A DNA stretch of 64,000 bases, taken from the NCBI RefSeq assembly GCF_000183725.1, contig NC_014762.1:1674001-1738000 (forward strand). Direction: 5' to 3'. Below the pieces are notes generated by a model. It was not told the DNA's origin, did no database searches, and saw only the letters and a program-made list of their open reading frames with translations. The stretch's first letter is position 1. Each line of letters begins with the position of its first letter. A program made the position numbers and the translations under genes. Shown here piece by piece: positions 1-64,000 of the stretch. The DNA is from Sulfuricurvum kujiense DSM 16994. Lineage in GTDB: Bacteria; Campylobacterota; Campylobacteria; Campylobacterales; Sulfurimonadaceae.

Positions 1-70
1 TCCCTATCATCAAGACAATAGCAAGCAACATTAACTTTGTTTGTAATACCATATTTTCCAACCAATTCAT
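1..70 (-). CDS. Methyl-accepting chemotaxis protein, N-terminal fragment
   Basis: Only the first 23 codons are inside the window. The start codon is at 70-68 and an AGGAG ribosome site lies inside the end of the upstream cheW gene. The visible residues are a short charged start followed by a hydrophobic run rich in Leu, Met, Ile and Val, as in the first membrane segment of a chemoreceptor. The identity is inferred from this segment and from translational coupling to CheW; a histidine kinase or other membrane sensor would also fit. Confidence 0.5.
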   Translation of the reverse strand, partial: MNWLENMVLQTKLMLLAIVLMIG

Positions 71-72
71 CT

Positions 73-570
73 TTATTCTCCTGTTTGGGTTTGCGTTTTT
101 TGTATTTGTTCTAAACTGATCAGTTCATCCGCTTCAAAAAGCTTTAAAACATCCAAAATCATCACGACGTTCTCTTCCATCTGCGCCATCGAGCAGATAA
201 AATCGGTATCGATATTGTTGCCGAATTTCGGCGGTTCGCTCAAATTCGCGCTGTCAATGCTTGCCACCTCTTCGACACGGTCGACGATAAAACCGATATT
301 GACCTTGTCGACTTCGACAATGACAATCGTCGTATTCATATCGGATTCGCGTGTCTCCATCCCGAAACGAAGACGCGTATCCACAACAGGGATGATCGAG
401 CCGCGCAGATTGATCACCCCTTTTATGTACTCGGGTGTTTTCGGGACATGGGTAACTTTCATCATCGCAATGATCTCTTTGATCCGATCGATCGCAATCC
501 CGTACTGTTCCTCTCCAAGATAGAACGTCAAATACCGTTCTCTCCGGGACTGTAGTGTGTTTTGTTCCAT
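73..570 (-). CDS. cheW: Chemotaxis scaffold protein CheW
   Basis: CheW is the cytoplasmic adaptor that links chemoreceptors to the kinase CheA. The 165-residue product has the usual CheW pattern: a TFYLGEEQYGI first strand, the IKGVINLRGSIIPVVD core and the IGFIVDRVEEV segment. A longer reading frame starts at 693, but it would overlap the neighbouring peroxidase gene. The ATG at 570 has a GGGGG ribosome site seven bases upstream and gives the normal family length. The chemoreceptor gene follows directly, and its ribosome site lies in the last cheW codons, which suggests the two form one signalling unit. Confidence 0.92.
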   Translation of the reverse strand: MEQNTLQSRRERYLTFYLGEEQYGIAIDRIKEIIAMMKVTHVPKTPEYIKGVINLRGSIIPVVDTRLRFGMETRESDMNTTIVIVEVDKVNIGFIVDRVEEVASIDSANLSEPPKFGNNIDTDFICSMAQMEENVVMILDVLKLFEADELISLEQIQKTQTQTGE

Positions 571-664
571 ATTTAGACCCCCAATATCATGATTAGAAAT
601 TTTGTCCATTTTTTCATCTTCATACCCCTTTAATTGTAGTGATTTTTCATGGGTGATTCTACCG

Positions 665-1204
665 TTACAAAAACTTCTCGATATCCGCTGCAATCTCTTC
701 GGGTTTTACTCTCGGAGAATATTTGCGAAGCACAAATCCGTTACGATCTATCAGGTATTTGGTAAAATTCCACTCTATCGGTTCACTTTGACTTACCCCT
801 GATATCCCGTTTTTTAGATAATGGTAAAGCGGATTAATATTAACCCCGCTGACATCGATTTTTCCGAATATCGGAAACGTTACCCCGTACTTGAGCTTGC
901 AGAATTTCTCAAGTTCCGGCCCCGCCAACGGCTCTTGAGATGAAAACTGATTGGTAGGAAATCCGAGTACCGCAAACCCGCGGGAACTATATGTACTGTA
1001 CAGCTTTTCAAGCCCTCCGAGTTGAGGGGTATAAGCGCATCGGCTGGCAATATTGACGATCAACAAGACCTTTCCCCTATACGGTTCCAGTGTTGTTGTC
1101 TCATTGCGAAGTGTTTTGACTTCATATTTATAAATGGATGCGGCATTCAGCAACAATGCAAGTACTGTAATTACCCATGCTCCAAGCCACCATTTCTTTT
1201 TCAT
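665..1204 (-). CDS. Glutathione peroxidase family protein, membrane-anchored
   Basis: Thiol peroxidase of the glutathione peroxidase fold, probably reducing hydroperoxides with thioredoxin-like donors. Residues 1-25 form a signal or membrane anchor (MKKKWWLGAWVITVLALLL), so the domain should face the periplasm. The peroxidatic Cys sits in NIASRCAYTPQL, followed by the GFPTNQF and WNFTKYLIDRNG family motifs; the latter carries the conserved Trp and Asn. Length (179 aa) is normal for the family plus an anchor. An AAAGGAGG ribosome site supports the start. It lies between the c-di-GMP regulator and cheW without an evident functional link. Confidence 0.9.
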   Translation of the reverse strand: MKKKWWLGAWVITVLALLLNAASIYKYEVKTLRNETTTLEPYRGKVLLIVNIASRCAYTPQLGGLEKLYSTYSSRGFAVLGFPTNQFSSQEPLAGPELEKFCKLKYGVTFPIFGKIDVSGVNINPLYHYLKNGISGVSQSEPIEWNFTKYLIDRNGFVLRKYSPRVKPEEIAADIEKFL

Positions 1205-1239
1205 GATTCAGCCCTCCTTTAAATTGATTTAATCGGTTT

Positions 1240-2922
1240 TTAGCCTATATCAGGCATCGGTTCGCCGAAATAATATCCTTGCGAATAGTTGATCCCCATC
1301 GATTTGACTTTGTGAAATACCGATTCCGAACTGACAAATTCGGCTACCGTAGGTATTCCCATCGACTGCGCCAGCGAAACAATCGTTTTAACGATCAGCT
1401 CGCTTGTCTTGTTACAGTCGATATCCTGAATGTACGCAGCATCGATTTTTATGATGTCGACGTGCATGGAATGGATGCGGTAAAAATTTGATTTGTCGCT
1501 GCCGAAATCATCGATTGCGATCGTATATCCCATCTGTGAGAGTTCATGCAGCTGTTTAACCGATTCATCCGTCCCGTTTGCCGAAATATTCTCCAAAATC
1601 TCCAGTGTCACTCTGGATGGTTCAATGCCGTATTTTTCTCCCAATTGCGCCATCATGGCGGCAAAATTGCGGTTTTGAATATCCTCTTCCGTTATATTGA
1701 CGCTAAATGACATCGATTTATCGGCGAACATGGCATAACTCTTTTCCATAATGACTTGCGTAATTTGAGGAAGGAGACCGACCAGTTTTGCCGGTTCGAT
1801 AAAATGTCTCGGACTTATCGCGGTCCCGTTCTCGATAATCCGTGCCAATGCTTCGTATTTGACAATTTGCCCAGTAGCGTTATCGACGATAGGTTGAAAA
1901 TAGGGGACAATCCTATCTTCGTTGAGAGCAAGACGGATTTTGCGCATCCACTCGATATTATTTTTCTGCCGAGCTATAAAATCAGAATCATCCCGAAAAA
2001 CGTGATAACGGTTTTTACCGATCTGTCGCGCCTCTTTCATCGCTGCATGCGCTTTGACCAAAGCATTCGGCGATGAAGCGATACCGATAGTACACGTCAA
2101 ACTGATAAGGATATCGTCAACTTTAAAGATATAGCTCTGTATCCCCTGATAAAGACTTTCTACGGGGCAAATCGGCTCATCGGTAGAGGTAGGATAAAAT
2201 ATGACGAATTCGTCAGATGCTACACGGTAAATAGTATTGGTACTATTAAGATGATTCCGGAGGTATTCGGCGAACATAAAGAGTATCCGATCGCCGATTT
2301 CATAGCCGTACGTCGAATTGATCGAATCAAAATTATCGATATTACACAATATCATTGTATGTTCGGGATGAGTTTGGCTCATCTGATCGAGTTTCTCTTT
2401 TTTATAGCATCCGGTCAGAGAATCGTACATATAAGACTCTTCCAAAAGCTCTTTCTTTTGGGCAAGCATCATCTCCAGATAGTTGGCGTAATTTTTATGT
2501 TCTTTGCTAACCTTTACGGTTTTGGCACTTTTGGAGAGAACACTCATCATCTGCTGCATCTCGATCGGCTTTACGATAAAATTATCGATCCCCGTATTGA
2601 TCGCTTTGATGAAATATTCGGGTTCGTTATGGGCCGTAATGATGATCGCATGAATATCCGGATTATCCCGCCGTATCTCTTCGATCATCTCCAATCCGTC
2701 CATCTTCGGCATCGTGATATCGGCAATCACCAAATCGATAACCGTCCGGTTCTGACGGTAGATTTCCAACCCTTCGACTCCATCCACAGCGACAAAAACA
2801 CGGGCATAAAGCATCTCTAAAATTTTGGCCATGTTTTCACGGATCTCATATTCATCTTCGACATACAAAACGCTCAACATTTTTGTATGCCCTATTGCTT
2901 CGTGCGTTTTAATCATTTTCAT
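1240..2922 (-). CDS. REC-GGDEF-EAL response regulator (c-di-GMP phosphodiesterase)
   Basis: Two-component regulator acting on cyclic di-GMP. The receiver domain (about 15-135) has the acidic pair in YVEDE and phosphoacceptor Asp68. The GGDEF domain (about 160-310) has a degenerate signature, ASDEF, so cyclase activity is unlikely. The EAL domain (about 325-560) keeps YEALAR, SVNI, EILEN, DDFGSDKS, the KIDAAYI Lys and the late AEFV Glu, so a working phosphodiesterase is expected. The ATG at 2922 has a GGAG site. It sits 33 bp after the next REC gene, in the same minus-strand cluster as CheD and two kinases. Confidence 0.92.
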   Translation of the reverse strand: MKMIKTHEAIGHTKMLSVLYVEDEYEIRENMAKILEMLYARVFVAVDGVEGLEIYRQNRTVIDLVIADITMPKMDGLEMIEEIRRDNPDIHAIIITAHNEPEYFIKAINTGIDNFIVKPIEMQQMMSVLSKSAKTVKVSKEHKNYANYLEMMLAQKKELLEESYMYDSLTGCYKKEKLDQMSQTHPEHTMILCNIDNFDSINSTYGYEIGDRILFMFAEYLRNHLNSTNTIYRVASDEFVIFYPTSTDEPICPVESLYQGIQSYIFKVDDILISLTCTIGIASSPNALVKAHAAMKEARQIGKNRYHVFRDDSDFIARQKNNIEWMRKIRLALNEDRIVPYFQPIVDNATGQIVKYEALARIIENGTAISPRHFIEPAKLVGLLPQITQVIMEKSYAMFADKSMSFSVNITEEDIQNRNFAAMMAQLGEKYGIEPSRVTLEILENISANGTDESVKQLHELSQMGYTIAIDDFGSDKSNFYRIHSMHVDIIKIDAAYIQDIDCNKTSELIVKTIVSLAQSMGIPTVAEFVSSESVFHKVKSMGINYSQGYYFGEPMPDIG

Positions 2923-2955
2923 AAAAAAACTCCGCTTAGTTCAAATTTTCATCTT

Positions 2956-4485
2956 CTAAAATAGGATTAAATCTTCTTCGCCGGATTCGATCTCATCAAC
3001 CTCATCGGAGAGAATCAGCTCAATTTGCAAACAGGTGCTGAAGAGCGAGCTGTCGAGGTAATGGATATCCAAAGCACTTTGATCTACAAACAGCCGCCGG
3101 CGCCAATCACTTAAATCCGACTGGATACCGCTGAGCAATAAGATGATTTTTTTCATCTTTTTCTGATCCAGTGCAGCATCCTCTGTTTCGGAAAGAACTT
3201 TTGCCAATGAGCGGATCGCGTACGCAAGGTCCTCAAACTCAAAAAGCATACTGATTACATGGGCATATACTTCCAGCTGCACCGACATTTGGCGCAGACC
3301 GTCGATATCGGCTTCTTCGCTCAGAAGATAGATCGATTCTTTGAAATCGCTATCCAGTTCGTCAAGTTCCTGAAGCTCTTGAAGTATTTCGTTATCAAGT
3401 TCGGAAATATACTCGGCCGCCTTTGTTTTATGGGTATGGGTCCGCCGCAGAAGACGGTTCTCTTCGTCCCCGATTTTAAGTTTAACGTTCTGTAACTCTT
3501 CTTGCGGAACTGCCGGTATATTGGGCGTTTCATCTTTAGGCGGGGCCACCTCCGCAATCACTGAGACTTCCTGATCGGCAGAAGCGGTTTTAAACTCTTT
3601 TTTCCCTCGGTAACGGTTCTGAATGACGAGCTCTTCGAGGATTTCGGTATACGACTTGATTTTAATTTTTTGATACTCTTCGAGGGTGATATCGTTAAAA
3701 AAATAGATACGGCTTTGTTCCTCTTCGTTATCGATATGGATATCGCGCCGTATGATCCGGTAAATTTTACGACCCTGTCTTTTTGAAACGGAGATACGGT
3801 TTTTTTGAAGATCGGCTGCATCATACTCAGCTAAGGAGTGCATAAATCCCGGACGTTTGTCAAACGGCAATCCTTCTTCTTCCCCTTTTAAAAAGCGCTG
3901 TAATTCCACCGTGTCGAATATGGCACAGAAAGGATCGTTAAAATAGCGAACGGTGTCGTCGGTATAGATAATGCACGGCGAAAGATAGCTTTCGGTGATT
4001 TGGGCTATTATCCGCTCGGAAAGACGGTTGATTTTTTCCTGCAGCTGCCGGATTTCATACTCTTTCGCTTTTTTCCGATCATCAATCATCCAGGCGATGT
4101 CTGCAAATACCGCTTTGGCTCGGACTTCTTCGATCGGTTTGAGAAGATATTTGTCAATTTTAAGATCGATCGATCGGATAAAATAATCCTGATCGCTAAA
4201 CGCCGTCGTAATGATGATCGGGATTTCCCCATTCTTCATCCGAATATGCTCTATCATATCCAGCCCGTTCATATTCGGCATTTGGATATCGGTAATCACC
4301 AGATCATAAGGACGTTCTTGAAACATCTCCAATCCGCTAAATCCGTCACACGCGACATCCACCTTTTTAAACAGTATCCGCAGCAGAGCCAGCATATGAT
4401 GGCGGATATCCTCTTCATCTTCTACATATAAAACGACGAGCTCTTTTGTCAGCGCTTTGATTGACGCAATATCATTGCTTTTCAT
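2956..4485 (-). CDS. CheY-like response regulator with long helical C-terminus
   Basis: The N-terminal receiver domain (1-130) has the acidic pair in YVEDEED, phosphoacceptor Asp66 (DLVITDIQMPNMNG) and the KPIEE lysine loop. A PAS-like region follows (about 165-280: CIIYTDDTVRYFNDPFCAIFD, then RIYFFNDITLEEY). The last 200 residues are acidic, helix-rich and not a known output domain to my eye. The receiver resembles that of the downstream GGDEF-EAL protein, and the two may have arisen by duplication. The start has a GGAGAG site and directly follows the cheD stop. Output is unknown; a protein-protein signalling role is inferred. Confidence 0.82.
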   Translation of the reverse strand: MKSNDIASIKALTKELVVLYVEDEEDIRHHMLALLRILFKKVDVACDGFSGLEMFQERPYDLVITDIQMPNMNGLDMIEHIRMKNGEIPIIITTAFSDQDYFIRSIDLKIDKYLLKPIEEVRAKAVFADIAWMIDDRKKAKEYEIRQLQEKINRLSERIIAQITESYLSPCIIYTDDTVRYFNDPFCAIFDTVELQRFLKGEEEGLPFDKRPGFMHSLAEYDAADLQKNRISVSKRQGRKIYRIIRRDIHIDNEEEQSRIYFFNDITLEEYQKIKIKSYTEILEELVIQNRYRGKKEFKTASADQEVSVIAEVAPPKDETPNIPAVPQEELQNVKLKIGDEENRLLRRTHTHKTKAAEYISELDNEILQELQELDELDSDFKESIYLLSEEADIDGLRQMSVQLEVYAHVISMLFEFEDLAYAIRSLAKVLSETEDAALDQKKMKKIILLLSGIQSDLSDWRRRLFVDQSALDIHYLDSSLFSTCLQIELILSDEVDEIESGEEDLILF

Positions 4486-4950
4486 CTATCTCTCCTCGTT
4501 TATATAATTGAGCAGAACCCTACCCGTCTGGCTTTCTAGCATGATCCGTCTTCCCCGTGCTCCGCCGACATCTCTGGCCGTAACGGGGATACGGTACTCG
4601 CCCAATACCTCTTGTGCGATAACGATATTTTTTCTTCCTACCATCATCGCCTCCTGAGACACCGTATCGATAACATTGCCTCCGCCGAAAATTTTGGCTT
4701 CGAGGTTCTCAATCCTGCATCCGATATTTATCATCCCCTCTATCAGCCTGTGGATGGCGATATTCCCGTATTTCGGGCTTTGAAGCCCTTTTCCGTTCCA
4801 TAACGGAATCAGATAATGGTTCATCCCCCCGATTCTTTCCAACCGATCATAAAGGCATACCGAAACACATGAACCTAAAATAGTACACACTTCGGTCGGT
4901 TTAATCCCGATGTAAAATTCTCCGACATGGATATATTTTTTAGTATTCAT
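4486..4950 (-). CDS. cheD: Chemoreceptor glutamine deamidase CheD
   Basis: CheD deamidates specific glutamines on chemoreceptors and can bind CheC-type phosphatases. The catalytic Cys is in LGSCVSVCLYD, the conserved His in GGMNHYLIP, and the FGGGNV motif follows. Length (154 aa) is typical. The ATG at 4950 overlaps the stop of the upstream kinase gene (TGATG) and has a GGAG site within that gene, so translation is coupled. It supports a chemotaxis-adaptation role for the cluster. Confidence 0.95.
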   Translation of the reverse strand: MNTKKYIHVGEFYIGIKPTEVCTILGSCVSVCLYDRLERIGGMNHYLIPLWNGKGLQSPKYGNIAIHRLIEGMINIGCRIENLEAKIFGGGNVIDTVSQEAMMVGRKNIVIAQEVLGEYRIPVTARDVGGARGRRIMLESQTGRVLLNYINEER

Positions 4951-5840
4951 CAAAACTCCATTAACGAGTGTACAAATTCACTGTCAAAAAATTCGTCTGA
5001 ACCTAACCCATGAGAGATAGACAAATCTTTTTCACATTTTTCAGGGAATCGTGCGATAAAAACCGTCCTGCCTTCCTCTTCAAAATAGTCGATTGTCCCC
5101 TCCATCAATTCGCACAATTCCTTGACAACGCTGAGACCGAGGCCAAGCCCTTGCGAAGGACGGGTTTTACCGGTACTGTATTTGTAAAAACGGTTAAAGA
5201 TTTGTTTTGTATTCTCCTCTTTTATCCCCTCTCCGGTATTCGCTACCCGCATCTCATACCCCTCGTCATCTTTTGAAAACGAGATCGACAGCGTCGTAGA
5301 GGGATGAGAAAATTCACATCCGTTGGAGAGGAGATTCAAAAGGATCAGATAAAATTTCTGTGCGTCGATCACCATCGTCTTCACCGAACTCATCACTTCG
5401 GTACGAAGCAGTTTTTCCTCTATCATCGGTTCCAGATAGCTGATCGCTTCATACGCTATCTCTTCGGGACGGACGCGGACGTAGCTGTTTGCATTTTGTC
5501 CGTATTCGATTTCCGAGGCTGCAAAAATATTTTTCAGGCTGAAGTCGAGATACATCAGTTCTTTATGCATCATGGTGGCGATTCGGGAAGCTTTCGTAGG
5601 GTCGTTTTCACCTCCGATTTTTTTGACCAGATTGAGCAATACCGTCATCGGGTTATTAAACTCATTTTTGATCAGAGAAAGAAAATATGTTTTAACCTCT
5701 TCCGCTTCTTTGGCTTTTTCGTTAAATTCCAGAAGCTTTTTAGTCATAAACTCCATTTCATGGATTGAAGCTCTCTTTTCCTGAAAACGTCGGCTTATCT
5801 CATTGAGCAATTCTTGGTCATCAAGCTGTGTGATCTCCAT
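4950..5840 (-). CDS. Histidine-kinase-like ATPase lacking the phosphoacceptor His
   Basis: The C-terminal HATPase domain is complete: N-box around NLLSNGCEF, ANTGEGI G1 box and a GLGLGLSVVKEL G2 box. The dimerisation helix reads LIKNEFNNPMTV where a kinase normally has SHELRTPL, so Asn59 stands in the place of the histidine. The protein may be an ATP-binding or signalling pseudokinase, or may use another residue. The ATG at 5840 has an AAGGAAG site; an in-frame ATG at 5897 has none. It is translationally coupled to cheD. Codons are normal, so this is not an evident pseudogene. Confidence 0.82.
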   Translation of the reverse strand: MEITQLDDQELLNEISRRFQEKRASIHEMEFMTKKLLEFNEKAKEAEEVKTYFLSLIKNEFNNPMTVLLNLVKKIGGENDPTKASRIATMMHKELMYLDFSLKNIFAASEIEYGQNANSYVRVRPEEIAYEAISYLEPMIEEKLLRTEVMSSVKTMVIDAQKFYLILLNLLSNGCEFSHPSTTLSISFSKDDEGYEMRVANTGEGIKEENTKQIFNRFYKYSTGKTRPSQGLGLGLSVVKELCELMEGTIDYFEEEGRTVFIARFPEKCEKDLSISHGLGSDEFFDSEFVHSLMEF

Positions 5841-5941
5841 TTTCTCTTCCTTACCGGGTTCAGTTATCGCACCGAATCCAGGTGAATCTAAATTCATTAT
5901 GTCAGTATAGGAATTTTGTATGCAGAAAAAATGCAGAACAC

Positions 5942-7177
5942 CTATGAAATATATTTGTTTTTAAATGTTATTATAAACTCTGCCCCGGATTCGGTATTCA
6001 CTGCTTCTATCATCCCTTTGAGTATTTCGCAGACGATCCGTTTGCTCATATACAAACCGATTCCCGTCCCTTTCCCCTGATCTTTTGTCGTGAAATAGGG
6101 ATTGAAAATTTTGTCCATATTTTCCGGCGAAATTCCCCCGGCACGGTCACGGACCGAGATATGAATATTCTCGTCTTCGCCTTGCGCAAGCAAAATTTCG
6201 ATCGGCTTGGCATCGAGATGCTTCCCTTCATACGCATCTCTGGCATTGGCGATAAGATTGATCAGGACATGTGCCAGCTCTTTTTTATAACTGCTCATGA
6301 CTATCGGACTGCGCGAATCGTAATGGAGCCGTATTCCCCTCGCCTGCAGTTGTGCCCTCATCAGTGACTCAATCTCTTTCATCACATCGTTCAGCCTAAA
6401 CTGCTGAACCTCCTGATCGGGTTTGAAAAAATTCATGAAATCATTGATCGTCTGGGACATTTTTTGGACCCGCCACTGAATATAGGTGAGATGCTCGCGA
6501 ATATCGTCAGGCTCCAGCTCCCCGAGTTCGAGCTTCATAGAGACGGAGATGGCGGATGCACTGATCGCATTAAGGGGCTGTCTCCACTGATGGGCAATCA
6601 TATTGAGCATCTCTCCCATCTGAACGCTTTTAGACTGATTATGCAGTATGCGGTCTTTGTTAAGATTTTCGGCGACCTCGGATTTTATCCGTTCTTCAAG
6701 CGTTTTTTTATACCCTTCAAGTTCGGTTATATCGGAAAATGAGGCAATATTAATCTTATCATTTTCAATATGCACTTCATTGACGCTGACACTGAAAACA
6801 TGCTCTTTATCCCCTTTTTTCATCAATACATAATGGGAATATCCGGGATTGTCTTTAACATACTCGATCCAGTTTTTCCCCTCCATCATCGTTGAGAGGT
6901 ACCCCTCCCGTTCGATAAAAAAATCGCAGATACACTCGTGTTCCGCTAAAAAAGAGGGGACGTCCGAATAGCCGAAAAAATCGAGAAATGCCCTGTTTCC
7001 GTCGCATAATGTCTGAATATTGAAATTGGCGACAATAATATTCGGCTGCCCGTCAAAAATAGCTTTTTGGTATTTTTGAGTGTATTCGAGCCGTTTATTG
7101 AGCATATGCAGCTGTGTCGTCTTGCTGCCGAGATCATTATGATCCCCCATCAATACTTTTGGATTTAACAACGACAT
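5942..7177 (-). CDS. PAS-domain sensor histidine kinase
   Basis: Cytoplasmic kinase with no membrane segment. A PAS domain (about 35-150: IIVANFNIQTLCDGNRAFLDFFGY to IASFSDITELEGYK) leads into a coiled linker, then a dimerisation helix MIAHQWRQPLNAIS with the expected phosphoacceptor His196. The ATPase domain has NLIANARDAYEGK, DRAGGI and GKGTGIGLYMSK. The AHQWRQPLN type is common in Campylobacterota. An AGGAG site precedes the start. It is the first gene of the minus-strand signalling cluster and the likely phosphodonor for the two REC proteins downstream. Confidence 0.93.
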   Translation of the reverse strand: MSLLNPKVLMGDHNDLGSKTTQLHMLNKRLEYTQKYQKAIFDGQPNIIVANFNIQTLCDGNRAFLDFFGYSDVPSFLAEHECICDFFIEREGYLSTMMEGKNWIEYVKDNPGYSHYVLMKKGDKEHVFSVSVNEVHIENDKINIASFSDITELEGYKKTLEERIKSEVAENLNKDRILHNQSKSVQMGEMLNMIAHQWRQPLNAISASAISVSMKLELGELEPDDIREHLTYIQWRVQKMSQTINDFMNFFKPDQEVQQFRLNDVMKEIESLMRAQLQARGIRLHYDSRSPIVMSSYKKELAHVLINLIANARDAYEGKHLDAKPIEILLAQGEDENIHISVRDRAGGISPENMDKIFNPYFTTKDQGKGTGIGLYMSKRIVCEILKGMIEAVNTESGAEFIITFKNKYIS

Positions 7178-7317
7178 CTTTTCTCCTCATTCCATGTTTG
7201 CCATTCAGTCACTATTTTAATTTAAAAGTATGCAGCTTCTATGTAAAAATATTATTCTATAATTATTTTATGTGATATACTATTGCGTCAACCGATCTAA
7301 ATCGAAAAGGAGAATGG

Positions 7318-7593
7318 ATGGAAATCTATACTCACTTTCATTGCGAATCACACAACGACAGACAGCATGATTTGATTGATTTGCAAGATAAATGTGAAAA
7401 TCTCAATGTCTACTTTGCAACACTTGATGACACATTTCGCCGTGAATTCATTAATGCTCTTCACAAAGGAGCACTGAGCCGTTGCGAAACTCTTCTGGAG
7501 GGGATAAATGAGGGAGAATGTAAAACATGGCTCACCAAAAGGCTTTCAGAGATGGATTTTGAAACTATCTTAAACTCCATCGTTTCTGCATAA
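7318..7593 (+). CDS. Small protein of unknown function
   Basis: A 91-residue cytoplasmic protein, acidic and His/Cys-rich near its start (HFHCESHND), without a domain I recognise. An AAAGGAG site precedes the ATG. It heads a plus-strand run with a REC/kinase hybrid and an OmpR-type regulator, and its upstream gap separates it from the divergent PAS kinase gene. A role as a small regulator of that pathway is only a guess. Confidence 0.65.
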   Translation: MEIYTHFHCESHNDRQHDLIDLQDKCENLNVYFATLDDTFRREFINALHKGALSRCETLLEGINEGECKTWLTKRLSEMDFETILNSIVSA

Positions 7594-7629
7594 TGCTGCG
7601 TTACTATTTTTACTAAAAAAGAAGTTGCG

Positions 7630-8682
7630 ATGTTTGACTACAAACCCGACAGACCCAAAGTACTCTTAGTAGATGAAAAAATACAAAACCTCATACTTAT
7701 CAAAGATATCCTTATCCCTTTGGATCTGGATCTTTATATAGCCAAAACCGGTCAGGAAGCCCTTGAACGCGTTGCACAAACCGATTTTGACATGATCCTC
7801 CTTGAAACCATGATGAGCGATATGGACGGATATGAAGTTTGTCGCCAAATTAAAAGTTTAACGCATGAACATGACCTCTCGATCCTCTTTATGAGCGAAC
7901 TGCAAACCCATGAAGACAAAGCAAAAGGGTTTGAAAGCGGAGCGGATGACTATCTGGTGAAACCTTTTTACGAAAAAGAGATGTTTGCGCGTGTGCAGCT
8001 CCACTTAAAAAAACGTACCGTCATCAAATACCTAAAAAGTCTTCTCAAACGCTCTTATCACGAGCTCTACAATCCCCTGAGCGTCATCAAAACCTCTGCG
8101 GAGATGTACGGATACCATTACCCGAAAAATTCGTACGTCGATACGATGCACGCGGCGGCAAAATCGCTTCATCTCATCTATGAAGACCTCTATTATGCTC
8201 TGGAGACGAAAAAAAAAGGGCCCCTTCGAAACGATTTTATTGATTTGGCGGTGTTTGTGCGAAAACGGACCGAGTATTTCATACTCTTAGCGGAAGTTAA
8301 AAACATCCGAATCGAACTCGAAACCGAAGATCAGTGCTTCATCGAAATCCCCCCTTCCGATCTACAGCGGATCGTCGACAATACCATTTCCAACGCAATA
8401 AAATACTCTTTTGAAAATACAATCATCCGTATCTATCTCAAAAAAAACTCCCATATAACGCTTCGCGTCACAAATCACGGAAGCACAATTATCAACCCTC
8501 ACTATATCTTCTCCGACGGCTACCGAGAAGCCTACGATACGGTCGGAATGGGGGTCGGGCTAGAGATTGTCGCCTCGATATGCCAACGTCATAATATCCG
8601 CTCAAAAGTTGAGTCAAAGGACGGCACGACAACGTTCACTTATACTTTCAAAGGGGGAGATGATGAAAGTCACTCTGCTTGA
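7630..8682 (+). CDS. Receiver-histidine kinase hybrid with Glu in place of Asp
   Basis: An N-terminal receiver domain (8-125) is followed by a dimerisation helix with His144 (RSYHELYNPLSV) and an ATPase domain (NTISNAIKYSF, later GMGVGLEIV). The receiver phosphoacceptor position reads ILLETMM, so Glu59 replaces the usual Asp; the KPF lysine loop is intact. Asp-to-Glu can mimic the phosphorylated state in some receivers. The gene overlaps the downstream OmpR-type regulator by 20 bases, so that regulator is its likely partner. The ribosome site is weak. Confidence 0.85.
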   Translation: MFDYKPDRPKVLLVDEKIQNLILIKDILIPLDLDLYIAKTGQEALERVAQTDFDMILLETMMSDMDGYEVCRQIKSLTHEHDLSILFMSELQTHEDKAKGFESGADDYLVKPFYEKEMFARVQLHLKKRTVIKYLKSLLKRSYHELYNPLSVIKTSAEMYGYHYPKNSYVDTMHAAAKSLHLIYEDLYYALETKKKGPLRNDFIDLAVFVRKRTEYFILLAEVKNIRIELETEDQCFIEIPPSDLQRIVDNTISNAIKYSFENTIIRIYLKKNSHITLRVTNHGSTIINPHYIFSDGYREAYDTVGMGVGLEIVASICQRHNIRSKVESKDGTTTFTYTFKGGDDESHSA

Positions 8683-9307
8683 GGACGAATTTTCGCTTCG
8701 GAACAATCTCGCCGACTTTCTCTCTCTCCACTCTTATGAAATAGAGATGTTCGGTCACGGAAACGATATGCTCAACCGATGCCGGTTCAACTCCGATATC
8801 TACATCCTCGACATTAATGTCCCAGGAGCCGACGGATTTGAGGTGATCGAGTGGATTTCACACAACGACCCGGGTAAACCTGTCATCTTTATGACTGCCT
8901 TCACAGACATAGAGAGTATTACCCATGCCTACCATCTGGGATGCAGCGACTATCTGAAAAAACCGTTTGATTTGATGGAACTTCTTTTGCGGGTTCAAAA
9001 GCTCCTTATCACCTCTACTGATGAAGAGGTTCCTATTACCCTGTTTCATACCTTCAATCTCATATCAAAACAGCTTACATTCGAAGGAGAAATAGTCAAT
9101 CTCACTAAAAATCAGCGCAATATCCTCTACCTCCTAACCAAAAACAGAAACAGCGTTATCACCTACGATATGTTTATCGAATATATTTGGGAAGACAAGT
9201 TTATAAAATTCAACACGATCGCTTCGCACATCCGGGAGATTCGTAATGCGATTAAGGGGCTTCAGGTCCGTAATATACGGGGAGAAGGATACATGCTAAA
9301 GGTATAG
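8663..9307 (+). CDS. OmpR/PhoB-type DNA-binding response regulator
   Basis: Transcription factor of a two-component pair. The receiver (1-115) has acidic residues ED at 7-9, phosphoacceptor Asp50 (DIYILDINVPGADG) and KKPFD. The winged helix (about 125-214) shows LTKNQRNILYLL and the RGEGYML end typical of Trans_reg_C. A longer frame from 8567 is read inside the kinase gene; the ATG at 8663 follows a strong AAGGGGGAG site and gives the normal 214-residue length. It is translationally coupled to the hybrid kinase. Confidence 0.92.
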   Translation: MKVTLLEDEFSLRNNLADFLSLHSYEIEMFGHGNDMLNRCRFNSDIYILDINVPGADGFEVIEWISHNDPGKPVIFMTAFTDIESITHAYHLGCSDYLKKPFDLMELLLRVQKLLITSTDEEVPITLFHTFNLISKQLTFEGEIVNLTKNQRNILYLLTKNRNSVITYDMFIEYIWEDKFIKFNTIASHIREIRNAIKGLQVRNIRGEGYMLKV

Positions 9308-9481
9308 TTTCAGAGCAATCATCCCGAAAACGGCAGTATGAGTAAGCAGAAACAGCCCTAATCACCCCTTTGAACTTTTGCGTTTTGTGCCGAAAGGCAA
9401 TGAGGTTTAGACTAATGAAAAAAGCGATAGAATACCCCTTAAGCGTATTATAATGGCGATAAGGCCTAAAAAGGGGATCAA

Positions 9482-9589
9482 ATGGATACATTTTCACTTT
9501 TATTCGGCGGAGTTTCCCTTTTAATTTTGATCGCCCTTTTTATTAACCGAAAATCGAAAGAAGAGCGTGAAGATGAAGAATGCGACTAA
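9482..9589 (+). CDS. 35-residue single-pass membrane microprotein
   Basis: A short frame with an AAAGGGG ribosome site six bases before its ATG. It encodes one hydrophobic segment (residues about 5-22, GGVSLLILIALFI) and then a strongly charged KSKEEREDEE tail. A TATTATAAT -10-like box lies about 35 bp upstream. The stop overlaps the start of the diguanylate cyclase gene, so it may act as a translated leader or as a partner. Size and layout resemble small oxidase-associated membrane subunits, but no family assignment is justified. Confidence 0.6.
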   Translation: MDTFSLLFGGVSLLILIALFINRKSKEEREDEECD

Positions 9590-11003
9590 ACCCGCCAAAC
9601 TAGAGATTGTTGAACGTCAGAACAATGCTCTCCAAAAACTCAACGAAATCGCCGCTCTATCCGATTTAAGTCCGAAAGAGACTTTGAGAGAAGCGTTGAT
9701 CGTCGGAAAAAACTATTTTGGTTTGGAGTATGCAATCGTCAGTCATATCATCGGCGAAGACTACACCGTAGATGTCCAATCCTCACCGCCCGATACCCTC
9801 TATGACGGACAGCTCTTTGCGCTGGGTTCAACGTACTGCAAAACGACGCTTGAGCTTGACGACGTCCTTGCGATTACCGACGTCACCAAATCGCAATACG
9901 TCGGTCACCCCTGTCATCGGGATTTTGCCCTCGTCTCCTATATCGGTGCCCCCGTCAGAATAAACTCGCACGTCTACGGCACGATCAACTTTTCTTCCCC
10001 CAATCCCAGACAGCTCGAATACGACGAAATCGATAATGAGTTTATGCGTCTTCTGGGACGTTGGGCGGGATCGTTTTTAGAACGGCAGTCCGCGCTGGAC
10101 GAGCTGTCATTTGCAAAAAAACGCTTTGAAATGATTTTCGAAAATAACGCTTCTGGGATATTGGTAGTCGATCAAAACTGCCAGATCGTCATGGCGAACA
10201 AACGGTTTTGCGAGATCATCGGATATTCCAAAGACGAAATGATCGGTCAGGTCACAAAATTTTTGCATAATGATGAAACCTCTTATGAAGCGCTCAGACA
10301 AACGTTCCTCACCGATCAAAATGTGTTGCACCAAAAACTCGAATTTGTCCTTACACGCAAAGACCATGAGCAAATCCATTGCGAATTTTTCGGCTCGCCT
10401 ATCGAGCTTTCCGAAAAAAACATCGGTATCATTTGGAGCATTCTGGATATAACCACCCAAAAAGATCTTCAGTGTAAAATCGAAAAGCAGGCTATTACCG
10501 ATTATCTGACCGACCTTTACAATCGGCGCTATTTCACAGGCAGAATGGAAGAGGAAATCGCCAAAACTAAACGGAATAAACATGCTAAGACGAGCATTAT
10601 GATGTTCGATCTGGACAAATTCAAACGGGTAAACGATACGATGGGGCATTTAGCGGGCGACGCCGTCATCAAAAAATTTGCCGATATTATAAAAAACAAT
10701 TTACGCGTATCCGACATAGCCGGAAGGATCGGCGGAGAAGAGTTCGCATTGATTCTCCCCGATACCGATATAAAGAGTGCCGCAATAACGGCAGAGCGTA
10801 TCCGGGAAGAAGTTTCCAACACGACGGTCGTATACGAGGGCAAATTCATACACTTTACGGTAAGTATCGGCTTAACCGCCCTATCACCCCTAGACTTGAG
10901 TGCCGACTGCGTATTTTCCCGTGCGGATATCGCCTTGTATTCGGCAAAAGAGCACGGACGCAACAACGTACAAATCATCATCCCCCCATTGGAGTCAACA
11001 TGA
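9573..11003 (+). CDS. GAF-PAS-GGDEF diguanylate cyclase
   Basis: Makes cyclic di-GMP from two GTP. A GAF domain (about 20-170) and a PAS domain (about 180-300: FEMIFENNASGILVVDQNCQIVMANKRFCEIIGY) precede a GGDEF domain (about 315-470). The active signature is intact (GRIGGEEFALILP), and an RVSD inhibitory site sits just before it, so product feedback is expected. There are no membrane segments. The ATG at 9573 overlaps the microprotein gene; a GTG six bases earlier is possible. The next gene starts inside its stop codon. Confidence 0.93.
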   Translation: MKNATKPAKLEIVERQNNALQKLNEIAALSDLSPKETLREALIVGKNYFGLEYAIVSHIIGEDYTVDVQSSPPDTLYDGQLFALGSTYCKTTLELDDVLAITDVTKSQYVGHPCHRDFALVSYIGAPVRINSHVYGTINFSSPNPRQLEYDEIDNEFMRLLGRWAGSFLERQSALDELSFAKKRFEMIFENNASGILVVDQNCQIVMANKRFCEIIGYSKDEMIGQVTKFLHNDETSYEALRQTFLTDQNVLHQKLEFVLTRKDHEQIHCEFFGSPIELSEKNIGIIWSILDITTQKDLQCKIEKQAITDYLTDLYNRRYFTGRMEEEIAKTKRNKHAKTSIMMFDLDKFKRVNDTMGHLAGDAVIKKFADIIKNNLRVSDIAGRIGGEEFALILPDTDIKSAAITAERIREEVSNTTVVYEGKFIHFTVSIGLTALSPLDLSADCVFSRADIALYSAKEHGRNNVQIIIPPLEST

Positions 11004-11365
11004 GTTTTTCACCCGAACAGTTACAGAATATCAAAGCATCAACCGAAATTTACCGAAACGAAGTCAACCGCATCAACGAGTGGATAAATTCGCCGGATAG
11101 CGACGATAAACTCGACGACCTCTATCTGTTGCGTACCATTGCGACCATCGAGCACGGCAAGCGTATCGGACTCTTTGATGAGAGCAACAGCGACGAGTTT
11201 CTTGAAGCGCTCGCACACGAAGTGAGCAAATACTTCCCCGAAAAAGACGACGAAGAGCTGTTCGACGATCTCGCCATTTTGGACGACGATCTCCATAACC
11301 GCCTCTTCTCCAGCCCGGAAAAAGAGAAAAACATCCTCTTAAAAAGATTAGGATTAACCCTCTAA
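11000..11365 (+). CDS. Acidic protein of unknown function
   Basis: A 121-residue, Asp/Glu-rich, helix-forming protein (DSDDKLDDLYLLRTIATIEHGKR and DDEELFDDLAILDDDLH). No domain is recognised. Its ATG overlaps the stop of the diguanylate cyclase (ATGA) and the phosphatase gene follows after 10 bp, so the three are probably cotranscribed. The upstream gene could suggest a c-di-GMP link, but there is no motif evidence for that. Confidence 0.75.
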   Translation: MSFSPEQLQNIKASTEIYRNEVNRINEWINSPDSDDKLDDLYLLRTIATIEHGKRIGLFDESNSDEFLEALAHEVSKYFPEKDDEELFDDLAILDDDLHNRLFSSPEKEKNILLKRLGLTL

Positions 11366-11375
11366 AGGCATCATC

Positions 11376-11870
11376 ATGAAAACCCTCTACCTCATCCGTC
11401 ACGCCAAATCGGACTGGAGCGATGAGGCTCTGAGCGATTATGACCGCCCTTTGAATAAACGGGGGCTCAAAGACGCCCCTCTGATGGGTTCACATCTCGC
11501 CGACAAGGGCATCCGTCCCGACCTCATCCTCTCCAGCCCCGCTCTGCGCGCCAAAACCACCGCAAAAGCGTTCGCAAAAGCCCTCTCCTATCCGCCTGAG
11601 TCGATCCGCTACGATCACGCTCTCTATGCGTGTGACGCCCTTACCATCCTCTCACTCATCCGCGGTGTCTCTGCGGATATCGACACCCTCTTTGTGTTCG
11701 GACATAACCCCGAGTTTACCAAGTGTGCGAACCTTATCACGGGCGGTGATATCGACAATATCCCCACCTGCGGGGTGGTAGAGATGCGGTTGAAAAATGA
11801 TAGCTGGGAGAGTATCGGAGAAAATTCGGCTGAACTAAGAAGCTTTGATTATCCGAAGAAGTATCGGTGA
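11376..11870 (+). CDS. SixA-like phosphohistidine phosphatase (histidine phosphatase family)
   Basis: Histidine phosphatase family member of SixA length (164 aa). SixA removes phosphate from histidine phosphotransfer domains. The catalytic LIRHAKSDW motif has His9, SSPALRAKTTAKAF supplies the second Arg, and VFGHNPEFTKC supplies the second catalytic His. An AAAGGC ribosome site precedes the ATG. Its position at the end of a signalling gene run fits a role in damping phosphorelay, though the substrate is unproven. Confidence 0.88.
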   Translation: MKTLYLIRHAKSDWSDEALSDYDRPLNKRGLKDAPLMGSHLADKGIRPDLILSSPALRAKTTAKAFAKALSYPPESIRYDHALYACDALTILSLIRGVSADIDTLFVFGHNPEFTKCANLITGGDIDNIPTCGVVEMRLKNDSWESIGENSAELRSFDYPKKYR

Positions 11871-11940
11871 AACACATTTTATAGCAAGAGTTGATTTCAT
11901 AAAGATGTGCTACAATTTTCATAATTAAAAAGGAGGGTCT

Positions 11941-12300
11941 ATGTCACGATTGCCGGTTCAGCAGTTTGAACTCTATCATCAGCTTATGATGCCTCTTTTA
12001 AACATCGAGGCAGATTTAGAACCTGCCGAGAGTAATATTATCAAAAGCCATGCACGGACCGCTCTTGTTTTTACGCAGGGGATGCGCGATATTCTCGACG
12101 ATTTAACATTCGATTATGAGATATTTGAAAAGCTTCTCTTTGATCTCGATGACAACTATGAAGTCGTTAAAACCGAATACGCAACCGTCCGTGATCCTGA
12201 ACTCAAATCGATTGTCGATCAGTTGATGACGCAGATGGTAAAGCTCCAAATCGAGATTAGCGATAAATTGGTTGATTATAAGCATGCCAATCGAGCTTGA
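11941..12300 (+). CDS. Unknown protein paired with a RelE/ParE-like toxin
   Basis: A 119-residue helical protein with a strong AAAAAGGAGG ribosome site. No known antitoxin domain is recognised. It overlaps the following RelE/ParE-like gene by 17 bases, the arrangement of an antitoxin-toxin pair with the antitoxin first. At 119 residues it is long for a classical antitoxin, so the role is inferred from position only. Confidence 0.65.
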   Translation: MSRLPVQQFELYHQLMMPLLNIEADLEPAESNIIKSHARTALVFTQGMRDILDDLTFDYEIFEKLLFDLDDNYEVVKTEYATVRDPELKSIVDQLMTQMVKLQIEISDKLVDYKHANRA

Positions 12301-12565
12301 AAAGCAGTATTTAAAAGATCGTCAAAGAGCCATCAAATCGATAGGTGAAGCCATCATTGAAAAAACGGAAAAACTTTTCGAGTCCGATCCCTCGCACCCC
12401 TCACTCCATAACAAACCTATCATCTGTTCAAAAGACAAATTCAAACACTCCGTGCGTGTAGGCGGCAGCGGATACCGAATCATCTATACCGTACGCGATA
12501 ACATCCTATACTTTCAGCGCCTTATCGATCATGACATCTATGACCGTTTGACGAGAGATTGTTAA
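12284..12565 (+). CDS. RelE/ParE-superfamily toxin-like protein
   Basis: A 93-residue basic protein. The middle and end (HNKPIICSKDKFKHSVRVGGSGYRIIYTV then ILYFQRLIDHDIYD) follow the RelE/YafQ fold pattern of a central RxxxGxYRIIY strand and an acidic end. Members cleave mRNA at the ribosome or poison gyrase. The ATG at 12284 is preferred over an earlier TTG. Its coupled partner upstream would be the antitoxin. A weak hairpin with a T-run follows at about 12559-12585. Confidence 0.7.
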   Translation: MPIELEKQYLKDRQRAIKSIGEAIIEKTEKLFESDPSHPSLHNKPIICSKDKFKHSVRVGGSGYRIIYTVRDNILYFQRLIDHDIYDRLTRDC

Positions 12566-12612
12566 AAAACAACCTGTTCTTTTTTCTATTGAATTACTGA
12601 TCGTTTGTTCAC

Positions 12613-12933
12613 TTAATAGAAAAACTTACACTTACCGTCTTCTCGTTTAATACACTTATTTTTACCTTCAAATAGTGGACAGTTGATATGAATAGCTTTC
12701 TTATTATGTCTTGTCAGTTCAAGATGACGATACAATGCTGTCATACCTTTTAAATTTACATGATCTTTGAATAAATCACACTCAGCTTTATCTGTGTGTA
12801 TTACGGGTTGAAAATGCTTAATAACTTTGTAAGTTATCCCAATTGTCCCGATCGTCCAAACAAATAAAGAGCCTATTCCCTGCCAAGATAATGAATTTAA
12901 AAAATTAATAACTTCTGTACTATTAGTATCCAT
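12613..12933 (-). CDS. Small membrane protein with Cys-rich tail, unknown
   Basis: A 106-residue protein with one membrane segment (about 17-37, IGSLFVWTIGTIGITYKVI) and a C-terminal domain with four cysteines (CDLF, CPLF, KCIK, KCKFF) that could bind metal. Not recognised. Its 5' end overlaps the 3' end of the ParE-like gene, so it is probably the last gene of that minus-strand cassette. Confidence 0.5.
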   Translation of the reverse strand: MDTNSTEVINFLNSLSWQGIGSLFVWTIGTIGITYKVIKHFQPVIHTDKAECDLFKDHVNLKGMTALYRHLELTRHNKKAIHINCPLFEGKNKCIKREDGKCKFFY

Positions 12934-13208
12934 TTATTCCTCTCTAAATTCCACTCATTCTGATTAAAAATCCCAAAAATCACAATATCTTCTCCATCAA
13001 CTAGATAGGGAATAGTATAACCTTTGTGGATTAATTCGCGGTTGCCGTTCTCAGTCGGTCGACCTTTGCGGGGATTATCGATCAAAGTTTCAATGAAAGT
13101 TTTAACACCCTCGTAAAAACTCCGTGCATTTTTAGGATTGTTGATAGCTATAAACTTCGTGATTACTAAAAGCTCTTGGTTGAAACGTTTGCTTCGATTA
13201 ACTCGCAC
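12897..13208 (-). CDS. ParE-family toxin
   Basis: A 103-residue RelE/ParE-superfamily protein: RFNQELLVITKFIAINNPKNARSFYEGV helices, then NPRKGRPTENGNRELIHKGYTIPYLVDGEDIVIFGIF, the typical ParE basic and beta part. Known ParE toxins inhibit gyrase. It overlaps the upstream antitoxin-like gene by 11 bases. After IFGIF the sequence departs from the family and runs on in Trp- and Ile-rich residues, which suggests an altered or frameshifted C-terminus. Confidence 0.75.
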   Translation of the reverse strand: MRVNRSKRFNQELLVITKFIAINNPKNARSFYEGVKTFIETLIDNPRKGRPTENGNRELIHKGYTIPYLVDGEDIVIFGIFNQNEWNLERNKWILIVQKLLIF

Positions 13209-13419
13209 GCTCGTCTAATCCGTTTAGAAACTCTTCTATCTCTTCCCACCCTTCATTCCACGGTATTGTTTCCATCTTACCGCTTTTATACTCCTCGATA
13301 CGGCGTTTCACCTCATCGGTATACCACGGCTTCGGGTCTATGGTGATCGCTTCTTCGGGCAGTGTACTCAGGAGCTTTAACGCTTCTTCGGCATAAAGGT
13401 CGTTTACTTGTATCGTCAT
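13198..13419 (-). CDS. Antitoxin of the ParE-like toxin
   Basis: A 73-residue acidic protein. The N-terminal half (MTIQVNDLYAEEALKLLSTLPEEA) looks like a short DNA-binding or dimerisation part and the acidic C-terminus like the toxin-neutralising tail. An AAAGGGGAC site precedes the ATG. It lies upstream of and overlaps the ParE-like gene, the normal antitoxin-first order. The pair sits just outside the tRNA-like attachment site, on the presumed chromosomal side. Confidence 0.7.
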   Translation of the reverse strand: MTIQVNDLYAEEALKLLSTLPEEAITIDPKPWYTDEVKRRIEEYKSGKMETIPWNEGWEEIEEFLNGLDERAS

Positions 13420-13516
13420 AACGTCCCCTTTTTTAATGTATTGTGAAAATTATAACACGCTTTAGTGTATTTGGATTTAGGGAAAAATGTTGCAGAGAAG
13501 TGATTTATAATGTGTG

Positions 13517-13562
13517 TGGTGGGTCAAGCAGGATTTGAACCTGCGACAACCCCGTTATGAGA
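13517..13562 (-). pseudogene. 3' fragment of a CAU-anticodon tRNA (attachment site)
   Basis: Read on the minus strand the segment runs from an anticodon loop CTCATAA through a variable loop, a perfect T-stem/loop (GCAGG-TTCAAAT-CCTGC), the acceptor 3' strand TTGACCC, discriminator A and CCA. The 5' half of the tRNA is missing: bases beyond 13562 do not form a D-arm or acceptor partner. An integrase gene begins 140 bp away. This is the usual scar of an element integrated in a tRNA-Met/Ile2 gene; the rebuilt full tRNA should lie at the far end of the element and I do not see it in the window. Confidence 0.8.
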
Positions 13563-13702
13563 CAATCATCCCAAAATGTACCGCAATATATTTAAAGATA
13601 TAAATGCCTATTATACGGAGTATGAATTGTATGTTAATTATTTTTGATGTATCATGATAGACAAATACTCGTCCCCTATTTCGTCCCCCAAAAGGAAACA
13701 AT

Positions 13703-14797
13703 ATGGCAATTAATCCAGCAGATTATCCAGTTAGGATAAAAAGTAATCTTTGGGCTGATCAAGATCACAAAAAATTTTACTATCGATTCATGCATGATGG
13801 TAAAAACAAAAAAGGTATTTTCGATTTTTCCAATAAAAGCTGGGATAAAAGAACCCGCATTTCAAAAGCAGAATTTGAACTTTTACAAATTAAAGAAAAA
13901 CTTACAAAAGGGTTAGATGATTCGGCAACTATTGATGATATCGTTAAACTGTATTTGGATACTTTGCCTGAAAAAAATTATAAAAGGGATCGAAAAAGCT
14001 ATTACGATAGCAAAGTTAAAGATGTCCTCGGCAAAAAGAAAGCAGCCGATGTCCTTCCAAAAGATATTCAAAAGCTTGTTAATGATCTTGTAGCTAAAGG
14101 CGGGAGCCCACGCACTGTTAAGCAAGCAATCGAAGTTTTAAGCCCATCGTTTGAAATTGCTATTGCGAATAGACTTATTATTCATAACCCTTGCAAAGCC
14201 GTTAAACTCCAACTCCCGAAATCGAAAAAAATGGTGGTAAATGCTACTGAAAGGTTAAAAGCAATTTATCAAGGGATTATGAAATTATATGCTCTCGATC
14301 CTTACTACAGAGCATTTTTCCTACTTGCTCTTCAGGGACGCAGGAAAGGTGAAGTGATTAATCTGAAGTGGGAGCACATCGCATTTGATTATGACTATTA
14401 TGTTTTACCGGATCCAAAAAATGGGGAAGAGCAAAAGATATATCTGCCACCAAACGTAAAAGCTGCATTACTCGAATTTCAAGAAGAGAAAGGATGGGTA
14501 TTTGAATCTCCTATCAATCCAGGAAATCGCTTATTTGATGGAACCAAACAAACTGCCCGATTAAAAAAAGAAGTAGGAGATTGGTTCAGTTTGCACTATA
14601 CGCGCAACGTCATGGTCTCCGCAATGGCAGAACAAGGAGTAGATGCGATCTATATGAGTGGAGCTCTAGGGCACAGTGATCCAAATACGATCACTAAATA
14701 CCTAACCATGAATTATCTGACAGGATCTAAGATCGCGAGCAATATGATTCAGCATGAAGCTATGGAGCCAAAAGATGACGTTTTAGATGAAAAATAG
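13703..14797 (+). CDS. Tyrosine integrase of the genomic island
   Basis: Site-specific recombinase of phage-integrase type. Residues 1-70 form a DUF4102-like arm-binding region, about 75-170 a SAM-like core-binding domain, and 185-345 the catalytic domain. Catalytic residues are visible: Arg213 (QGRRKGE), Lys239 region, His298-x-x-Arg301 (HYTR), His324 (LGH) and nucleophile Tyr333 (TKYL). An AAAGGAAAC site precedes the ATG. The gene is 140 bp from a tRNA 3' fragment, so tRNA-targeted integration is strongly implied. Confidence 0.93.
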   Translation: MAINPADYPVRIKSNLWADQDHKKFYYRFMHDGKNKKGIFDFSNKSWDKRTRISKAEFELLQIKEKLTKGLDDSATIDDIVKLYLDTLPEKNYKRDRKSYYDSKVKDVLGKKKAADVLPKDIQKLVNDLVAKGGSPRTVKQAIEVLSPSFEIAIANRLIIHNPCKAVKLQLPKSKKMVVNATERLKAIYQGIMKLYALDPYYRAFFLLALQGRRKGEVINLKWEHIAFDYDYYVLPDPKNGEEQKIYLPPNVKAALLEFQEEKGWVFESPINPGNRLFDGTKQTARLKKEVGDWFSLHYTRNVMVSAMAEQGVDAIYMSGALGHSDPNTITKYLTMNYLTGSKIASNMIQHEAMEPKDDVLDEK

Positions 14798-14839
14798 TAA
14801 CATCTCTTTCATCCAAAAAAAGTGCTGAATAAATAGAAA

Positions 14840-15040
14840 TCATGCTGACTCAAGGCCGATGACAGTATGCATTTCTAGCCATTTTTCAATAACTTCTTCG
14901 TCATACCGGATGAATCCACCCAATTTTATGAATGGAATTCTTTCATGCGGAGGGCATGATTTCGCGCGGCGTTTTGCTTGCCAATCTTTTCCAAAACCAA
15001 AACGTTCTTTGAGTTCATCGGGCGTAAGGAAACGCTTCAT
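14840..15040 (-). CDS. AlpA/excisionase-like DNA-binding protein
   Basis: A 66-residue winged-helix HTH protein: MKRFLTPDELKERFGFGKDWQAKRR is the recognition part and IPFIKLGGFIRYDEEVIEKWLE is the wing typical of AlpA/HTH_17 proteins. Such proteins direct excision or activate integrase genes. Its ATG overlaps the stop of the replication gene (ATGA), so it is the third gene of the 16669-14840 operon. Confidence 0.8.
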   Translation of the reverse strand: MKRFLTPDELKERFGFGKDWQAKRRAKSCPPHERIPFIKLGGFIRYDEEVIEKWLEMHTVIGLESA

Positions 15041-16032
15041 ACAAACCCCTCAATCCCAGCCATGTATAGCTCTTCTCGGATAATTTTCTCTAATTCTTCG
15101 CGTGAATAAGTCTTCACATACGGAGCTATCAAAAGTGTTATTTCTTCTAATATCAATTTAATAGGTTCACCGTGCTGATTCATAATTTTGATTCGAGCTG
15201 AAATTTCAGACCGCAGCTCACCAAGCTTACGTTTATCAATATGATTCATAGACTGCGTTCTATTTGCCGCAGTAAGAATATTTTCAATCGTCTCCGCGTC
15301 GCCTTTTCTGATTTTTTCTAAAATAGTGACTTTATATCGCGAGGGATTGTTGATCCTTGGATTCTCAGACATCTTCTTGACGATATCTTCAATTGAAGCA
15401 ATCGAGAGATGTGATAATGCATTGGGTAAAACAAAAGAAGAATCTAAAGCTATACCTTCACATAGTTCATCTTCACATTCAGTTTGAGGAGGTAAGGAAG
15501 AGGAAGATGGGGGTTCACATGAGGGTTCACATGAGGGTTCAAGGGTACCACCCTGAGTGGTATGGGGGGTACCACATACTGTGGGACGGGAGATACCACC
15601 CTGAGTGGTAGGGGGAGCATCCACTACGTGGCACCCCTCCCCTACCTCCTCTTGGGATGGGGTATCCTTACGCGAACGTGCCCATGCATAAGCCGCGTCA
15701 TACTCAGCGGCGAATCGCGCCTTGGCCTCTTTAATCTCTTTAACGGTGCCAGAGAAAACGGGTATAGAAATCCGCTTGATCGACGAAGTCTGTGCACCGT
15801 TCTTCCGAGCTTCGAAACGCGTCTCGCGGGTTGCGATTCCAAGCCGCTCGAATGCAGATAGGATATATCCAACGGTACTCTTAGACGCACAGGCCTTATC
15901 CATGATCGTACGATTCGAGATCCAGCATACCCCTTCGTCTTCGGACGCAGAGTCTGCCAGTGCTATTAATACGAGTCGCGCATAAGCCGGGAGAGGGACA
16001 TCCCAAGCAGCGGTAATCATTTTATTGCTCAT
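15037..16032 (-). CDS. Lambda-O-like replication initiation protein
   Basis: A 331-residue protein with an N-terminal HTH_36-type winged helix (about 10-100: LPAYARLVLIALADSASEDEGVCWISNRTIMDKACASKSTV), as in phage replication proteins that bind the origin. The middle (about 125-185) is low-complexity and Pro/Thr/Ser-rich and is encoded by repeated palindromes. The C-terminal 130 residues are helical and could recruit a helicase loader or helicase. This is the domain plan of lambda O. It overlaps its two neighbours by 11 and 4 bases. No helicase is encoded nearby, so the host DnaB would be used. Confidence 0.72.
   Translation of the reverse strand: MSNKMITAAWDVPLPAYARLVLIALADSASEDEGVCWISNRTIMDKACASKSTVGYILSAFERLGIATRETRFEARKNGAQTSSIKRISIPVFSGTVKEIKEAKARFAAEYDAAYAWARSRKDTPSQEEVGEGCHVVDAPPTTQGGISRPTVCGTPHTTQGGTLEPSCEPSCEPPSSSSLPPQTECEDELCEGIALDSSFVLPNALSHLSIASIEDIVKKMSENPRINNPSRYKVTILEKIRKGDAETIENILTAANRTQSMNHIDKRKLGELRSEISARIKIMNQHGEPIKLILEEITLLIAPYVKTYSREELEKIIREELYMAGIEGFV
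15546..15634. repeat. Iterons inside the rep gene (candidate replication origin)
   Basis: Three 17-bp palindromic units at 15546-15562, 15570-15586 and 15594-15610 are spaced exactly 24 bp apart. Units 1 and 3 are identical (TACCACCCTGAGTGGTA) and unit 2 keeps CCAC-N5-GTGG. A fourth, diverged CCAC-N3-GTGG unit starts at 15621. Directly before them (15515-15545) is a GGTTCACATGA direct repeat, and an A-rich stretch follows toward 15430. Iterons located in the linker-coding part of a replication gene are the lambda ori arrangement. Confidence 0.7.
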
Positions 16033-16669
16033 CGCATACCACTCCTAGATCCATACAGAGTTGCGGGTTCCCCGCCAGGGTTCGTTCGATAACTACGGGC
16101 ATATCATACCGACCGATCACAGTATCAAGATCGATCTCGAATCGCTCTGAGAGGTATTGGAGCTCACCAATGTCAGCGCCGCCGAAAAACATCACTCGAA
16201 GTCCATCTACGATCTGCTCAGGCGATAGTCGAGCCAACTCCGCTTCGATCTCGGCAGAGCCGAATGTGATGGCATCGGCCGCCATCATCTCCCAATCGGT
16301 GTGACCGAGCCAGTAGGATGATTTCGAATTAGTTAAGACTGTCTTAAGGTTGTTCAATAGACGAGACTTGATCCAGCGTAAAGCGGCTTCGACAGGCAGC
16401 CGCTCGAAGCGGCAGATGCCACGCAGGTGCGGCTTATCGAGGGTTGCTAGAGTCATCTTATGAGCAATAGCATATGCATCCGCAAAGCGGTCCGTTCGGA
16501 GCCCCGTGCGAATCGCAAACGATTCGATCGAGTCTCGGAGGAGCTCGGCAACAACATCAGCGTTGTCGCGGAGCGTAGCAGCGTTTAGATAACGAGCAAC
16601 GATCAAATCGTCCATCGCAACTTCAAGTGTTTTTTGGATAAAATTAACTTTGTGAGGGTTTAAAGTCAT
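16022..16669 (-). CDS. Unknown protein of the island replication operon
   Basis: A 215-residue, mostly helical soluble protein with no domain I recognise. It is the first gene of the minus-strand operon that continues with the replication protein and the AlpA-like gene; it overlaps the replication gene by 11 bases. A GAGGAA site precedes the ATG. The position, between the repressor and the initiator, suggests a replication or copy-control function, but this is inference. Confidence 0.65.
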   Translation of the reverse strand: MTLNPHKVNFIQKTLEVAMDDLIVARYLNAATLRDNADVVAELLRDSIESFAIRTGLRTDRFADAYAIAHKMTLATLDKPHLRGICRFERLPVEAALRWIKSRLLNNLKTVLTNSKSSYWLGHTDWEMMAADAITFGSAEIEAELARLSPEQIVDGLRVMFFGGADIGELQYLSERFEIDLDTVIGRYDMPVVIERTLAGNPQLCMDLGVVCDEQ

Positions 16670-16798
16670 TTGATTCCTCTTTTCTCCCTACTAGTTTGCC
16701 GACCGGAGGGGGATTAAATTTGAAACATAAGAAACATTATGCCATAATTGGCATATATAAACAAGTCAATTTTATACATAAAGCAGGATTTTATTTTA

Positions 16799-17380
16799 AT
16801 GGAATCAATTTTGTCAAATTTTTTTGATAGGTTAAAACATGCTCGAAACTTGACTAGCAAGACACAGCAGGAGTTTGCACAAGAACTTGGAGTTGGTTAT
16901 CGTACCTATGCTCGTTATGAAGCAGGCCAAGGATATCCAGATGTTGAAAGTCTTCAGAAAATAGGAACACTATCTGGTATTGACATGAATTGGCTTATTA
17001 TGGGCGCTAAAAATGAAGGAACTGCAAATATTGACTTGATCCTGCAAAATTCTATTGAAAATAAAATACGTAAAAAAATTGAATCTCAATTAAATCATTT
17101 TCAACATGAAATTATCTTTTTGCATTATGCTTTAGAAAACACTCCTGCTATATCATTTGATGAACTGTTAAACGTTTTGTCGACTTACAAAATAATGTTG
17201 ATTAAATCTACTCTACTTCATGGAATTACTGAATCTGATAAAAAATCGGCAATTCAATTTTTGGAAGATCTTGAAATGGCTGAAAAAAATTACGTTTTAA
17301 ATAACATACATCATTTTCGCCGGATGATTTGGGAAAATATGGACTGGTTCAACAAAATGTTCAAGAAATCTCCAGCGTGA
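16799..17380 (+). CDS. XRE-family transcriptional repressor
   Basis: Residues about 8-68 form a classic helix-turn-helix (LKHARNLTSKTQQEFAQELGVGYRTYARYEAGQGYPDVESLQKI). The remaining 120 residues are helical and probably mediate oligomerisation. It is transcribed divergently from the replication operon, the position of a CI- or Stl-like repressor in phages and phage satellites. The ATG at 16799 is used; earlier in-frame starts are non-ATG. Binding sites in the 16670-16798 gap are expected but I could not single them out. Confidence 0.82.
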   Translation: MESILSNFFDRLKHARNLTSKTQQEFAQELGVGYRTYARYEAGQGYPDVESLQKIGTLSGIDMNWLIMGAKNEGTANIDLILQNSIENKIRKKIESQLNHFQHEIIFLHYALENTPAISFDELLNVLSTYKIMLIKSTLLHGITESDKKSAIQFLEDLEMAEKNYVLNNIHHFRRMIWENMDWFNKMFKKSPA

Positions 17381-17573
17381 GTTGATTTGTATTTATTTTG
17401 CATTTTCTTTCCCATACTTTGAACTCTTCAATTGGATAAAGTACTTTGCCTTTATCTGAACCAATTTTCAAATAAATAGGCCCTCTCCTACGTTTTCTCC
17501 ATGTACGTAGTGTATTACGTGAAATCCCTAATATTTGAGATAACTCAGTTTCTGAATAATATTTTTTTTCCAT
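17361..17573 (-). CDS. MerR/AlpA-type small DNA-binding protein
   Basis: A 70-residue HTH_17-type protein (SETELSQILGISRNTLRTWRKRRRGPIYLKIG) ending in a wing that reaches VLYPIEEFKVWE. This is the excisionase-like fold, and it is a second such protein in the island. The ATG at 17573 has a GAGG site; an ATG at 17609 has none. Its end overlaps the repressor gene tail-to-tail. It stands just upstream of the BREX operon on the opposite strand and could regulate it. Confidence 0.72.
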   Translation of the reverse strand: MEKKYYSETELSQILGISRNTLRTWRKRRRGPIYLKIGSDKGKVLYPIEEFKVWERKCKINTNQLTLEIS

Positions 17574-17723
17574 ATTTTTAGCCTCAATTAACAGTTTGAA
17601 AATATTCAAAAATCAAACAATATCCGTTATTCAATAATATTTTTTCGTCTTTTAATCCCTTTTAAATACAACAGCTCGTATAATCTCTTAACTTCTAAAA
17701 CAAGCAAATATTTTCGGAGCATT

Positions 17724-18341
17724 ATGGATTACCAACTTTCGATGACAGCGGCGACGCTCAGATATCACGAAGCGAAAATCGTCGCGGAACTGTTTATCGA
17801 AACACGTAATTGGAGTGTTGTTGAAAACCGGGTGCTCGGTGACAATCTCCTCCAAAAATCGACCTCTGCAACGGCCAAAAGAGAGTTTGGCGAGTTGAAA
17901 CACCGCCTCTCGACCCTTTCGGATGCAACCCTTCGTGCTTTTGGTACGGACGATTTGAACGAGCTCAAATATCTGGCCTTTTTGTCCTGCGTCAAGTATT
18001 ACCGCCTCCTCAACGACTTTATGATCGAAGTGGTTCGTAACAAGATCCAAACGTTTGATTACCAGATCCTCGAAAGCGACTGGGTCAACTTCATCGAATC
18101 GAAAAAAGCGCACGTCCCGAAAATCGGCCAATCTTCCGAAACAACCCTCAAAAAAATCCGTCAAGTGATCTTCAAAATGCTCTCCGATGCGGGGATCATT
18201 GACGATATCAAACATCGCATCATCCAGCCGCCGCTCCTTAGCCGTGAATTCCAAAGTATCGTCTGTCGCGAGAGCCCACAGTTGCTCGCCGCTTTCTTGC
18301 TCTCCGACACCGATATCACAAAAGCCTGTGAGGAGGTTTGA
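17724..18341 (+). CDS. brxA: BREX protein BrxA
   Basis: First gene of the type 1 BREX phage-defence operon. The 205-residue product matches the BrxA (DUF1819) family in length and in its helical, NusB-like appearance (TAATLRYHEAKIVAELFIETRNW near the start). BrxA binds DNA in studied systems. A CGGAG site precedes the ATG, and the stop overlaps brxB. Base composition rises clearly from here to brxL, apart from the cargo region, compared with the AT-rich island genes upstream. Confidence 0.92.
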   Translation: MDYQLSMTAATLRYHEAKIVAELFIETRNWSVVENRVLGDNLLQKSTSATAKREFGELKHRLSTLSDATLRAFGTDDLNELKYLAFLSCVKYYRLLNDFMIEVVRNKIQTFDYQILESDWVNFIESKKAHVPKIGQSSETTLKKIRQVIFKMLSDAGIIDDIKHRIIQPPLLSREFQSIVCRESPQLLAAFLLSDTDITKACEEV

Positions 18342-18940
18342 TGAGTCCTGACGTCATCAAAAAGAAATTCGACCATATTTACGCCCAGGTTTCCACTCCT
18401 CAGTTCTTACGGATGGAAGCGCTTGGCGGGGAAGTACCATTTTTCATCACCTCATACGATCAGCGCAACGCCGATGTGATCGATCAGGAGATCGGCCGAC
18501 TGGCCAGCCGAATGCGGATGGAGGGAATATCGGTGGCACTGATCGATCTCTTTGACGTTGTGATCGCTATCCTCGAAGAAAAAGAGCTCCTTGGTCCCAT
18601 CCTCGAAACCGAAGCGGATCTAGCCAAAGACGAACTCTTCGACCTTTTCTCTGGAGCGCTCGATGTACACACGTACCTTGTCCCGAAAATCGAGGAACTG
18701 ATCCGGGAAAAAGGGGATGCCCAGATCGTCTTTCTCACCGGGATCGGAGCAGTATACCCCTATATCCGCTCTCACATCATCCTGAACAATCTCCAAAACG
18801 CCATCAAACACATCCCGACGCTGATGTTTTTCCCGGGCGTTTACAACACCGTCTCGCTCAGCCTCTTCGGACGGCTCAAAGACGACAACTACTACCGTGC
18901 ATTCAATCTCGATACACTCAACCTCAAGGAACGTAAATGA
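18341..18940 (+). CDS. brxB: BREX protein BrxB
   Basis: DUF1788 family, 199 residues, a small BREX component of unresolved biochemical role. Recognised from its position and from segments such as VIFLTGIGAVYPYIRSHIILNNLQ and PTLMFFPGVYN near the C-terminus. The ATG at 18341 has an AGGAGG site and overlaps the brxA stop; brxC in turn starts inside the brxB stop. Translational coupling along the operon suggests fixed stoichiometry. Confidence 0.92.
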   Translation: MSPDVIKKKFDHIYAQVSTPQFLRMEALGGEVPFFITSYDQRNADVIDQEIGRLASRMRMEGISVALIDLFDVVIAILEEKELLGPILETEADLAKDELFDLFSGALDVHTYLVPKIEELIREKGDAQIVFLTGIGAVYPYIRSHIILNNLQNAIKHIPTLMFFPGVYNTVSLSLFGRLKDDNYYRAFNLDTLNLKERK

Positions 18941-21900
18941 TCATCGAAACGCTGTTTAAAAAGCCTATCACCCGAAACATCGAAGGGGTGGTAAAAGCCG
19001 ATAACGACGATCTCGAAGCGATACGCCAGGAGGTCGAAGAATACGTCGTCACCAACGAGCTCAATGCCCGCTTGGACGATTTTTTTCGCGTCTACGCTTC
19101 TTCCATCACCAAACCCACCGCCGATAACGGCGTCTGGATCTCGGGCTTTTTCGGATCGGGTAAATCGCATTTGCTCAAAATTCTCTCCTACATCCTCAGC
19201 AACAAATCGCTGGAAAACGAACAGATCGCCAAAATCTTCGAAGAAAAGATCGCCAAAGAGGACTTTGAACTACGCGGCAACATCAACAAATCGCTCTCCA
19301 TCGCCGCCGAGACGATCCTCTTTAACATCGACCAGAAAGCCGAAAGCCTCACCGTCGCCCACCAGGACGACAAACTCCTCAGTGTGTTTTTGAAAGTCTT
19401 CAACGATCACCGGGGCTACTACGGTAAATTCCCCTTTATCGCCGCATTCGAAGCAATGCTCGATGACGCGGGAGAGTATGGGCGTTTTAAAGAGCTCTTT
19501 TTTCAGGCCAAAAATGTGACGTGGGACAAAGCGCGCGAAACCCTCGCCCTCTACAAAGCTCCCGCAGCCGAAGCGCTCAGCGCGGTGAAAAATATCCCCA
19601 TCGAGGATGCCAAACGCTACATCGACGGCCTCAAAGAGGATTACAAAATCTCGATCGAGGATTTCGCGATCGAGGTGGCCCGTTACATCGAGCGCAAAGG
19701 GGACGGCTTCCACCTCATTTTCTGTGTGGATGAGATCGGGCAGTACATCGGGGATAACACCAAGCTGATGCTCAACCTCCAGACTATCGTCGAATCGCTC
19801 GCGACCAAGACCAACGGCCAATCGTGGGTCATCGTCACCAGCCAAGCCGACATCGACTCACTCCTCGAAAACCGAGACGACAAACTCTCCAACGACTTCT
19901 CCAAGATTATGGGAAGGTTCAAGGTCAAAATCAACCTCACCTCCAAAGACGCCGACGAAGTGATCCAGAAGCGTCTTTTGGACAAAAATGACGAAGCCTG
20001 CACCCTGCTGGGCGAAACGTACACGCGTGTGCAGAACACCCTGCGTTCGATCATCCATTTCGAGAACCGCCAGTACGGCGATTACAAAGATGCCAGCCAC
20101 TTCATCGCCACCTATCCGTTCATCCCCTACCAGTTCTCCCTCTTCGGACAGTCGATCCGAGGCCTCTCGTCGCACGGCGCGTTTCAGGGAGCGCACCAGT
20201 CCGTCGGTGAGCGTAGTATGCTCGGCGTCTTCCAGGATGTCGTCAAAAGCGTCGCCTCGGATTCGACCGACTCGCTGGTGAGCTACGACAAATTCTTCGA
20301 CGGCCTCAAACAAACGATCAAAGGGGAGATCCAGACCAGCATCCTTCTGGCGGAAAACCATCTGAACGATCCGTTTGCCCTGCGGGTACTCAAAGTCCTC
20401 TTTATGGTCAAATATGTCAAGGGCTTCACCCCGACGGTCGATTCGATCTCGACGCTGATGGTCGATTCGTTCGACGTCAACATCGCCAGTCTCAAAGAGG
20501 AGATCCTCCGCGCCCTGACCAAACTGACCGATCAGGTCTACATCCAGAAAATCGGCGACAGCTACGAGTTTCTCACCGACAAAGAAAAAGACATCGAGAA
20601 CGAGATCAAAGAGACTCAGTGCCCCGAATCGGAGATCACCAAAGAGCTCGCCGACTGGGTGTTCGATGACATTATCCGCGTCAGCAAGCTCCGTTTCGAA
20701 GCCAACCGAAACGACTACCCGTTCGAGAAAAAGATGGACGGAAACCGGGTCAAGGGGAAAGAAGAGAACATCGTCATCCACATTATGACGCCGCTGGGCT
20801 CTGCCGACTATCCCGAAGACCGCCTCATCCACTACACGATGGCGAACAAAGAGATCGTATTCCTCCTCGAACCCAACCGGCAGTTTGAAAAAGACCTCCG
20901 CCTCTATGTGCAGACCAAAAAATTCCTCCCGCAGAAGATGTCGGCATCGCTGAGCGAAACCGACAAGCTCCTGCTGGCTTCCAAACAGACCCAGAACACC
21001 CAGCGGCGCACCAAACTGATCGAGTCTCTCAAAGCGATGATGGAAGAGAGCCGGGTCTATTTCAACGGCGCACCGATCCAAATCACCGCCAAAGAAGCAA
21101 AAAACCGCGTCGAAGCGGCGTTCAATCAGGCTATCACCTCCATCTTCCCTCAGATCACGATGCTGCGCAAAAACTACTCCGAAGACGACATCAAAGCCGC
21201 CCTGTTCAATCAGGGGGATCTGGGATTTGGCGATGAGACGATGAACGAAGCCGAAAACGAGATCTTTATGAAGCTCTCCCGCGCCAAAGCGGAGCATAAA
21301 ACCCTCACCATCACCGCCATCATCTCCCTCTTCGAAGACCGCCCCTACGGCTGGTACCAAAACGCGATCCTGACCCTGCTCGCTTCACTCTTTACACGCG
21401 GAAAGATCGAACTGCGCCAGAATGCTCCGCTGGAGCGCAACGAAGCGTTCAAAGCCCTCACCAACAGCCGCGACCATACCAGCACGACTGTATCGGTCAC
21501 CAAACAGATCGACGATGCGCGCCTGCGCAAAATCCGATCGATCGCCACCGAGATTTTCCCAGATATCGCTGCGGGTGCTTCGGCCAAAGATCTCTATGCC
21601 CAGACACGCCAGGCCGCCCAGAGCCTGGTCGCACGACTCGAATCGTTCGTGAGTTCCTACTCCTATCCCTTTTTAGCCTCGCTTTCCGATGGAATCGTCC
21701 TCTTCACCCAACTCTCAAAAGTCGATATGGACGACTTTTTTGACTTTATGGAGAACCGCCAGGACGATCTTCTCGATGCCAAAGAGGACACCATCGAACC
21801 GATCCTGGAGTTCTTCAACGGATCGAAATTCGAGATTTACAAACGGATCGGCGAATTCCTCCGCGACAACACGGACAACCTCAAATCGATCACCGATCCG

Positions 21901-22428
21901 AAGCTCAATGACCTCTACGCGCTGATGAAAGACGAAAAACCCTACGCCGGATCCAAAATCCAGCTCGCCAACGAATCGCTCCAGTCGCTTCACGCCGCCA
22001 TCAATGCCCAGATCGATGCTGCCCGTACCCAAACCAATGCAGCGATAGAGGAGAAAATTTCCTTTATCAGCTCACGCGAGGATTTCGCCACCCTCTCGCC
22101 CGATGAGAAACATCAGGTCCTCTCGCCGCTCCTTGCACGCCAAAAGAGCCTCCAAAACCTCCGCCAGATCGATTCGATCCGCTACCAGGGTTCCGAAGAG
22201 TCTCTGGGCAAACTCATCAGCGACGCACTGGAACTGATCCCCGAACTCCTCCCGCCGCCTCCGGGCGGAATCCCGAGTGCTCCGAGAAAACAGGTGGTTC
22301 GTCTCTCGTCGATCAATCCAAAAACCCGCTCCACCCTCACCACGGCCGGGGACGTCGAAGAGTACGTTTCCGCCCTGCGTGCCAAGCTCCTCGAAGCGAT
22401 CGAAGCGGAAAAAGAGGTAATCCTGTGA
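18937..22428 (+). CDS. brxC: BREX ATPase BrxC
   Basis: Large AAA-type ATPase of the BREX complex, 1163 residues, a usual length. Walker A is GFFGSGKS at 70-77; a FCVDEIGQYIG segment (about 264-274) gives Walker B. The rest is helical with coiled segments. BrxC is needed for phage exclusion and, in some systems, host methylation. It overlaps brxB by 4 bases and pglX by 4 bases. The 500-residue frame on the opposite strand is a composition artefact. Confidence 0.95.
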   Translation: MIIETLFKKPITRNIEGVVKADNDDLEAIRQEVEEYVVTNELNARLDDFFRVYASSITKPTADNGVWISGFFGSGKSHLLKILSYILSNKSLENEQIAKIFEEKIAKEDFELRGNINKSLSIAAETILFNIDQKAESLTVAHQDDKLLSVFLKVFNDHRGYYGKFPFIAAFEAMLDDAGEYGRFKELFFQAKNVTWDKARETLALYKAPAAEALSAVKNIPIEDAKRYIDGLKEDYKISIEDFAIEVARYIERKGDGFHLIFCVDEIGQYIGDNTKLMLNLQTIVESLATKTNGQSWVIVTSQADIDSLLENRDDKLSNDFSKIMGRFKVKINLTSKDADEVIQKRLLDKNDEACTLLGETYTRVQNTLRSIIHFENRQYGDYKDASHFIATYPFIPYQFSLFGQSIRGLSSHGAFQGAHQSVGERSMLGVFQDVVKSVASDSTDSLVSYDKFFDGLKQTIKGEIQTSILLAENHLNDPFALRVLKVLFMVKYVKGFTPTVDSISTLMVDSFDVNIASLKEEILRALTKLTDQVYIQKIGDSYEFLTDKEKDIENEIKETQCPESEITKELADWVFDDIIRVSKLRFEANRNDYPFEKKMDGNRVKGKEENIVIHIMTPLGSADYPEDRLIHYTMANKEIVFLLEPNRQFEKDLRLYVQTKKFLPQKMSASLSETDKLLLASKQTQNTQRRTKLIESLKAMMEESRVYFNGAPIQITAKEAKNRVEAAFNQAITSIFPQITMLRKNYSEDDIKAALFNQGDLGFGDETMNEAENEIFMKLSRAKAEHKTLTITAIISLFEDRPYGWYQNAILTLLASLFTRGKIELRQNAPLERNEAFKALTNSRDHTSTTVSVTKQIDDARLRKIRSIATEIFPDIAAGASAKDLYAQTRQAAQSLVARLESFVSSYSYPFLASLSDGIVLFTQLSKVDMDDFFDFMENRQDDLLDAKEDTIEPILEFFNGSKFEIYKRIGEFLRDNTDNLKSITDPKLNDLYALMKDEKPYAGSKIQLANESLQSLHAAINAQIDAARTQTNAAIEEKISFISSREDFATLSPDEKHQVLSPLLARQKSLQNLRQIDSIRYQGSEESLGKLISDALELIPELLPPPPGGIPSAPRKQVVRLSSINPKTRSTLTTAGDVEEYVSALRAKLLEAIEAEKEVIL

Positions 22429-24011
22429 ACAAATCCAAGCTCAAATCCTTCGCCGCCTCGATGCGGCGCGATCTGATGGATGCGGTACGTGCCAAAGCCG
22501 ACTACATCCTCTCACACGACATCGATGAGCTCCCGCCGAAGTTCTATGACCACCGTGACAAGATCGCCACCCTGGCGAAACTGGTCCAGACCACCGGCAA
22601 AGAAGAGGTCGTCGAGCGGATCGCCTACATCTGGTTCAACCGCCTCATCGCTCTGCGTTTTATGGACGCCGCTCTAATCAACGAAATCGCCGTCGTCTCA
22701 CCCATCGAGAGACAAAGCCTCCCTCAGCTCTACAACGAAGTCCGCGCCGGTCACGTCCCGGAGGGGTACACGTTTGATCGGACCAAATTCTTCGATCTCA
22801 TCGATGGCAAGATCCAAAGCTCCGATCCCGAGAACGAAGCCTACGCGATGCTCTTCATCGCCGCGTGTAACGCGTGGCACGAGCACCTCCCCTTTATGTT
22901 CGAGAAAATCGCCGACTATACCGAGCTTTTAATCCCCGATGACCTGCTGGGAGCCGCATCTCTGCGCGCCCGGGTCGTCGATGCGCTGGAAGCGGAGGAT
23001 TGTCAGGACGTCGAGGTGATCGGATGGCTCTATCAGTTCTACATCGGCGAGAAAAAAGACGCCGCGATGGCCAAAAAAGGGAAATACAACACGAGCGAAA
23101 TCCCCGCCGTCACCCAGCTCTTCACCCCAGACTGGATCGTCCGCTATCTGGTCGAGAACTCACTGGGACGTATCTGGATGGCGAGTCGCCCGAATTCGAA
23201 GCTTCGTGAATCGATGCGCTATTACGTCGAACACGACGATGCCACGACCCCGATCACCGTCAGCTCCGTAGAAGAGCTCACCCTCCTCGACCCCTGCTGC
23301 GGCAGCGGCCATATGCTCACTTATGCCTACGATCTGCTCGAAAAGATCTACGAGGAGGAAGGCTATCCCAAAAGCGACATCCCCGGACTCATCCTCACCC
23401 ACAACCTCTACGGCTGCGACCTGGACGAGCGGGCGGCATCATTGGCGGCGTTTGCCCTCACGATGAAAGCGCGTCTCTCCCACCGCCGGTTTTTTCGCAA
23501 ATCGGTACGCCCCAATATCGTCGAGCTTCTCCCCTACGATGACGATCGGTTCGCCAACATCAAAGACCTCGGTTCTCTCATTCGTCTCAAACCCTCGACG
23601 GCCAAACTCGATGAGGGGGTTTTCGCCTACTCTAACCGCGAATTCACCCTCCAGGAACGGATCCTCGGCGGTGATTTCCACTGCGTCGTGACCAACCCGC
23701 CGTATATGGGGGGAAAGGGGATGAATACGGTTCTGGCCGATTTCGTCAAAAAGCAGTACCCTGATTCCAAAGCCGACCTGTTCGCGTGTTTTATCGAGAG
23801 GTCATTGGATCTGACCAAGAGCGGAGGCTACGCGGCGGCGGTGACGATGCACTCGTGGATGTTCCTGAGCAGCTACGAAGCGCTCCGTGTCAAGCTCCTC
23901 GAAAACCATCAGATCGATACGCTGGTCCATCTGGGAGCCAGAGCGTTTGAGGAGATCGGTGGAGAAGTGGTGCAGACGGTGGCGTTTGTGTTGCAGAGAG
24001 GAAATAAATGA
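22425..24011 (+). CDS. pglX: BREX adenine methyltransferase PglX, N-terminal half
   Basis: Carries the catalytic part of PglX, which marks host DNA at N6 of adenine in the BREX site. SAM-binding motif I is DPCCGSGH at 289-296, and the catalytic NPPY is at 424-427, followed by MGGKGMN. The frame begins with GTG (AGAGG site, overlapping brxC) and ends cleanly after FVLQRGNK with TGA. In intact PglX the chain would continue directly into the part found at 27263. A 3.25 kb block of other genes separates the halves, so activity would need assembly of two polypeptides or may be lost. Confidence 0.9.
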   Translation: MNKSKLKSFAASMRRDLMDAVRAKADYILSHDIDELPPKFYDHRDKIATLAKLVQTTGKEEVVERIAYIWFNRLIALRFMDAALINEIAVVSPIERQSLPQLYNEVRAGHVPEGYTFDRTKFFDLIDGKIQSSDPENEAYAMLFIAACNAWHEHLPFMFEKIADYTELLIPDDLLGAASLRARVVDALEAEDCQDVEVIGWLYQFYIGEKKDAAMAKKGKYNTSEIPAVTQLFTPDWIVRYLVENSLGRIWMASRPNSKLRESMRYYVEHDDATTPITVSSVEELTLLDPCCGSGHMLTYAYDLLEKIYEEEGYPKSDIPGLILTHNLYGCDLDERAASLAAFALTMKARLSHRRFFRKSVRPNIVELLPYDDDRFANIKDLGSLIRLKPSTAKLDEGVFAYSNREFTLQERILGGDFHCVVTNPPYMGGKGMNTVLADFVKKQYPDSKADLFACFIERSLDLTKSGGYAAAVTMHSWMFLSSYEALRVKLLENHQIDTLVHLGARAFEEIGGEVVQTVAFVLQRGNK

Positions 24012-24331
24012 CAAAAGTGGAAAGAGAACTCTTAGGTAAACGAATATCCAACATCATCAAGCAATCTAAAGAAGATTGGCAAGAGTTGAAAGAGCAAATA
24101 TATGCTCAGGGCTATCAATCATACTATACCTGTCAGAAACAATTCGAATACCCAATAAAAATGCTGATTCGAAAGTTGTCACCAGATGAAGCGCAATTAT
24201 TGATTAATGAATGGAAAAGCAGAAGGGAAAGAATACAATTTGATAATGACGAAGACTATTTGAAACGATATGAAGCCTATATAATGGAAGAACTTGTTTC
24301 AAGAGCTTCAAAAGCCACCTACTATATGTGA
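24008..24331 (+). CDS. Unknown 107-residue protein, cargo inside pglX
   Basis: Helical, charged protein (RISNIIKQSKEDWQELKEQIYAQGY, then SPDEAQLLINEWKSRRERIQ). No known domain. Its ATG overlaps the stop of the PglX N-half (ATGA), so it is translated from the BREX message. Base composition drops sharply at this gene compared with pglX. Together with the next two genes it forms the first cargo module; antitoxin, adaptor or sensor roles are all possible. Confidence 0.7.
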   Translation: MTKVERELLGKRISNIIKQSKEDWQELKEQIYAQGYQSYYTCQKQFEYPIKMLIRKLSPDEAQLLINEWKSRRERIQFDNDEDYLKRYEAYIMEELVSRASKATYYM

Positions 24332-25486
24332 ATGATCGATGAATCAAAAAAATGGAAATTTGAAGGGAATCCAATGGTCAAATTAATCATAACTTTTGGT
24401 GCAACGGATGGTAAAAAAACTTTCAAGACCAAAGATGAATTGTTAAACTTTCTAAGCGATCAAAAAAGCTTTTGGCAAACCTTTTTTAGCGGTTCACAAC
24501 ATCCTACAAACACCTTTAATAGCCATATTGGCAGTCAAATCGATAGAATGGTTCAAAATGCGAACGCCATCAATGAAACCAATGATTCACAAAGTCAAAA
24601 CAGCTTAAATTACATATCAAATCTATTCGCTGAAGCAACTATCATTTACAGTGAAAGCAAGTCTGCTAAATTTGTTCAACAAGTCGCACAAAAAGATCAA
24701 AACTTTGCACGTTACCTTGTAGGATACTTTACTAAGCAACTTTACAGCTATACGAACGATCCAACAGCTTTCCGTGCAATCTTTGAAGGGATGAAATTCG
24801 ATAGTGGTATTACGTCGAATATTGATGCCGAAAAAGAAGCCCTCGGTTCGCTCAAATCTGAATGGGATGATAATCTGACAGCATTAAAAAATGCATTTGA
24901 AGCAGCCCATGGTCAAGTCGTTCAAACTCAAGACACACTCACTACGTACTACACCAATCTCCAAACACAATTCGATGAATTCAAAACTACAAAAGAAAAT
25001 GAGTTTAAGAGTGTTATCGAAACCTATGACCAAAAATTAGCACTTCAAGCACCTGTAGAATATTGGAAAAATAGAAGTATGTGGAGTTATAGAATAGCTG
25101 GGGGATTAGGAGTTTTATTTTTTATTGCCATATGGATCATACTTGCAAATTTTGAACCTATCGCAAAAGATGTTGCAGCTGGACTGACCAATAAAGACTA
25201 TTATCCACTCATTCAATTTGCATCAATAACTGTTGTAGCGATATGGATGCTTCGTATTATCGTCAAAATCTTCTATAGCAAGCTCCATCTGGCAGAAGAA
25301 GCCAAAGAAAAAGAGATGTTTATCAAAACGTATCTCTCTATGCTAAGAGAATCGAATGGCATAAAAGATGAAAGTGATCGTCACTTGATTTTGCAGTCTA
25401 TTTTTGCGCCATCCAAAAATGGGATTATCCAAGACGATGGGTTGCCGATGAATGTGATCGAAAATATCGTCAAAGCGAGAAGTTAA
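24332..25486 (+). CDS. DUF6161-like membrane protein with coiled coil
   Basis: A 384-residue protein. The N-terminal soluble domain (1-190) is followed by a long coiled coil (about 190-230), then two membrane segments (about 250-275 and 290-310), and a cytoplasmic tail with MFIKTYLSMLRE and RHLILQSIFAPSKNGIIQDDGLP. The layout matches what I recall of DUF6161. The start abuts the previous stop (TGAATG); an ATG at 24374 has a better site (AAGGGA). Paired with a HEPN protein, it could be a membrane sensor or effector of a defence module. Confidence 0.65.
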   Translation: MIDESKKWKFEGNPMVKLIITFGATDGKKTFKTKDELLNFLSDQKSFWQTFFSGSQHPTNTFNSHIGSQIDRMVQNANAINETNDSQSQNSLNYISNLFAEATIIYSESKSAKFVQQVAQKDQNFARYLVGYFTKQLYSYTNDPTAFRAIFEGMKFDSGITSNIDAEKEALGSLKSEWDDNLTALKNAFEAAHGQVVQTQDTLTTYYTNLQTQFDEFKTTKENEFKSVIETYDQKLALQAPVEYWKNRSMWSYRIAGGLGVLFFIAIWIILANFEPIAKDVAAGLTNKDYYPLIQFASITVVAIWMLRIIVKIFYSKLHLAEEAKEKEMFIKTYLSMLRESNGIKDESDRHLILQSIFAPSKNGIIQDDGLPMNVIENIVKARS

Positions 25487-25488
25487 CA

Positions 25489-25959
25489 ATGGGGCATTAT
25501 CCAGAAGAAAAATCTGAGTTTATTCGAGAATTTTTCAAACGCACGCTGCATAACCTGCACATCTATTTGGAAGATCAACAAAACAGTAAATTTCGTTATC
25601 CATACGACGTCACACAAACCATCAATTCTTTTTTAGGCTTGATCGTCTTTTTACAAGATTCAGATATAGTTTTCACCCAAGAACTAGAAGATTTCGTTGA
25701 AGCACATCTCCCAATTCAATGGACTTGTTTTGATGGTAATAACGGTTTGGAAGAGCACAATTTCCGAAACTATCTCAAACGACTTAGAAACGCCGTTTCA
25801 CATCGTAAAATCAAATCGATTCCTGATCAGAATAATGAAATTATGGCCCTTGAATTTAGAGATGGCAAAAATGGTGGATGCTTCTGCGCTAAATTGTCTG
25901 TTGAATCCGTCAATCTTCTCATCACATTACTCTCGCGCAATATATTAGGAGCCCAATAA
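25489..25959 (+). CDS. HEPN-family putative RNase
   Basis: A 156-residue helical protein with the HEPN catalytic signature R-x4-H at 100-105 (RNAVSH). It resembles the pEK499_p136 type of HEPN proteins. HEPN RNases are common toxins and abortive-infection effectors. It follows the DUF6161-like gene by 2 bp, and its TAA overlaps the ATG of a short pglX-like leader. Nuclease activity and partner are inferred; the neighbour with two membrane segments is the best candidate for control. Confidence 0.72.
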   Translation: MGHYPEEKSEFIREFFKRTLHNLHIYLEDQQNSKFRYPYDVTQTINSFLGLIVFLQDSDIVFTQELEDFVEAHLPIQWTCFDGNNGLEEHNFRNYLKRLRNAVSHRKIKSIPDQNNEIMALEFRDGKNGGCFCAKLSVESVNLLITLLSRNILGAQ

Positions 25960-26039
25960 TGCTCACATTTATCCGCCTAACTGACGACAGCGACGATAAA
26001 GGCAAACTCGAAGTTATACTCAAGGTTGTTTCATTATGA
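25959..26039 (+). pseudogene. Relic of a second pglX C-half 5' end
   Basis: A 26-codon frame begins MLTFIRLTDDSDDKGKLE, closely matching the start of the PglX C-half at 27263 (MATYIRLTDYKDSDTKE), and then ends at a TGA overlapping the next ATG. It has its own AGGAG site. It is best read as the stump of a former pglX C-half truncated when the KAP gene and a new C-half arrived. It may now serve as a translated leader that couples the HEPN and KAP genes. Confidence 0.72.
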
Positions 26040-27262
26040 GTAATTCAAAAAATTTAAAAAAATATCTAATTGATGATGAATATTTGTTTGATCCAAAAAA
26101 CAATGGTAATGTCATTATGCTATCTGGAGTATGGGGATCTGGAAAAACACATTTTTGGAAAAATAGGATTGAACCTGAACTTGAAAAACTATCTGATGAC
26201 AATAAAGCATATGTTTACGTTAGTTTGTACGGAAAAGAAAATACAGAATCAATCAAAAATGAGATATTGCTAAAAGCCTATGAGAGTGTTAAAAAAGAAA
26301 ATGGAACTCTCACACGAACTGCATCTGTTTTTAATACAACAATCAAATATGTACCATCAATATCCTTATTCGGAGCCAAGATCGATCTGAATTCTATCAA
26401 TCATTTTTTTACCAGCAAAAAGGTAAACGAAGCCAAAGAATATTTGTTGGATGGCGGATTGATATGTGTTGATGACTTTGAACGTAAATCCGAAAATATT
26501 TCGTTAAATGATTTGTTTGGTTTATTTACTCAATTATCGCAAGATATGAAATGTAAGATGGTGTTAATCTTAAATAGTGATGTTTTCGAAGGCAAAGAAG
26601 CCGTCATATTTAGAAATGTCAAAGAAAAAACGGTAAATAAATTTCTGCATTTTTCCCCCTCGATTGACGAGCTGTATCAATCTGTATTTGATGAAGACAA
26701 ATATAAAACACTTCTCCCCTTCCAAGACAATATTAATGAATGGATAAAACATACTGAGGAATTAAATGCACGACTTTACATACAGGTTCTTGATAATTGT
26801 TTGGAATGGGTTAGCAAAGACTTCTCTGTAGATGCATTAAAAGCGTTGACATACATATCTATATTTTTCTCAAAACATCATTTTACATTGGAGTATAGAG
26901 CAGAGACAAATACTAATATCTACACAGTTGTAGATTATTTTCTACATAAAGGTTTTTATGAAATTGCATCTTTTTTAACGAGAACCGCTCCACAATTATT
27001 TTTACGAGAAAATCCATTAGAGCTTTCCGAAACCACACAGATATTAATGAGTCACATTAACAAGCATAAAAAAGATGATAAAACAGAACACTCTGAAGAT
27101 TATCTCCAAAGAGAAAATGAAGAAATAGAAAAGCATAGATCGTTGATAGTTGATTTTGTTAAATACGTGTACATCCTAAAAGTAGATGTAGGAATCGAGT
27201 TGGATACTTATTTGAGAGTGAATAATTTCGTAAAAAATGGAATATTGTTAAAGGACAACTAA
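26036..27262 (+). CDS. KAP-family P-loop NTPase
   Basis: A 408-residue NTPase. Walker A is GVWGSGKT at 31-38, and a Walker B-like LICVDDFERK lies near 141-149. The N-terminal half fits the KAP family, many of which occur in anti-phage loci. I see no convincing membrane segments. The ATG overlaps the stop of the pglX-like relic and its TAA abuts the ATG of the PglX C-half, so it sits precisely at a module boundary. AT-rich codon use contrasts with the BREX core. Confidence 0.75.
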   Translation: MSNSKNLKKYLIDDEYLFDPKNNGNVIMLSGVWGSGKTHFWKNRIEPELEKLSDDNKAYVYVSLYGKENTESIKNEILLKAYESVKKENGTLTRTASVFNTTIKYVPSISLFGAKIDLNSINHFFTSKKVNEAKEYLLDGGLICVDDFERKSENISLNDLFGLFTQLSQDMKCKMVLILNSDVFEGKEAVIFRNVKEKTVNKFLHFSPSIDELYQSVFDEDKYKTLLPFQDNINEWIKHTEELNARLYIQVLDNCLEWVSKDFSVDALKALTYISIFFSKHHFTLEYRAETNTNIYTVVDYFLHKGFYEIASFLTRTAPQLFLRENPLELSETTQILMSHINKHKKDDKTEHSEDYLQRENEEIEKHRSLIVDFVKYVYILKVDVGIELDTYLRVNNFVKNGILLKDN

Positions 27263-28999
27263 ATGGCAACATACATAAGATTAACCGACTACAAAGATAG
27301 CGATACCAAAGAACAGCAGTTCGCTAACCCCGCCAACCGCCACACCGCCAACCAAAACGATTTTTCGAAGATACCGGGAAGTCCTATTGCTTATTGGATG
27401 AGTGATACAGTAAGAAGTAAATTTATTTTATATCCATCAATTGATGACTTGATGACAACAAGAGCTGGAATGTGTACGGGTAATAACGACTTCTTTTTAA
27501 GATATTGGTTTGAAATTGAATTTATTAAAATAGGGTTTTACAAATCTTCTTTTGATGAAGTAATATCATCAAATAAAAAATGGTTTCAATTCAATAAAGG
27601 TGGTGAATACAATAGATGGTTCGGCAACAATGATATCTTTATTAAATTCAACAAAGAAAACATTGATTTACTTTCTAATTCTTGTAATAAGTTAGCTTCT
27701 AAAGAATTATATTTTAAAGAGGGAATCACTTGGAATGCCGTATCAAGTTCAAATTTTGGTGTTAGATTACATCAAAAAGGCTCAATTGTTTCCAACGCAG
27801 CAATGGTTGCATTCCCAGAAAATGAATTCAATTATATTTTTGCTTTTTTGAATACTGTTATTGTGAAAAAAATGGTGGAATTTTTATCACCCACGATAAA
27901 TTTTAATGTTGGAGACATATCAAAAGTTCCTGTAATATTTCCAAATTCTTCAACAATTAAATCTAAAATAAACACTTTGACAGATCAATGTATTGAAATT
28001 TCCCGCGAAGAATGGGACAGTCGAGAAACATCGTGGGATTTCAAACAAAACGAACTGATCCGCCATAAAACCGACGATGGCAAAATCGCTTCCGCTTTTA
28101 CAGCCTACTGCGATCACTGGCGTGAGAAGTTCCATCAGCTCCACGCCAACGAAGAGGAGCTCAACCGCCTCTTTATCGACATCTACGGCCTGCAGAATGA
28201 ACTGACCCCCGATGTCGCACTGGAAGACATCACGATCCTCAAATCCGAATCCCGTATCGAAAACGGCGAGCTGATTTTCAACGCAGATGAAATCGCCCGT
28301 CAGTTCATCAGCTATACGGTGGGATGTATGTTCGGCCGCTATGCGCTCGATCGCGAGGGGCTCGTCGTGGCGAATATGGATCAGCCATACCCGACCGATA
28401 CGCCGTTCGCCATTGACGATGACAACATCATCCCCGTCCTCGAAGAGGAGGTCTTCGCCGACGATATCGCCGCACGGTTCGAGCGGTTTGTGGGTGTAGC
28501 GTTCGGCGAGGAGCGCGTAGGAGAAAATCTCCGCTGGGTCGAAGAGGCTCTGGGGATGAGTATCCGCAAATACTTCTACGGCGAGTTCTACAAAGACCAC
28601 GTCCGACGCTACAAAAAACGCCCGATCTACTGGCTGATCCAAAGCCCGAAAAAAGGGTTTAGCGCCCTCATCTATATGCACCGATACCAAAGCGACACGA
28701 TGGCACGGGTGCAGACGATGTACCTGCGCGAATACCTGACTAAACTCGAATCGCTGATCGAGCACTACAACGCGATTGCGTCCAACCCATCCTCCTCCGC
28801 CAAAGATGCCAAAGACGCTGCCAAGCTCGCCAGTAAGCTGGAGGGGAAACACCGCGACGCCCTCGACTTCGACCGGGGGGATATGAGCCGCATCGCCGCA
28901 GAACAAATCACCATCGATCTCGATGATGGGGTCAAGGTCAACTATCAGAAGTTCAAAGGGGTATTGCCGGATATCGGCCTGTCCAAGGGTGAAGATTAA
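27263..28999 (+). CDS. pglX: BREX methyltransferase PglX, C-terminal half (target recognition)
   Basis: Continuation of PglX. It starts at IRLTDYKDSD, where an intact PglX would follow the GNK end of the N-half. It includes the target-recognition part (about 30-240) and the conserved C-terminal domain (about 250-578, with FIDIYGLQNEL and RRYKKRPIYWLIQSPKKGF). An AAAGGAC site gives efficient independent translation. Codons 30-240 are AT-rich (27.35-28.0 kb) while the rest is GC-richer like brxC, which suggests the recognition part was swapped by recombination. Confidence 0.88.
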   Translation: MATYIRLTDYKDSDTKEQQFANPANRHTANQNDFSKIPGSPIAYWMSDTVRSKFILYPSIDDLMTTRAGMCTGNNDFFLRYWFEIEFIKIGFYKSSFDEVISSNKKWFQFNKGGEYNRWFGNNDIFIKFNKENIDLLSNSCNKLASKELYFKEGITWNAVSSSNFGVRLHQKGSIVSNAAMVAFPENEFNYIFAFLNTVIVKKMVEFLSPTINFNVGDISKVPVIFPNSSTIKSKINTLTDQCIEISREEWDSRETSWDFKQNELIRHKTDDGKIASAFTAYCDHWREKFHQLHANEEELNRLFIDIYGLQNELTPDVALEDITILKSESRIENGELIFNADEIARQFISYTVGCMFGRYALDREGLVVANMDQPYPTDTPFAIDDDNIIPVLEEEVFADDIAARFERFVGVAFGEERVGENLRWVEEALGMSIRKYFYGEFYKDHVRRYKKRPIYWLIQSPKKGFSALIYMHRYQSDTMARVQTMYLREYLTKLESLIEHYNAIASNPSSSAKDAKDAAKLASKLEGKHRDALDFDRGDMSRIAAEQITIDLDDGVKVNYQKFKGVLPDIGLSKGED

Positions 29000-29044
29000 A
29001 ATACGGTTCGTTTTTCTGCATACTTCCGTATTTATGATATTATA

Positions 29045-29060
29045 ATGGAATGTATTCCAT
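29045..29060. promoter_or_regulatory. Palindromic operator over a -10 box
   Basis: ATGGAATGTATTCCAT is a perfect palindrome with 7-base arms and lies at the end of a TATAAT-like box (29040-29046), 17 bp before the ATPase start. A second inverted repeat (AAATACGG at 28999-29006 and CCGTATTT at 29026-29033) precedes it. These suggest a regulated internal promoter for the second half of the BREX operon. Confidence 0.5.
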
Positions 29061-29076
29061 AAAAGGATAAATATAA

Positions 29077-30360
29077 ATGGATTCCATTCTCATAGATGAT
29101 AACCCACACTGGGATACACCGGAAGCGTATGGGCAGTTTTCTCCCAGGGAAAAACTCACCCACGCACTGAGCTTTCTAAAAGCCAAAGAGGTCATCGCCA
29201 TCCTCGGAGCGCGTCGTGTCGGCAAAAGTTCGCTCGCGCGTCTGATGATTCGCTCGCTCCTACCCACGACCAATCCCCGCAACATCTTTTTCATCAATCT
29301 GGAAAAAACGGCGTTTATCCCGTATAAAAACGATCCAACCTATCTCGACACCATCTATGAGAATTACCTCAAAATTGCCGAACCCGATATGAGTCAGCGT
29401 ATCTATGTCTTTTTGGATGAAATACAGATTTTTGCCGATTGGGAAGTGTTCGTCAAATCCCGTTATGAAAACAGCAATATCAAGTTCATCGTCACTGGAT
29501 CGAACTCCTCGCTCCTCTCTTCATCATACGCGACGATGCTGACCGGACGGGTCCTCAAACTCACCCTAAACTCATTCAGTTTCCGCGAATTTCTCACCTA
29601 CAAAGAAATTCCTCATACATCTCGGCTGGAGCGAGCCCGCCACCGGATCAATATTAAGCGTGCACTGGACGAGTACCTCAAATGGGGCGGGTACTATTCG
29701 GTCTTTTCCAATGACGAGATCCACGTTAAAAAAGAGTACCTTAAAAACATCGCCGAGGACATCATCCTCAAAGACATCGTCCCTCGCTACAGCATCAAAA
29801 ACAGCGCCGCGATCCGTGATCTGTTTTATTACATCGCATCCAACGCGACGACGACGATCAATTACGCATCATTGGCTAAAAAGCTCTCTATGGATCCCAA
29901 AACGGTCAAAGAGTACGTCGATTATTTCGAGGATAATTTTCTCATCCGCCGTATCAGCCGACACCATACCAAACTCACCGCCCAGATCAATTCCCCCAAA
30001 AAGGTCTATCTGAGCGACAACGGATTTTTGAACCTGGGGATTTCACCCGATCGCAATCAGGGAGCAATGCTCGAAAACGCCGTTTGCAATCACTGGCAGA
30101 ATCGGGAGATCACCTATCTTCTGGAAAACAAAGAGTGCGATTTTTATGTCGGCGGAAACGTCTATCAGGTCTCTTATACGATCAATGACGAAAAAACCCG
30201 CAAGCGTGAACTGGATGGACTGGAGTTTTTTATGAACGAACTGAACCTCACCGAGGGGCATCTCATCACCTATGACGCCAGTGAGACGATCAGCAAAGAA
30301 GGCAAGACAATGCACATCCAACCCATCGAAGAGTTTTTGCTCGTGGGAGAAATCCAATGA
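29077..30360 (+). CDS. AAA_14/DUF4143 ATPase associated with BREX
   Basis: A 427-residue ATPase: Walker A GARRVGKSS at 44-52, Walker B IYVFLDEIQIF (about 108-118), sensor VTGSNSSLL, and a C-terminal DUF4143-type domain with a nuclease-like end. Such ATPases are frequent accessory genes in BREX and other defence loci. An AAAGGA site precedes the ATG. Its stop overlaps the pglZ start. The upstream palindrome suggests separate control, perhaps by the protein itself. Confidence 0.85.
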   Translation: MDSILIDDNPHWDTPEAYGQFSPREKLTHALSFLKAKEVIAILGARRVGKSSLARLMIRSLLPTTNPRNIFFINLEKTAFIPYKNDPTYLDTIYENYLKIAEPDMSQRIYVFLDEIQIFADWEVFVKSRYENSNIKFIVTGSNSSLLSSSYATMLTGRVLKLTLNSFSFREFLTYKEIPHTSRLERARHRINIKRALDEYLKWGGYYSVFSNDEIHVKKEYLKNIAEDIILKDIVPRYSIKNSAAIRDLFYYIASNATTTINYASLAKKLSMDPKTVKEYVDYFEDNFLIRRISRHHTKLTAQINSPKKVYLSDNGFLNLGISPDRNQGAMLENAVCNHWQNREITYLLENKECDFYVGGNVYQVSYTINDEKTRKRELDGLEFFMNELNLTEGHLITYDASETISKEGKTMHIQPIEEFLLVGEIQ

Positions 30361-32849
30361 GCAAAATTACCGAGAGCCTCACCAAACTCTTCGACAAACA
30401 CCGCATTATCTTCTGGTACGACGATGGGGGCGCACTGCGTGAAGAGTTCGAATTTCTGACTCTGGACAATGTCGAAAAACGGCTCATTGCCAACAACGAG
30501 TTTTCGCTCAAAGTACAGATCCACCGCGCCCCGTCCGATCAGCGGTTTCTCATCTATGCTCCAAATCCTCAACCGGATGACGCGCACAACTGGCTGCTCG
30601 ATCTGAATCTCTCCGGCTACCTCTACAGTGCCGACCGCGCCTCGATGCTCATCGACGAACTGGGGATCGATCCGATCCATAAAGAGCTGATCCAAACCTA
30701 TGAGAAGTTTTTCAACGCCGAATCACGTCGGAGTAAGCTCATCCCCCTCATCGGCAAAGAGAGCGACGCCTCTGCCCTAAAAACCGCGATGCTCGCCGTG
30801 GTGTGCGGCTGTGAACCGCGACTTGAGTCGATCATCCTGAAAGTGTTGAGCTGGGTGTCAGAGGAGAACGACAAAAAGATCGCGGAAATCTCCGGGTATG
30901 GTCTGGATTCGTTCTTCTTTGACGAAATGCGCCGGATTTACCGATATGAGAGCGCGGAGCCTTCTTTCAAAGATTTCGCCTATGCCCTGATTCTGGCCCA
31001 CTTCTACAACACCCTCTCCCCTGCCAAAGCGGGGCTGAACGTCGATGCGGTCTATTTCGTCAAACACCAGTGGATCGATTCGCAGCGCCACCGGGAGAGT
31101 TTCATCCTCCTCTCCCGCCAGGTCGAAGAGATGCTGGGGATAAAAGAGACGCTTGAGAGCTATTCGCTCTCTCAGCTGGGGGAATGTGATACGTTCGAAT
31201 CGATCGACAAACGGATCATCATCGAACTACGCAACGGCATCCTCTCATCCCTGCTCGACGCCGACACCCTCATCGAGACGATCCGAAAGCGGGAAAAAAG
31301 TGTCTGGTTTGAGGAGTACCGCCATCTCTACAAAGCGCTCGAATACTCCGCGCTGCTGCTGCAGCGGATCAAAAGCTCCAGCCTTAAAATCGGTGGCCTA
31401 AAAGAGGGATTTGAACGGTATGCCTCGCTCTGGTACGAGACGGATACCCTCTATCGAAAAGCGCTCTATCACAGCGCGATGGCCGAACACATCGATGTCC
31501 TCAAATCGCTGATGAGCCAGGTGGAAAACGCCTATCTGGGCAGCTACCTGATCCCACTGGGAGACGCGTGGCAAGAGCACGTCAATACGATGGAGGAGTG
31601 GAAAATCCCCGGACTCATCAGTCAGCGGCAATTTTATGAGCACTACGTCGCCCCGCAGACGACAAACGATCGTAAAGTTTACGTCATCATCTCAGATGCG
31701 CTGCGTTATGAGTGCGCCAAAGAGCTCGAAAAACGGCTACTGGAGAAAAACCGCTACCAATGCTCGACCGAGGCGATGGTGGGGGTCCTTCCGAGCTACA
31801 CGCAGTTGGGGATCGCGTCACTGCTGCCGCACAACGAATTGGGATTATTGGGGAGTGATGACACCATCAGCGTCGATGGCAAATCCTCCGCAGGTGTCGC
31901 CAACCGCAACAAAATCCTCGAAGCTTCACCTGCAAGTGCCACCTATCTCAAATGGGATGAGTTCATCGGTATGGGCCGAGACGAGGGGCGGGAATTCGTC
32001 AAAGGGTTCCAGGTATTCTACATCTACCACGACCGGATCGATGCGATCGGCGACGATGCCAAAACCGAATCACACGTTTTCGAAGCGGTCGAAAAAGCGT
32101 ACGACGAGATCGAAAAGATCATCACCCAGGTGACCAATCTCAACGGCACCAACATCATCATCACCGCCGATCACGGCTTTTTGTATCAGAACAACGTCGT
32201 CGAAGAGACCGATCTGTGTCAGATCGACCGAAACGGCAGTACGATTACCAAATACAACCGCCGCTTTGTTTTGGGGCAAAACCTCAATACCCACGCGTGC
32301 GTCAAAAAGTTCTCCTTCGAACAGCTCGGCCTGAGCGGCACAGGTGAAGCCCTGATCCCAAAATCGGTCAACAAACTCCGCCTTCAGGGGGCGGGAAACC
32401 GATTCGTCCACGGAGGGGCGAGCCTGCAGGAGATCGTCGTGCCGGTGGTGCTGTTCAGCAAAAAACGCAAAGACGATGTCGAAAACGTCGACGTCGATAT
32501 CGTCAAATCGTTCAGCCGCATCTCCTCCAACCAGATAACCCTGACCCTGTGGCAGAAAACCCCTGCAGGGGATAAGATGCTCCCCCGCACCCTGTATGCG
32601 GGATTCTACGCCGGGGATGAGCTCGTATCCAACGAAGAGCAGCTCGTTTTCGGCAGTACGGACGAGGATTCCCGCAACCGCGAAGTGAAAGTCAAATTCC
32701 ACTTCGTCCAGACGATCAGCCAGTACAATAATCAGACGATTTCCCTGCGGCTCAGCGAACTCGAACCGGGTACTTCGCGTCGGCGGGTCTACAAACAAGA
32801 GCAGTTTTCGATCAACATCTCCTTCGTCAGCGAATTTGACGATTTCTAA
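30357..32849 (+). CDS. pglZ: BREX phosphatase-like protein PglZ
   Basis: Core BREX protein of the alkaline-phosphatase superfamily, 830 residues, normal for type 1. The PglZ domain starts near residue 440 with VYVIISDALRYE (metal-binding Asp). Further on is NIIITADHGFLYQ, the second metal site (Asp-His). The N-terminal 420 residues are helical. It overlaps the ATPase gene by 4 bases and brxL follows after 11 bp. Its biochemical target in BREX is not settled. Confidence 0.95.
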   Translation: MSKITESLTKLFDKHRIIFWYDDGGALREEFEFLTLDNVEKRLIANNEFSLKVQIHRAPSDQRFLIYAPNPQPDDAHNWLLDLNLSGYLYSADRASMLIDELGIDPIHKELIQTYEKFFNAESRRSKLIPLIGKESDASALKTAMLAVVCGCEPRLESIILKVLSWVSEENDKKIAEISGYGLDSFFFDEMRRIYRYESAEPSFKDFAYALILAHFYNTLSPAKAGLNVDAVYFVKHQWIDSQRHRESFILLSRQVEEMLGIKETLESYSLSQLGECDTFESIDKRIIIELRNGILSSLLDADTLIETIRKREKSVWFEEYRHLYKALEYSALLLQRIKSSSLKIGGLKEGFERYASLWYETDTLYRKALYHSAMAEHIDVLKSLMSQVENAYLGSYLIPLGDAWQEHVNTMEEWKIPGLISQRQFYEHYVAPQTTNDRKVYVIISDALRYECAKELEKRLLEKNRYQCSTEAMVGVLPSYTQLGIASLLPHNELGLLGSDDTISVDGKSSAGVANRNKILEASPASATYLKWDEFIGMGRDEGREFVKGFQVFYIYHDRIDAIGDDAKTESHVFEAVEKAYDEIEKIITQVTNLNGTNIIITADHGFLYQNNVVEETDLCQIDRNGSTITKYNRRFVLGQNLNTHACVKKFSFEQLGLSGTGEALIPKSVNKLRLQGAGNRFVHGGASLQEIVVPVVLFSKKRKDDVENVDVDIVKSFSRISSNQITLTLWQKTPAGDKMLPRTLYAGFYAGDELVSNEEQLVFGSTDEDSRNREVKVKFHFVQTISQYNNQTISLRLSELEPGTSRRRVYKQEQFSINISFVSEFDDF

Positions 32850-32860
32850 GAGGAAACACT

Positions 32861-34885
32861 ATGGATTTGAACCAAAAAATCATCGACAATTTTCCGGGAA
32901 AAGCGGTCCGAAAAGATCTGACCAAAAAGCTCAAAGGGGGCGTGAGCGTCCCGGTCTATGTCCTCGAATACCTGCTGGGGATGTACTGCGCCACGGACAA
33001 CGAAGAGACGATTGCCGAGGGGATCGAGAAGGTCAAAGAGATCCTGACCCAAAACTATGTCCGCCCCGATGAAGCGGAGATGGTCAAATCCCGGATCAAA
33101 GAGCGGGGGCGCTACAAAGTCATCGACAAGATTTCGGCCAAACTCAATGAAAAAGAGGACCGCTACGAAGCCGATTTCTCTAATCTCGGGATCAAACGGG
33201 TCATCATCCCCGCCGAGGTGATCAAAGAATACCAAAAACTCCTTGCCGGGGGGATCTGGTGTATCGTTACCATCAGCTATTTTTACGACGAGAACAACAA
33301 GGGAGAATCCCCATACGTCCTCGAATCGCTCAAACCGATCCAGATGCCGGGGATGGATCTCTCTGAGTTCCTGAGTGCCCGCAAAGCGTTCGAGAAAGAG
33401 GAGTGGATGGATCTGCTGATCCGTTCGACGGGGATGGAACCGGCAAACCTCGATATGAGTGCCAAATGGCACCTGATGGCACGTCTGATCCCCTTTGTCG
33501 AAAACAACTTCAATATGTGCGAACTGGGACCACGCGGAACGGGTAAATCGTATGTCTACAAAGAGATCTCCCCCAACTCGATCCTCGTCAGTGGCGGCCA
33601 GACGACGGTTGCCAACCTCTTTTACAATATGTCGAGCCGGACCGTCGGACTGGTTGGGATGTGGGATATCGTGGCGTTTGATGAAGTGGCCGGAATCCGG
33701 TTCAAAGACAAAGACGGCGTTCAGATTATGAAGGACTATATGGAATCAGGCAGCTTTGCTCGGGGCAAGGAGATGAAAGAAGCCCGTGCTTCGATGATCT
33801 TCGTCGGAAACATCGACGGCAGCATCGCCAATATCGTCAAGACCTCCCATCTTCTCAGTCCGTTCCCCAGCGAGATGATCGATACGGCGTTTTTCGACCG
33901 TTTCCATCACTATCTCCCCGGCTGGGAAGTGCCGAAGATGCGTCCGGAATTCTTCACAGACCAGTACGGATTTATTACCGACTATATGGCCGAATGGATG
34001 CGTGAGCTTCAAAAGAGCAATTTTTCCGATGCGATTGACCGCTATTTCCGTTTCGGAAAAGATCTCAACCAGCGCGACGTCAAGGCGGTCCGAAAAACGA
34101 CGAGCGGATTGCTGAAGCTGATGTTCCCGGATGGCAGCTTTACCAAAGAGGATGTCGAACAAGCATTGATCTATGCACTCGTCGGACGCCGCCGGATTAA
34201 AGAACAGCTCAAAAAGATTGGAGGGATGGAGTTCTATGACGTCCATTTCAGCTACATCGATCTCGAAAACGGTGAAGAGAAGTACGTCACCGTTCCTGAA
34301 AGCGGTGGCGGCGGATTGATTCCGGAGGGTGAACTCTCTCCGGGTGCACTCTATGCGGTTGCGACCAACAGTGCCAATGGCCATAAAGGTCTGATCCGAC
34401 TCGATTTGCAGGTAATGGGCGGAAACGGTAAAATGACCGATACGGGATTTGGAACGGGTACGATCAAAGATGAGCTTAAAGAGGCCCGCAACTATCTTCA
34501 GGCAAACCTCTCCCGTGTGTCGCTCTCTGCCAAATTCAGCGAGCACGATTACCATATCAAAGCCAACGATTTAAACGGCATAGGAGGAGCTCAGGGGCTC
34601 ACATTGGCGATATGGCTATCCCTGGTTTCAGGAACGCTTTCCAAGCCATTATTGCCTCAATTAGCTGTACTGGGGTCAATGGGGATCGGCGGTGGAATCA
34701 TCGGAACCGACAACCTCGCAGATGCGTTGCAGATCGCAGCGGACAGCGGTGCGAAACGGGTTCTCATCCCTGCGGCCGATATGGTCCATTACGGAACGGT
34801 TCCAACCGATTTGATGTCAAAGTTGCAGCCGATTATCTATACGGATCCAGTTGATGCGGCGATGAAGGCGATGGGGGTGAATTGA
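32861..34885 (+). CDS. brxL: BREX Lon-like AAA+ protein BrxL
   Basis: Last BREX-1 gene, 674 residues. The AAA+ domain has Walker A GPRGTGKS at 223-230 and a VAFDEVAGI Walker B-like segment. The C-terminal Lon-like domain (about 480-674) has GLTLAIWLSLVSG and GIGGGIIGTDNLADALQIA; I do not see a clear Ser-Lys protease dyad. BrxL forms DNA-binding rings and is needed for phage restriction. An AGAGGAAAC site precedes the ATG. It is convergent with the next gene with no spacer. Confidence 0.94.
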   Translation: MDLNQKIIDNFPGKAVRKDLTKKLKGGVSVPVYVLEYLLGMYCATDNEETIAEGIEKVKEILTQNYVRPDEAEMVKSRIKERGRYKVIDKISAKLNEKEDRYEADFSNLGIKRVIIPAEVIKEYQKLLAGGIWCIVTISYFYDENNKGESPYVLESLKPIQMPGMDLSEFLSARKAFEKEEWMDLLIRSTGMEPANLDMSAKWHLMARLIPFVENNFNMCELGPRGTGKSYVYKEISPNSILVSGGQTTVANLFYNMSSRTVGLVGMWDIVAFDEVAGIRFKDKDGVQIMKDYMESGSFARGKEMKEARASMIFVGNIDGSIANIVKTSHLLSPFPSEMIDTAFFDRFHHYLPGWEVPKMRPEFFTDQYGFITDYMAEWMRELQKSNFSDAIDRYFRFGKDLNQRDVKAVRKTTSGLLKLMFPDGSFTKEDVEQALIYALVGRRRIKEQLKKIGGMEFYDVHFSYIDLENGEEKYVTVPESGGGGLIPEGELSPGALYAVATNSANGHKGLIRLDLQVMGGNGKMTDTGFGTGTIKDELKEARNYLQANLSRVSLSAKFSEHDYHIKANDLNGIGGAQGLTLAIWLSLVSGTLSKPLLPQLAVLGSMGIGGGIIGTDNLADALQIAADSGAKRVLIPAADMVHYGTVPTDLMSKLQPIIYTDPVDAAMKAMGVN

Positions 34886-35803
34886 TCATCCTATATACCA
34901 GCTAGTGATGCTCGCCCGATTGTGCTTCATCTCCCAACTAACACCCTGCAAAGACTGTTCATACGTGTATCCCACCTTGGCATACTCCATCATGCGGCGC
35001 TTTGCAAAATTCCAACGAAGACCATGAGATGATTCCCTTGGAAAATTCAAAATGTCAGCCGTCTTTCGAAGATCAGTGTAATACATTTGCCGGTCGATTT
35101 TAAATTTGTCGTGTTCACGAATGTATCCTTCAAGCTGCACATAGGTCTCTTTTTCAACGAGTACCGGCCCCTCTTTGCCTCCCTTTTCACGGGTAAGGAT
35201 CGAATATTTTTCTTTTTGGGTGATAGAATCGAAAACGGCACCTCTTAATTGCTCCGCTTTGATAAGCCCTACCCCCTCAAATCTTGTACCTCCCTCATAC
35301 TGAATCCTGGATGAAAGCCTGTGAAGTGGATGAGAAAGCGTTTGAATCAATAAGTCCGGATCGGGATAAGCGCGGTTATGATAGTTGTCCGCCAGCAGAT
35401 CAAGATTTCGATAGAGTTTGAGCATCTCAAGCCGTTTTGAGAAATCGTAGTTTTTTTGTACTGCTCCCTTGGATTGGCTAAAACGATTCAGTGCCGCTTC
35501 CAGCTTTCCGATGGCCGATACAATTTTTTCCAGATAACTGCGTGATGGATAATACTCCACCTTGTACTCAAGATATGCAAGCACATGATGTTCTTCGATC
35601 TTCTCGATATCTTTGACGTTCCAATGCTCTCGCAGATAATGCATCAGATTTTCAAACACCCGACGGTAACTGGCGGCACTCTGATAGGAACTGAGCATCT
35701 GATAATGAGGACTATTCGGATCGCTTCGATCTTCTTTCTTCAATCCTGGCAAAAAGATAGAGCGAATCAATTCAGCACTTTGAAAATAGGGACTCCCCCG
35801 CAT
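34886..35803 (-). CDS. Divergent tyrosine recombinase
   Basis: A 305-residue protein with the spacing of a tyrosine-recombinase catalytic domain: Arg174 (GGTRFEGVGLI), a Lys in EKGGK (207-210), His260-Gly-Leu-Arg263, His294 (EMKHNR) and Tyr303 (TSWY). The N-terminal 110 residues form a SAM-like DNA-binding domain. It differs greatly from the integrase at 13703. It ends exactly at the brxL stop, converging with the BREX operon, so it may mark or mobilise the right end of the BREX block. Membership is inferred from residue pattern. Confidence 0.65.
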   Translation of the reverse strand: MRGSPYFQSAELIRSIFLPGLKKEDRSDPNSPHYQMLSSYQSAASYRRVFENLMHYLREHWNVKDIEKIEEHHVLAYLEYKVEYYPSRSYLEKIVSAIGKLEAALNRFSQSKGAVQKNYDFSKRLEMLKLYRNLDLLADNYHNRAYPDPDLLIQTLSHPLHRLSSRIQYEGGTRFEGVGLIKAEQLRGAVFDSITQKEKYSILTREKGGKEGPVLVEKETYVQLEGYIREHDKFKIDRQMYYTDLRKTADILNFPRESSHGLRWNFAKRRMMEYAKVGYTYEQSLQGVSWEMKHNRASITSWYIG

Positions 35804-36397
35804 GGTTTTCTCTTCAGGTATTTTTGTGATGAATTAAACCCTCATCCAGGGCAATGGTTCGTTAAGTCGATCTGCTCGTTTTTATCGATGATAGCATCCG
35901 CATCGTTCACATTATCAGGTTGACCTGCAAATGGTCAAAACTACTAAATCATTATCACCCTGTCGATTCAAAGCTCGCCACACTTTCTACATGATTTTTA
36001 GTCCACATCACCCATTTTGTAGAACAATAGTATGAAATGCGCTCTTTTGTTAGAGATGGTATGAAATCCCCGCAGGATTCTGAGCTCCACCTTCAACCGT
36101 AATGGTCAATGTCTTTAAAAAAAAGAACACGGTAATTGTATCAGGGTATGGCGTACGCTTTTACTGCGAAAAAAATTGAACCTGTTTCGAAAAAATCACC
36201 AGTTTCCTTTTTTTGCAATGACATTTGAAGAATCGCCAAAACAGGGTTATTAGAGCGTAAGGTCATTGTGCTCAAAGGACACTCAACAGTTCAATGAGAT
36301 TACGTTTCACAATACGCTTTTAGAAAAATCAACCTAGAAAAAAATCATTTTTTTCAAAATTATGAATATAGATGAAACCAACATTGAAAGGATCAAC
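35804..36397. other. Spacer with a probable gene relic
   Basis: No intact gene is seen. On the minus strand 35843-35930 reads as an open acidic stretch (NDADAIIDKNEQIDLTN then a stop), which looks like the C-terminal stump of a lost gene. The rest holds A-runs and no clear operator. The region separates the recombinase from the next plus-strand pair. Confidence 0.4.
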
Positions 36398-36898
36398 ATG
36401 GAGCAATCCAAAACACTTAACCTGGAACGTCTACTTAAGATGAATGAGAAAGACCAGAGTTTTTTACTGCGGTACCTGTCGCGATTACCTCTGGAATATC
36501 GCCTTGATATCATACAGCGCCATCGCCGCCTGATTCACAAGCTCAAAGAGCAACACGCCGATCTTGAAGTAGCAACACTATCATACGGAGCTATGCTCCT
36601 GGCCATTAAAACCTTCTACAACGAGGACAAGCAACTCAGTAAAAAACGGTTTGAGGATATGAGTCTCGAAGAGATCGGCGAACTGACGATTCGCCAAATC
36701 AAAACATTCGATCAAAAACGGCATACATCCTCACCAAAACGTGACACCTTGATCGGATATTGGGCAGAAGTAAAAACTCTTAAAACAATGGGAAAAGGTT
36801 TTCGCTACATCGCAAAATTTTTGCAAAAGAAACACCGTTTTGAGGTGGGGCATACCCTTATTCAAACTACCTGGAAACAATTGGAGGAAACGAAATGA
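36398..36898 (+). CDS. Unknown protein with possible C-terminal helix-turn-helix
   Basis: A 166-residue basic, helical protein. The last 50 residues (VKTLKTMGKGFRYIAKFLQKKHRFEVGHTLIQTTW) could form a helix-turn-helix like those in mobilisation accessory proteins. The ATG at 36398 has an AAAGGA site; the earlier ATG at 36362 lacks one. The next gene starts inside its stop with a GGAGG site. A role in plasmid or element transfer is a guess. Confidence 0.6.
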   Translation: MEQSKTLNLERLLKMNEKDQSFLLRYLSRLPLEYRLDIIQRHRRLIHKLKEQHADLEVATLSYGAMLLAIKTFYNEDKQLSKKRFEDMSLEEIGELTIRQIKTFDQKRHTSSPKRDTLIGYWAEVKTLKTMGKGFRYIAKFLQKKHRFEVGHTLIQTTWKQLEETK

Positions 36899-37467
36899 AA
36901 AGTATAGAAAAAGCAAAGAATACTGGGATTCGGTTGTTTAATTTGGATGAACCGGTAAATGTGAACAATTTGTGTCCAAGAGGTGATTTTAGAGTGATTC
37001 GTATTTATGGATTGGAAAAACATCCAAGAACTCAAGAGTTAACACCTTTTCTAAAAAAAGTTCTGATCGACTATAAGGGTATGCTTTTGACAGAAAAATA
37101 TGTAGAAATGATCTATATCCGAAAATATCTCAAACTTTTCGCCAGTAAACATTTGATTTCAGACGAACCAAATGATTTTTTCGAACTCAATATTGAAAAA
37201 GGTCAACCGCAGCGATTGTGTTGCAAATTTGATCCGAAGCGTTTTATTTATCGAGCGGAGGCAGATACAATATTGGAAGGATTAAATACTGCTTTGGATG
37301 GGTACTCCAAGAAATATTTTGATGAGAGTACAAATTCACTTGAGGCTTTGGCATATGTCGATTCCGTTCAGCATAATAGTGTTCAAAAACCAAAAGTTAA
37401 AAGCAAGGAATTTGTACAAGATGCCATGCAAGCATTTTGTATCAAAGAAGCAAGACAGCCTGATTAA
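36895..37467 (+). CDS. Unknown protein, coupled to the gene before
   Basis: A 190-residue soluble protein without a recognised domain; MLLTEKYVEMIYIRKYLKLFASKH is amphipathic. It overlaps the upstream gene by 4 bases, so the pair forms an operon. Downstream lies a relic zone with traces of other element genes, so this pair may be a surviving part of a decayed mobile element. Confidence 0.6.
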   Translation: MKSIEKAKNTGIRLFNLDEPVNVNNLCPRGDFRVIRIYGLEKHPRTQELTPFLKKVLIDYKGMLLTEKYVEMIYIRKYLKLFASKHLISDEPNDFFELNIEKGQPQRLCCKFDPKRFIYRAEADTILEGLNTALDGYSKKYFDESTNSLEALAYVDSVQHNSVQKPKVKSKEFVQDAMQAFCIKEARQPD

Positions 37468-37574
37468 TCGGGCTACTCTCAATTCAAATTAATTTTAACA
37501 ATAAATCCTTCATATTTATGCACCATTTATTTTCGTGTTGACTTGCTTCTATTGTTTTGTTAGAATTGATTTAA

Positions 37575-37883
37575 AATATTGGAAAAAAAAGCCCAACTGG
37601 AGCCTCCCTCGGTGCCGCCAGCAATGCTCTTAATGGTGGAGGTGGGGTGACTACCGTTGGTGCTTCCAATCCAACAAACAGCGCTTGGATGGATGCACAA
37701 AATAATAGCTTTGCCACCGCCAAACAAGAAGGGGATTTTAAATATCAGCACTTCGATCTAACTGGTTCAGCTAAACACCTCTCGGAATCAATCGGAGGAT
37801 TTGATAAACTAAAGGGAGCATGAAATTCACCAACCCAAAAACTCGATGATCTTTTAGATGACGCGATGAAAAAATTAAAGTGA
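37575..37883 (+). pseudogene. C-terminal gene remnant with in-frame stop
   Basis: An open frame without a start codon runs from 37575: Gly/Ala/Asn-rich (SPTGASLGAASNALNGGG), then DFKYQHFDLTGSAKHLSESIGGFDKL, a TGA at 37821, and in the same frame TQKLDDLLDDAMKKLK and a second stop at 37881. It reads like the tail of a large secreted or transfer protein such as a TraG-type mating protein, disabled by deletion and one nonsense change. The family assignment is a guess. Confidence 0.5.
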
Positions 37884-37900
37884 GCTGCCATTAAAAATAA

Positions 37901-37915
37901 AGGGGATCATCCCCT
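37901..37915 (+). terminator. Hairpin after the gene remnant
   Basis: AGGGGATCATCCCCT forms a 6-bp GC-rich stem with a 3-base loop, 18 bp after the last stop of the remnant, followed by a CT-rich tract ending in TTTT. It probably was the terminator of the lost gene. Confidence 0.5.
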
Positions 37916-37979
37916 GCTCTCCTTCTTTTGCTAAAGGTAGTAGTGTGTATTTGATTTTCCAAAATTGCCAGAAGCTAAA

Positions 37980-38111
37980 ATGGTATTTGTAAAAGTATCT
38001 CCTGCATCATTTTCACAAAATAACGCTAATTACAATCTTTCTCACCTCATTTTACTGGCCAAAGAGTGGAATCTCGACGTACGTGATCTTTTCCCTTCTA
38101 AAAAATACTAA
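37980..38111 (+). pseudogene. Fragment of an XRE-type regulator
   Basis: A 43-codon frame ends with NYNLSHLILLAKEWNLDVRDLFPSKK, the typical last helices of an XRE helix-turn-helix domain (compare SLxTLLKLAxALGVSLDELF). The first half of the domain is missing and no ribosome site is seen. From 38112 to 38406 I see no other supportable gene. Confidence 0.45.
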
Positions 38112-38406
38112 CCCGCATCTAAAAGATTTTCCCTCAAATTTTCATCAGCTTCTCGTTGAAGCGGATCACATCACTATAAAACCAACCTCGCTGACATTTC
38201 CCCCAAGCATTGTCAGTGCACTCTGTGCATCTCTGATCAGGTACATTACTGCCGTGGGCATCCATGTGAGAATAATAAATTTTTCATCTGTTGTCAGTTT
38301 CATGCTATACGATTTTCGAACATCACTTCACATTATAATATTCCTCCGTCAAACAAATAAAGGGTGTGAAGGATAGCATCGTTCCTTCTTTTTAATTTTC
38401 ACTCTA

Positions 38407-38604
38407 TCATAGCTTGAATTGAACATATGCTTTATCGGCAGTTTCTCTATCTGGAAAAGTTTGGCATATTATTCCAAGCGGCACTGCTTTATACACCGAT
38501 CCAAAACTACGGATTAACACCCATTCACCTAACAGGTTTTCTGAGACTTCGAGACGGTACCATCGTTCACGATGGTTCACGGTTCGTATCATCGTCTGCA
38601 TCAT
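38407..38604 (-). CDS. WGR-domain-only small protein
   Basis: A 65-residue protein that is almost entirely a WGR-like domain (RWYRLEVSENLLGEWVLIRSFGSVYKAV, ending ADKAYVQFKL); the central WGR triplet is replaced by SFGS. WGR domains bind DNA 5' ends or nucleic acid in PARP-type and helicase proteins. It overlaps the upstream membrane-protein gene by 38 bases in another frame and is the last gene of a three-gene operon. Confidence 0.7.
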   Translation of the reverse strand: MMQTMIRTVNHRERWYRLEVSENLLGEWVLIRSFGSVYKAVPLGIICQTFPDRETADKAYVQFKL

Positions 38605-39076
38605 GATCTTCTTCTTTCGCTACTTTCTGTGGATTAGCTATGATGGTATAGTGGAGCATTAGCAGTACTCCGATCACACTCACAAACGCCATCCAATAGG
38701 GAACAGTGGAAGGTTCAGGAAAAGGTTTACCGATGACACTACACACGCTTGGATCATTGATGATCACATCCCCTTTCACAAATCCGACACCCTGCTCAAA
38801 TCTCCACCCCTTTAAAGGATCAACCCGTACACTCTCCCCTCGCCATAATCCGCATGAAAGTGCGCTGTCTGCGTTAAACTGCTCCATCAAAAAATGCTTT
38901 CCAATATATTTACTGTGATTGCTGTAGGCAATCGATGTCATCCCAGCGAGCGCAATCACTCCCGCAAATATCAGTTCTCCTTTTCTGGCAAACAGCAAAA
39001 ATCCCACCCCTAGCACAACAAAAAAAGTCATTATCCATACTTCAATCGAGTTTGAAGCTATCATCTCCAGTTTCAT
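38567..39076 (-). CDS. Membrane protein of unknown function
   Basis: A 169-residue protein with three or four hydrophobic segments: about 12-30 (VWIMTFFVVLGVGFLLFA), 36-50 (ELIFAGVIALAGM) and 133-152 (VPYWMAFVSVIGVLLMLHY), with a loop between the second and third that holds two Cys. The ATG at 39076 has an AAGGA site within the end of the upstream gene; a longer frame from 39184 would overlap that gene by 107 bases. The tail is acidic. Confidence 0.7.
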   Translation of the reverse strand: MKLEMIASNSIEVWIMTFFVVLGVGFLLFARKGELIFAGVIALAGMTSIAYSNHSKYIGKHFLMEQFNADSALSCGLWRGESVRVDPLKGWRFEQGVGFVKGDVIINDPSVCSVIGKPFPEPSTVPYWMAFVSVIGVLLMLHYTIIANPQKVAKEEDHDADDDTNREPS

Positions 39077-39077
39077 C

Positions 39078-39482
39078 TCAACGTTCCTTAATGGTTTTAG
39101 AGATGATTCCTGAACGTACATGGATTCGATACTCTTTATGAAGGCATAGATAAACACTCCGTACTTCACGATTGAGAATTCCACTGACGTTGTACCAAAC
39201 TATCCCGAAAAAGCTTTTCCGTTTGATCAGCTCTATCGGATGTAGGCACAAAAGTTTCTCATAATCAAATCCCCTTCCTTTATGCTCGGTATAGAGGGTC
39301 TGCTCTCCCTCGATCTTGTAACTCTCTTCAGTAGAGTTGTACCGGAGTATCGCATCACGAAAAATTTTGTGTTGCTCTTCACAACCTACGAAATAAAACC
39401 GCTCCCCCTTAGGATTGATAATAATCTCTTTTCTCTCTTCATCGATACACAGATCAATATCGCTGTGAATAACTTGGGACAT
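39078..39482 (-). CDS. Unknown protein
   Basis: A 134-residue beta-rich protein (IDLCIDEERKEIIINPKGERFYFVGCEEQHKIF) with a lipid- or membrane-contact-like end rich in Tyr and Val. Not recognised. An AAAAGGAGA site precedes the ATG. It is the first gene of the operon with the membrane protein and the WGR protein. The upstream region is very AT-rich and contains repeats near the divergent XRE gene. Confidence 0.62.
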   Translation of the reverse strand: MSQVIHSDIDLCIDEERKEIIINPKGERFYFVGCEEQHKIFRDAILRYNSTEESYKIEGEQTLYTEHKGRGFDYEKLLCLHPIELIKRKSFFGIVWYNVSGILNREVRSVYLCLHKEYRIHVRSGIISKTIKER

Positions 39483-39789
39483 TAAATCTCCTTTTAATTT
39501 AGACTAAAATAAACATATATCTATATATTTCTGCTATTATATACTCATATATAAACAATGTCAACACTTTGTATACATATTTGATTATATTAAATCACAA
39601 TTTAGTACCTATATGTATATTTATGATATTTTGCAAAGTGTGTAGTAAATAGTGGTAATATTTATAAGAAGTAAACATTTAATTAATTAAAGTATACTTT
39701 AGTTCACAAATAAGACTTTTTAAATAATTTAGTAAACATTTGAAGTGGTTAGGATAGAATTTTATAAACGAATAAGTATTTGGGGACTC
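39483..39789. promoter_or_regulatory. AT-rich divergent control region with direct repeats
   Basis: The 307-bp gap between the divergent unknown operon and the XRE gene is extremely AT-rich. AGTAAACATTT occurs twice (39670-39680 and 39731-39741), and TAGTA/TAGTT variants recur. Such repeats beside an XRE gene are likely operators for it. Confidence 0.45.
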
Positions 39790-40014
39790 ATGGACAAACA
39801 CGCATTTAATGCTATGCTCAAATCTGCCGGGCTCAGTAAAAAAGAGTTTGCCGAAATTTTAGGGACTACCGGCGGTACGATTTCAAACTGGGGGAATGAG
39901 GGAAGAGAGATCCCTTATTGGGTTGAGTCGTGGTTGAGTCTCTATATTGAGAACATGCAGTGTAAAAAGCTCAAAGAAGCCATCAAAAATAGTGGTGTGT
40001 GTAAAGAACTGTAG
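39790..40014 (+). CDS. XRE-type small regulator
   Basis: A 74-residue protein: FNAMLKSAGLSKKEFAEILGTTGGTISNWGNEGREIPYW is a helix-turn-helix of the XRE/DUF6471-like kind in which the second helix reads GTTGGTISNW. The ATG at 39790 has a GGGGA site; a frame from 39745 has none. The protein is likely to bind the repeats just upstream and control itself and the divergent operon. Confidence 0.75.
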   Translation: MDKHAFNAMLKSAGLSKKEFAEILGTTGGTISNWGNEGREIPYWVESWLSLYIENMQCKKLKEAIKNSGVCKEL

Positions 40015-40294
40015 AGTTCTCTCCCTTTCAGGCCTTTCATCAACGCCGAGAAATAGATATTGTTCGTGTATTTGCTTCTTGGTTAACCTAAGATAAATTA
40101 TATTGAATAATTTATACATGTTATGACAGTTATTTTTATAAAAGGTCAATTTATCAAATAAACTCTGTGATCAAGCTCATTGATTGTTATCAATCTCATA
40201 TCTGAGCTATTAAGAAGATATTAACCTATGAACCCATCAAAGAATTCGATCCAAAAGTCGCCTTCAAAAATCTGTTTTACTATCTAAGAATCAC

Positions 40295-40474
40295 TTATAA
40301 ATCCCCTTCCAAGAGGTTTTCATATTTCCTTTTCTTCATTATTTTAATAATATTGTCAATACTACGATTAAATTTTCGACCAATTCGTTTATGGAGTTTT
40401 CTCCTTATTTTTGTATAACTAAGTTCACTTTTTTGCGATTTTGAATAAGTATACTTCATTTTTCTAGTAGACAT
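40295..40474 (-). CDS. Small basic protein controlled by the palindromic promoter
   Basis: A 59-residue, strongly basic protein (KMKYTYSKSQKSELSYTKIRRKLHKRIGRKFNRS), perhaps nucleic-acid binding. The ATG at 40474 has an AAAGGA site. What makes it credible is a promoter of the RGACA-N5-TGTCY class at 40519-40533 with a TATTAT -10 box 11 bp further on, as for the genes at 52-63 kb. Function unknown. Confidence 0.6.
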   Translation of the reverse strand: MSTRKMKYTYSKSQKSELSYTKIRRKLHKRIGRKFNRSIDNIIKIMKKRKYENLLEGDL

Positions 40475-40501
40475 GTTTATCCTTTGTACTAACATATACG
40501 T

Positions 40502-40533
40502 ATAATACGTATAAATTCAGACACAATATGTCT
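40502..40533 (-). promoter_or_regulatory. Palindromic promoter A (for 40474 gene)
   Basis: On the minus strand AGACA-TATTG-TGTCT (40533-40519), then 11 bases, then TATTAT (40507-40502). The palindrome is perfect in its five-base arms and starts 46 bp before the ATG. It is the only member found outside 52-64 kb. Confidence 0.7.
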
Positions 40534-41189
40534 TCTTTTCTTTTTATACTTTGTCAGGTAAAAACACCTCCTCACGGTGGCATTTCACAAGTAACGTGCA
40601 TACAACTTTTACCGCACGCGGCTTAAGCGCCGATGACTAAGATGCAGTGCAGTGAGCTTTCTAAGAGAAATATGTCGCTTATAAAGATACTTATCATAGT
40701 TTCAATCAATCAGTTAAATATTAAGGGGTAATTTGGTTAAATTATTGCTCTGTTCACGTCAAAACACCATCGAATAAATGCTGGACAGGCTATGTCATAA
40801 ATCTCTTGTTAATCTGTTTTAAATAAATTTTAAAATATGCTTATTAATAAGAGATTGCTTCAATTGTTGAAAATAATAAATTAAGTTTTTACTGCAAAAA
40901 TCACATTTTTTTAGAATCATCTATTGGTCTTATTACATCTGATTATCCTCTGCTTATTATCTAGAAATTCTATCGTTTCTATGTCCTAATAAGTGTAGCC
41001 AGATCAAAATATTTTTAGCATTTTCCATGCATTTTATACGTCGATTCTCCGACAATCATCACTTTTATTCCGCGCTAAGATACTGGTCACTATGACTCAA
41101 CAAAAAAAGGGAGAGAATTGCAACACCTCTGAATCACCATCCACTATATCTTGTATAAAATACACTTGATAGAGATTTTATAAAGCTTG
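40534..41189. other. Non-coding stretch with a GC-rich block
   Basis: No supportable gene. The block 40565-40670 is much GC-richer than its surroundings and contains short inverted repeats (CGGCTTAAGCGCCG near 40618 and TGCAGTGCAGTG near 40650). Such isolated GC-rich blocks in AT-rich genomes often mark structured RNA. The rest (40680-41189) is AT-rich without clear signals. Confidence 0.35.
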
Positions 41190-44100
41190 TCATGATAACC
41201 AACAAATCTCTTTAGAGATAATAATTTCATCTCCTATGACACTCTCTAAATAGGTTCCATAAAACTCAAGCTGCTTGTCATAGCCATTTTCAATTATGAC
41301 ATCTTCAGGAGATTTTTCATTCAATGCCGTGGTTTTAAAATCTACGATCACCCATCCGTTGGCTTCATCATCGTAATAAAACAAATCGATACTACCACGA
41401 ATTTGGTTTCCATCTTGATGCATAACAAAGTCGTGCTCAAAATACGCCTCAGCACCGTTTTTGAGTTTAGTAAAATGACGACTTTTCATAAATACTTTAG
41501 ACATACGGATGATATTGTTTTTAAATTCTTCAGGAACATTGTATTCATTAAAATACCGCTCATATATGTTATCGTTTTCGAGTTCATGCCAGTGATTTTC
41601 AAGTATTTTATGGACAACACTGCCAGCGGTTCCGGCATCAAACTCTCTCTCTTCTAAGAAACTCAACGGATTGACTGTTCCGCTTGGACAGATAAATGAG
41701 AACCGTGAAAACTGTTGCGGTTCAACTATTTTTGGCGGGATGACTTCAATCTCTGCATTGGTCGCGTCATTACCGCTCCACTCTCCGGGATAATAGATCG
41801 AGATATTTTTTATTTGATCGATATGGCGCTCATACAGCTCTTCATAATCGATACCCAACACATTATTGACGAGAGTGAAATAATTGTTACTGCCGCAGTT
41901 GTAGCAAAGGCGTGGTCCCTTTTCGTAATTATTGATAGCTGTTGAGAGGACGAGGTGATGCTCTGGTCGTGTCATCGCAACGTAAAAGAGACGTTTGCGT
42001 TCGGCAAGATGCTTTTGGTTTATCCGCTCTTTGATGAACTTATAGACAAGAGGTTCATATTCGCCGATTTTAAAACCAATCAACTCTTTGTTTTCAAACC
42101 GATCATAGACGAGTGTCTCTTGCTTCGACATCCCTAAAAAGGATCGATTCATCGCACCGATGATGACCATAGGCCATTCCAGTCCCTTTGAGCCGTGCAT
42201 AGTCACTATCTCGATAGACCCAACCCCCTCTTCGATCACGAATGCCTCTTCTTCGATGACGTTCTCGTTGTGGATAAATGCTTCGAGCTCATCGCTGAAT
42301 CCTTTGAGATTCGATCCCATACGAGTCGAGTATTCGTGTGCCATGTCAATCAATTGTTCAATATTAGCTGCACGTTGCTCATATCCATCAATATGACGAT
42401 AGAGGTGCAATAATGCTCTCTCTTCGACAATGTTTTGCACCAGTTTATGCAACGGCGTATAAAACGACAAAGCTTTCCAGCGGAATAGAATTTCAGGTAA
42501 GCGTTTCACTCTCAAGCAGTATTCGATCTCATCGGCACTGCATCGTAAAATGTTCGATCGTAATGCTCCGCTAATAACATATTTCTCTTTTCCGCGAAGA
42601 TTCTCCCAATCTAGATTATCCATGATAGAGAGAAGTTTTAGAACAATAAAAATATCGTTGACCTCTTTGGTCTCAAAAAAGTTGCCGCTGTCGCTTACTT
42701 TGGCGCGCAGCCCCAGTTCCAAGAGACATTGTTTGAGAGGGAGCATGTGTTTGCGCGAATCGAACAACACTGCAATCGCCTTTTTGCCTTCGCTGTACGC
42801 TTGGGCCACATCACTATACTGAGGATGTTTGCCTTGGGTGACTTCGTGAATAAATGAGGCGATATGACGGAGTTCTTGTAGAGATTCATTGCACTCGTCT
42901 TCACACTCTGCTATTGTATGATCGACCGGTGTGGCGAGAATCGCGATTGTCCCCTCCCCTTTCGTATCAGGTGTTAAGAGCGGTTCGTACCGTGCTTCAA
43001 AGTCATTAAAGATCCGTGGTTGAGCGGTATAGGTGTTAAACAAAGCGATACAATCATCGGCGCGAAATTCGCCGATACAATTTATCGGCTCCAACGCAAT
43101 AGACTCTTTTTTCGCCATCGCCGGAGCGAATACATCATTGACTAAATCAATAATAGAGCGATCACTTCGTCGGTTGACCTCCATCGAGAGCGGTTTTTCA
43201 ATTCCTATCGATCGGCTAGCCTTTGCAAAAACCGAAACATCGGCACCTTGGAACGCAAAGATAGATTGTTTTTCATCACCGACAATAAAGATATTCGCAT
43301 TGTTTTTAGCAGCGGCTTTGGTAACAATCCCCCATTGGTAGCTATTGGTATCTTGAAATTCATCGACCATAAAGTAGCGGGTAGAAAGGGCAATATCTTT
43401 TTCCAAAAGCATATTGGCTTGCTCCAATATAGTTTCAAAATCGGTATACCCCTTTTCTCTCAAAGCCAAGCGGAATCGCTCGTACACTTTCACAAACAGA
43501 GCGTGAACGTATTTTAGTGTGCTCACGTAATAGCGCTCCGCATCGGGATCGATCATAGTCCATTTGAGTTCTTTGAGTGCATCTCGCAACCCTTTTACCG
43601 ATTCAAAGGTATCTTCTTCGATATTTTTATTTTTTCGAAATTGTCCCGGATACTCAAACCACTCTCCATGACCTTGCAAGAGTGTTTTAGCATTCGCCAA
43701 AATTGCGTCGCAATAATCGCTCTTGGATGGGTCTTGGGTTGCAAGAGCACCGAGTGCAGAAAAACCTTTTTCAAAATGTTCCCGATACGTACTCAGGTGA
43801 GATGCCATCCAAATCTCACGGAGTGAAAACTCTTTATCATCACAAAGGAGGGCGTAATTGTTGAATGCTTCGCGAAACTGTGCGTTAAAACTGTATTTTT
43901 GGGCGATTTGGGAGAGTTTGTAGAGTGAAATCGTCTGATTGATCTCTTTGATAATTTCGGGTTCATCGCTTAGAACAGCTCGATACGCATCGGTGTACGC
44001 TAAAATCTTTTCATCATCACCGATGATCTGGGGCTTGGAATCGAGTTTGAGATAGTCACCGAATTGTTCGATCAAATCAAGACAATAAGAATGAATCGTA

Positions 44101-44498
44101 CTAATGGTGGCTGATGATAGATATCGCAGTGAATGCTCCAGCATCGATTGGACATGTTCTATCCATGGTTGATCCAAAGGGTTGAGCGCTTTATGAATCG
44201 AATCGTAATCATCATGTTTGAGATCGAGTTTGCCCTCAATATACCGGAGGGTGTTTTGGATCAGAGAGAAAATACGGCTCTTCATCTCCAGCGCACCCGC
44301 TTCGGTATAGGTGATGGTGACGATCTCATTTGGACGGGCGGGACTTAACGCTTCAAGCATAGGCCGAGACGATTCCCCTTCATAAAACAGGTTGAATCCC
44401 ACCAGAATATTGATGTAACGGCGTGAAAGGGTATAGGTTTTACCTGAACCCGCTCCGGCACTGATGGCGACATGGTTAAAAATATCAAATTTATTCAT
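41190..44498 (-). CDS. addA: AddA/RecB-like helicase-nuclease
   Basis: UvrD/Rep-type superfamily 1 helicase fused to a RecB-type nuclease, about 1102 residues. Walker A is SAGAGSGKT (13-21); further motifs include DFETILEQA, FMVDEFQDTN (Walker B), VGDEKQSIFAFQGAD, TMHGSKGLEWPMV and LFYVAMTRPEHHLV. The C-terminal nuclease has GSIDLFYYD, VDFKTT and QLEFYG. The ATG at 44498 has a GGAGG site and overlaps the AddB-like gene. Acts in double-strand break processing and degradation of foreign DNA. Confidence 0.9.
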   Translation of the reverse strand: MNKFDIFNHVAISAGAGSGKTYTLSRRYINILVGFNLFYEGESSRPMLEALSPARPNEIVTITYTEAGALEMKSRIFSLIQNTLRYIEGKLDLKHDDYDSIHKALNPLDQPWIEHVQSMLEHSLRYLSSATISTIHSYCLDLIEQFGDYLKLDSKPQIIGDDEKILAYTDAYRAVLSDEPEIIKEINQTISLYKLSQIAQKYSFNAQFREAFNNYALLCDDKEFSLREIWMASHLSTYREHFEKGFSALGALATQDPSKSDYCDAILANAKTLLQGHGEWFEYPGQFRKNKNIEEDTFESVKGLRDALKELKWTMIDPDAERYYVSTLKYVHALFVKVYERFRLALREKGYTDFETILEQANMLLEKDIALSTRYFMVDEFQDTNSYQWGIVTKAAAKNNANIFIVGDEKQSIFAFQGADVSVFAKASRSIGIEKPLSMEVNRRSDRSIIDLVNDVFAPAMAKKESIALEPINCIGEFRADDCIALFNTYTAQPRIFNDFEARYEPLLTPDTKGEGTIAILATPVDHTIAECEDECNESLQELRHIASFIHEVTQGKHPQYSDVAQAYSEGKKAIAVLFDSRKHMLPLKQCLLELGLRAKVSDSGNFFETKEVNDIFIVLKLLSIMDNLDWENLRGKEKYVISGALRSNILRCSADEIEYCLRVKRLPEILFRWKALSFYTPLHKLVQNIVEERALLHLYRHIDGYEQRAANIEQLIDMAHEYSTRMGSNLKGFSDELEAFIHNENVIEEEAFVIEEGVGSIEIVTMHGSKGLEWPMVIIGAMNRSFLGMSKQETLVYDRFENKELIGFKIGEYEPLVYKFIKERINQKHLAERKRLFYVAMTRPEHHLVLSTAINNYEKGPRLCYNCGSNNYFTLVNNVLGIDYEELYERHIDQIKNISIYYPGEWSGNDATNAEIEVIPPKIVEPQQFSRFSFICPSGTVNPLSFLEEREFDAGTAGSVVHKILENHWHELENDNIYERYFNEYNVPEEFKNNIIRMSKVFMKSRHFTKLKNGAEAYFEHDFVMHQDGNQIRGSIDLFYYDDEANGWVIVDFKTTALNEKSPEDVIIENGYDKQLEFYGTYLESVIGDEIIISKEICWLS

Positions 44499-46944
44499 TA
44501 TCGCCTCCATCATCGATTATCCCCTTGTGAGGCAATATGTCTTTGTGGCAAATTCGCTCATGCGGACAATACTCGCAGTTGGTATCTGATGGACTCATCC
44601 TAAAATCCCCCTCTTCTATCCCTGCTTTGATCTCTCGAATCCGAAGTTTGAGCCCTTGCGCATACGCTTCATTGAACAACAATCCATTGGCTTCATCCGT
44701 GCTCATGTGCGCGTATCCCTTTGTCCCCTTGCCATCGCGCATTGCAAGAAGATATGAGTCAATCGTATGATCTGCATATGCCTGTGACGCATAGAGAAGA
44801 TAGAGAGGCAGTTGGAACTGTTTGAACGACCCCATCTCTTCAATCAGACGGTTTTCCTTGTCCTTGGAGTATTTCCCCGTTTTATAATCGATAACGGTGA
44901 GTATTTTGTTCTCTTTATCCAAATCGATGCGGTCGATAAACCCTTTGACTATCGCTTTGTCTTTATCAGCGGTAATCATAAAATCATCATCGAGCAAGAA
45001 GCGCTGTTCGCTCTTTTCAAAATGTTCCAGTTTTCCGTTGGTATAGACGTAGTCTAAAAACCGAATAAGTAGACCGCGTTCGTGATGCTCTTCAAATAGC
45101 CCTTTGAGCAAATCATCCAAAACGATCTCATGAAAAATGTTCGGTGTTTTCCCCTCATCCACAATATGTTTTTGGATATAGGATTGATGGACATCTGTGG
45201 CAATGGCTTGGAGACGCTCTTTGATCGGTATCGTTGCCTCATCACCCAAATCAATACTTCCAGCTTTTACCTCTTTAGAAAACACTTCGGCGATGGAGTG
45301 GAAAATCGTCCCGATATCGCTCGCTTCAAGTGCGTCATCATCGCGTTCGATCATGAGAGGTTCAGCACCGTATTGATAGGTCAAAAGATAACGCAGCGGA
45401 CATTTGGCATATTCATTGAGGCTAGATGCGGATAGGACTCCGCTCTCAAAACGATGTTCGCTCAATAAGCCGTCATAATGTCCAGTTTCATTTGCATGCA
45501 TTGAAGAAACATATTCTTCAAAACGCTCATCTTGGTGGAATCGGCGGTGATGGAGTAGATATTCATTCTCTGATTCCATCTCATACCCCTCAAGTCGAAT
45601 GACAGGGAGATCGGTGATGATCGGTGAAATAAAGAGCTTCTTTTTCCCCTCTTGCAATGCAGTCGAGATGTGCAACGACTCACAATTACGTCGAAGCTGA
45701 TCAAAATAGTACTGGCTCAATAGATACGAATTATCGACTCCTAAATAGTGTTCACGCTGATCGGGTGTGGAGAGAAAGTTCCCTTTTGATTTAGGAGGAA
45801 ATACGGAGAGATCGGTTCCGATAAAAATGATGTGTTTGAAAACATGCTGTGTCATCTGGTTGGGTTCGGCTACCCATATCCCGTAATCTTCTTTAAGAGG
45901 GGGTATATAGGTCTCTTCAGCCAAAGAGAGGATCATCTCTTTGAAGTCAATTTTTGTATCAAAAAGCTTTTGCGTATTTTCTCGCAGTTTTGTGGCCCGA
46001 AGATGGAGTTTCTTGATTTGTAAAAACTGTTGTTTTACCTCTTCGATCCCCTCATAGGTGAGTATCCCTGATGTTAGATCCTCTTGGACTTTTTGGGCAT
46101 AAAACTCATTAAACTCTTCAAAATTTTTATACAAAAGATAGGTTTGGAATAACGGACATTGCAACATCGGTGTCCCAGAGCTAAATCGCAGTTTCATCCC
46201 GTATTGTGGGGCATAGCTTTCCAATACACGGCGATAGCTGCCAAGGTTTCCGGTTACGATAGCAATATCGGTATCTTTGACATCCTTCATCATCGACGCT
46301 CTTACTGCTTTGATCGCAAAAATCGCCTCATCAAAACGAGATTGCTGTGGTGTGTAGGTAGCTATAGGGTTTACACTATGATGATCAGTTTCAACGCTCT
46401 GAGCATGAGGTAGGGCGCGAATGATATCCAGTGCCTCTTTTTCTAAAGTATTACCGTAAAAGCGAACACCATTTTCCTCAAAAGTGTCGATAACGACTTT
46501 CGAGTAGGTGTTAAAATAATCGGTATCTTTGAGTGCTTCGATCGCTTCTATCAGAACATCGGCGTTATCTTTTAACCCCATCGATTGTTTCAAAGTTTTG
46601 TAGGCATCCAAAATAATGGAGAGTTCAAAAAGCTTTTGAGGCGGATAGTCGAAGCTCTCAAGACTGATTTTATTACGCTTACACGCTAGTATATGCGCAT
46701 AGAGTTCGCCGATTGCTGATTCAGCCGTGGATAGATAATCGAAATGGTCCAGTTTCAAGCTCTCAACCACACGTTGTAGTAGCATTTTTCCGATCATAGC
46801 ATCCATCGCAACCGATGATGAAAAGAATTCAGAGGAGAGGAGCGCACCGAGGGTAATGGCTTTGATGGCTCCGGTGTGATTGGATAGATATATATCCACT
46901 GATTCGGTTGAACGGGCGATAAAGAGAGTTTGATTGAATTTCAT
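44491..46944 (-). CDS. addB: AddB-like nuclease subunit
   Basis: An 817-residue partner of the AddA-like gene. The inactive-helicase N-terminal region has no Walker motif. The C-terminal PD-(D/E)XK nuclease has GFIDRIDLD, VIDYKTGKY and FQLPLYLLY. Cysteines at ECAKCPLRYLL and in NCEYCPHERICHK match the iron-sulfur staple of AddB-type nucleases. It overlaps addA by 8 bases and follows mcrC by 11 bp, so restriction and helicase-nuclease genes are probably one transcript. Confidence 0.85.
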   Translation of the reverse strand: MKFNQTLFIARSTESVDIYLSNHTGAIKAITLGALLSSEFFSSSVAMDAMIGKMLLQRVVESLKLDHFDYLSTAESAIGELYAHILACKRNKISLESFDYPPQKLFELSIILDAYKTLKQSMGLKDNADVLIEAIEALKDTDYFNTYSKVVIDTFEENGVRFYGNTLEKEALDIIRALPHAQSVETDHHSVNPIATYTPQQSRFDEAIFAIKAVRASMMKDVKDTDIAIVTGNLGSYRRVLESYAPQYGMKLRFSSGTPMLQCPLFQTYLLYKNFEEFNEFYAQKVQEDLTSGILTYEGIEEVKQQFLQIKKLHLRATKLRENTQKLFDTKIDFKEMILSLAEETYIPPLKEDYGIWVAEPNQMTQHVFKHIIFIGTDLSVFPPKSKGNFLSTPDQREHYLGVDNSYLLSQYYFDQLRRNCESLHISTALQEGKKKLFISPIITDLPVIRLEGYEMESENEYLLHHRRFHQDERFEEYVSSMHANETGHYDGLLSEHRFESGVLSASSLNEYAKCPLRYLLTYQYGAEPLMIERDDDALEASDIGTIFHSIAEVFSKEVKAGSIDLGDEATIPIKERLQAIATDVHQSYIQKHIVDEGKTPNIFHEIVLDDLLKGLFEEHHERGLLIRFLDYVYTNGKLEHFEKSEQRFLLDDDFMITADKDKAIVKGFIDRIDLDKENKILTVIDYKTGKYSKDKENRLIEEMGSFKQFQLPLYLLYASQAYADHTIDSYLLAMRDGKGTKGYAHMSTDEANGLLFNEAYAQGLKLRIREIKAGIEEGDFRMSPSDTNCEYCPHERICHKDILPHKGIIDDGGDNE

Positions 46945-46955
46945 TATTTTGTAAC

Positions 46956-48224
46956 CTATCTGACTTTTATACCAATGGGGATTTTTATGATGTTGCTAAA
47001 TACCGAATTGCTATATTCACACGTAAATGCCTTTTCAGTTAACTCAGTTTCATTTGTTATTTCTGGGTAAATAAATATCAGCTTGGCTTCCTCATCACGC
47101 TTTACACCAATTAATTTTTTAATTTCTGGTAAACGTCCATAAAGTGACAATTGTTGATAATCATCTTTAAATCTATCAGTTTTGTCATTATTTTCAAACC
47201 AGTATTTATATTTTGCATCAATTATTAATCCTTTCCCTTCAACAATAAAATCAGGACGAAGATTCCATGAAGAATAAGCTTTTCCATTTGATTGATCATA
47301 CCCAGGTATCAATAAGTTACCATACACTTTTCTTAGTTTAACTTCAACAAAACGCTCAAATAACTCAGGCATATTGATGAAAAATGGAGGAATTTTTACA
47401 CTCTTGCCAATATCATTATGTGTATGTACAAAACCAAATCTTTTGAAGATCATTTTGGCAAGTTCCAATGCTTGTTTATAGTCTTTATAAAAGGGAGAAT
47501 GTTTAATCGAAGAAAAATCAGATTCCAGGACATCACAGACTTCAACCAGCTCAAAAGCATTTGTATTTTGTTTGTAAGTTCGTAAAATTTCTTCATTATT
47601 AGAGATACTAGAAAGATATTTCATGCATCTAATTAGTGCTGTTTTTATAATTTGGTTTTCGATACAGTTAACTGTAAAAACCTGATGTTTACAAACAGTT
47701 TTATCCAATCTGTTTTTGAAATGATTAGTTTTGATAGTTTGGTTAATTAATATCTTTCCTTTGACTTTCGAAGTCATATTTTCTGTGATTGTTACATACC
47801 CTTTTTTTAATCCTTTTAGAGTAATCTTTTTAACAATTTGTAAAAAATGCAATATTAAAAAAGGAGTTAAATAATCTTCTGAAGATTTAATATCTATCCA
47901 TTTTTCATTAAAAAATATTTCATAGGTATCATTCAGTTTTTGTGACACAATCGGGTCATCAAGACATTCAATGAACATAGAGAGATAAGATGCAAATTCT
48001 CCATTATATTCTTTCGGACTCACATGAATATACAATTCCTCCTCAAGCCATCTACACCCTATGAAATAGTGAGACTTCATGACAGGTTCTAACATTTCAT
48101 TTAACTCTTGATGAATTCCTAAATACTTTGCACTATTTTTCAAAAATTCCTGATTATATACAGCTATTTTTGAAGGGTTGATACTTTGATTAATGATTTC
48201 ATGTTCTTTGGCTTTAACCTGCAT
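46956..48224 (-). CDS. mcrC: McrC, nuclease subunit of the McrBC restriction system
   Basis: A 422-residue McrC-family protein. McrC supplies the PD-(D/E)XK nuclease to the McrB NTPase ring, which cuts DNA carrying modified cytosines. The nuclease centre is visible at LRPDFIVEGKGLIIDAKYKYWF (Asp, then DAK), and DYQQLSLYGRL follows. The N-terminal 170 residues contain the McrB-contact part. It starts 3 bp after mcrB ends. Confidence 0.9.
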   Translation of the reverse strand: MQVKAKEHEIINQSINPSKIAVYNQEFLKNSAKYLGIHQELNEMLEPVMKSHYFIGCRWLEEELYIHVSPKEYNGEFASYLSMFIECLDDPIVSQKLNDTYEIFFNEKWIDIKSSEDYLTPFLILHFLQIVKKITLKGLKKGYVTITENMTSKVKGKILINQTIKTNHFKNRLDKTVCKHQVFTVNCIENQIIKTALIRCMKYLSSISNNEEILRTYKQNTNAFELVEVCDVLESDFSSIKHSPFYKDYKQALELAKMIFKRFGFVHTHNDIGKSVKIPPFFINMPELFERFVEVKLRKVYGNLLIPGYDQSNGKAYSSWNLRPDFIVEGKGLIIDAKYKYWFENNDKTDRFKDDYQQLSLYGRLPEIKKLIGVKRDEEAKLIFIYPEITNETELTEKAFTCEYSNSVFSNIIKIPIGIKVR

Positions 48225-48227
48225 TTA

Positions 48228-50102
48228 TCAATCTTTTTCCAAACCTTGAATAATCTCTCTCGCTGATTCCAATAAAATTCCATCAGACAAATACTCTTTT
48301 AGTAGCGGTAAAACTTGATATTGTAGTTTAGTTTCCAAAGTGCTTTCATTGTCAGCTATAAAATAAGAATGTCCCAGCATGACATTTTCTTTTTTAAATT
48401 CAGGAGATAAATGGTCATCAAATATTTTTAGTACATCTCTAAATTTAGACTGCTCATGTACAACTGATTCATCTGGTAATACATTTATAAATGAGAATCG
48501 TCGCCGTATTGCATAGTCTATATGTCCAATACTTCTATCAGCTGTATTCATCGTTCCAATAATATATAAATTTGGAGGTAATATAATCGTATTGCCATCA
48601 TTTTCCTCGCTATACATACTTTCAACAGGCTCTCCTCTGTATTCAAGTGCATAAATCAATTCCCCTAGGACAGTTGACAAATTGGCGCGATTGATTTCAT
48701 CAATGATAAGAACAAATGGTTTGGCATTTTCTTTAGAATCTTTATAAGATTCATAGGCAGCCTTTGCCATCAATGCAAGTACTTTATTTTCAACTTTGTA
48801 CTCAATTTGGGTGCCATTAGATTTAGCAACAATACCACGCACAAAATCTTCGTAACTGTACGAAGGGTGAAACTGGATTAGTTTTACTCTATCTTTTATT
48901 GAGCCATCAATTTCACTATTCATTGAGCCATCAATCATGAAATTAGCCAACATTTTAGCAAGTCTTGTTTTACCTGTTCCAGGAGGGCCTTGTAAAATTA
49001 TTTGATACTGATTTAATAAAAGTCTAGTTAATTTGTCCATGTATTCGCCTTTTTTCATTATTTCAAAAATTACACTTAATTTTTTGACCGCTATTAAAAC
49101 ATCTTTTTCTGATGGTAATTCATGAATATTATTTTTGAACCAAATAGCACCAATATGTTTTTCTTGTTCATTAAAGTTCAATTCCGGAAAAGTATTTTTT
49201 AAATATTCGTGAATTTTAATATTGCCAAAAATTAAGTTTTTGTTATCTTTAATAAAAATACCGCCTCCCCATCTAGCTCCTATAGTAATATTTAACTGAG
49301 TAGCTGGCATATAATTTTTATCACCATAATAAAATCCAACTCTGAAACCATTCTCGTTTGACCATTGTGGTTGAGTTGGATGGCTATTTTTTCCTCTAGA
49401 AAATGTTGAGAGTGATTTGATATAAGTTGGTAATTTATCCCGAAAATCAGATAAAAATGAAAAAACTCTCAACCCCTCTTCCAAATTTTCATCTTTTACT
49501 TGTTTTTTTATTAAGTTAATTTTTTCAAAATCAATAGTTTTTATAAAATCGTCCCATGATTCACTAAATTTTCTTTGTATGCCAATATCCTTTTTAATCT
49601 GCTCAATTTCATAAAAAGATGTAAAATTTTTTTCCAACATTTCATCAAGAATTTGTACAAGCTGTTCATTACCTATATAAGTGAAACCAATTTGCCCAAT
49701 TCTTTTTTTATCATCAGGTAAGTGTTTTTCTTCGTTGAATTCAATAAAGTTATCTAACTTAAAACTAGTACTTCGATCTGCTCTTAAATTAAATTGATCA
49801 ATTTCATGAGGTTTGTTGACTGGTCTAAAATTTCCATATTCAACTCTATTATATACACCAACGATTTTTTTGTTCGAATAAAATATGATAATATTCTTAT
49901 CACCTTCAATTTGCGGAGGATTTGTACTTTGAAAAAATCCATATACATGCTCATGGTCGTTCCAAGCGCCATCAAAAAGAAAATTCAAACTTTCATGTGC
50001 TATGCCACCATCTTTTACATGTTTATGACCAGATGTTGTCTGATTATCTAATCCTGTCCATCCATTATTAATCCATGCGATATTAGCAATTAAAATTTTC
50101 AT
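48228..50102 (-). CDS. mcrB: McrB-type GTPase/AAA+ subunit
   Basis: A 624-residue protein. The C-terminal half is the McrB AAA_5 domain: Walker A GPPGTGKT at 372-379, Walker B FVLIIDEINRANLSTVLGEL, and GTMNTADRSIGHIDYAIRRRF with the McrB NTxD-type signature. The N-terminal 340 residues are a different specificity region (ANIAWINNGWTGLDNQ, FYSNKKIVGVYNRVEYG) that I do not recognise as the usual 5-methylcytosine reader, so the DNA mark recognised may differ. The ATG at 50102 fits the TAGGA site better than the one at 50108. Confidence 0.88.
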   Translation of the reverse strand: MKILIANIAWINNGWTGLDNQTTSGHKHVKDGGIAHESLNFLFDGAWNDHEHVYGFFQSTNPPQIEGDKNIIIFYSNKKIVGVYNRVEYGNFRPVNKPHEIDQFNLRADRSTSFKLDNFIEFNEEKHLPDDKKRIGQIGFTYIGNEQLVQILDEMLEKNFTSFYEIEQIKKDIGIQRKFSESWDDFIKTIDFEKINLIKKQVKDENLEEGLRVFSFLSDFRDKLPTYIKSLSTFSRGKNSHPTQPQWSNENGFRVGFYYGDKNYMPATQLNITIGARWGGGIFIKDNKNLIFGNIKIHEYLKNTFPELNFNEQEKHIGAIWFKNNIHELPSEKDVLIAVKKLSVIFEIMKKGEYMDKLTRLLLNQYQIILQGPPGTGKTRLAKMLANFMIDGSMNSEIDGSIKDRVKLIQFHPSYSYEDFVRGIVAKSNGTQIEYKVENKVLALMAKAAYESYKDSKENAKPFVLIIDEINRANLSTVLGELIYALEYRGEPVESMYSEENDGNTIILPPNLYIIGTMNTADRSIGHIDYAIRRRFSFINVLPDESVVHEQSKFRDVLKIFDDHLSPEFKKENVMLGHSYFIADNESTLETKLQYQVLPLLKEYLSDGILLESAREIIQGLEKD

Positions 50103-50159
50103 ATACATTCCTAAATATATTTATTATGCGATTTGATACACTCTTCGGATATCTAATAT

Positions 50160-51083
50160 TCAATGATTCCTCCCATACGCTTCAATACTTTCATGTATCA
50201 CCTTCGCACTCGGCACCACAGATGATGAGAGATCCAAATGGACATCCTGATCATCGAAAAAGATATCGGCACCAAACGCTTCGAGCACTTCGTATTTGTC
50301 TGTTCCGCCCAAAAAGAACGCTTCATCGATCCGGACTCCCCACGCATTGAGCGTTTTAATGACACGTTCGTGTGTCGGTGCCCCTCTGGCGGTGACGAGA
50401 GCAGTTCGGATGGGGGATTCTTGGTCTTTGAATTTGGACTGGATGTTTGAGATAGTGAAGAGAAATTTGGCAAATGGACCTTGTTCCATTGGGTTGTGCA
50501 TATTATTTTTCTCATGCTCGATAAAAGCTTCAAGCCCGTGTTCTTTATAGACTAGTTCCGACTCTTCGGAAAACAGCACTGCATCCCCATCAAACGCGAT
50601 GCGTACTTGATCTCCGAGAGAATTATGAACACTCTCATGTGAAGGGAGGATCTTCGCTGCTGCGACACCGCTTTTGATGGCATTGATCACATCAGCATCG
50701 TTTGCCGAGAGAAAAAGATCGACTTTGAACGCTTTGAGATAGTTGGAGATATCATTGCCGCTCGTCCAGCCTGATCGGCTGATATCGAGATTGCACTCTT
50801 TGATCGCATTCGTGATTCGCAGGCTCGTAGCGGCATTGTTTTTGGAGAGGACAATCACTTCGACCTGTTTTTCATCACTTGGGAAAAAAGAGTTGATTTT
50901 CAAGAGATTTTCGACCAGACGGTATCCCGTCCCCTTGGATAACGGTTTATGCTCGTTTTCAAGCTGATACTCGTAATAGTGATCCAACCCTTTTTCTTCA
51001 AAGACTTTGTTTTCAGCTTCGAGGTCAAAGAGAGCACGGGAAGAAACCGCAACAACGAGTTTGTTTTGTAGATTATAGCCCAT
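50160..51083 (-). CDS. Cytosolic 5'-nucleotidase (cN-I type)
   Basis: A 307-residue protein of the bacterial 5'-nucleotidase group related to eukaryotic cN-I: VVAVSSRALFDLEAEN near the start, IAFDGDAVLFSEESE in the middle (haloacid-dehalogenase-like Asp), and EAFFLGGTDKYEVLEAFGADIFFDDQ near the end. It hydrolyses nucleoside monophosphates. It lies 10 bp after the exonuclease gene and 57 bp before mcrB on the same strand, an order that would recycle nucleotides released by DNA degradation. Confidence 0.82.
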   Translation of the reverse strand: MGYNLQNKLVVAVSSRALFDLEAENKVFEEKGLDHYYEYQLENEHKPLSKGTGYRLVENLLKINSFFPSDEKQVEVIVLSKNNAATSLRITNAIKECNLDISRSGWTSGNDISNYLKAFKVDLFLSANDADVINAIKSGVAAAKILPSHESVHNSLGDQVRIAFDGDAVLFSEESELVYKEHGLEAFIEHEKNNMHNPMEQGPFAKFLFTISNIQSKFKDQESPIRTALVTARGAPTHERVIKTLNAWGVRIDEAFFLGGTDKYEVLEAFGADIFFDDQDVHLDLSSSVVPSAKVIHESIEAYGRNH

Positions 51084-51092
51084 CGATTTTAC

Positions 51093-51974
51093 TTACGCAT
51101 TCAATACGTTGTTAATAGCTTCGCGGGTCTCATCGTCGAGACGTTCAGCGTTGTTGAGCAGCCATGTCAAATAGCCTGGATCGCTTTGCACTACTTCTGC
51201 AGGGGTTTTACCACGGTATTTTCCAAATCCGATCGTAATGACGGCCGACCCTTTAGTAGCTTTCATATGGTGAAGCAGCGTTGCACGTAAATCACTGTCT
51301 AAATCGAAGTTCTCTAGCATGTATTTGAGGTCATTTCGTGCTTCGAGTGCAACCTCTTCAAATCGCTTCCCTTTGTGTTTGCCAAACGGAACGTAGTCGA
51401 GAATGATCGGTTTGGAACACAATTCGATCATGCCCTCAGCGTTGTGAGATTCGAGAAGTTTCTCATATAGGTGCTTAAGAACGATTACATCCCCTAGTGC
51501 ATCATGAGCTTTGATCTCGATTCCCAGTTTATCGATGAGGGGTTGCTCTTTGTGATAAAGCCCCCATTGATACCGTTTGAACTGTAGCCCGTGCGGTGTG
51601 TCGAGCGGATGCCATGCACGCAATACCCGGAAGGTATCGACAAGTTTCATCTCGAGTCCCATCCCCTCTTTGGCAAGCATTCCAAGGTCAAATTCGGCGT
51701 TTTGTATCACCATCAGATTATCAGGCGTATTAAGCTCTGCGAGACGGTTGAAAGCGGATGTTTCAATACATTTAGGCGCACCGGTCAGCATCTCGGGAGT
51801 AATGTGATGGATTGCCATAGCTTCAAAACTAATCGGAAGCGGAGGGGTACAAAGATCATTGTGAAGCTCTAATATCTCACCCTTCTCATCGCATACTAGA
51901 TAGCTGAGCTGACAGATACGATCGACCTCCCCTGCCCCAGTGGTTTCGGTATCGAGGATAATGGTATGACGCAT
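51093..51974 (-). CDS. DnaQ-like 3'-5' exonuclease with two DUF3820 motifs
   Basis: A 293-residue DEDD-type exonuclease. The catalytic motifs are ILDTETTG (1-15), VIQNAEFDLGML, and HDALGDVIVLKHLY. The C-terminal part holds two repeats, YVPFGKHKGKRFEEV and IGFGKYRGKTPAEVVQ, of the DUF3820 (putative quorum-sensing-regulated) type found next to exonuclease domains. Likely substrate is single-stranded DNA or RNA. It heads a run with 5'-nucleotidase, McrBC and AddBA-like genes. Confidence 0.88.
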   Translation of the reverse strand: MRHTIILDTETTGAGEVDRICQLSYLVCDEKGEILELHNDLCTPPLPISFEAMAIHHITPEMLTGAPKCIETSAFNRLAELNTPDNLMVIQNAEFDLGMLAKEGMGLEMKLVDTFRVLRAWHPLDTPHGLQFKRYQWGLYHKEQPLIDKLGIEIKAHDALGDVIVLKHLYEKLLESHNAEGMIELCSKPIILDYVPFGKHKGKRFEEVALEARNDLKYMLENFDLDSDLRATLLHHMKATKGSAVITIGFGKYRGKTPAEVVQSDPGYLTWLLNNAERLDDETREAINNVLNA

Positions 51975-52029
51975 GGAGACCTTTCTATTAAAAAGTAATA
52001 TATTTTAGTGTTTAATCACTTAAATGTGA

Positions 52030-52464
52030 TCATGGCAGTTTATTTGGCAACGTTTTATCCGAAAGAATAGTTCCAATACCTACAATTGCCATGCCACACA
52101 CTTTATTGTCTAATGAATAAGTCAATACACTGATTTGGCTAAGACGTTTGAGTGATTTATGATCATTCATCAGTATCGCCCACGCTTTAGCCGTCCATCC
52201 ATCCTGATCCATCACATTAGGATCGATACCACTTTGCAGCAGTAACGTAATCGCATCATAATTTCGTGAAGCTACCGCTTGCATCAACCCTGTCAAACCT
52301 AGAGCATTTTTACTTTTTATAACCTGAGGATACAATTTGAGTATCCGTTTGAGTTTTAAGTTGTTGTGAGATTTGATGGCATTGAAATAGCCATTGCGGA
52401 TATAACGCCGAATAAGTTTGAATTTGATTAGGGTGAATTTATAAAATATCTGGATGGTTATCAT
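52030..52464 (-). CDS. Ankyrin-repeat protein
   Basis: A 144-residue protein: an N-terminal basic segment that may be a weak membrane anchor (ITIQIFYKFTLIKFKLIRR), then ankyrin repeats (ALGLTGLMQAVASRNYDAITLLLQSGIDPNVMDQDGWTAKAWAIL). The ATG at 52464 has an AAGGAGAT site; a frame from 52536 would run through promoter B. Ankyrin proteins bind partners; none is named here. It is a member of the palindrome-controlled gene set. Confidence 0.78.
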   Translation of the reverse strand: MITIQIFYKFTLIKFKLIRRYIRNGYFNAIKSHNNLKLKRILKLYPQVIKSKNALGLTGLMQAVASRNYDAITLLLQSGIDPNVMDQDGWTAKAWAILMNDHKSLKRLSQISVLTYSLDNKVCGMAIVGIGTILSDKTLPNKLP

Positions 52465-52494
52465 GCCGATCTCCTTGTATAGTCTCATATTGAA

Positions 52495-52526
52495 ACTATA
52501 CACATTTAGCTGGACATGATTTGTCT
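52495..52526 (-). promoter_or_regulatory. Palindromic promoter B (ankyrin gene)
   Basis: Minus strand AGACA-AATCA-TGTCC (52526-52512), 11 bases, then TATAGT (52500-52495). It lies 48 bp before the ankyrin ATG. Confidence 0.75.
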
Positions 52527-52539
52527 GAATTTTCAAATA

Positions 52540-52974
52540 TTACTTCTGTAATTTTTTCAGATCCGAAATACATTTTCCCTTCTGGTTCAAAACTTTTTCA
52601 CACAATATTAAAAACTCTTCATACGAAAGATCGTTTTTTGCATCATTTACTGCCCATCCGGTTACGACAAATAACAAATCAATGTTTGATCTGCCGTTAA
52701 GATGATCGACAGTAGGCAATTTAGGTTCTTTCTTATAGTTTTTTATACCATTCTCTTCATTCCCAAAGGTACCAAGGAGGCCCCATTCAAGCATCTCACC
52801 GGTATAAAAATCACATCCTTCGCTGAGAACGACAGCTTTATGTATTGCTTGTTTGTATTGTTCCTTTGTAAATTGATTTCCATCGCGTTTTCGATGTGCC
52901 ATGGCTTTTCTATCGAGCCAAGTTTGGTAATCTTTATCTATAATGAAATTCGGGGTAGGATATTTAGTTGCCAT
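52540..52974 (-). CDS. HNH-like nuclease candidate
   Basis: A 144-residue protein. CDFYTGEML, PTVDHLNGRSN and VNDAKNDLSYEEFLIL follow the order of an HNH nuclease (first His in DH, Asn-rich end with NDAKN before a helix), but the zinc-binding Cys pairs are mostly missing. The second ATG (52974) has an AAAGG site at good spacing. It follows the two sigma-region-4-like genes on the same strand and is probably cotranscribed with them. Confidence 0.58.
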   Translation of the reverse strand: MATKYPTPNFIIDKDYQTWLDRKAMAHRKRDGNQFTKEQYKQAIHKAVVLSEGCDFYTGEMLEWGLLGTFGNEENGIKNYKKEPKLPTVDHLNGRSNIDLLFVVTGWAVNDAKNDLSYEEFLILCEKVLNQKGKCISDLKKLQK

Positions 52975-53026
52975 TATCATTGCCTTTATTTATATTTCTC
53001 AAGAACTATACTATTAATCAATCAAC

Positions 53027-53278
53027 TTAGGATTCCATATATGCTTTAATGACTCTACCCATCTTAGGGTGCTTCAGTTTTTTAATTGCGCTCGCTTCTA
53101 TTTGACGCACACGCTCTCTTGTCACATGCAAAACTTCACCAATTTCGCTCAATGTAAAATCGCATCCATGCAAACCAAGTCTATCCAGTGTAATTAGAAT
53201 ACACGTGACATTACCATTACAGCCTAGCAGTTCTCGCATCACGAAATCTTTTTCGTATCTTACAGTTGATTCATACAT
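53027..53278 (-). CDS. Sigma-70 region 4-only protein
   Basis: An 83-residue protein whose second half (FTLSEIGEVLHVTRERVRQIEASAIKKLKHP) is nearly identical in pattern to region 4.2 of primary sigma factors, the helix-turn-helix that reads the -35 element. Regions 1-3 are absent. It could compete for RNA polymerase, bind -35-like DNA, or act as an ordinary regulator. The start is 2 bp after the next similar gene, an obvious tandem. Confidence 0.8.
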   Translation of the reverse strand: MYESTVRYEKDFVMRELLGCNGNVTCILITLDRLGLHGCDFTLSEIGEVLHVTRERVRQIEASAIKKLKHPKMGRVIKAYMES

Positions 53279-53280
53279 CC

Positions 53281-53463
53281 TTAGACTCTTTCGATCATAG
53301 CGACAAGTTCGGCAATCTCTTCTAATTTTGTCTGATTCTTCGGTGTGCTCAGTTTACGCAATGCCATCAATAAAACCTGACGACAAGTTTCTTTTGGGAT
53401 TTCTAGCACCAACGAAATTTCTTCCAATGTAAATTCAACATCATTCTGTGTACTGGATACCAT
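53281..53463 (-). CDS. Second sigma-region-4-like mini protein
   Basis: A 60-residue protein: FTLEEISLVLEIPKETCRQVLLMALRKLSTPK has the same helix-turn-helix frame as region 4.2 but with a changed recognition helix (IPKETCRQVLL instead of VTRERVRQIEA). It is probably a diverged duplicate of the following gene. Upstream are a TATACA -10-like box and a half palindrome GGACA without the second half at the usual distance. A CCTAGGAG ribosome site precedes the ATG. Confidence 0.72.
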   Translation of the reverse strand: MVSSTQNDVEFTLEEISLVLEIPKETCRQVLLMALRKLSTPKNQTKLEEIAELVAMIERV

Positions 53464-53529
53464 TGAGACTCCTAGGTTTTATATGATGAGATTGTATAAA
53501 AATCAAAAATTTGTGTCCTGAGAACAAAC

Positions 53530-53949
53530 TTAAACGCTTTTATCTATATTATTCTTCATCTCAGTGCTTTTTTTATGTTTTATGATTTGCTCAATATAAT
53601 GCGACCACATCTCTCTAATCGAACTGTCGATATTGCTTAACCATCGCGTCACATTAATCCATTCCTCTTTGTGAATATATTCGACGATCCATTCCAAATC
53701 TGACATGACCTCATCACTGTCAAGGTACTTAGACGTTGATTTTTGCAATTGTTTTAACTCTTCAATAAAAGTATCTAATCGCTTTGTAATATCCTCTGTT
53801 TGCGATTTATTCAATTCAACTCGCAAATACTGAGCCTCCGTGCAAAGTTCCTTGATGCGCTCATAGTTTAGCCGTTTGGATTTTGGAGCAGTTTCACCGA
53901 TATACTCGTGTACTATTTCAATTTGTAGGGGATTTGGATTGTCATTCAT
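53530..53949 (-). CDS. Unknown coiled-coil protein
   Basis: A 139-residue charged, helical protein; residues 30-75 (ELCTEAQYLRVELNKSQTEDITKRLDTFIEELKQL) look coiled. No family recognised. It is transcribed from promoter C, which overlaps the last codons of the Sir2 gene. A GAGAGACAGC stretch precedes the ATG. Confidence 0.65.
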   Translation of the reverse strand: MNDNPNPLQIEIVHEYIGETAPKSKRLNYERIKELCTEAQYLRVELNKSQTEDITKRLDTFIEELKQLQKSTSKYLDSDEVMSDLEWIVEYIHKEEWINVTRWLSNIDSSIREMWSHYIEQIIKHKKSTEMKNNIDKSV

Positions 53950-53981
53950 GCTGTCTCTCTTAATCTATTATTTGAGAAACA

Positions 53982-54013
53982 GTATGCTGATTTAAATGGA
54001 CAGAATTTGTCTA
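53982..54013 (-). promoter_or_regulatory. Palindromic promoter C
   Basis: Minus strand AGACA-AATTC-TGTCC (54013-53999), 11 bases, CATACT (53987-53982). The palindrome doubles as the last sense codons of the Sir2 gene (residues RQILS), so the site is kept although it lies within coding sequence. It is 50 bp from the ATG of the 53530-53949 gene. Confidence 0.75.
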
Positions 54014-54867
54014 ATTCCTTCCAATCCACCAAATGGCAGTTTTATCGTCCCATGCAGTCCTTGATATTCTCGTGGGTTAATGCGTATCAAAGAGGTATGA
54101 AACTGTTTCGCGGCACTCTCACTCATACGACGAATAGATGCTATCGCCGTTCCGGCACCGATTTCAATGACAGCAACTTTCTTCTTTTCATTAGCCATAT
54201 CCAATTTCCAACGACCAAAACGTTTCATCTGCTTATCACTGCGTTCACTTATCCAATCCCAATCGCCGAACATCAATATATTTGGGCGGGCCAACGCACT
54301 GCATTTTGGACAGAGTGGATACGGTGCTTGTGCTTGGAACACTTCCATATTTACTGTGATCTTCGTCTCCTTAGCAGACCATATTCCATGATCTTTACTC
54401 GCTGTACATTGTAGATGATGGATACTTCCATGTATTTCGCAGATTTGAGCTTCATCAAACCCTGCTTTTTGGAATTGCCCATCGACGTTTGAGGTAAGGA
54501 TAAAATAGTTATCCCCTTTGGAATGACATAATTCTAGTAGCTTCGAAAATCCTTCATGAGGAATAGTCTCACTATAGAGGTTTAGACGGTGACCATAAAA
54601 TGCCCACGCCAGAGATGGGTCCCGTTCAAACCATTCGGGATTGGCGAGAGCTTCAAACGATAGTCCTCTCGCTTTTGCAACAGGGTATGCTTGCCAAAAT
54701 CCGGTATTGCCTCTAAAATCGGGGAGTCCGCTATCCACACCCATTCCTGCTCCGGCGGTGATGAGGATCGCGTCAGCTGATTCTATAATGGCACTTGCTT
54801 GCTGAATGTAGCGTTCTATCTCATCAGTCTTCAAGCTCAGCCGCCCACATTGCTTCTTTTTTTGCAT
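53992..54867 (-). CDS. Sir2-family NAD-dependent protein
   Basis: A 291-residue Sir2 domain protein: GAGMGVDSGLPDFRG (NAD binding), TSNVDGQF, catalytic His in EIHGSIHHLQC, a partial zinc site (one Cys, then CPKC), and RPNILMFGDWDW. It could deacylate proteins or, as in several defence systems, cleave NAD. It overlaps the upstream unknown gene by 44 bases; a TTG at about 54834 might be the real start, because no good ribosome site precedes the ATG. Expression is from promoter D. Confidence 0.85.
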   Translation of the reverse strand: MQKKKQCGRLSLKTDEIERYIQQASAIIESADAILITAGAGMGVDSGLPDFRGNTGFWQAYPVAKARGLSFEALANPEWFERDPSLAWAFYGHRLNLYSETIPHEGFSKLLELCHSKGDNYFILTSNVDGQFQKAGFDEAQICEIHGSIHHLQCTASKDHGIWSAKETKITVNMEVFQAQAPYPLCPKCSALARPNILMFGDWDWISERSDKQMKRFGRWKLDMANEKKKVAVIEIGAGTAIASIRRMSESAAKQFHTSLIRINPREYQGLHGTIKLPFGGLEGIRQILSI

Positions 54868-55279
54868 GCAGCTCTTTTGCTACATCATATGACATAATCC
54901 AAACTACCGCATCAAGGCATTTTGGTTCACCATTTTCATCTTCATAGCGATTGTTGATCACATGATATTCGAGACTATCTATCTCAACATCGATCGCGAT
55001 AGTTCCCAAAAACGGCCATTCCAAATATCCTAACGGCACATTGTCAAAAACATCTACAATTGCAATATGAGGGTAATTCTCTTTCATCCATTGGATGAAT
55101 TCATCCCGTTTTTCCCAATTCGTCTTCTTTTTATCCAAAAACCCCATAAATCCATTCTCTTCTTCGATACGAATGCCGAGCCTTGCTTTGGCGTAGGGTT
55201 CATTAAATGAGATGAAGATGGTGTCTTTTTTGCGAACCTGACTGATATATTCTTCAATTGTTGCAAGTATTTGTGCCAT
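54824..55279 (-). CDS. Unknown protein coupled to Sir2
   Basis: A 151-residue soluble protein, acidic, Trp-containing (FLDKKKTNWEKRDEFIQWMKENYP), not recognised. It is the first gene after promoter D and overlaps the Sir2 gene, so the two are likely made together. A partner, target or inhibitor of the Sir2 protein is the simplest reading. An AGGAAATAAA site precedes the ATG. Confidence 0.68.
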   Translation of the reverse strand: MAQILATIEEYISQVRKKDTIFISFNEPYAKARLGIRIEEENGFMGFLDKKKTNWEKRDEFIQWMKENYPHIAIVDVFDNVPLGYLEWPFLGTIAIDVEIDSLEYHVINNRYEDENGEPKCLDAVVWIMSYDVAKELHAKKEAMWAAELED

Positions 55280-55311
55280 TTTATTTCCTGTATATCATTT
55301 ATGTTGTCAAT

Positions 55312-55343
55312 AGTATATCTTCAAATTTGGACATAATTTGTCT
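55312..55343 (-). promoter_or_regulatory. Palindromic promoter D (unknown-Sir2 pair)
   Basis: Minus strand AGACA-AATTA-TGTCC (55343-55329), 11 bases, TATACT (55317-55312). It lies 50 bp before the ATG at 55279. Confidence 0.78.
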
Positions 55344-55346
55344 AGA

Positions 55347-55829
55347 TTAGTTCTGCAAAGCCAATCTATAAAAAAGATTTTTTTTCACGCTTTTGTAATG
55401 TGCGAAGCCGATTTTTTCGTATTGTATGCGTGCAGTTGTGTATTCTTCATCGGCAGTGGTATAAAGGCTCAAATACTTTTTATTTTGCTTTCTTGCTTCA
55501 TTGATTGCAAAAGCCAAAAGTTTTGAGCCTATTTTTTGTCCGCGATATTGAGGATCGACACAATACCATCCCAGCCAAACAGTATCCTCAACATCGTTTT
55601 CCGTATACAATCCGATTAAACCTGAGAGACTATCTGTATTCGGATCAATAGCAGTCCAATATGCCAATTCTACGATTCCAAGCTTTTTATGTACTTGGTG
55701 TTTTACTGGATTTAAACAGGCTTGAAGTGTCTCATATTCATATTTACCAAGGTCAGGAAAAACGGCATCACGCAAAGCGATTACACTGTTTAATGTCGAT
55801 ATATGCAGGGGTTGTATTTGGATGTCCAT
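55347..55829 (-). CDS. GNAT-family N-acetyltransferase
   Basis: A 160-residue acetyltransferase. The acetyl-CoA loop is seen at YRGQKIGSKLLAFAINEARKQNKKYLSLYTTADEEYTTARIQYEKIGFAHYK (pattern R-x-x-G-x-G/S). The substrate is unknown. In the context of Sir2 nearby, opposing acylation and deacylation is conceivable but unproven. It is expressed from promoter E. Confidence 0.85.
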   Translation of the reverse strand: MDIQIQPLHISTLNSVIALRDAVFPDLGKYEYETLQACLNPVKHQVHKKLGIVELAYWTAIDPNTDSLSGLIGLYTENDVEDTVWLGWYCVDPQYRGQKIGSKLLAFAINEARKQNKKYLSLYTTADEEYTTARIQYEKIGFAHYKSVKKNLFYRLALQN

Positions 55830-55857
55830 AAGCGTACTCCTCTGATTTGATAATCAA

Positions 55858-55890
55858 AGTATAGAAGAGAAAGTGGACAGTTTTATGTCA
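55858..55890 (-). promoter_or_regulatory. Palindromic promoter E (GNAT gene)
   Basis: Minus strand TGACA-TAAAAC-TGTCC (55890-55875; six-base centre), 11 bases, TATACT (55863-55858). It lies 46 bp before the ATG. Confidence 0.72.
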
Positions 55891-56335
55891 ACAAGTTTTT
55901 CATTTCAGTGTCGAGCGGGATAATGAACGATCTTCTAATCTCAATATTGCCGTGTCCACGAGTCAAAAATTCCGCTACAGCATTAACAAATTGGATTCGG
56001 ATTCCGTTTCCGCCGTTTCGCTCAACTTCAAACACTTTGAGAGAGTCTTCAAAATTGCAGATGCAATAGAGCAACTCCGCATCTTCCAGCTCAGGATCGT
56101 CCTCTTGGTCCAAATCAAAATCAAAAACGATTTGACCATCATTATGCAGTTCAGGATTACTAAGATTGAGATAATATTTATTACAGCATTTGTTTTCTTC
56201 GATAAATCGCGCCCATCCCAGCGGTTGCGTATAGACTCGATCAAAATAGACTGATTTTTTTGTCACTTCTCCCATGATGGCTTCATAGATATTTTTATAA
56301 TCGACTTTTCGATTTGAACTGCCAATGGATATCAT
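55883..56335 (-). CDS. Unknown acidic protein
   Basis: A 150-residue protein with a very acidic middle (FDFDLDQEDDPELEDAELLYCICNFEDS) and a beta-rich end. Not recognised; the acidic face could mimic DNA. A GGAGATAAAAC site precedes the ATG and promoter F lies 42 bp upstream. Its 3' end overlaps promoter E of the next gene. Confidence 0.66.
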   Translation of the reverse strand: MISIGSSNRKVDYKNIYEAIMGEVTKKSVYFDRVYTQPLGWARFIEENKCCNKYYLNLSNPELHNDGQIVFDFDLDQEDDPELEDAELLYCICNFEDSLKVFEVERNGGNGIRIQFVNAVAEFLTRGHGNIEIRRSFIIPLDTEMKNLLT

Positions 56336-56359
56336 GTTTTATCTCCGATATTTTGAATA

Positions 56360-56391
56360 AGTGTAATTTGAAAAGTGGACAAAATGGTTCC
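56360..56391 (-). promoter_or_regulatory. Degenerate palindromic promoter F
   Basis: Minus strand GGAAC-CATTT-TGTCC (56391-56377), 11 bases, TACACT (56365-56360). The upstream half departs from RGACA by two bases, while the downstream half, spacing and -10 box are kept. Confidence 0.6.
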
Positions 56392-56394
56392 AAT

Positions 56395-57072
56395 CTATTT
56401 AAAGGTTTTATATACTTCTGTAGGAAATATTATGTCTTGAACACCTACTTTTTCTTTCCAGAAATTATAAATACCACGAGCAATAGGTTCAAATTCTTGT
56501 GCAGTAATAAAATCACTTTTTGCATTATTACAAACATGACATGCAAGCCTACAATTTTCCACACTGTATAAATTATGACCATCAGAAGTATCAACTCGTT
56601 CTATTTCTAAGGATACACCTCGTGTTTTTCGCTTTAATCTGACATATGGAGTACTTAAATTATTGACACCATCTAAAGAAATTTTTATTTTGCTTTGATT
56701 CACTCCACAATAACAACACGTTTCACCATTTTTAATCTGTTCTATATACCATCCATAAAATTCTTTCCAATCATGAAATTGAAATTCACCTTCGTTAGCA
56801 CTACTTTTTTTATTACTATATTTCTGATATATTTCATCAATTGTTACTTTATCTGTAGACATTGAATCTTTAAGGTTTAAATATTCAATAATGTCTATAT
56901 TAAAGATTTGATCTGCAATACATTTGTCAATTCCGCCATTTTTAGCATACATTTCTTTCAGTTTTTCTGCTGAAATCTCAATCTTCTCTGCAATTTGCGC
57001 ATAAGTGCAAATTCGTTCGATAAACACTGTGTCAAAATATTTTTTCTCCAAATCTGTCATATCAAGCTCCAA
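56395..57072 (-). CDS. HNH endonuclease with zinc site
   Basis: A 225-residue protein. The C-terminal half is HNH-like: CCYCGVNQ (first Cys pair), LEIERVDTSDGHNLYSVENCRLACHVCNNAKSDFITAQEF with the second Cys pair (CHVC) and the NNAKSD end typical of the fold. The N-terminal 110 residues are helical and may choose the target. It is divergent from the 57178 gene; the palindrome between them fits the other gene better. Confidence 0.78.
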   Translation of the reverse strand: MELDMTDLEKKYFDTVFIERICTYAQIAEKIEISAEKLKEMYAKNGGIDKCIADQIFNIDIIEYLNLKDSMSTDKVTIDEIYQKYSNKKSSANEGEFQFHDWKEFYGWYIEQIKNGETCCYCGVNQSKIKISLDGVNNLSTPYVRLKRKTRGVSLEIERVDTSDGHNLYSVENCRLACHVCNNAKSDFITAQEFEPIARGIYNFWKEKVGVQDIIFPTEVYKTFK

Positions 57073-57115
57073 TCATTATTGTTGACATCATATCATTATT
57101 CGTTCTTAGTGAAGT

Positions 57116-57147
57116 GGATATTTACTGTCCACTTTCCATCCTATACT
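57116..57147 (+). promoter_or_regulatory. Palindromic promoter G (57178 gene)
   Basis: Plus strand GGATA-TTTAC-TGTCC (57116-57130), 11 bases, TATACT (57142-57147). It lies 47 bp before the ATG at 57178. It also lies 43 bp from the divergent HNH start, but no -10 box is found at the proper distance on that side. Confidence 0.72.
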
Positions 57148-57177
57148 TCCCATATCACTTCACTACAAAGGTCACCT

Positions 57178-57501
57178 ATGTCTATCAACACCCCTATTGT
57201 ATTTATTGGTATCCCGCACTCTAATCCTGCTTTGGATGATGCGTTTCAAACATACATTTTAAATAATCTATCTCATCTTCGTATCGAACCTATCACGGTA
57301 TTGGATGGCAAAAATATCCCTCAATGGAATTTTGTAAAAGCCTATTTTGTTGATGTCGCTCCAATTAATCCAGCCTTTAATCTGCTCATATCTGAGTTTG
57401 GCGGAAATGATGGAAGCGATTTAGATGCGATATTGATTGGATTTAATACGAGAAAGCATTATTTAAATCTGTTCGATACTCTTTTAGAACAGGCACAATA
57501 A
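57178..57501 (+). CDS. Unknown 107-residue protein
   Basis: A small alpha/beta protein (TPIVFIGIPHSNPALDDAFQTYILNNL, then DAILIGFNTRKHYLNLFDTLL); the order of strands could fit a small Rossmann-like or TIR-like fold, but no motif is convincing. The ATG at 57178 has an AAAGG site. It converges with the cREC gene, 2 bp apart. Confidence 0.62.
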   Translation: MSINTPIVFIGIPHSNPALDDAFQTYILNNLSHLRIEPITVLDGKNIPQWNFVKAYFVDVAPINPAFNLLISEFGGNDGSDLDAILIGFNTRKHYLNLFDTLLEQAQ

Positions 57502-57503
57502 AT

Positions 57504-57854
57504 CTATTGTGCTTTCACTTCATTATATTTGAACTCCATATAAGTATGTAAATAGATTCGTATATTTTCTGCACCAACAGGGTTGGCAGAATGAACGATG
57601 AACGTGAAATTTTTCGGAATACTGATGATCCCATCCATATCCATCTCCACCAACCATTTTGCAAAATCATAACCTGATGGATGCACTTTCAACGTATTAT
57701 CCATTCCTAAATCATGATCGAATGAGATAAACATAGGTACCCCGCAGGTAAGAATCAAATTTTGAGCATCTTTAACTGTTCTTGAAATGACGAAGGTTGG
57801 ATCTTTGGGTGTTCGTATGTCGTCAAGATACAGTTTCCACTCCATGCATCTCAT
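57504..57854 (-). CDS. Cyclic-phosphate processing receiver domain protein (cREC)
   Basis: A 116-residue stand-alone receiver-like domain of the cREC type predicted to act on cyclic phosphate nucleotide ends: LYLDDIRTPKD, FISFDHDLG and HSANPVGAENI are the diagnostic blocks. The ATG overlaps the stop of the AAA gene (ATGA), so the two proteins are coupled. The role of cREC in a nucleotide- or RNA-signalling step is established only by prediction. Confidence 0.78.
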   Translation of the reverse strand: MRCMEWKLYLDDIRTPKDPTFVISRTVKDAQNLILTCGVPMFISFDHDLGMDNTLKVHPSGYDFAKWLVEMDMDGIISIPKNFTFIVHSANPVGAENIRIYLHTYMEFKYNEVKAQ

Positions 57855-59956
57855 CGTAAAAATCCCATTTTTTTCAAATCATCATGCTGTTTGATTTTGA
57901 CTTCATCTATCAATCGATCCAACAAATCATTTGCAGTTATTATCGGGGAAAACCGACTCTGTCTTCGAATTGCCGCAAAATCTCCCGGAGTGAGTCTGCT
58001 CAAACTTTTAATATCATTTTCAACAGATCTTGAAATGGTGTCAATCCCCATCAATATGGTCTCTTTCGTAAAGAGCTCCAATGATTGTTGGGGCTTGAGA
58101 TACCCAAATTCAAGCTTGAGATCAAACCGTCGTAAAGATGCTTGATCCAGTCCATCCATTAGATTGGTAGTTGCTATAAAAATACCGTTATAGTTTTCCA
58201 TCTGAACCAGCATTTCATTCACCTGCGTCACTTCCCATGATGCCTTAGCGGATCTACGATCTTGCAAAAAACTGTCCACTTCATCGAAGATCAAAACAGC
58301 ATTTTCTTCCATTGCTTCTTTAAAAGCACGAGCGATATTTTTCTCAGTTCCACCAACCCACATCGACATCAGATCCGATCCTTTTTTGAGTAAAAATGGT
58401 CGATCGAGTTCACGTGCTATCCACTGCCCAAATGCACTTTTTCCTGTTCCTGGAGCACCGTATAAACAGATACGGGCACTTTGATGTTTAGCAATACCTG
58501 CAACCAGAGCTTTCAGATCATGCTCCGTATTGACGAATGATGGATCATAGCTTGAGGGAAGCTCAATTATCCCCTCTTTTTCAAGACCTCTAAACCCTTG
58601 TGCTTTCAATGTATTCTCAACAATCATTTCAAATGCTTTTGATGGTTCTTGCATATGATCTTGAATCGCTTGAACCACTTTGGCGGCACGTGTAATAATT
58701 GCCGGTGAAACATTTTCATTTTTGGCTATCTTTTCGATAACGGTATCGCTTAAAAAATCTCCTGAGTTGTTTTGGATAATTTCACGTCGTTTAGCCTTCG
58801 GAGGTACCGGGATTTCAATGACCATATCAAAGCGTCGAATGGTTGCATCATCGATAGCTCCTGCATTGTTGGTAATCCACACAGAGGGAACCACATTGTT
58901 TTCTAAAATGCGATTGAACCACCCCTTTTTATTTTGTTTTTTTCGTGGACCAAAAAGTCCGATTTCTTCATCTTGCATTACATCTTCGATCTCATCGAAC
59001 ATTAAAATGATCTTTTTCTTTTGCAATAATGTTTGAGCCGTTCGGTAGGCTCGTAGTCGTCGATCTCCATCGATAGGATCATCATCCTCATCAGCATAAC
59101 TCACTTCAAAAAGCTCAATGTCGAGTTCTTTGGCTATGGTTTTGACCAGTTCAGTTTTGCCTGTACCGGGTCGACCATACAAGAGGATATTGACCCCTTT
59201 GTGTTTTGCTTCAATCGCTTCACGCATATAGGGAACTAATATATTTAGCTGCTCGGCGATATGTGTGTAATCATTCAATGTAAGATCATTCATCTCGCAG
59301 CGTCGAACGGAGTCTTTGATCATTGATTCGACATCGTCATCATCGCAAGTCATCATTTTTTCTATAAATCCGTTGTATGCTACATCTATTTTCTGGCGCA
59401 TCGAATGGCTACTATTGCGATCGATACTCAAAAGTCCCGCCTGAGCTAAACGCCCCCTTGGTGATAAAGCCTTTTTAATTTCTTCTATACTGCGTCCTAA
59501 TAATACACTTAATACAATCTGCAACTGTTCGGCGGTTAAATCCCCTATCGTTCGAGTCGCTTCATCAAATATCCTATAGTAGTTTAGATACACCACAAAA
59601 CGGAGAACGTCTTGTTCTATCCCATCCAACCCGACCAATGAAGATAGTTTCGCAATATTTACCTCTAAAATAGGTGAAGAAGGCTTAGGACTTTTTTCCA
59701 GTTTACGCAATAGCTTTTCTAGACTTCCTAAAACTACTTGTCTCTTCTTTGGTTCATCACTGTTAATGTATTCACCAAATCCTAAAAAATCAGCGACATT
59801 ATCATAATGGATCCGATTATCATCCATAAAATTTCGCATACCTCCGAGTTTTACAATACACATTAACGACCAATAAGCGATAAGCTCTTTACTGTGTGAT
59901 TCTACATAGTAAGTCTCATTGATAGACAAATCTAGTGTGGTTTGTTTAGTGTTCAT
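57851..59956 (-). CDS. Double AAA+ ATPase
   Basis: A 701-residue protein with two AAA domains. The first (about 230-400) has Walker A YGRPGTGKT and Walker B ILMFDEIED; the second (about 480-640) has YGAPGTGKS and VLIFDEVDSFLQD with the arginine-finger region LRRFD in both. The N-terminal 220 residues are helical and not recognised. CDC48/Vps4-like remodelling of a protein partner is expected. It is divergent from the FtsZ-like operon with paired palindromic promoters between them. Confidence 0.85.
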   Translation of the reverse strand: MNTKQTTLDLSINETYYVESHSKELIAYWSLMCIVKLGGMRNFMDDNRIHYDNVADFLGFGEYINSDEPKKRQVVLGSLEKLLRKLEKSPKPSSPILEVNIAKLSSLVGLDGIEQDVLRFVVYLNYYRIFDEATRTIGDLTAEQLQIVLSVLLGRSIEEIKKALSPRGRLAQAGLLSIDRNSSHSMRQKIDVAYNGFIEKMMTCDDDDVESMIKDSVRRCEMNDLTLNDYTHIAEQLNILVPYMREAIEAKHKGVNILLYGRPGTGKTELVKTIAKELDIELFEVSYADEDDDPIDGDRRLRAYRTAQTLLQKKKIILMFDEIEDVMQDEEIGLFGPRKKQNKKGWFNRILENNVVPSVWITNNAGAIDDATIRRFDMVIEIPVPPKAKRREIIQNNSGDFLSDTVIEKIAKNENVSPAIITRAAKVVQAIQDHMQEPSKAFEMIVENTLKAQGFRGLEKEGIIELPSSYDPSFVNTEHDLKALVAGIAKHQSARICLYGAPGTGKSAFGQWIARELDRPFLLKKGSDLMSMWVGGTEKNIARAFKEAMEENAVLIFDEVDSFLQDRRSAKASWEVTQVNEMLVQMENYNGIFIATTNLMDGLDQASLRRFDLKLEFGYLKPQQSLELFTKETILMGIDTISRSVENDIKSLSRLTPGDFAAIRRQSRFSPIITANDLLDRLIDEVKIKQHDDLKKMGFLR

Positions 59957-59983
59957 GATAAGCTCCGACTTTGAGATTATCGA

Positions 59984-60015
59984 ACTATAACGCTACAATT
60001 GGACACTTTTTGTCC
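59984..60015 (-). promoter_or_regulatory. Palindromic promoter H (AAA-cREC pair)
   Basis: Minus strand GGACA-AAAAG-TGTCC (60015-60001), 11 bases, TATAGT (59989-59984). It lies 45 bp before the ATG. Promoter I for the divergent operon begins only 19 bp away. Confidence 0.8.
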
Positions 60016-60034
60016 ATTTAATAATCTTAAAACG

Positions 60035-60066
60035 AGACATTTTTTGTCTAGATAAATCGATACACT
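60035..60066 (+). promoter_or_regulatory. Palindromic promoter I (FtsZ-like operon)
   Basis: Plus strand AGACA-TTTTT-TGTCT (60035-60049), 11 bases, TACACT (60061-60066). It lies 46 bp before the ATG at 60096. Confidence 0.8.
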
Positions 60067-60095
60067 TCTTTAATCTCTAACAAAGGAAATTGCTT

Positions 60096-60995
60096 ATGTA
60101 TCCATTTGATCTTAATGAAACCAACTTGCAAAATAAACTCAAAATCGTTGCGATTGGGGTTGGAAGTAGTGGTGAAAACATTATCGAATACATCCAAAGA
60201 CAAAAAGTTCAAGGAATAAAACTAATAATCGTCAATTCGTGGTATCAGGAGAGTAGTGAAGAGCTTTCTCAAGCATTATCTGATGCAGACATAGTTTTTA
60301 TCACATTTGGCCTGGGTGGAAATACAACTAGCCTTTCTTCTCAAATCATCGCGAAAATCGCGAAAGAATCAAGTGCATTAACGATAGCTGTAGTGACCAA
60401 ACCTTTTCGATTTGAAGGACAAAAACGACGTCAAATTGCCGATTCATGTCTAATGGAACTGAAAAATATATGTGATTCAGTTGTGGTAATACCCTGTGAC
60501 AAACTACTCGAAAGCATAGATCCAACTACTAAAATACAAGATAGTTTTAAATTCGTTGATAGCATCGTTTCCAACGTGATATTTAGTATAAGTGGGGTGA
60601 TTTTTTCAAGCGGAGACAATGATATTAATCTGGATATTAACGATCTTCGAACTATCATGAGTAAAAAAGGGAGTGCGATTGTAGGCATAGGAGAAAATCA
60701 GGGTAACAATGCAGCATATGAAGCCATCACATCAGCGATTGATTTGATGAGCACTGATGATCTCTCCATTAAAAATGCAACTGGAGTTCTGGTTCATTTT
60801 ACGTTGCATCCAGAATTCGACTTTATAAAACTTAGTACTGCAATTGATATTATTCATAGCAATGTCGGTGAATCGGCTGATGTTATCTTTGGAACTACTA
60901 CCGATAAAAATATCCCTATCGATTTTATACAAATCACTATCATTGCTACTGGCTTCGAGAAAGTACTCATGGTACCAGTGAACAATGTATTCTGA
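60096..60995 (+). CDS. FtsZ-like protein with altered GTP-binding loop
   Basis: A 299-residue tubulin/FtsZ-superfamily protein. It aligns by eye along the full FtsZ core: KIVAIGVGSSGENII (15-30), VFITFGLGGNTTSLS (67-81), IAVVTKPFRFEGQKRR (97-112), VIPCDKLL, NLDINDLRTIM (178-188) and TIIATGF. The tubulin signature GGGTGTG is replaced by GLGGNTTS, while the T7-loop Asn178, Asp180 and Asp183 needed for catalysis are kept. The C-terminal tail that binds FtsA/ZipA is absent. The ATG at 60096 has an AAAGGA site. It leads an operon with an unknown protein, GIY-YIG and WYL proteins. Confidence 0.85.
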   Translation: MYPFDLNETNLQNKLKIVAIGVGSSGENIIEYIQRQKVQGIKLIIVNSWYQESSEELSQALSDADIVFITFGLGGNTTSLSSQIIAKIAKESSALTIAVVTKPFRFEGQKRRQIADSCLMELKNICDSVVVIPCDKLLESIDPTTKIQDSFKFVDSIVSNVIFSISGVIFSSGDNDINLDINDLRTIMSKKGSAIVGIGENQGNNAAYEAITSAIDLMSTDDLSIKNATGVLVHFTLHPEFDFIKLSTAIDIIHSNVGESADVIFGTTTDKNIPIDFIQITIIATGFEKVLMVPVNNVF

Positions 60996-61024
60996 TTTAA
61001 AGATAGATGCAAAGGAGCACGACA

Positions 61025-61327
61025 ATGGAGTTTAAAGCGGAAGAAAAATTCCATAATGCACTTGGATATATGTGTGAACGGTATCCAGGATTCCAGACAA
61101 AAGATTTAAAACATATTATGAGTATTCTCAACACATCAATGCTCGACGGATTGTTTGAAAGACGAGAATACAAAAGAAAGCTTCAATATGTCGGAGAAAG
61201 CAATGAGCACTTTACGCATGGGCAAATATATGAATCATTGACATTTAATGGGGCGACTTATGAAATTATTGATGATACCATGGCACTCAATATTATAGGC
61301 CGTACGCATTTTGATAGAATAGGATAG
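61025..61327 (+). CDS. Unknown 100-residue protein
   Basis: A small helical protein (EKFHNALGYMCERYPGFQTKDLKHIMSILN, then YEIIDDTMALNIIG). Not recognised. The ATG at 61025 has an AAAGGAG site; an ATG at 61007 has none. It sits 29 bp after the FtsZ-like gene and could be its regulator or adaptor. Confidence 0.65.
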   Translation: MEFKAEEKFHNALGYMCERYPGFQTKDLKHIMSILNTSMLDGLFERREYKRKLQYVGESNEHFTHGQIYESLTFNGATYEIIDDTMALNIIGRTHFDRIG

Positions 61328-61358
61328 AATCTTTATACTAAAAATGGAGAAAATAAAA

Positions 61359-61895
61359 ATGGAAAATATGGTCAATGATGCTGTAGAAATATTCATCGAG
61401 TGGAAAGGACCATATACCTTAGATGAATTAAATACATTAAAAGATGACAATAAAGATTACGGTGTTTATCAAATATATGGAACGCATCCTGTATATGGTT
61501 CCCATGTATTACTATATATTGGTAAAGCTGCAGAACAAACATTTGGTCAAAGAATTGGACAAGAGGGTTGGTATTTGAATTCTGATAAAGACCATGTACA
61601 AATATATGTAGGGCGATTATTTGGAAAAAATCAACCAAATGAAGATGATTGGAATCACTTGATATCATTAGCAGAGCAATTATTGATATTTAGCCATTGG
61701 CCAGCTGGTAATTCATCAAATATAAATTCCATTTCTCGAAAAAAAGAAATGCTTGAAACATTCAAAAATATTCGAATCTATAATTATGATAACCACAGAA
61801 ACTTGATGCCAGAAGTATCAGGAAAAATATATATTGAAGAGTTGGAATTTGACGATACACATATTTTTTCTACAAGTCGAAAGAAAAGGAAATAA
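61359..61895 (+). CDS. GIY-YIG-fold protein
   Basis: A 178-residue protein with a GIY-YIG-like domain: GVYQIYG (35-41), LLYIGKA (51-57), Arg65, and Glu106 in LAEQLLIFSHWPAGNSSN with the late Asn. These are the conserved positions of GIY-YIG nucleases. Spacing suggests a shortened or atypical member, so catalysis is likely but not certain. The ATG at 61359 has a GGAGA site. WYL follows after 5 bp. Confidence 0.7.
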   Translation: MENMVNDAVEIFIEWKGPYTLDELNTLKDDNKDYGVYQIYGTHPVYGSHVLLYIGKAAEQTFGQRIGQEGWYLNSDKDHVQIYVGRLFGKNQPNEDDWNHLISLAEQLLIFSHWPAGNSSNINSISRKKEMLETFKNIRIYNYDNHRNLMPEVSGKIYIEELEFDDTHIFSTSRKKRK

Positions 61896-61900
61896 TAACC

Positions 61901-62830
61901 ATGCCTCTTCATTTCGAAAAGACGGGTTCAAAATACGACCGTCTCTCTTATATCTACGACCGCCTCTCTCGCTCACCTGATGGAGTAACCATCAAAGACC
62001 TAGCCGAAGAACTCAAAGTCAGTACGAAAACTGTACAGCGTGACCTGCATGAAGCACTGTCAGGAAGTGGGGTTTATTGCGACGGACGGCGTTGGAAACT
62101 TAGCAGAAACAGTGCAGAAGACGGCTTAGCCAACGAAGAACGTATCGTTCTTGGTGTTCTTGATTCTTTAGCCAAACAAGCTGGTTCTGCTTTTTACAAC
62201 AAAGCCCATCAGCTTTTGGAACAGGTAACCTGCCAGCTCGATCATCCCCTCTTTGCCAATCTCGATACTGAAACTCTCTCAGAAGATCATATTAAGACTT
62301 TTTCACTTCTCGAAAACGCTATTAAAGCTCGTCATGAAATCACCGCGATGTATACAGCAGTCAACAAACGCAAGCGTACTGTCAAACTAAAACCCCTTCG
62401 TCTCGCTTTTTTTGATGGCTATTGGTATTTGTTGGCATTTGATGCCGAAGACAAGGATACGTTTAAAAAATTCCATCTAAAATCACTCGCTGCTATCGTT
62501 GAAACCGAAGAATCGTTTATCTATCCCAAAGATGTTGCTTCAGCTATCGAAAAAGCATACTCGGTATGGTTTTCGCTCAATGACTCATTTGAAGTACGCT
62601 TATGGGTTGATAAAACCATCGCCCCCTACTTCGAACGTAAACCCTACCACGGGCAAAGCATCGAGGGTCGAGATCCGGATGGCTCCATCGAAGTCGTTTT
62701 GAAAATAACCGATGAAATGGAAATCCTCCCTATCGTTCAATGGTATCTACCGCATGTTCGTATTTTGGAACCGGAGTGGATCAATGAGATGCTCATGGAG
62801 AAAATTGCAACCTATACAAAAGGGCTTTAA
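61901..62830 (+). CDS. WYL-domain transcription factor
   Basis: A 309-residue regulator: N-terminal winged helix (about 8-65: SYIYDRLSRSPDGVTIKDLAEELKVSTKTVQRDLHEAL) and a WYL domain (about 140-220, with RLAFFDGYWYLLAFD), then a C-terminal dimerisation part. WYL proteins such as BrxR and CapW control defence genes and may sense nucleic acid or nucleotides. It is the last gene of the operon under promoter I, so it is the natural candidate to bind the ten palindromes and to regulate itself. Confidence 0.92.
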   Translation: MPLHFEKTGSKYDRLSYIYDRLSRSPDGVTIKDLAEELKVSTKTVQRDLHEALSGSGVYCDGRRWKLSRNSAEDGLANEERIVLGVLDSLAKQAGSAFYNKAHQLLEQVTCQLDHPLFANLDTETLSEDHIKTFSLLENAIKARHEITAMYTAVNKRKRTVKLKPLRLAFFDGYWYLLAFDAEDKDTFKKFHLKSLAAIVETEESFIYPKDVASAIEKAYSVWFSLNDSFEVRLWVDKTIAPYFERKPYHGQSIEGRDPDGSIEVVLKITDEMEILPIVQWYLPHVRILEPEWINEMLMEKIATYTKGL

Positions 62831-62842
62831 GTCGATTAAAGC
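62824..62842. terminator. Hairpin between convergent genes
   Basis: GCTTTAA-GTCGA-TTAAAGC forms a 7-bp stem and 5-base loop across the facing stops of the WYL gene and the 62836 gene. On the minus strand it is followed by CCCTTTT, so it could stop both transcripts. Confidence 0.5.
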
Positions 62843-63432
62843 ACCTTCCACCCTTCCAATTCTTTCCACAAGACTTCATCACGAACATACATCCACATCT
62901 CATCATCCGCTTCGCACTTGTTATTTTCAACTGTCCAAAGATCTTTTGGCATTTCATCCGCTCTAAAGATTCGTTCATTAAATCCTATTGAGTCCAGTAT
63001 CTCGCTTATCTCATAATAACGTCGCAATCCCCTCTTTATGGTCGTCATCGGTCCACGAATAATGACAGGAGGGTTTTTACGGCGAATGTAATGGATTAGA
63101 TTTTTTCCGATAATCTTACGCACGATACTGCGATTTACCGGATCAGAGAAATAATGCTTTGTAGATAGCCCCGATTGAGCATCTACATCACTTAGTTTTG
63201 AAAACCGGGCTTGCTTTTCATCATGTTTTTCAATCTCTATTTGATATCCAAAATTGACAATGGGTATATGCCATCGCAAACTCTCCCCAACGGCTTTATA
63301 TTTTATTCTCAGTAGAACATAAAAACTGTTATCCACCCAAAAACGATACTCACTGGTATGCTCAATTGGATGATCCTGAAAAAAATATCCCTTATCGACT
63401 TCAACAAGTTTCATGCTTTCTGTAAGCATCAT
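62836..63432 (-). CDS. Unknown 198-residue protein
   Basis: A soluble protein, Trp- and Tyr-rich, mixed alpha/beta, with a C-terminal stretch (DLWTVENNKCEADDEMWMYVRDEVLW) not known to me. An AAGGA site precedes the first ATG. Promoter J lies 48 bp upstream, so it belongs to the palindrome-controlled set even though it faces the WYL operon. Confidence 0.66.
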   Translation of the reverse strand: MMLTESMKLVEVDKGYFFQDHPIEHTSEYRFWVDNSFYVLLRIKYKAVGESLRWHIPIVNFGYQIEIEKHDEKQARFSKLSDVDAQSGLSTKHYFSDPVNRSIVRKIIGKNLIHYIRRKNPPVIIRGPMTTIKRGLRRYYEISEILDSIGFNERIFRADEMPKDLWTVENNKCEADDEMWMYVRDEVLWKELEGWKVL

Positions 63433-63462
63433 AGAAATAATCCTTATGATTTAATTATTTCA

Positions 63463-63495
63463 ATGATACGGAGAATACGAGACACAAATATGTCC
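63463..63495 (-). promoter_or_regulatory. Palindromic promoter J (62836 gene)
   Basis: Minus strand GGACA-TATTTG-TGTCT (63495-63480; six-base centre), 11 bases, TATCAT (63468-63463). It lies 48 bp before the ATG. Confidence 0.72.
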
Positions 63496-63519
63496 TAACA
63501 AATGGTATTTGTGTTTTTT
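63482..63519 (+). terminator. Possible terminator at the island-dnaA junction
   Basis: ACACAAATA (63482-63490) pairs with TATTTGTGT (63506-63514), a 9-bp stem followed by TTTTT on the plus strand. It overlaps promoter J, so the pairing may instead reflect the palindrome itself. Confidence 0.4.
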
Positions 63520-64000
63520 AAATATTTGAAATTTTATTGATCATTTCATCGATCTTTAGTTTAAAATCATCATCATTTTCCATCATATCTTTAATTTTTT
63601 TCATGGTATGGCTGACAGCAGTATGATCTTTTAGCCCAAAATAACTCGCTAATTGAGGCATAGAATTTGGAGTTAATGTTCGAGATAGATAAATGGCTAT
63701 ACGGCGAGCATGGACTACTGGCACAGTACGATTATTAGAACGCATTTCACTTTGCTTTACGTTCAGCTCTTTTGCTACCAGTTCTAAAATAGAATCGATC
63801 GTGATTTCAGTTTTTTTCTCTTCAATCTGATTTTTCATTACACTGCGTGCGAATTCAAGATCCACTTCAATTCCCATGAGCTGTGAATAGGCATTGAGCT
63901 TGGTAATGATTCCCTCAATTTCTCGTGTATTGTTTTCAATAATCGTAGCAATGTATTGGATAATGTCGTTACTAAAACTAACACGATTGATTTCACACTT
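63518..64000 (-). CDS. dnaA: Chromosomal replication initiator DnaA, C-terminal part
   Basis: The frame is open to the window edge, so the 5' part lies outside. Visible are the end of the AAA+ domain (IIQYIATIIENNTREIEGIITKLNAYS) and the complete DNA-binding domain IV (RRIAIYLSRTLTPNSMPQLASYFGLKDHTAVSHTMKKI), the DnaA signature in Campylobacterota style. It initiates replication at oriC. The gene downstream is an island gene rather than dnaN. It may be the main dnaA in a rearranged setting or a second copy. Confidence 0.88.
   Translation of the reverse strand, partial: KCEINRVSFSNDIIQYIATIIENNTREIEGIITKLNAYSQLMGIEVDLEFARSVMKNQIEEKKTEITIDSILELVAKELNVKQSEMRSNNRTVPVVHARRIAIYLSRTLTPNSMPQLASYFGLKDHTAVSHTMKKIKDMMENDDDFKLKIDEMINKISNI

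Follow-up and report, generated by a model that had tools for sequence, protein, structure and literature searches.

What is a gene derived from ftsZ doing in a mobile island of Sulfuricurvum kujiense, with a WYL regulator in its own operon and a double AAA+ ATPase facing it? The window, the whole stretch of 64,000 nucleotides that was analysed, has here the gene order FtsZL-U106-GIY-WYL, with a divergent double AAA+/cREC pair on the far side of two palindromic promoters (Table 1). A reading of the sequence alone, hereafter the sequence-only reading, had taken these genes as one machine with a filament-forming or nucleotide-sensing GTPase relative in it, and all the parts that it listed, i.e. 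the FtsZ-like protein with the 100-aa, GIY-YIG-motif and WYL proteins and the double AAA+ and cREC proteins on the other side, are present.

Table 1. Coordinates of genes, operators and island features in the window.
Feature	Position	Strand	Remarks
Left attachment repeat of island	13516–13561	.	46 bp found unchanged within the tRNA-Met gene at C4:1739771
Integrase	13703–14797		near left attachment repeat
Operator	52511–52527	-	with TATAGT box; upstream of ankyrin-like gene (52030 to about 52490)
Operator, exact	53997–54013	-	upstream of U139 gene 53530–53949
Operator, exact	55328–55344	-	with TATACT -10 box; upstream of U151-SIR2 genes (53992–55279)
Operator-like palindrome, one mismatch	57115–57131	.	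between HNH gene 56395–57072 (-) and + strand ORF
cREC protein	57504–57854	-	Pfam cREC_REC 1.4e-23
Double AAA+ ATPase	57851–59956	-	two AAA domains (Pfam)
AAA promoter operator	60000–60016	-	perfect TGGACA-N5-TGTCCA; -10 box TATAGT at 59984–59989
FtsZL promoter operator	60034–60050	+	GAGACATTTTTTGTCTA; -10 box TACACT at 60061–60066; geometry as in class-wide motif
FtsZL	60096–60995	+	FtsZ-derived, 299 aa; lacks H2/T3 and the C-terminal tail; T1/T4 altered, T7 retained
U106	61025–61327	+	100 aa; helical N-terminus, predicted SH3-like C-terminal barrel
GIY-YIG-like protein	61344–61895	+	motif GVY...YIG seen by eye
WYL regulator	61901–62830	+	Pfam HTH_11, WYL, WCX; DriD-like
Operator, 6-nt spacer	63481–63494	-	with TATCAT box; upstream of gene 62836–63432
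Second DnaA (DnaA2)	63518–64000, past window end; genome C4:1737521–1738849	-	443 aa

FtsZL matches both Pfam Tubulin (PF00091, 1.4e-18) and FtsZ_C (PF12327, 2.4e-16) above cut-off, and the N and C domains of the FtsZ/tubulin superfamily fold are both present by Pfam and in the predicted model. The identity to the canonical FtsZ of the host is 58% over the aligned stretch, and the score with the NCBIfam ftsZ equivalog is 221.8 bits, below the cut-off of 295.2. The AF2 model, for which canonical FtsZ was among the sequences in the input alignment, has a pLDDT of 79.7 and B. subtilis FtsZ as its top match (Z 37.0, rmsd 1.5 over 270 residues). A working GTP pocket of FtsZ has a T1 loop of the GGGGGN type, GLGAG in T3 and GGGTGTG in T4. 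In the alignment with the host protein 35 residues are gone from FtsZL, comprising the end of T2, H2 and T3, while T1 reads GVGSSGEN and T4 is changed from GLGGGTGTG to GLGGNTTSL, and the pocket is thus not complete. T7 is changed from NLDFADLQTVMS to NLDINDLRTIMS with both acidic residues retained, and the protein stops just past the C domain, without the tail peptide (DFLDVPTF in the canonical protein) for FtsA/ZipA-type partners. The altered T4, acidic T7 and missing tail had all been noticed in the sequence-only reading, and are borne out by the alignment; the deletion, which is the largest change, was absent from it. Residues invariant in canonical FtsZ are kept at 9 of 30 positions in the pocket (T1, T3 region and T4), 9 of 12 in the T7 region and 31 of 43 in the remaining C domain, the C domain being the best-kept part. 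A filament-forming GTPase, as had been proposed, is unlikely since the nucleotide pocket is largely deleted.

The start of U106, listed as 106 aa from 61007, is placed at the later ATG because the longer version would take in the ribosome-binding site. Its AF2 model (pLDDT 71.3) has weak SH3-like structural matches with Z about 7, and homologues are found in five genomes (G069, G257, G419, G397 and G455). The catalytic motif of the GIY-YIG-like protein is visible although Pfam gives no match; another GIY protein, encoded beside an FtsZ N-half in G413 (locus L116), reaches 1.7e-4, just short of the cut-off. Relatives of the GIY-YIG-like protein occur in 7 other genomes of the class, and three of them adjoin WYL genes. 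The double AAA+ ATPase has homologues in 35 of 397 class genomes, with an operator upstream at 26 loci, and scores 127 bits with the IetA-type AAA equivalog of the IetAS anti-phage system, below the cut-off of 510. PADLOC gave no match for FtsZL, U106 or GIY.

A first operator scan allowing 3 mismatches did no better than chance; sites with the exact consensus, and those with the -10 geometry, exceeded it. The palindrome GACA-N5/6-TGTC at a fixed distance of 12 nt upstream of a -10 box (TANNNT) is present at 115 places in 1 Mb of related loci, where shuffles give 1–2, and the count of operator plus -10 box in 81 kb of canonical ftsZ loci is 0. TATA[ACT]T is found at offset 12 in 25 of 96 and 18 of 102 site orientations, and nearly none at other offsets. 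PafBC promoters have a similar distance from TGTC to TAnnnT. The exact consensus TKGACAN5TGTCYA has only four distinct sites in the 2.82-Mb genome, all at most 11 kb from the FtsZL locus, and the back-to-back palindromes at the FtsZL and AAA promoters are therefore more than chance. The joint expression suggested in the sequence-only reading is well supported, as the two divergent genes share their operator type, and its distance from the -10 box, with six or more further promoters of the island. U151 and SIR2 have operators in other genomes also, and so has the U139 homologue in G041; WYL genes have the operator themselves at 5 loci, and it lies directly upstream of FtsZ-derived genes at 7. 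The real unit is a WYL regulon with a fixed promoter geometry and not a FtsZL/AAA machine. The WYL protein is predicted to bind the GACA-N5/6-TGTC palindrome, and should activate the regulon instead of repressing it. Promoters of Campylobacterota are thought to need no -35 box, and since WYL proteins of the BrxR type repress, the operator position is compatible with repression too.

FtsZ-derived genes (pocket-deleted, N-half or C-half) are recurrently linked to WYL genes, with 10 of 21 loci having both within 5 kb where 0.19 were expected (P about 2e-16), and the WYL-linked set comprises 14 loci overall in seven families. The acidic T7 motif is retained by most of the forms containing the C domain. 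Of 397 class genomes only 2 (G000 and G353) yielded a full-length FtsZL; in the tree the two proteins are sisters (97/97) inside the FtsZ clade of genus g1, though G353 belongs to genus g2, and FtsZL has been horizontally transferred. Several independent captures of FtsZ pieces are suggested. A pattern search gave no FtsZL relatives in genome contigs and viral contigs, and no AAA relatives in viral contigs; with tblastn against phage and plasmid sequences all FtsZ-like matches had below 60% identity, many of them in unannotated records. A literature search, with most subscription journals outside its coverage, found no paper joining truncated FtsZ with WYL.

The regulon here also includes a second DnaA gene at the window end, whose product has 65% identity to the chromosomal DnaA (C4:73). 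Its exact operator precedes the start by about 44 nt and falls beyond the window (L070:1394–1410, with a TAGTAT box). In two other families, DnaA domain-III proteins are found together with WYL and FtsZ pieces (G217 and G330). The island is rich in defence genes, and the neighbours of the regulon include nucleases, SIR2, BREX and McrBC, and these many neighbours suggest phage defence and not damage control.

The reading that we favour, with somewhat less than even confidence, is a stress-induced arrest of the cell cycle by host-derived mimics of FtsZ and DnaA under a DriD-like WYL regulator. The WYL protein would sense a trigger, most likely the ssDNA that arises when DNA is damaged or a phage replicates, whereupon the regulon would fire and FtsZL be made. 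Normal binding and cleavage of GTP should be beyond FtsZL, yet its T7 face might still fit onto the nucleotide face of host FtsZ; once docked, FtsZL would tie up GTP-bound FtsZ or close off one end of the filament, and division would pause. Action on division is our best guess for FtsZL, and binding to host FtsZ with arrest of division would be the form it takes. For the N-half mimics of other genomes the target would be the opposite face of FtsZ, and the DnaA-derived members may likewise restrain replication initiation. By the published polarity of FtsZ, toxicity is a property of bottom-interface mutants and not of top-interface ones (PMC8936486); FtsZL resembles the latter and may therefore be only a weak poison, while the N-halves, which are without the bottom face, fit the toxic class better. 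The DNA-binding domain of LexA, the mark of an SOS regulon, is absent from the genome itself and from 119 of 121 genomes. The wider proposal, that Campylobacterota have time and again recruited parts of their own FtsZ and DnaA to one WYL switch as an SOS-like checkpoint of self-mimic inhibitors, with split or pocket-less FtsZ for division and DnaA or its AAA+ domain for replication, is more doubtful. How bacteria without LexA stop division after DNA damage or during phage replication is poorly understood, and a WYL regulon with FtsZ- and DnaA-derived effectors would, if true, be an answer for part of a whole class, and a mimic on the nucleotide face a new mode of FtsZ block. The split FtsZ domains also form a natural collection for studies of filament polarity, and the signature GACA-N5/6-TGTC-N12-TATAAT can be used for finding further members of the regulon.

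A single machine of FtsZL, AAA+, GIY-YIG and cREC would agree with the co-regulated promoters and with an AAA-FtsZN-FtsZC operon in G041, and the gene neighbourhood foreseen in the sequence-only reading was found for the FtsZ-like and AAA genes, which lie about 3.6, 5 and 16 kb apart in G353, G077 and G404, but not for cREC, which is no constant partner and, apart from this locus, adjoins AAA only as a short match in G451. That genome has the divergent AAA and WYL pair (85% and 82% identical) without FtsZL, most FtsZ-derived genes adjoin WYL without an AAA gene, and an FtsZ-like gene is near AAA in only about 5 of the 35 AAA-bearing class genomes examined. Other genomes have AAA, cREC and FtsZL apart, so the model is not supported, and being very unlikely it was rejected as the main reading. 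A non-functional remnant, with the island as mere carrier of a truncated ftsZ, would account for the patchy distribution, the long branches and the lost pocket and tail, but two genera share the deletion and end point at 45% identity, with open frames, the T7 motif and an own operator promoter in both, and FtsZ pieces are repeatedly found beside WYL; such a decaying copy is hardly credible and was rejected.

FtsZ-derived proteins could also have left division and joined U106 and GIY-YIG in a WYL-controlled, nuclease-based complex for defence or repair, in which they would have a structural or nucleotide-sensing part. The order of the operon here, FtsZC-WYL-GIY-like-U106 in G257 and U106 between FtsZ halves in G069 point this way, as do the N-halves, which keep a T1-like loop and adjoin DnaQ-like, GIY-YIG and HNH genes. 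We consider it unlikely, as G135, G169, G193 and G379 have FtsZ-derived genes without U106 or GIY, WYL is the sole constant partner, and a recent origin from host-type FtsZ, of FtsZL at least, is odd for a generic scaffold. An equally improbable role is that of decoy or guard, with FtsZL and its kin imitating FtsZ so that phage inhibitors bind them, sparing the host FtsZ or triggering nuclease partners (GIY-YIG, HNH, DnaQ-like). Phage T7 Gp0.4 forms a complex with FtsZ that CapRel-Ebc senses (PMC13423816), nuclease genes recur next to FtsZ-derived genes in a defence-rich setting, and the well-kept C domain bears the polymerisation face that is the target of SulA, MciZ and MinC (PMC11938149). 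Lone N-halves or C-halves would however be poor copies of the full target, no toxic partner recurs throughout, and the DnaA pieces would require a second phage target.

Among known systems, FtsZL in the favoured arrest by mimics would be like SulA a damage-induced direct antagonist of FtsZ, but SulA is LexA-controlled, where no LexA was found here, is unrelated to FtsZ and attaches to its bottom face, on the C domain; the face proposed for FtsZL is the top one, with the nucleotide. MciZ, the filament capper of Bacillus, is similar in that FtsZL would cap FtsZ ends, but is a short unrelated peptide acting at the bottom interface. Hda is a housekeeping brake on replication derived from DnaA, consisting of the AAA+ domain III without the DNA-binding domain, and the G217 protein has the same make-up but a gene under a WYL-type operator on an accessory locus. 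CapRel-Ebc also ties FtsZ to phage immunity, through the host's own FtsZ and a fused toxin-antitoxin and with no FtsZ derivative. BrxR, a WYL-protein repressor (PMC9122601), and CapW share with the present case a WYL regulator in a defence-rich island and inverted repeats, but repress one defence operon, while here many dispersed promoters with a fixed -10 distance are concerned and cell-cycle-derived genes are included. The nearest full-length solved relative of the WYL protein is DriD of Caulobacter, with profile matches to 8tp8 and 9pfq along the full length. The HTH-WYL-WCX architecture is the same, and DriD sites overlap the -35 region at a fixed distance from the -10 (PMC12340889), as the palindromes do here. 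DriD induces the division inhibitor DidA without SOS (PMC4211646), and its SOS-independent regulon, which includes replication and nuclease genes besides the inhibitor (didA, dnaG, recJ, bapE), can be likened to the present one. DidA is however small and acts on the late divisome protein FtsN, whereas the candidate inhibitors here are FtsZ-derived, and the regulon lies on islands with activation as the predicted mode of control.

The FtsZ-derived protein heading the rightward operon (FtsZL) matches FtsZ over its whole length, and shows 58% identity over residues 50–297 to the canonical FtsZ of the host, which is encoded elsewhere on the same contig (C4:852448). In the alignment 35 residues, comprising the end of T2 plus H2 and T3, are cleanly deleted; loops T1 and T4 have changed, T7 is retained, and the linker and tail are missing. 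Positions invariant in canonical FtsZ are kept at 9 of 30 sites in T1, the T3 region and T4, at 9 of 12 in T7, and at 31 of 43 in the remaining C-domain. An AF2 model has the FtsZ fold (pLDDT 79.7), which is expected and not independent evidence because canonical sequences are present in its alignment. The locus of facing FtsZ-like and AAA+ genes described in the sequence-only reading is confirmed.

Among the 397 class genomes searched, a one-piece full-length FtsZL was found only here (G000) and in G353. The two proteins are 45% identical and have the deletion in common with an identical end point. The tree places them as sisters (97/97), nested within the genus g1 clade of FtsZ (100/100). 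As G353 is a member of genus g2 that also encodes a g2 FtsZ, this indicates horizontal transfer of a g1-derived duplicate. Other derivatives (G404 and G330) are placed elsewhere in the tree on long branches, which suggests, short of proof, separate captures. Further derivatives are single halves, with N-half genes in G077, G193, G257, G413 and G069 and C-half genes in G135, G169, G379, G124, G440 and G328, and both halves are separate genes in G041, G069 and G217; the two overlapping frames of the G041 C-half represent either a real frameshift or a sequencing error. The truncated ftsZ copies of G100, G287 and G373 retain the T7 side, and neither an operator nor a WYL gene was found near them or near the reduced gene of G072.

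FtsZ-like loci were collected irrespective of WYL regulator genes, which were mapped separately by Pfam profile, and a WYL gene lies within 5 kb in 10 of the 21 loci where 0.19 would be expected (P ~2e-16); leaving out one of the closely related G135 and G169 makes no substantive change. Three more loci (G217, G440 and another in G257) came from searches with U106 (the 100-residue protein) and the GIY-YIG-like protein, and one (G328) from a refined profile, giving 14 loci in seven families with an FtsZ-derived gene at most 5 kb from WYL. The reversed-sequence control gave zero matches. Relatives of U106, whose C-terminal part is predicted to be SH3-like with weak scores, occur in five other sampled genomes, lying between both FtsZ halves in G069 and adjoining WYL in G257. 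Those of the GIY protein occur in seven, close to WYL in G330, G217, G317 and G440 and adjoining U106 in G419. The AAA and WYL genes of G451, 85 and 82% identical to those of the window, are directly divergent with only two operators between them, suggesting that FtsZL-U106-GIY is a cassette acquired or lost between AAA and WYL. That FtsZL, AAA+, GIY-YIG and cREC form a single machine, as had been proposed, is not supported.

Features of the locus, its island and related loci (window positions unless a locus, L, is named)
Feature	Genome	Position	Remarks
Integrase	G000	13703-14797	Follows 46-bp repeat 13516-13561
BREX-like set (BrxC-, PglX-, PglZ-, BrxL-like)	G000	17724-35803	By eye; extra genes interspersed
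AAA protein among extra genes of BREX-like set	G000	29077-30360	
FtsZL	G000	60096-60995 (+)	
Second DnaA, complete	G000	L070:19-1350; 63518 to past window end	Right end of island; 65% identical to chromosomal DnaA
FtsZ N-half with N-terminal membrane-like helix	G041	L032:11441-12976	In AAA operon; then C-half in two overlapping frames
FtsZ N-half genes	G413, G069	L116:1390-2895, L117:996-2214, L121:253-1988	Adjoining DnaQ-like exonuclease, GIY-YIG, HNH, small cysteine-rich protein
Truncated ftsZ copies	G100, G287, G373	L108:2460-3110, L109:2305-2955, L110:3017-3511	Immediately 3' of canonical ftsZ
Reduced FtsZ-like protein, 243 aa	G072	L068:8753-9484	Apparent housekeeping row (ABC ATPase, RNase H)

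In the initial set of loci there are 48 copies of the palindrome GACA-N5-TGTC, compared with an expectation of 5.5, and many genomes carry an N6 form instead; with either spacer the -10 box starts exactly 12 nt 3' of TGTC. Palindrome and -10 box together give 115 sites in 1 Mb of loci and 1–2 in shuffles, a density that is not informative on whole genomes since the loci were selected for AAA, WYL or FtsZ-like genes. None is found in 81 kb around canonical ftsZ, and the exact consensus in the host genome is restricted to 11 kb. The genes immediately 3' of the operator include AAA (26 loci), FtsZ-derived (7), WYL (5), SIR2 (5), HNH (5) and U151, a family near SIR2 (4). Since it precedes WYL genes and co-occurs with them, the operator is probably bound by the adjacent WYL protein. 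The earlier idea of joint expression is right in a wider sense, namely that of a WYL regulon, and we judge regulon membership to be secure with high confidence. Across Campylobacterota the operator precedes many accessory genes, including AAA, SIR2, HNH, U151, families of 195 and 110 residues and BspA-like repeats (L010, L031 to L059), a class-wide regulon worth separate study. Two adjacent BspA-like genes (L050:1294-2118) each have a near-identical operator promoter, as if promoter and gene had been duplicated as one.

The second DnaA has an exact WYL-type operator about 44 nt upstream. The DnaA-like protein of G217 is the AAA+ domain alone under its own operator, surrounded by WYL, SIR2, GIY and a pair of FtsZ N-half and C-half genes with an operator of its own. 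In G330 WYL-GIY is preceded by a DnaA-like AAA+ region whose reading frame is interrupted, and an FtsZ-like pair with an operator is located about 4 kb upstream. Three families thus join FtsZ-derived and DnaA-derived genes with WYL.

The window (G000:C4:1674001-1738000) belongs to a genome of 2.82 Mb, whose gene content and relatives point to Campylobacterota. The 46-bp repeat is an exact copy of part of the tRNA-Met gene at genome position 1739771, which together with the integrase indicates that the region sits in a tRNA island, roughly 52 kb long. Genes recognised by eye as BREX-like, AddAB-like and McrBC-like are located on the island to the left of the FtsZL locus, and two more operator-like palindromes adjoin small genes in its middle (40520-40798).

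Each reduced FtsZ form is without some part needed by a working subunit, and usually one polymer face is better preserved, as would be expected of an end-capper or sequesterer. Toxic FtsZ mutants are altered in the bottom interface and top-interface mutants are non-toxic (PMC8936486). By analogy the N-halves should belong to the toxic class. FtsZL, with the bottom kept and the top missing, would be expected to dock on the GTP face of free FtsZ; its effect may be milder, given that top-interface mutants are non-toxic. Alternatively the derivatives might serve as a decoy for phage FtsZ inhibitors, a reading suggested by CapRel-Ebc (PMC13423816), or as a repurposed scaffold in a nuclease system. 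Division arrest through FtsZ mimicry is our tentative reading, a real possibility that falls slightly short of probable.

LexA was not found in the host genome and is missing from 119 of 121 sampled genomes; Campylobacter is also without LexA (PMC5665897). A profile built from 12 WYL proteins like that of the window has its best E-value with PafBC, over the WYL domain only, and matches DriD over the full length, ranking above BrxR and CapW, whose matches are partial. The sites of DriD overlap the -35 region at a constant distance from the -10 in every target promoter, activation by DriD is triggered by ssDNA (PMC12340889), and its target DidA halts division independently of SOS (PMC4211646).
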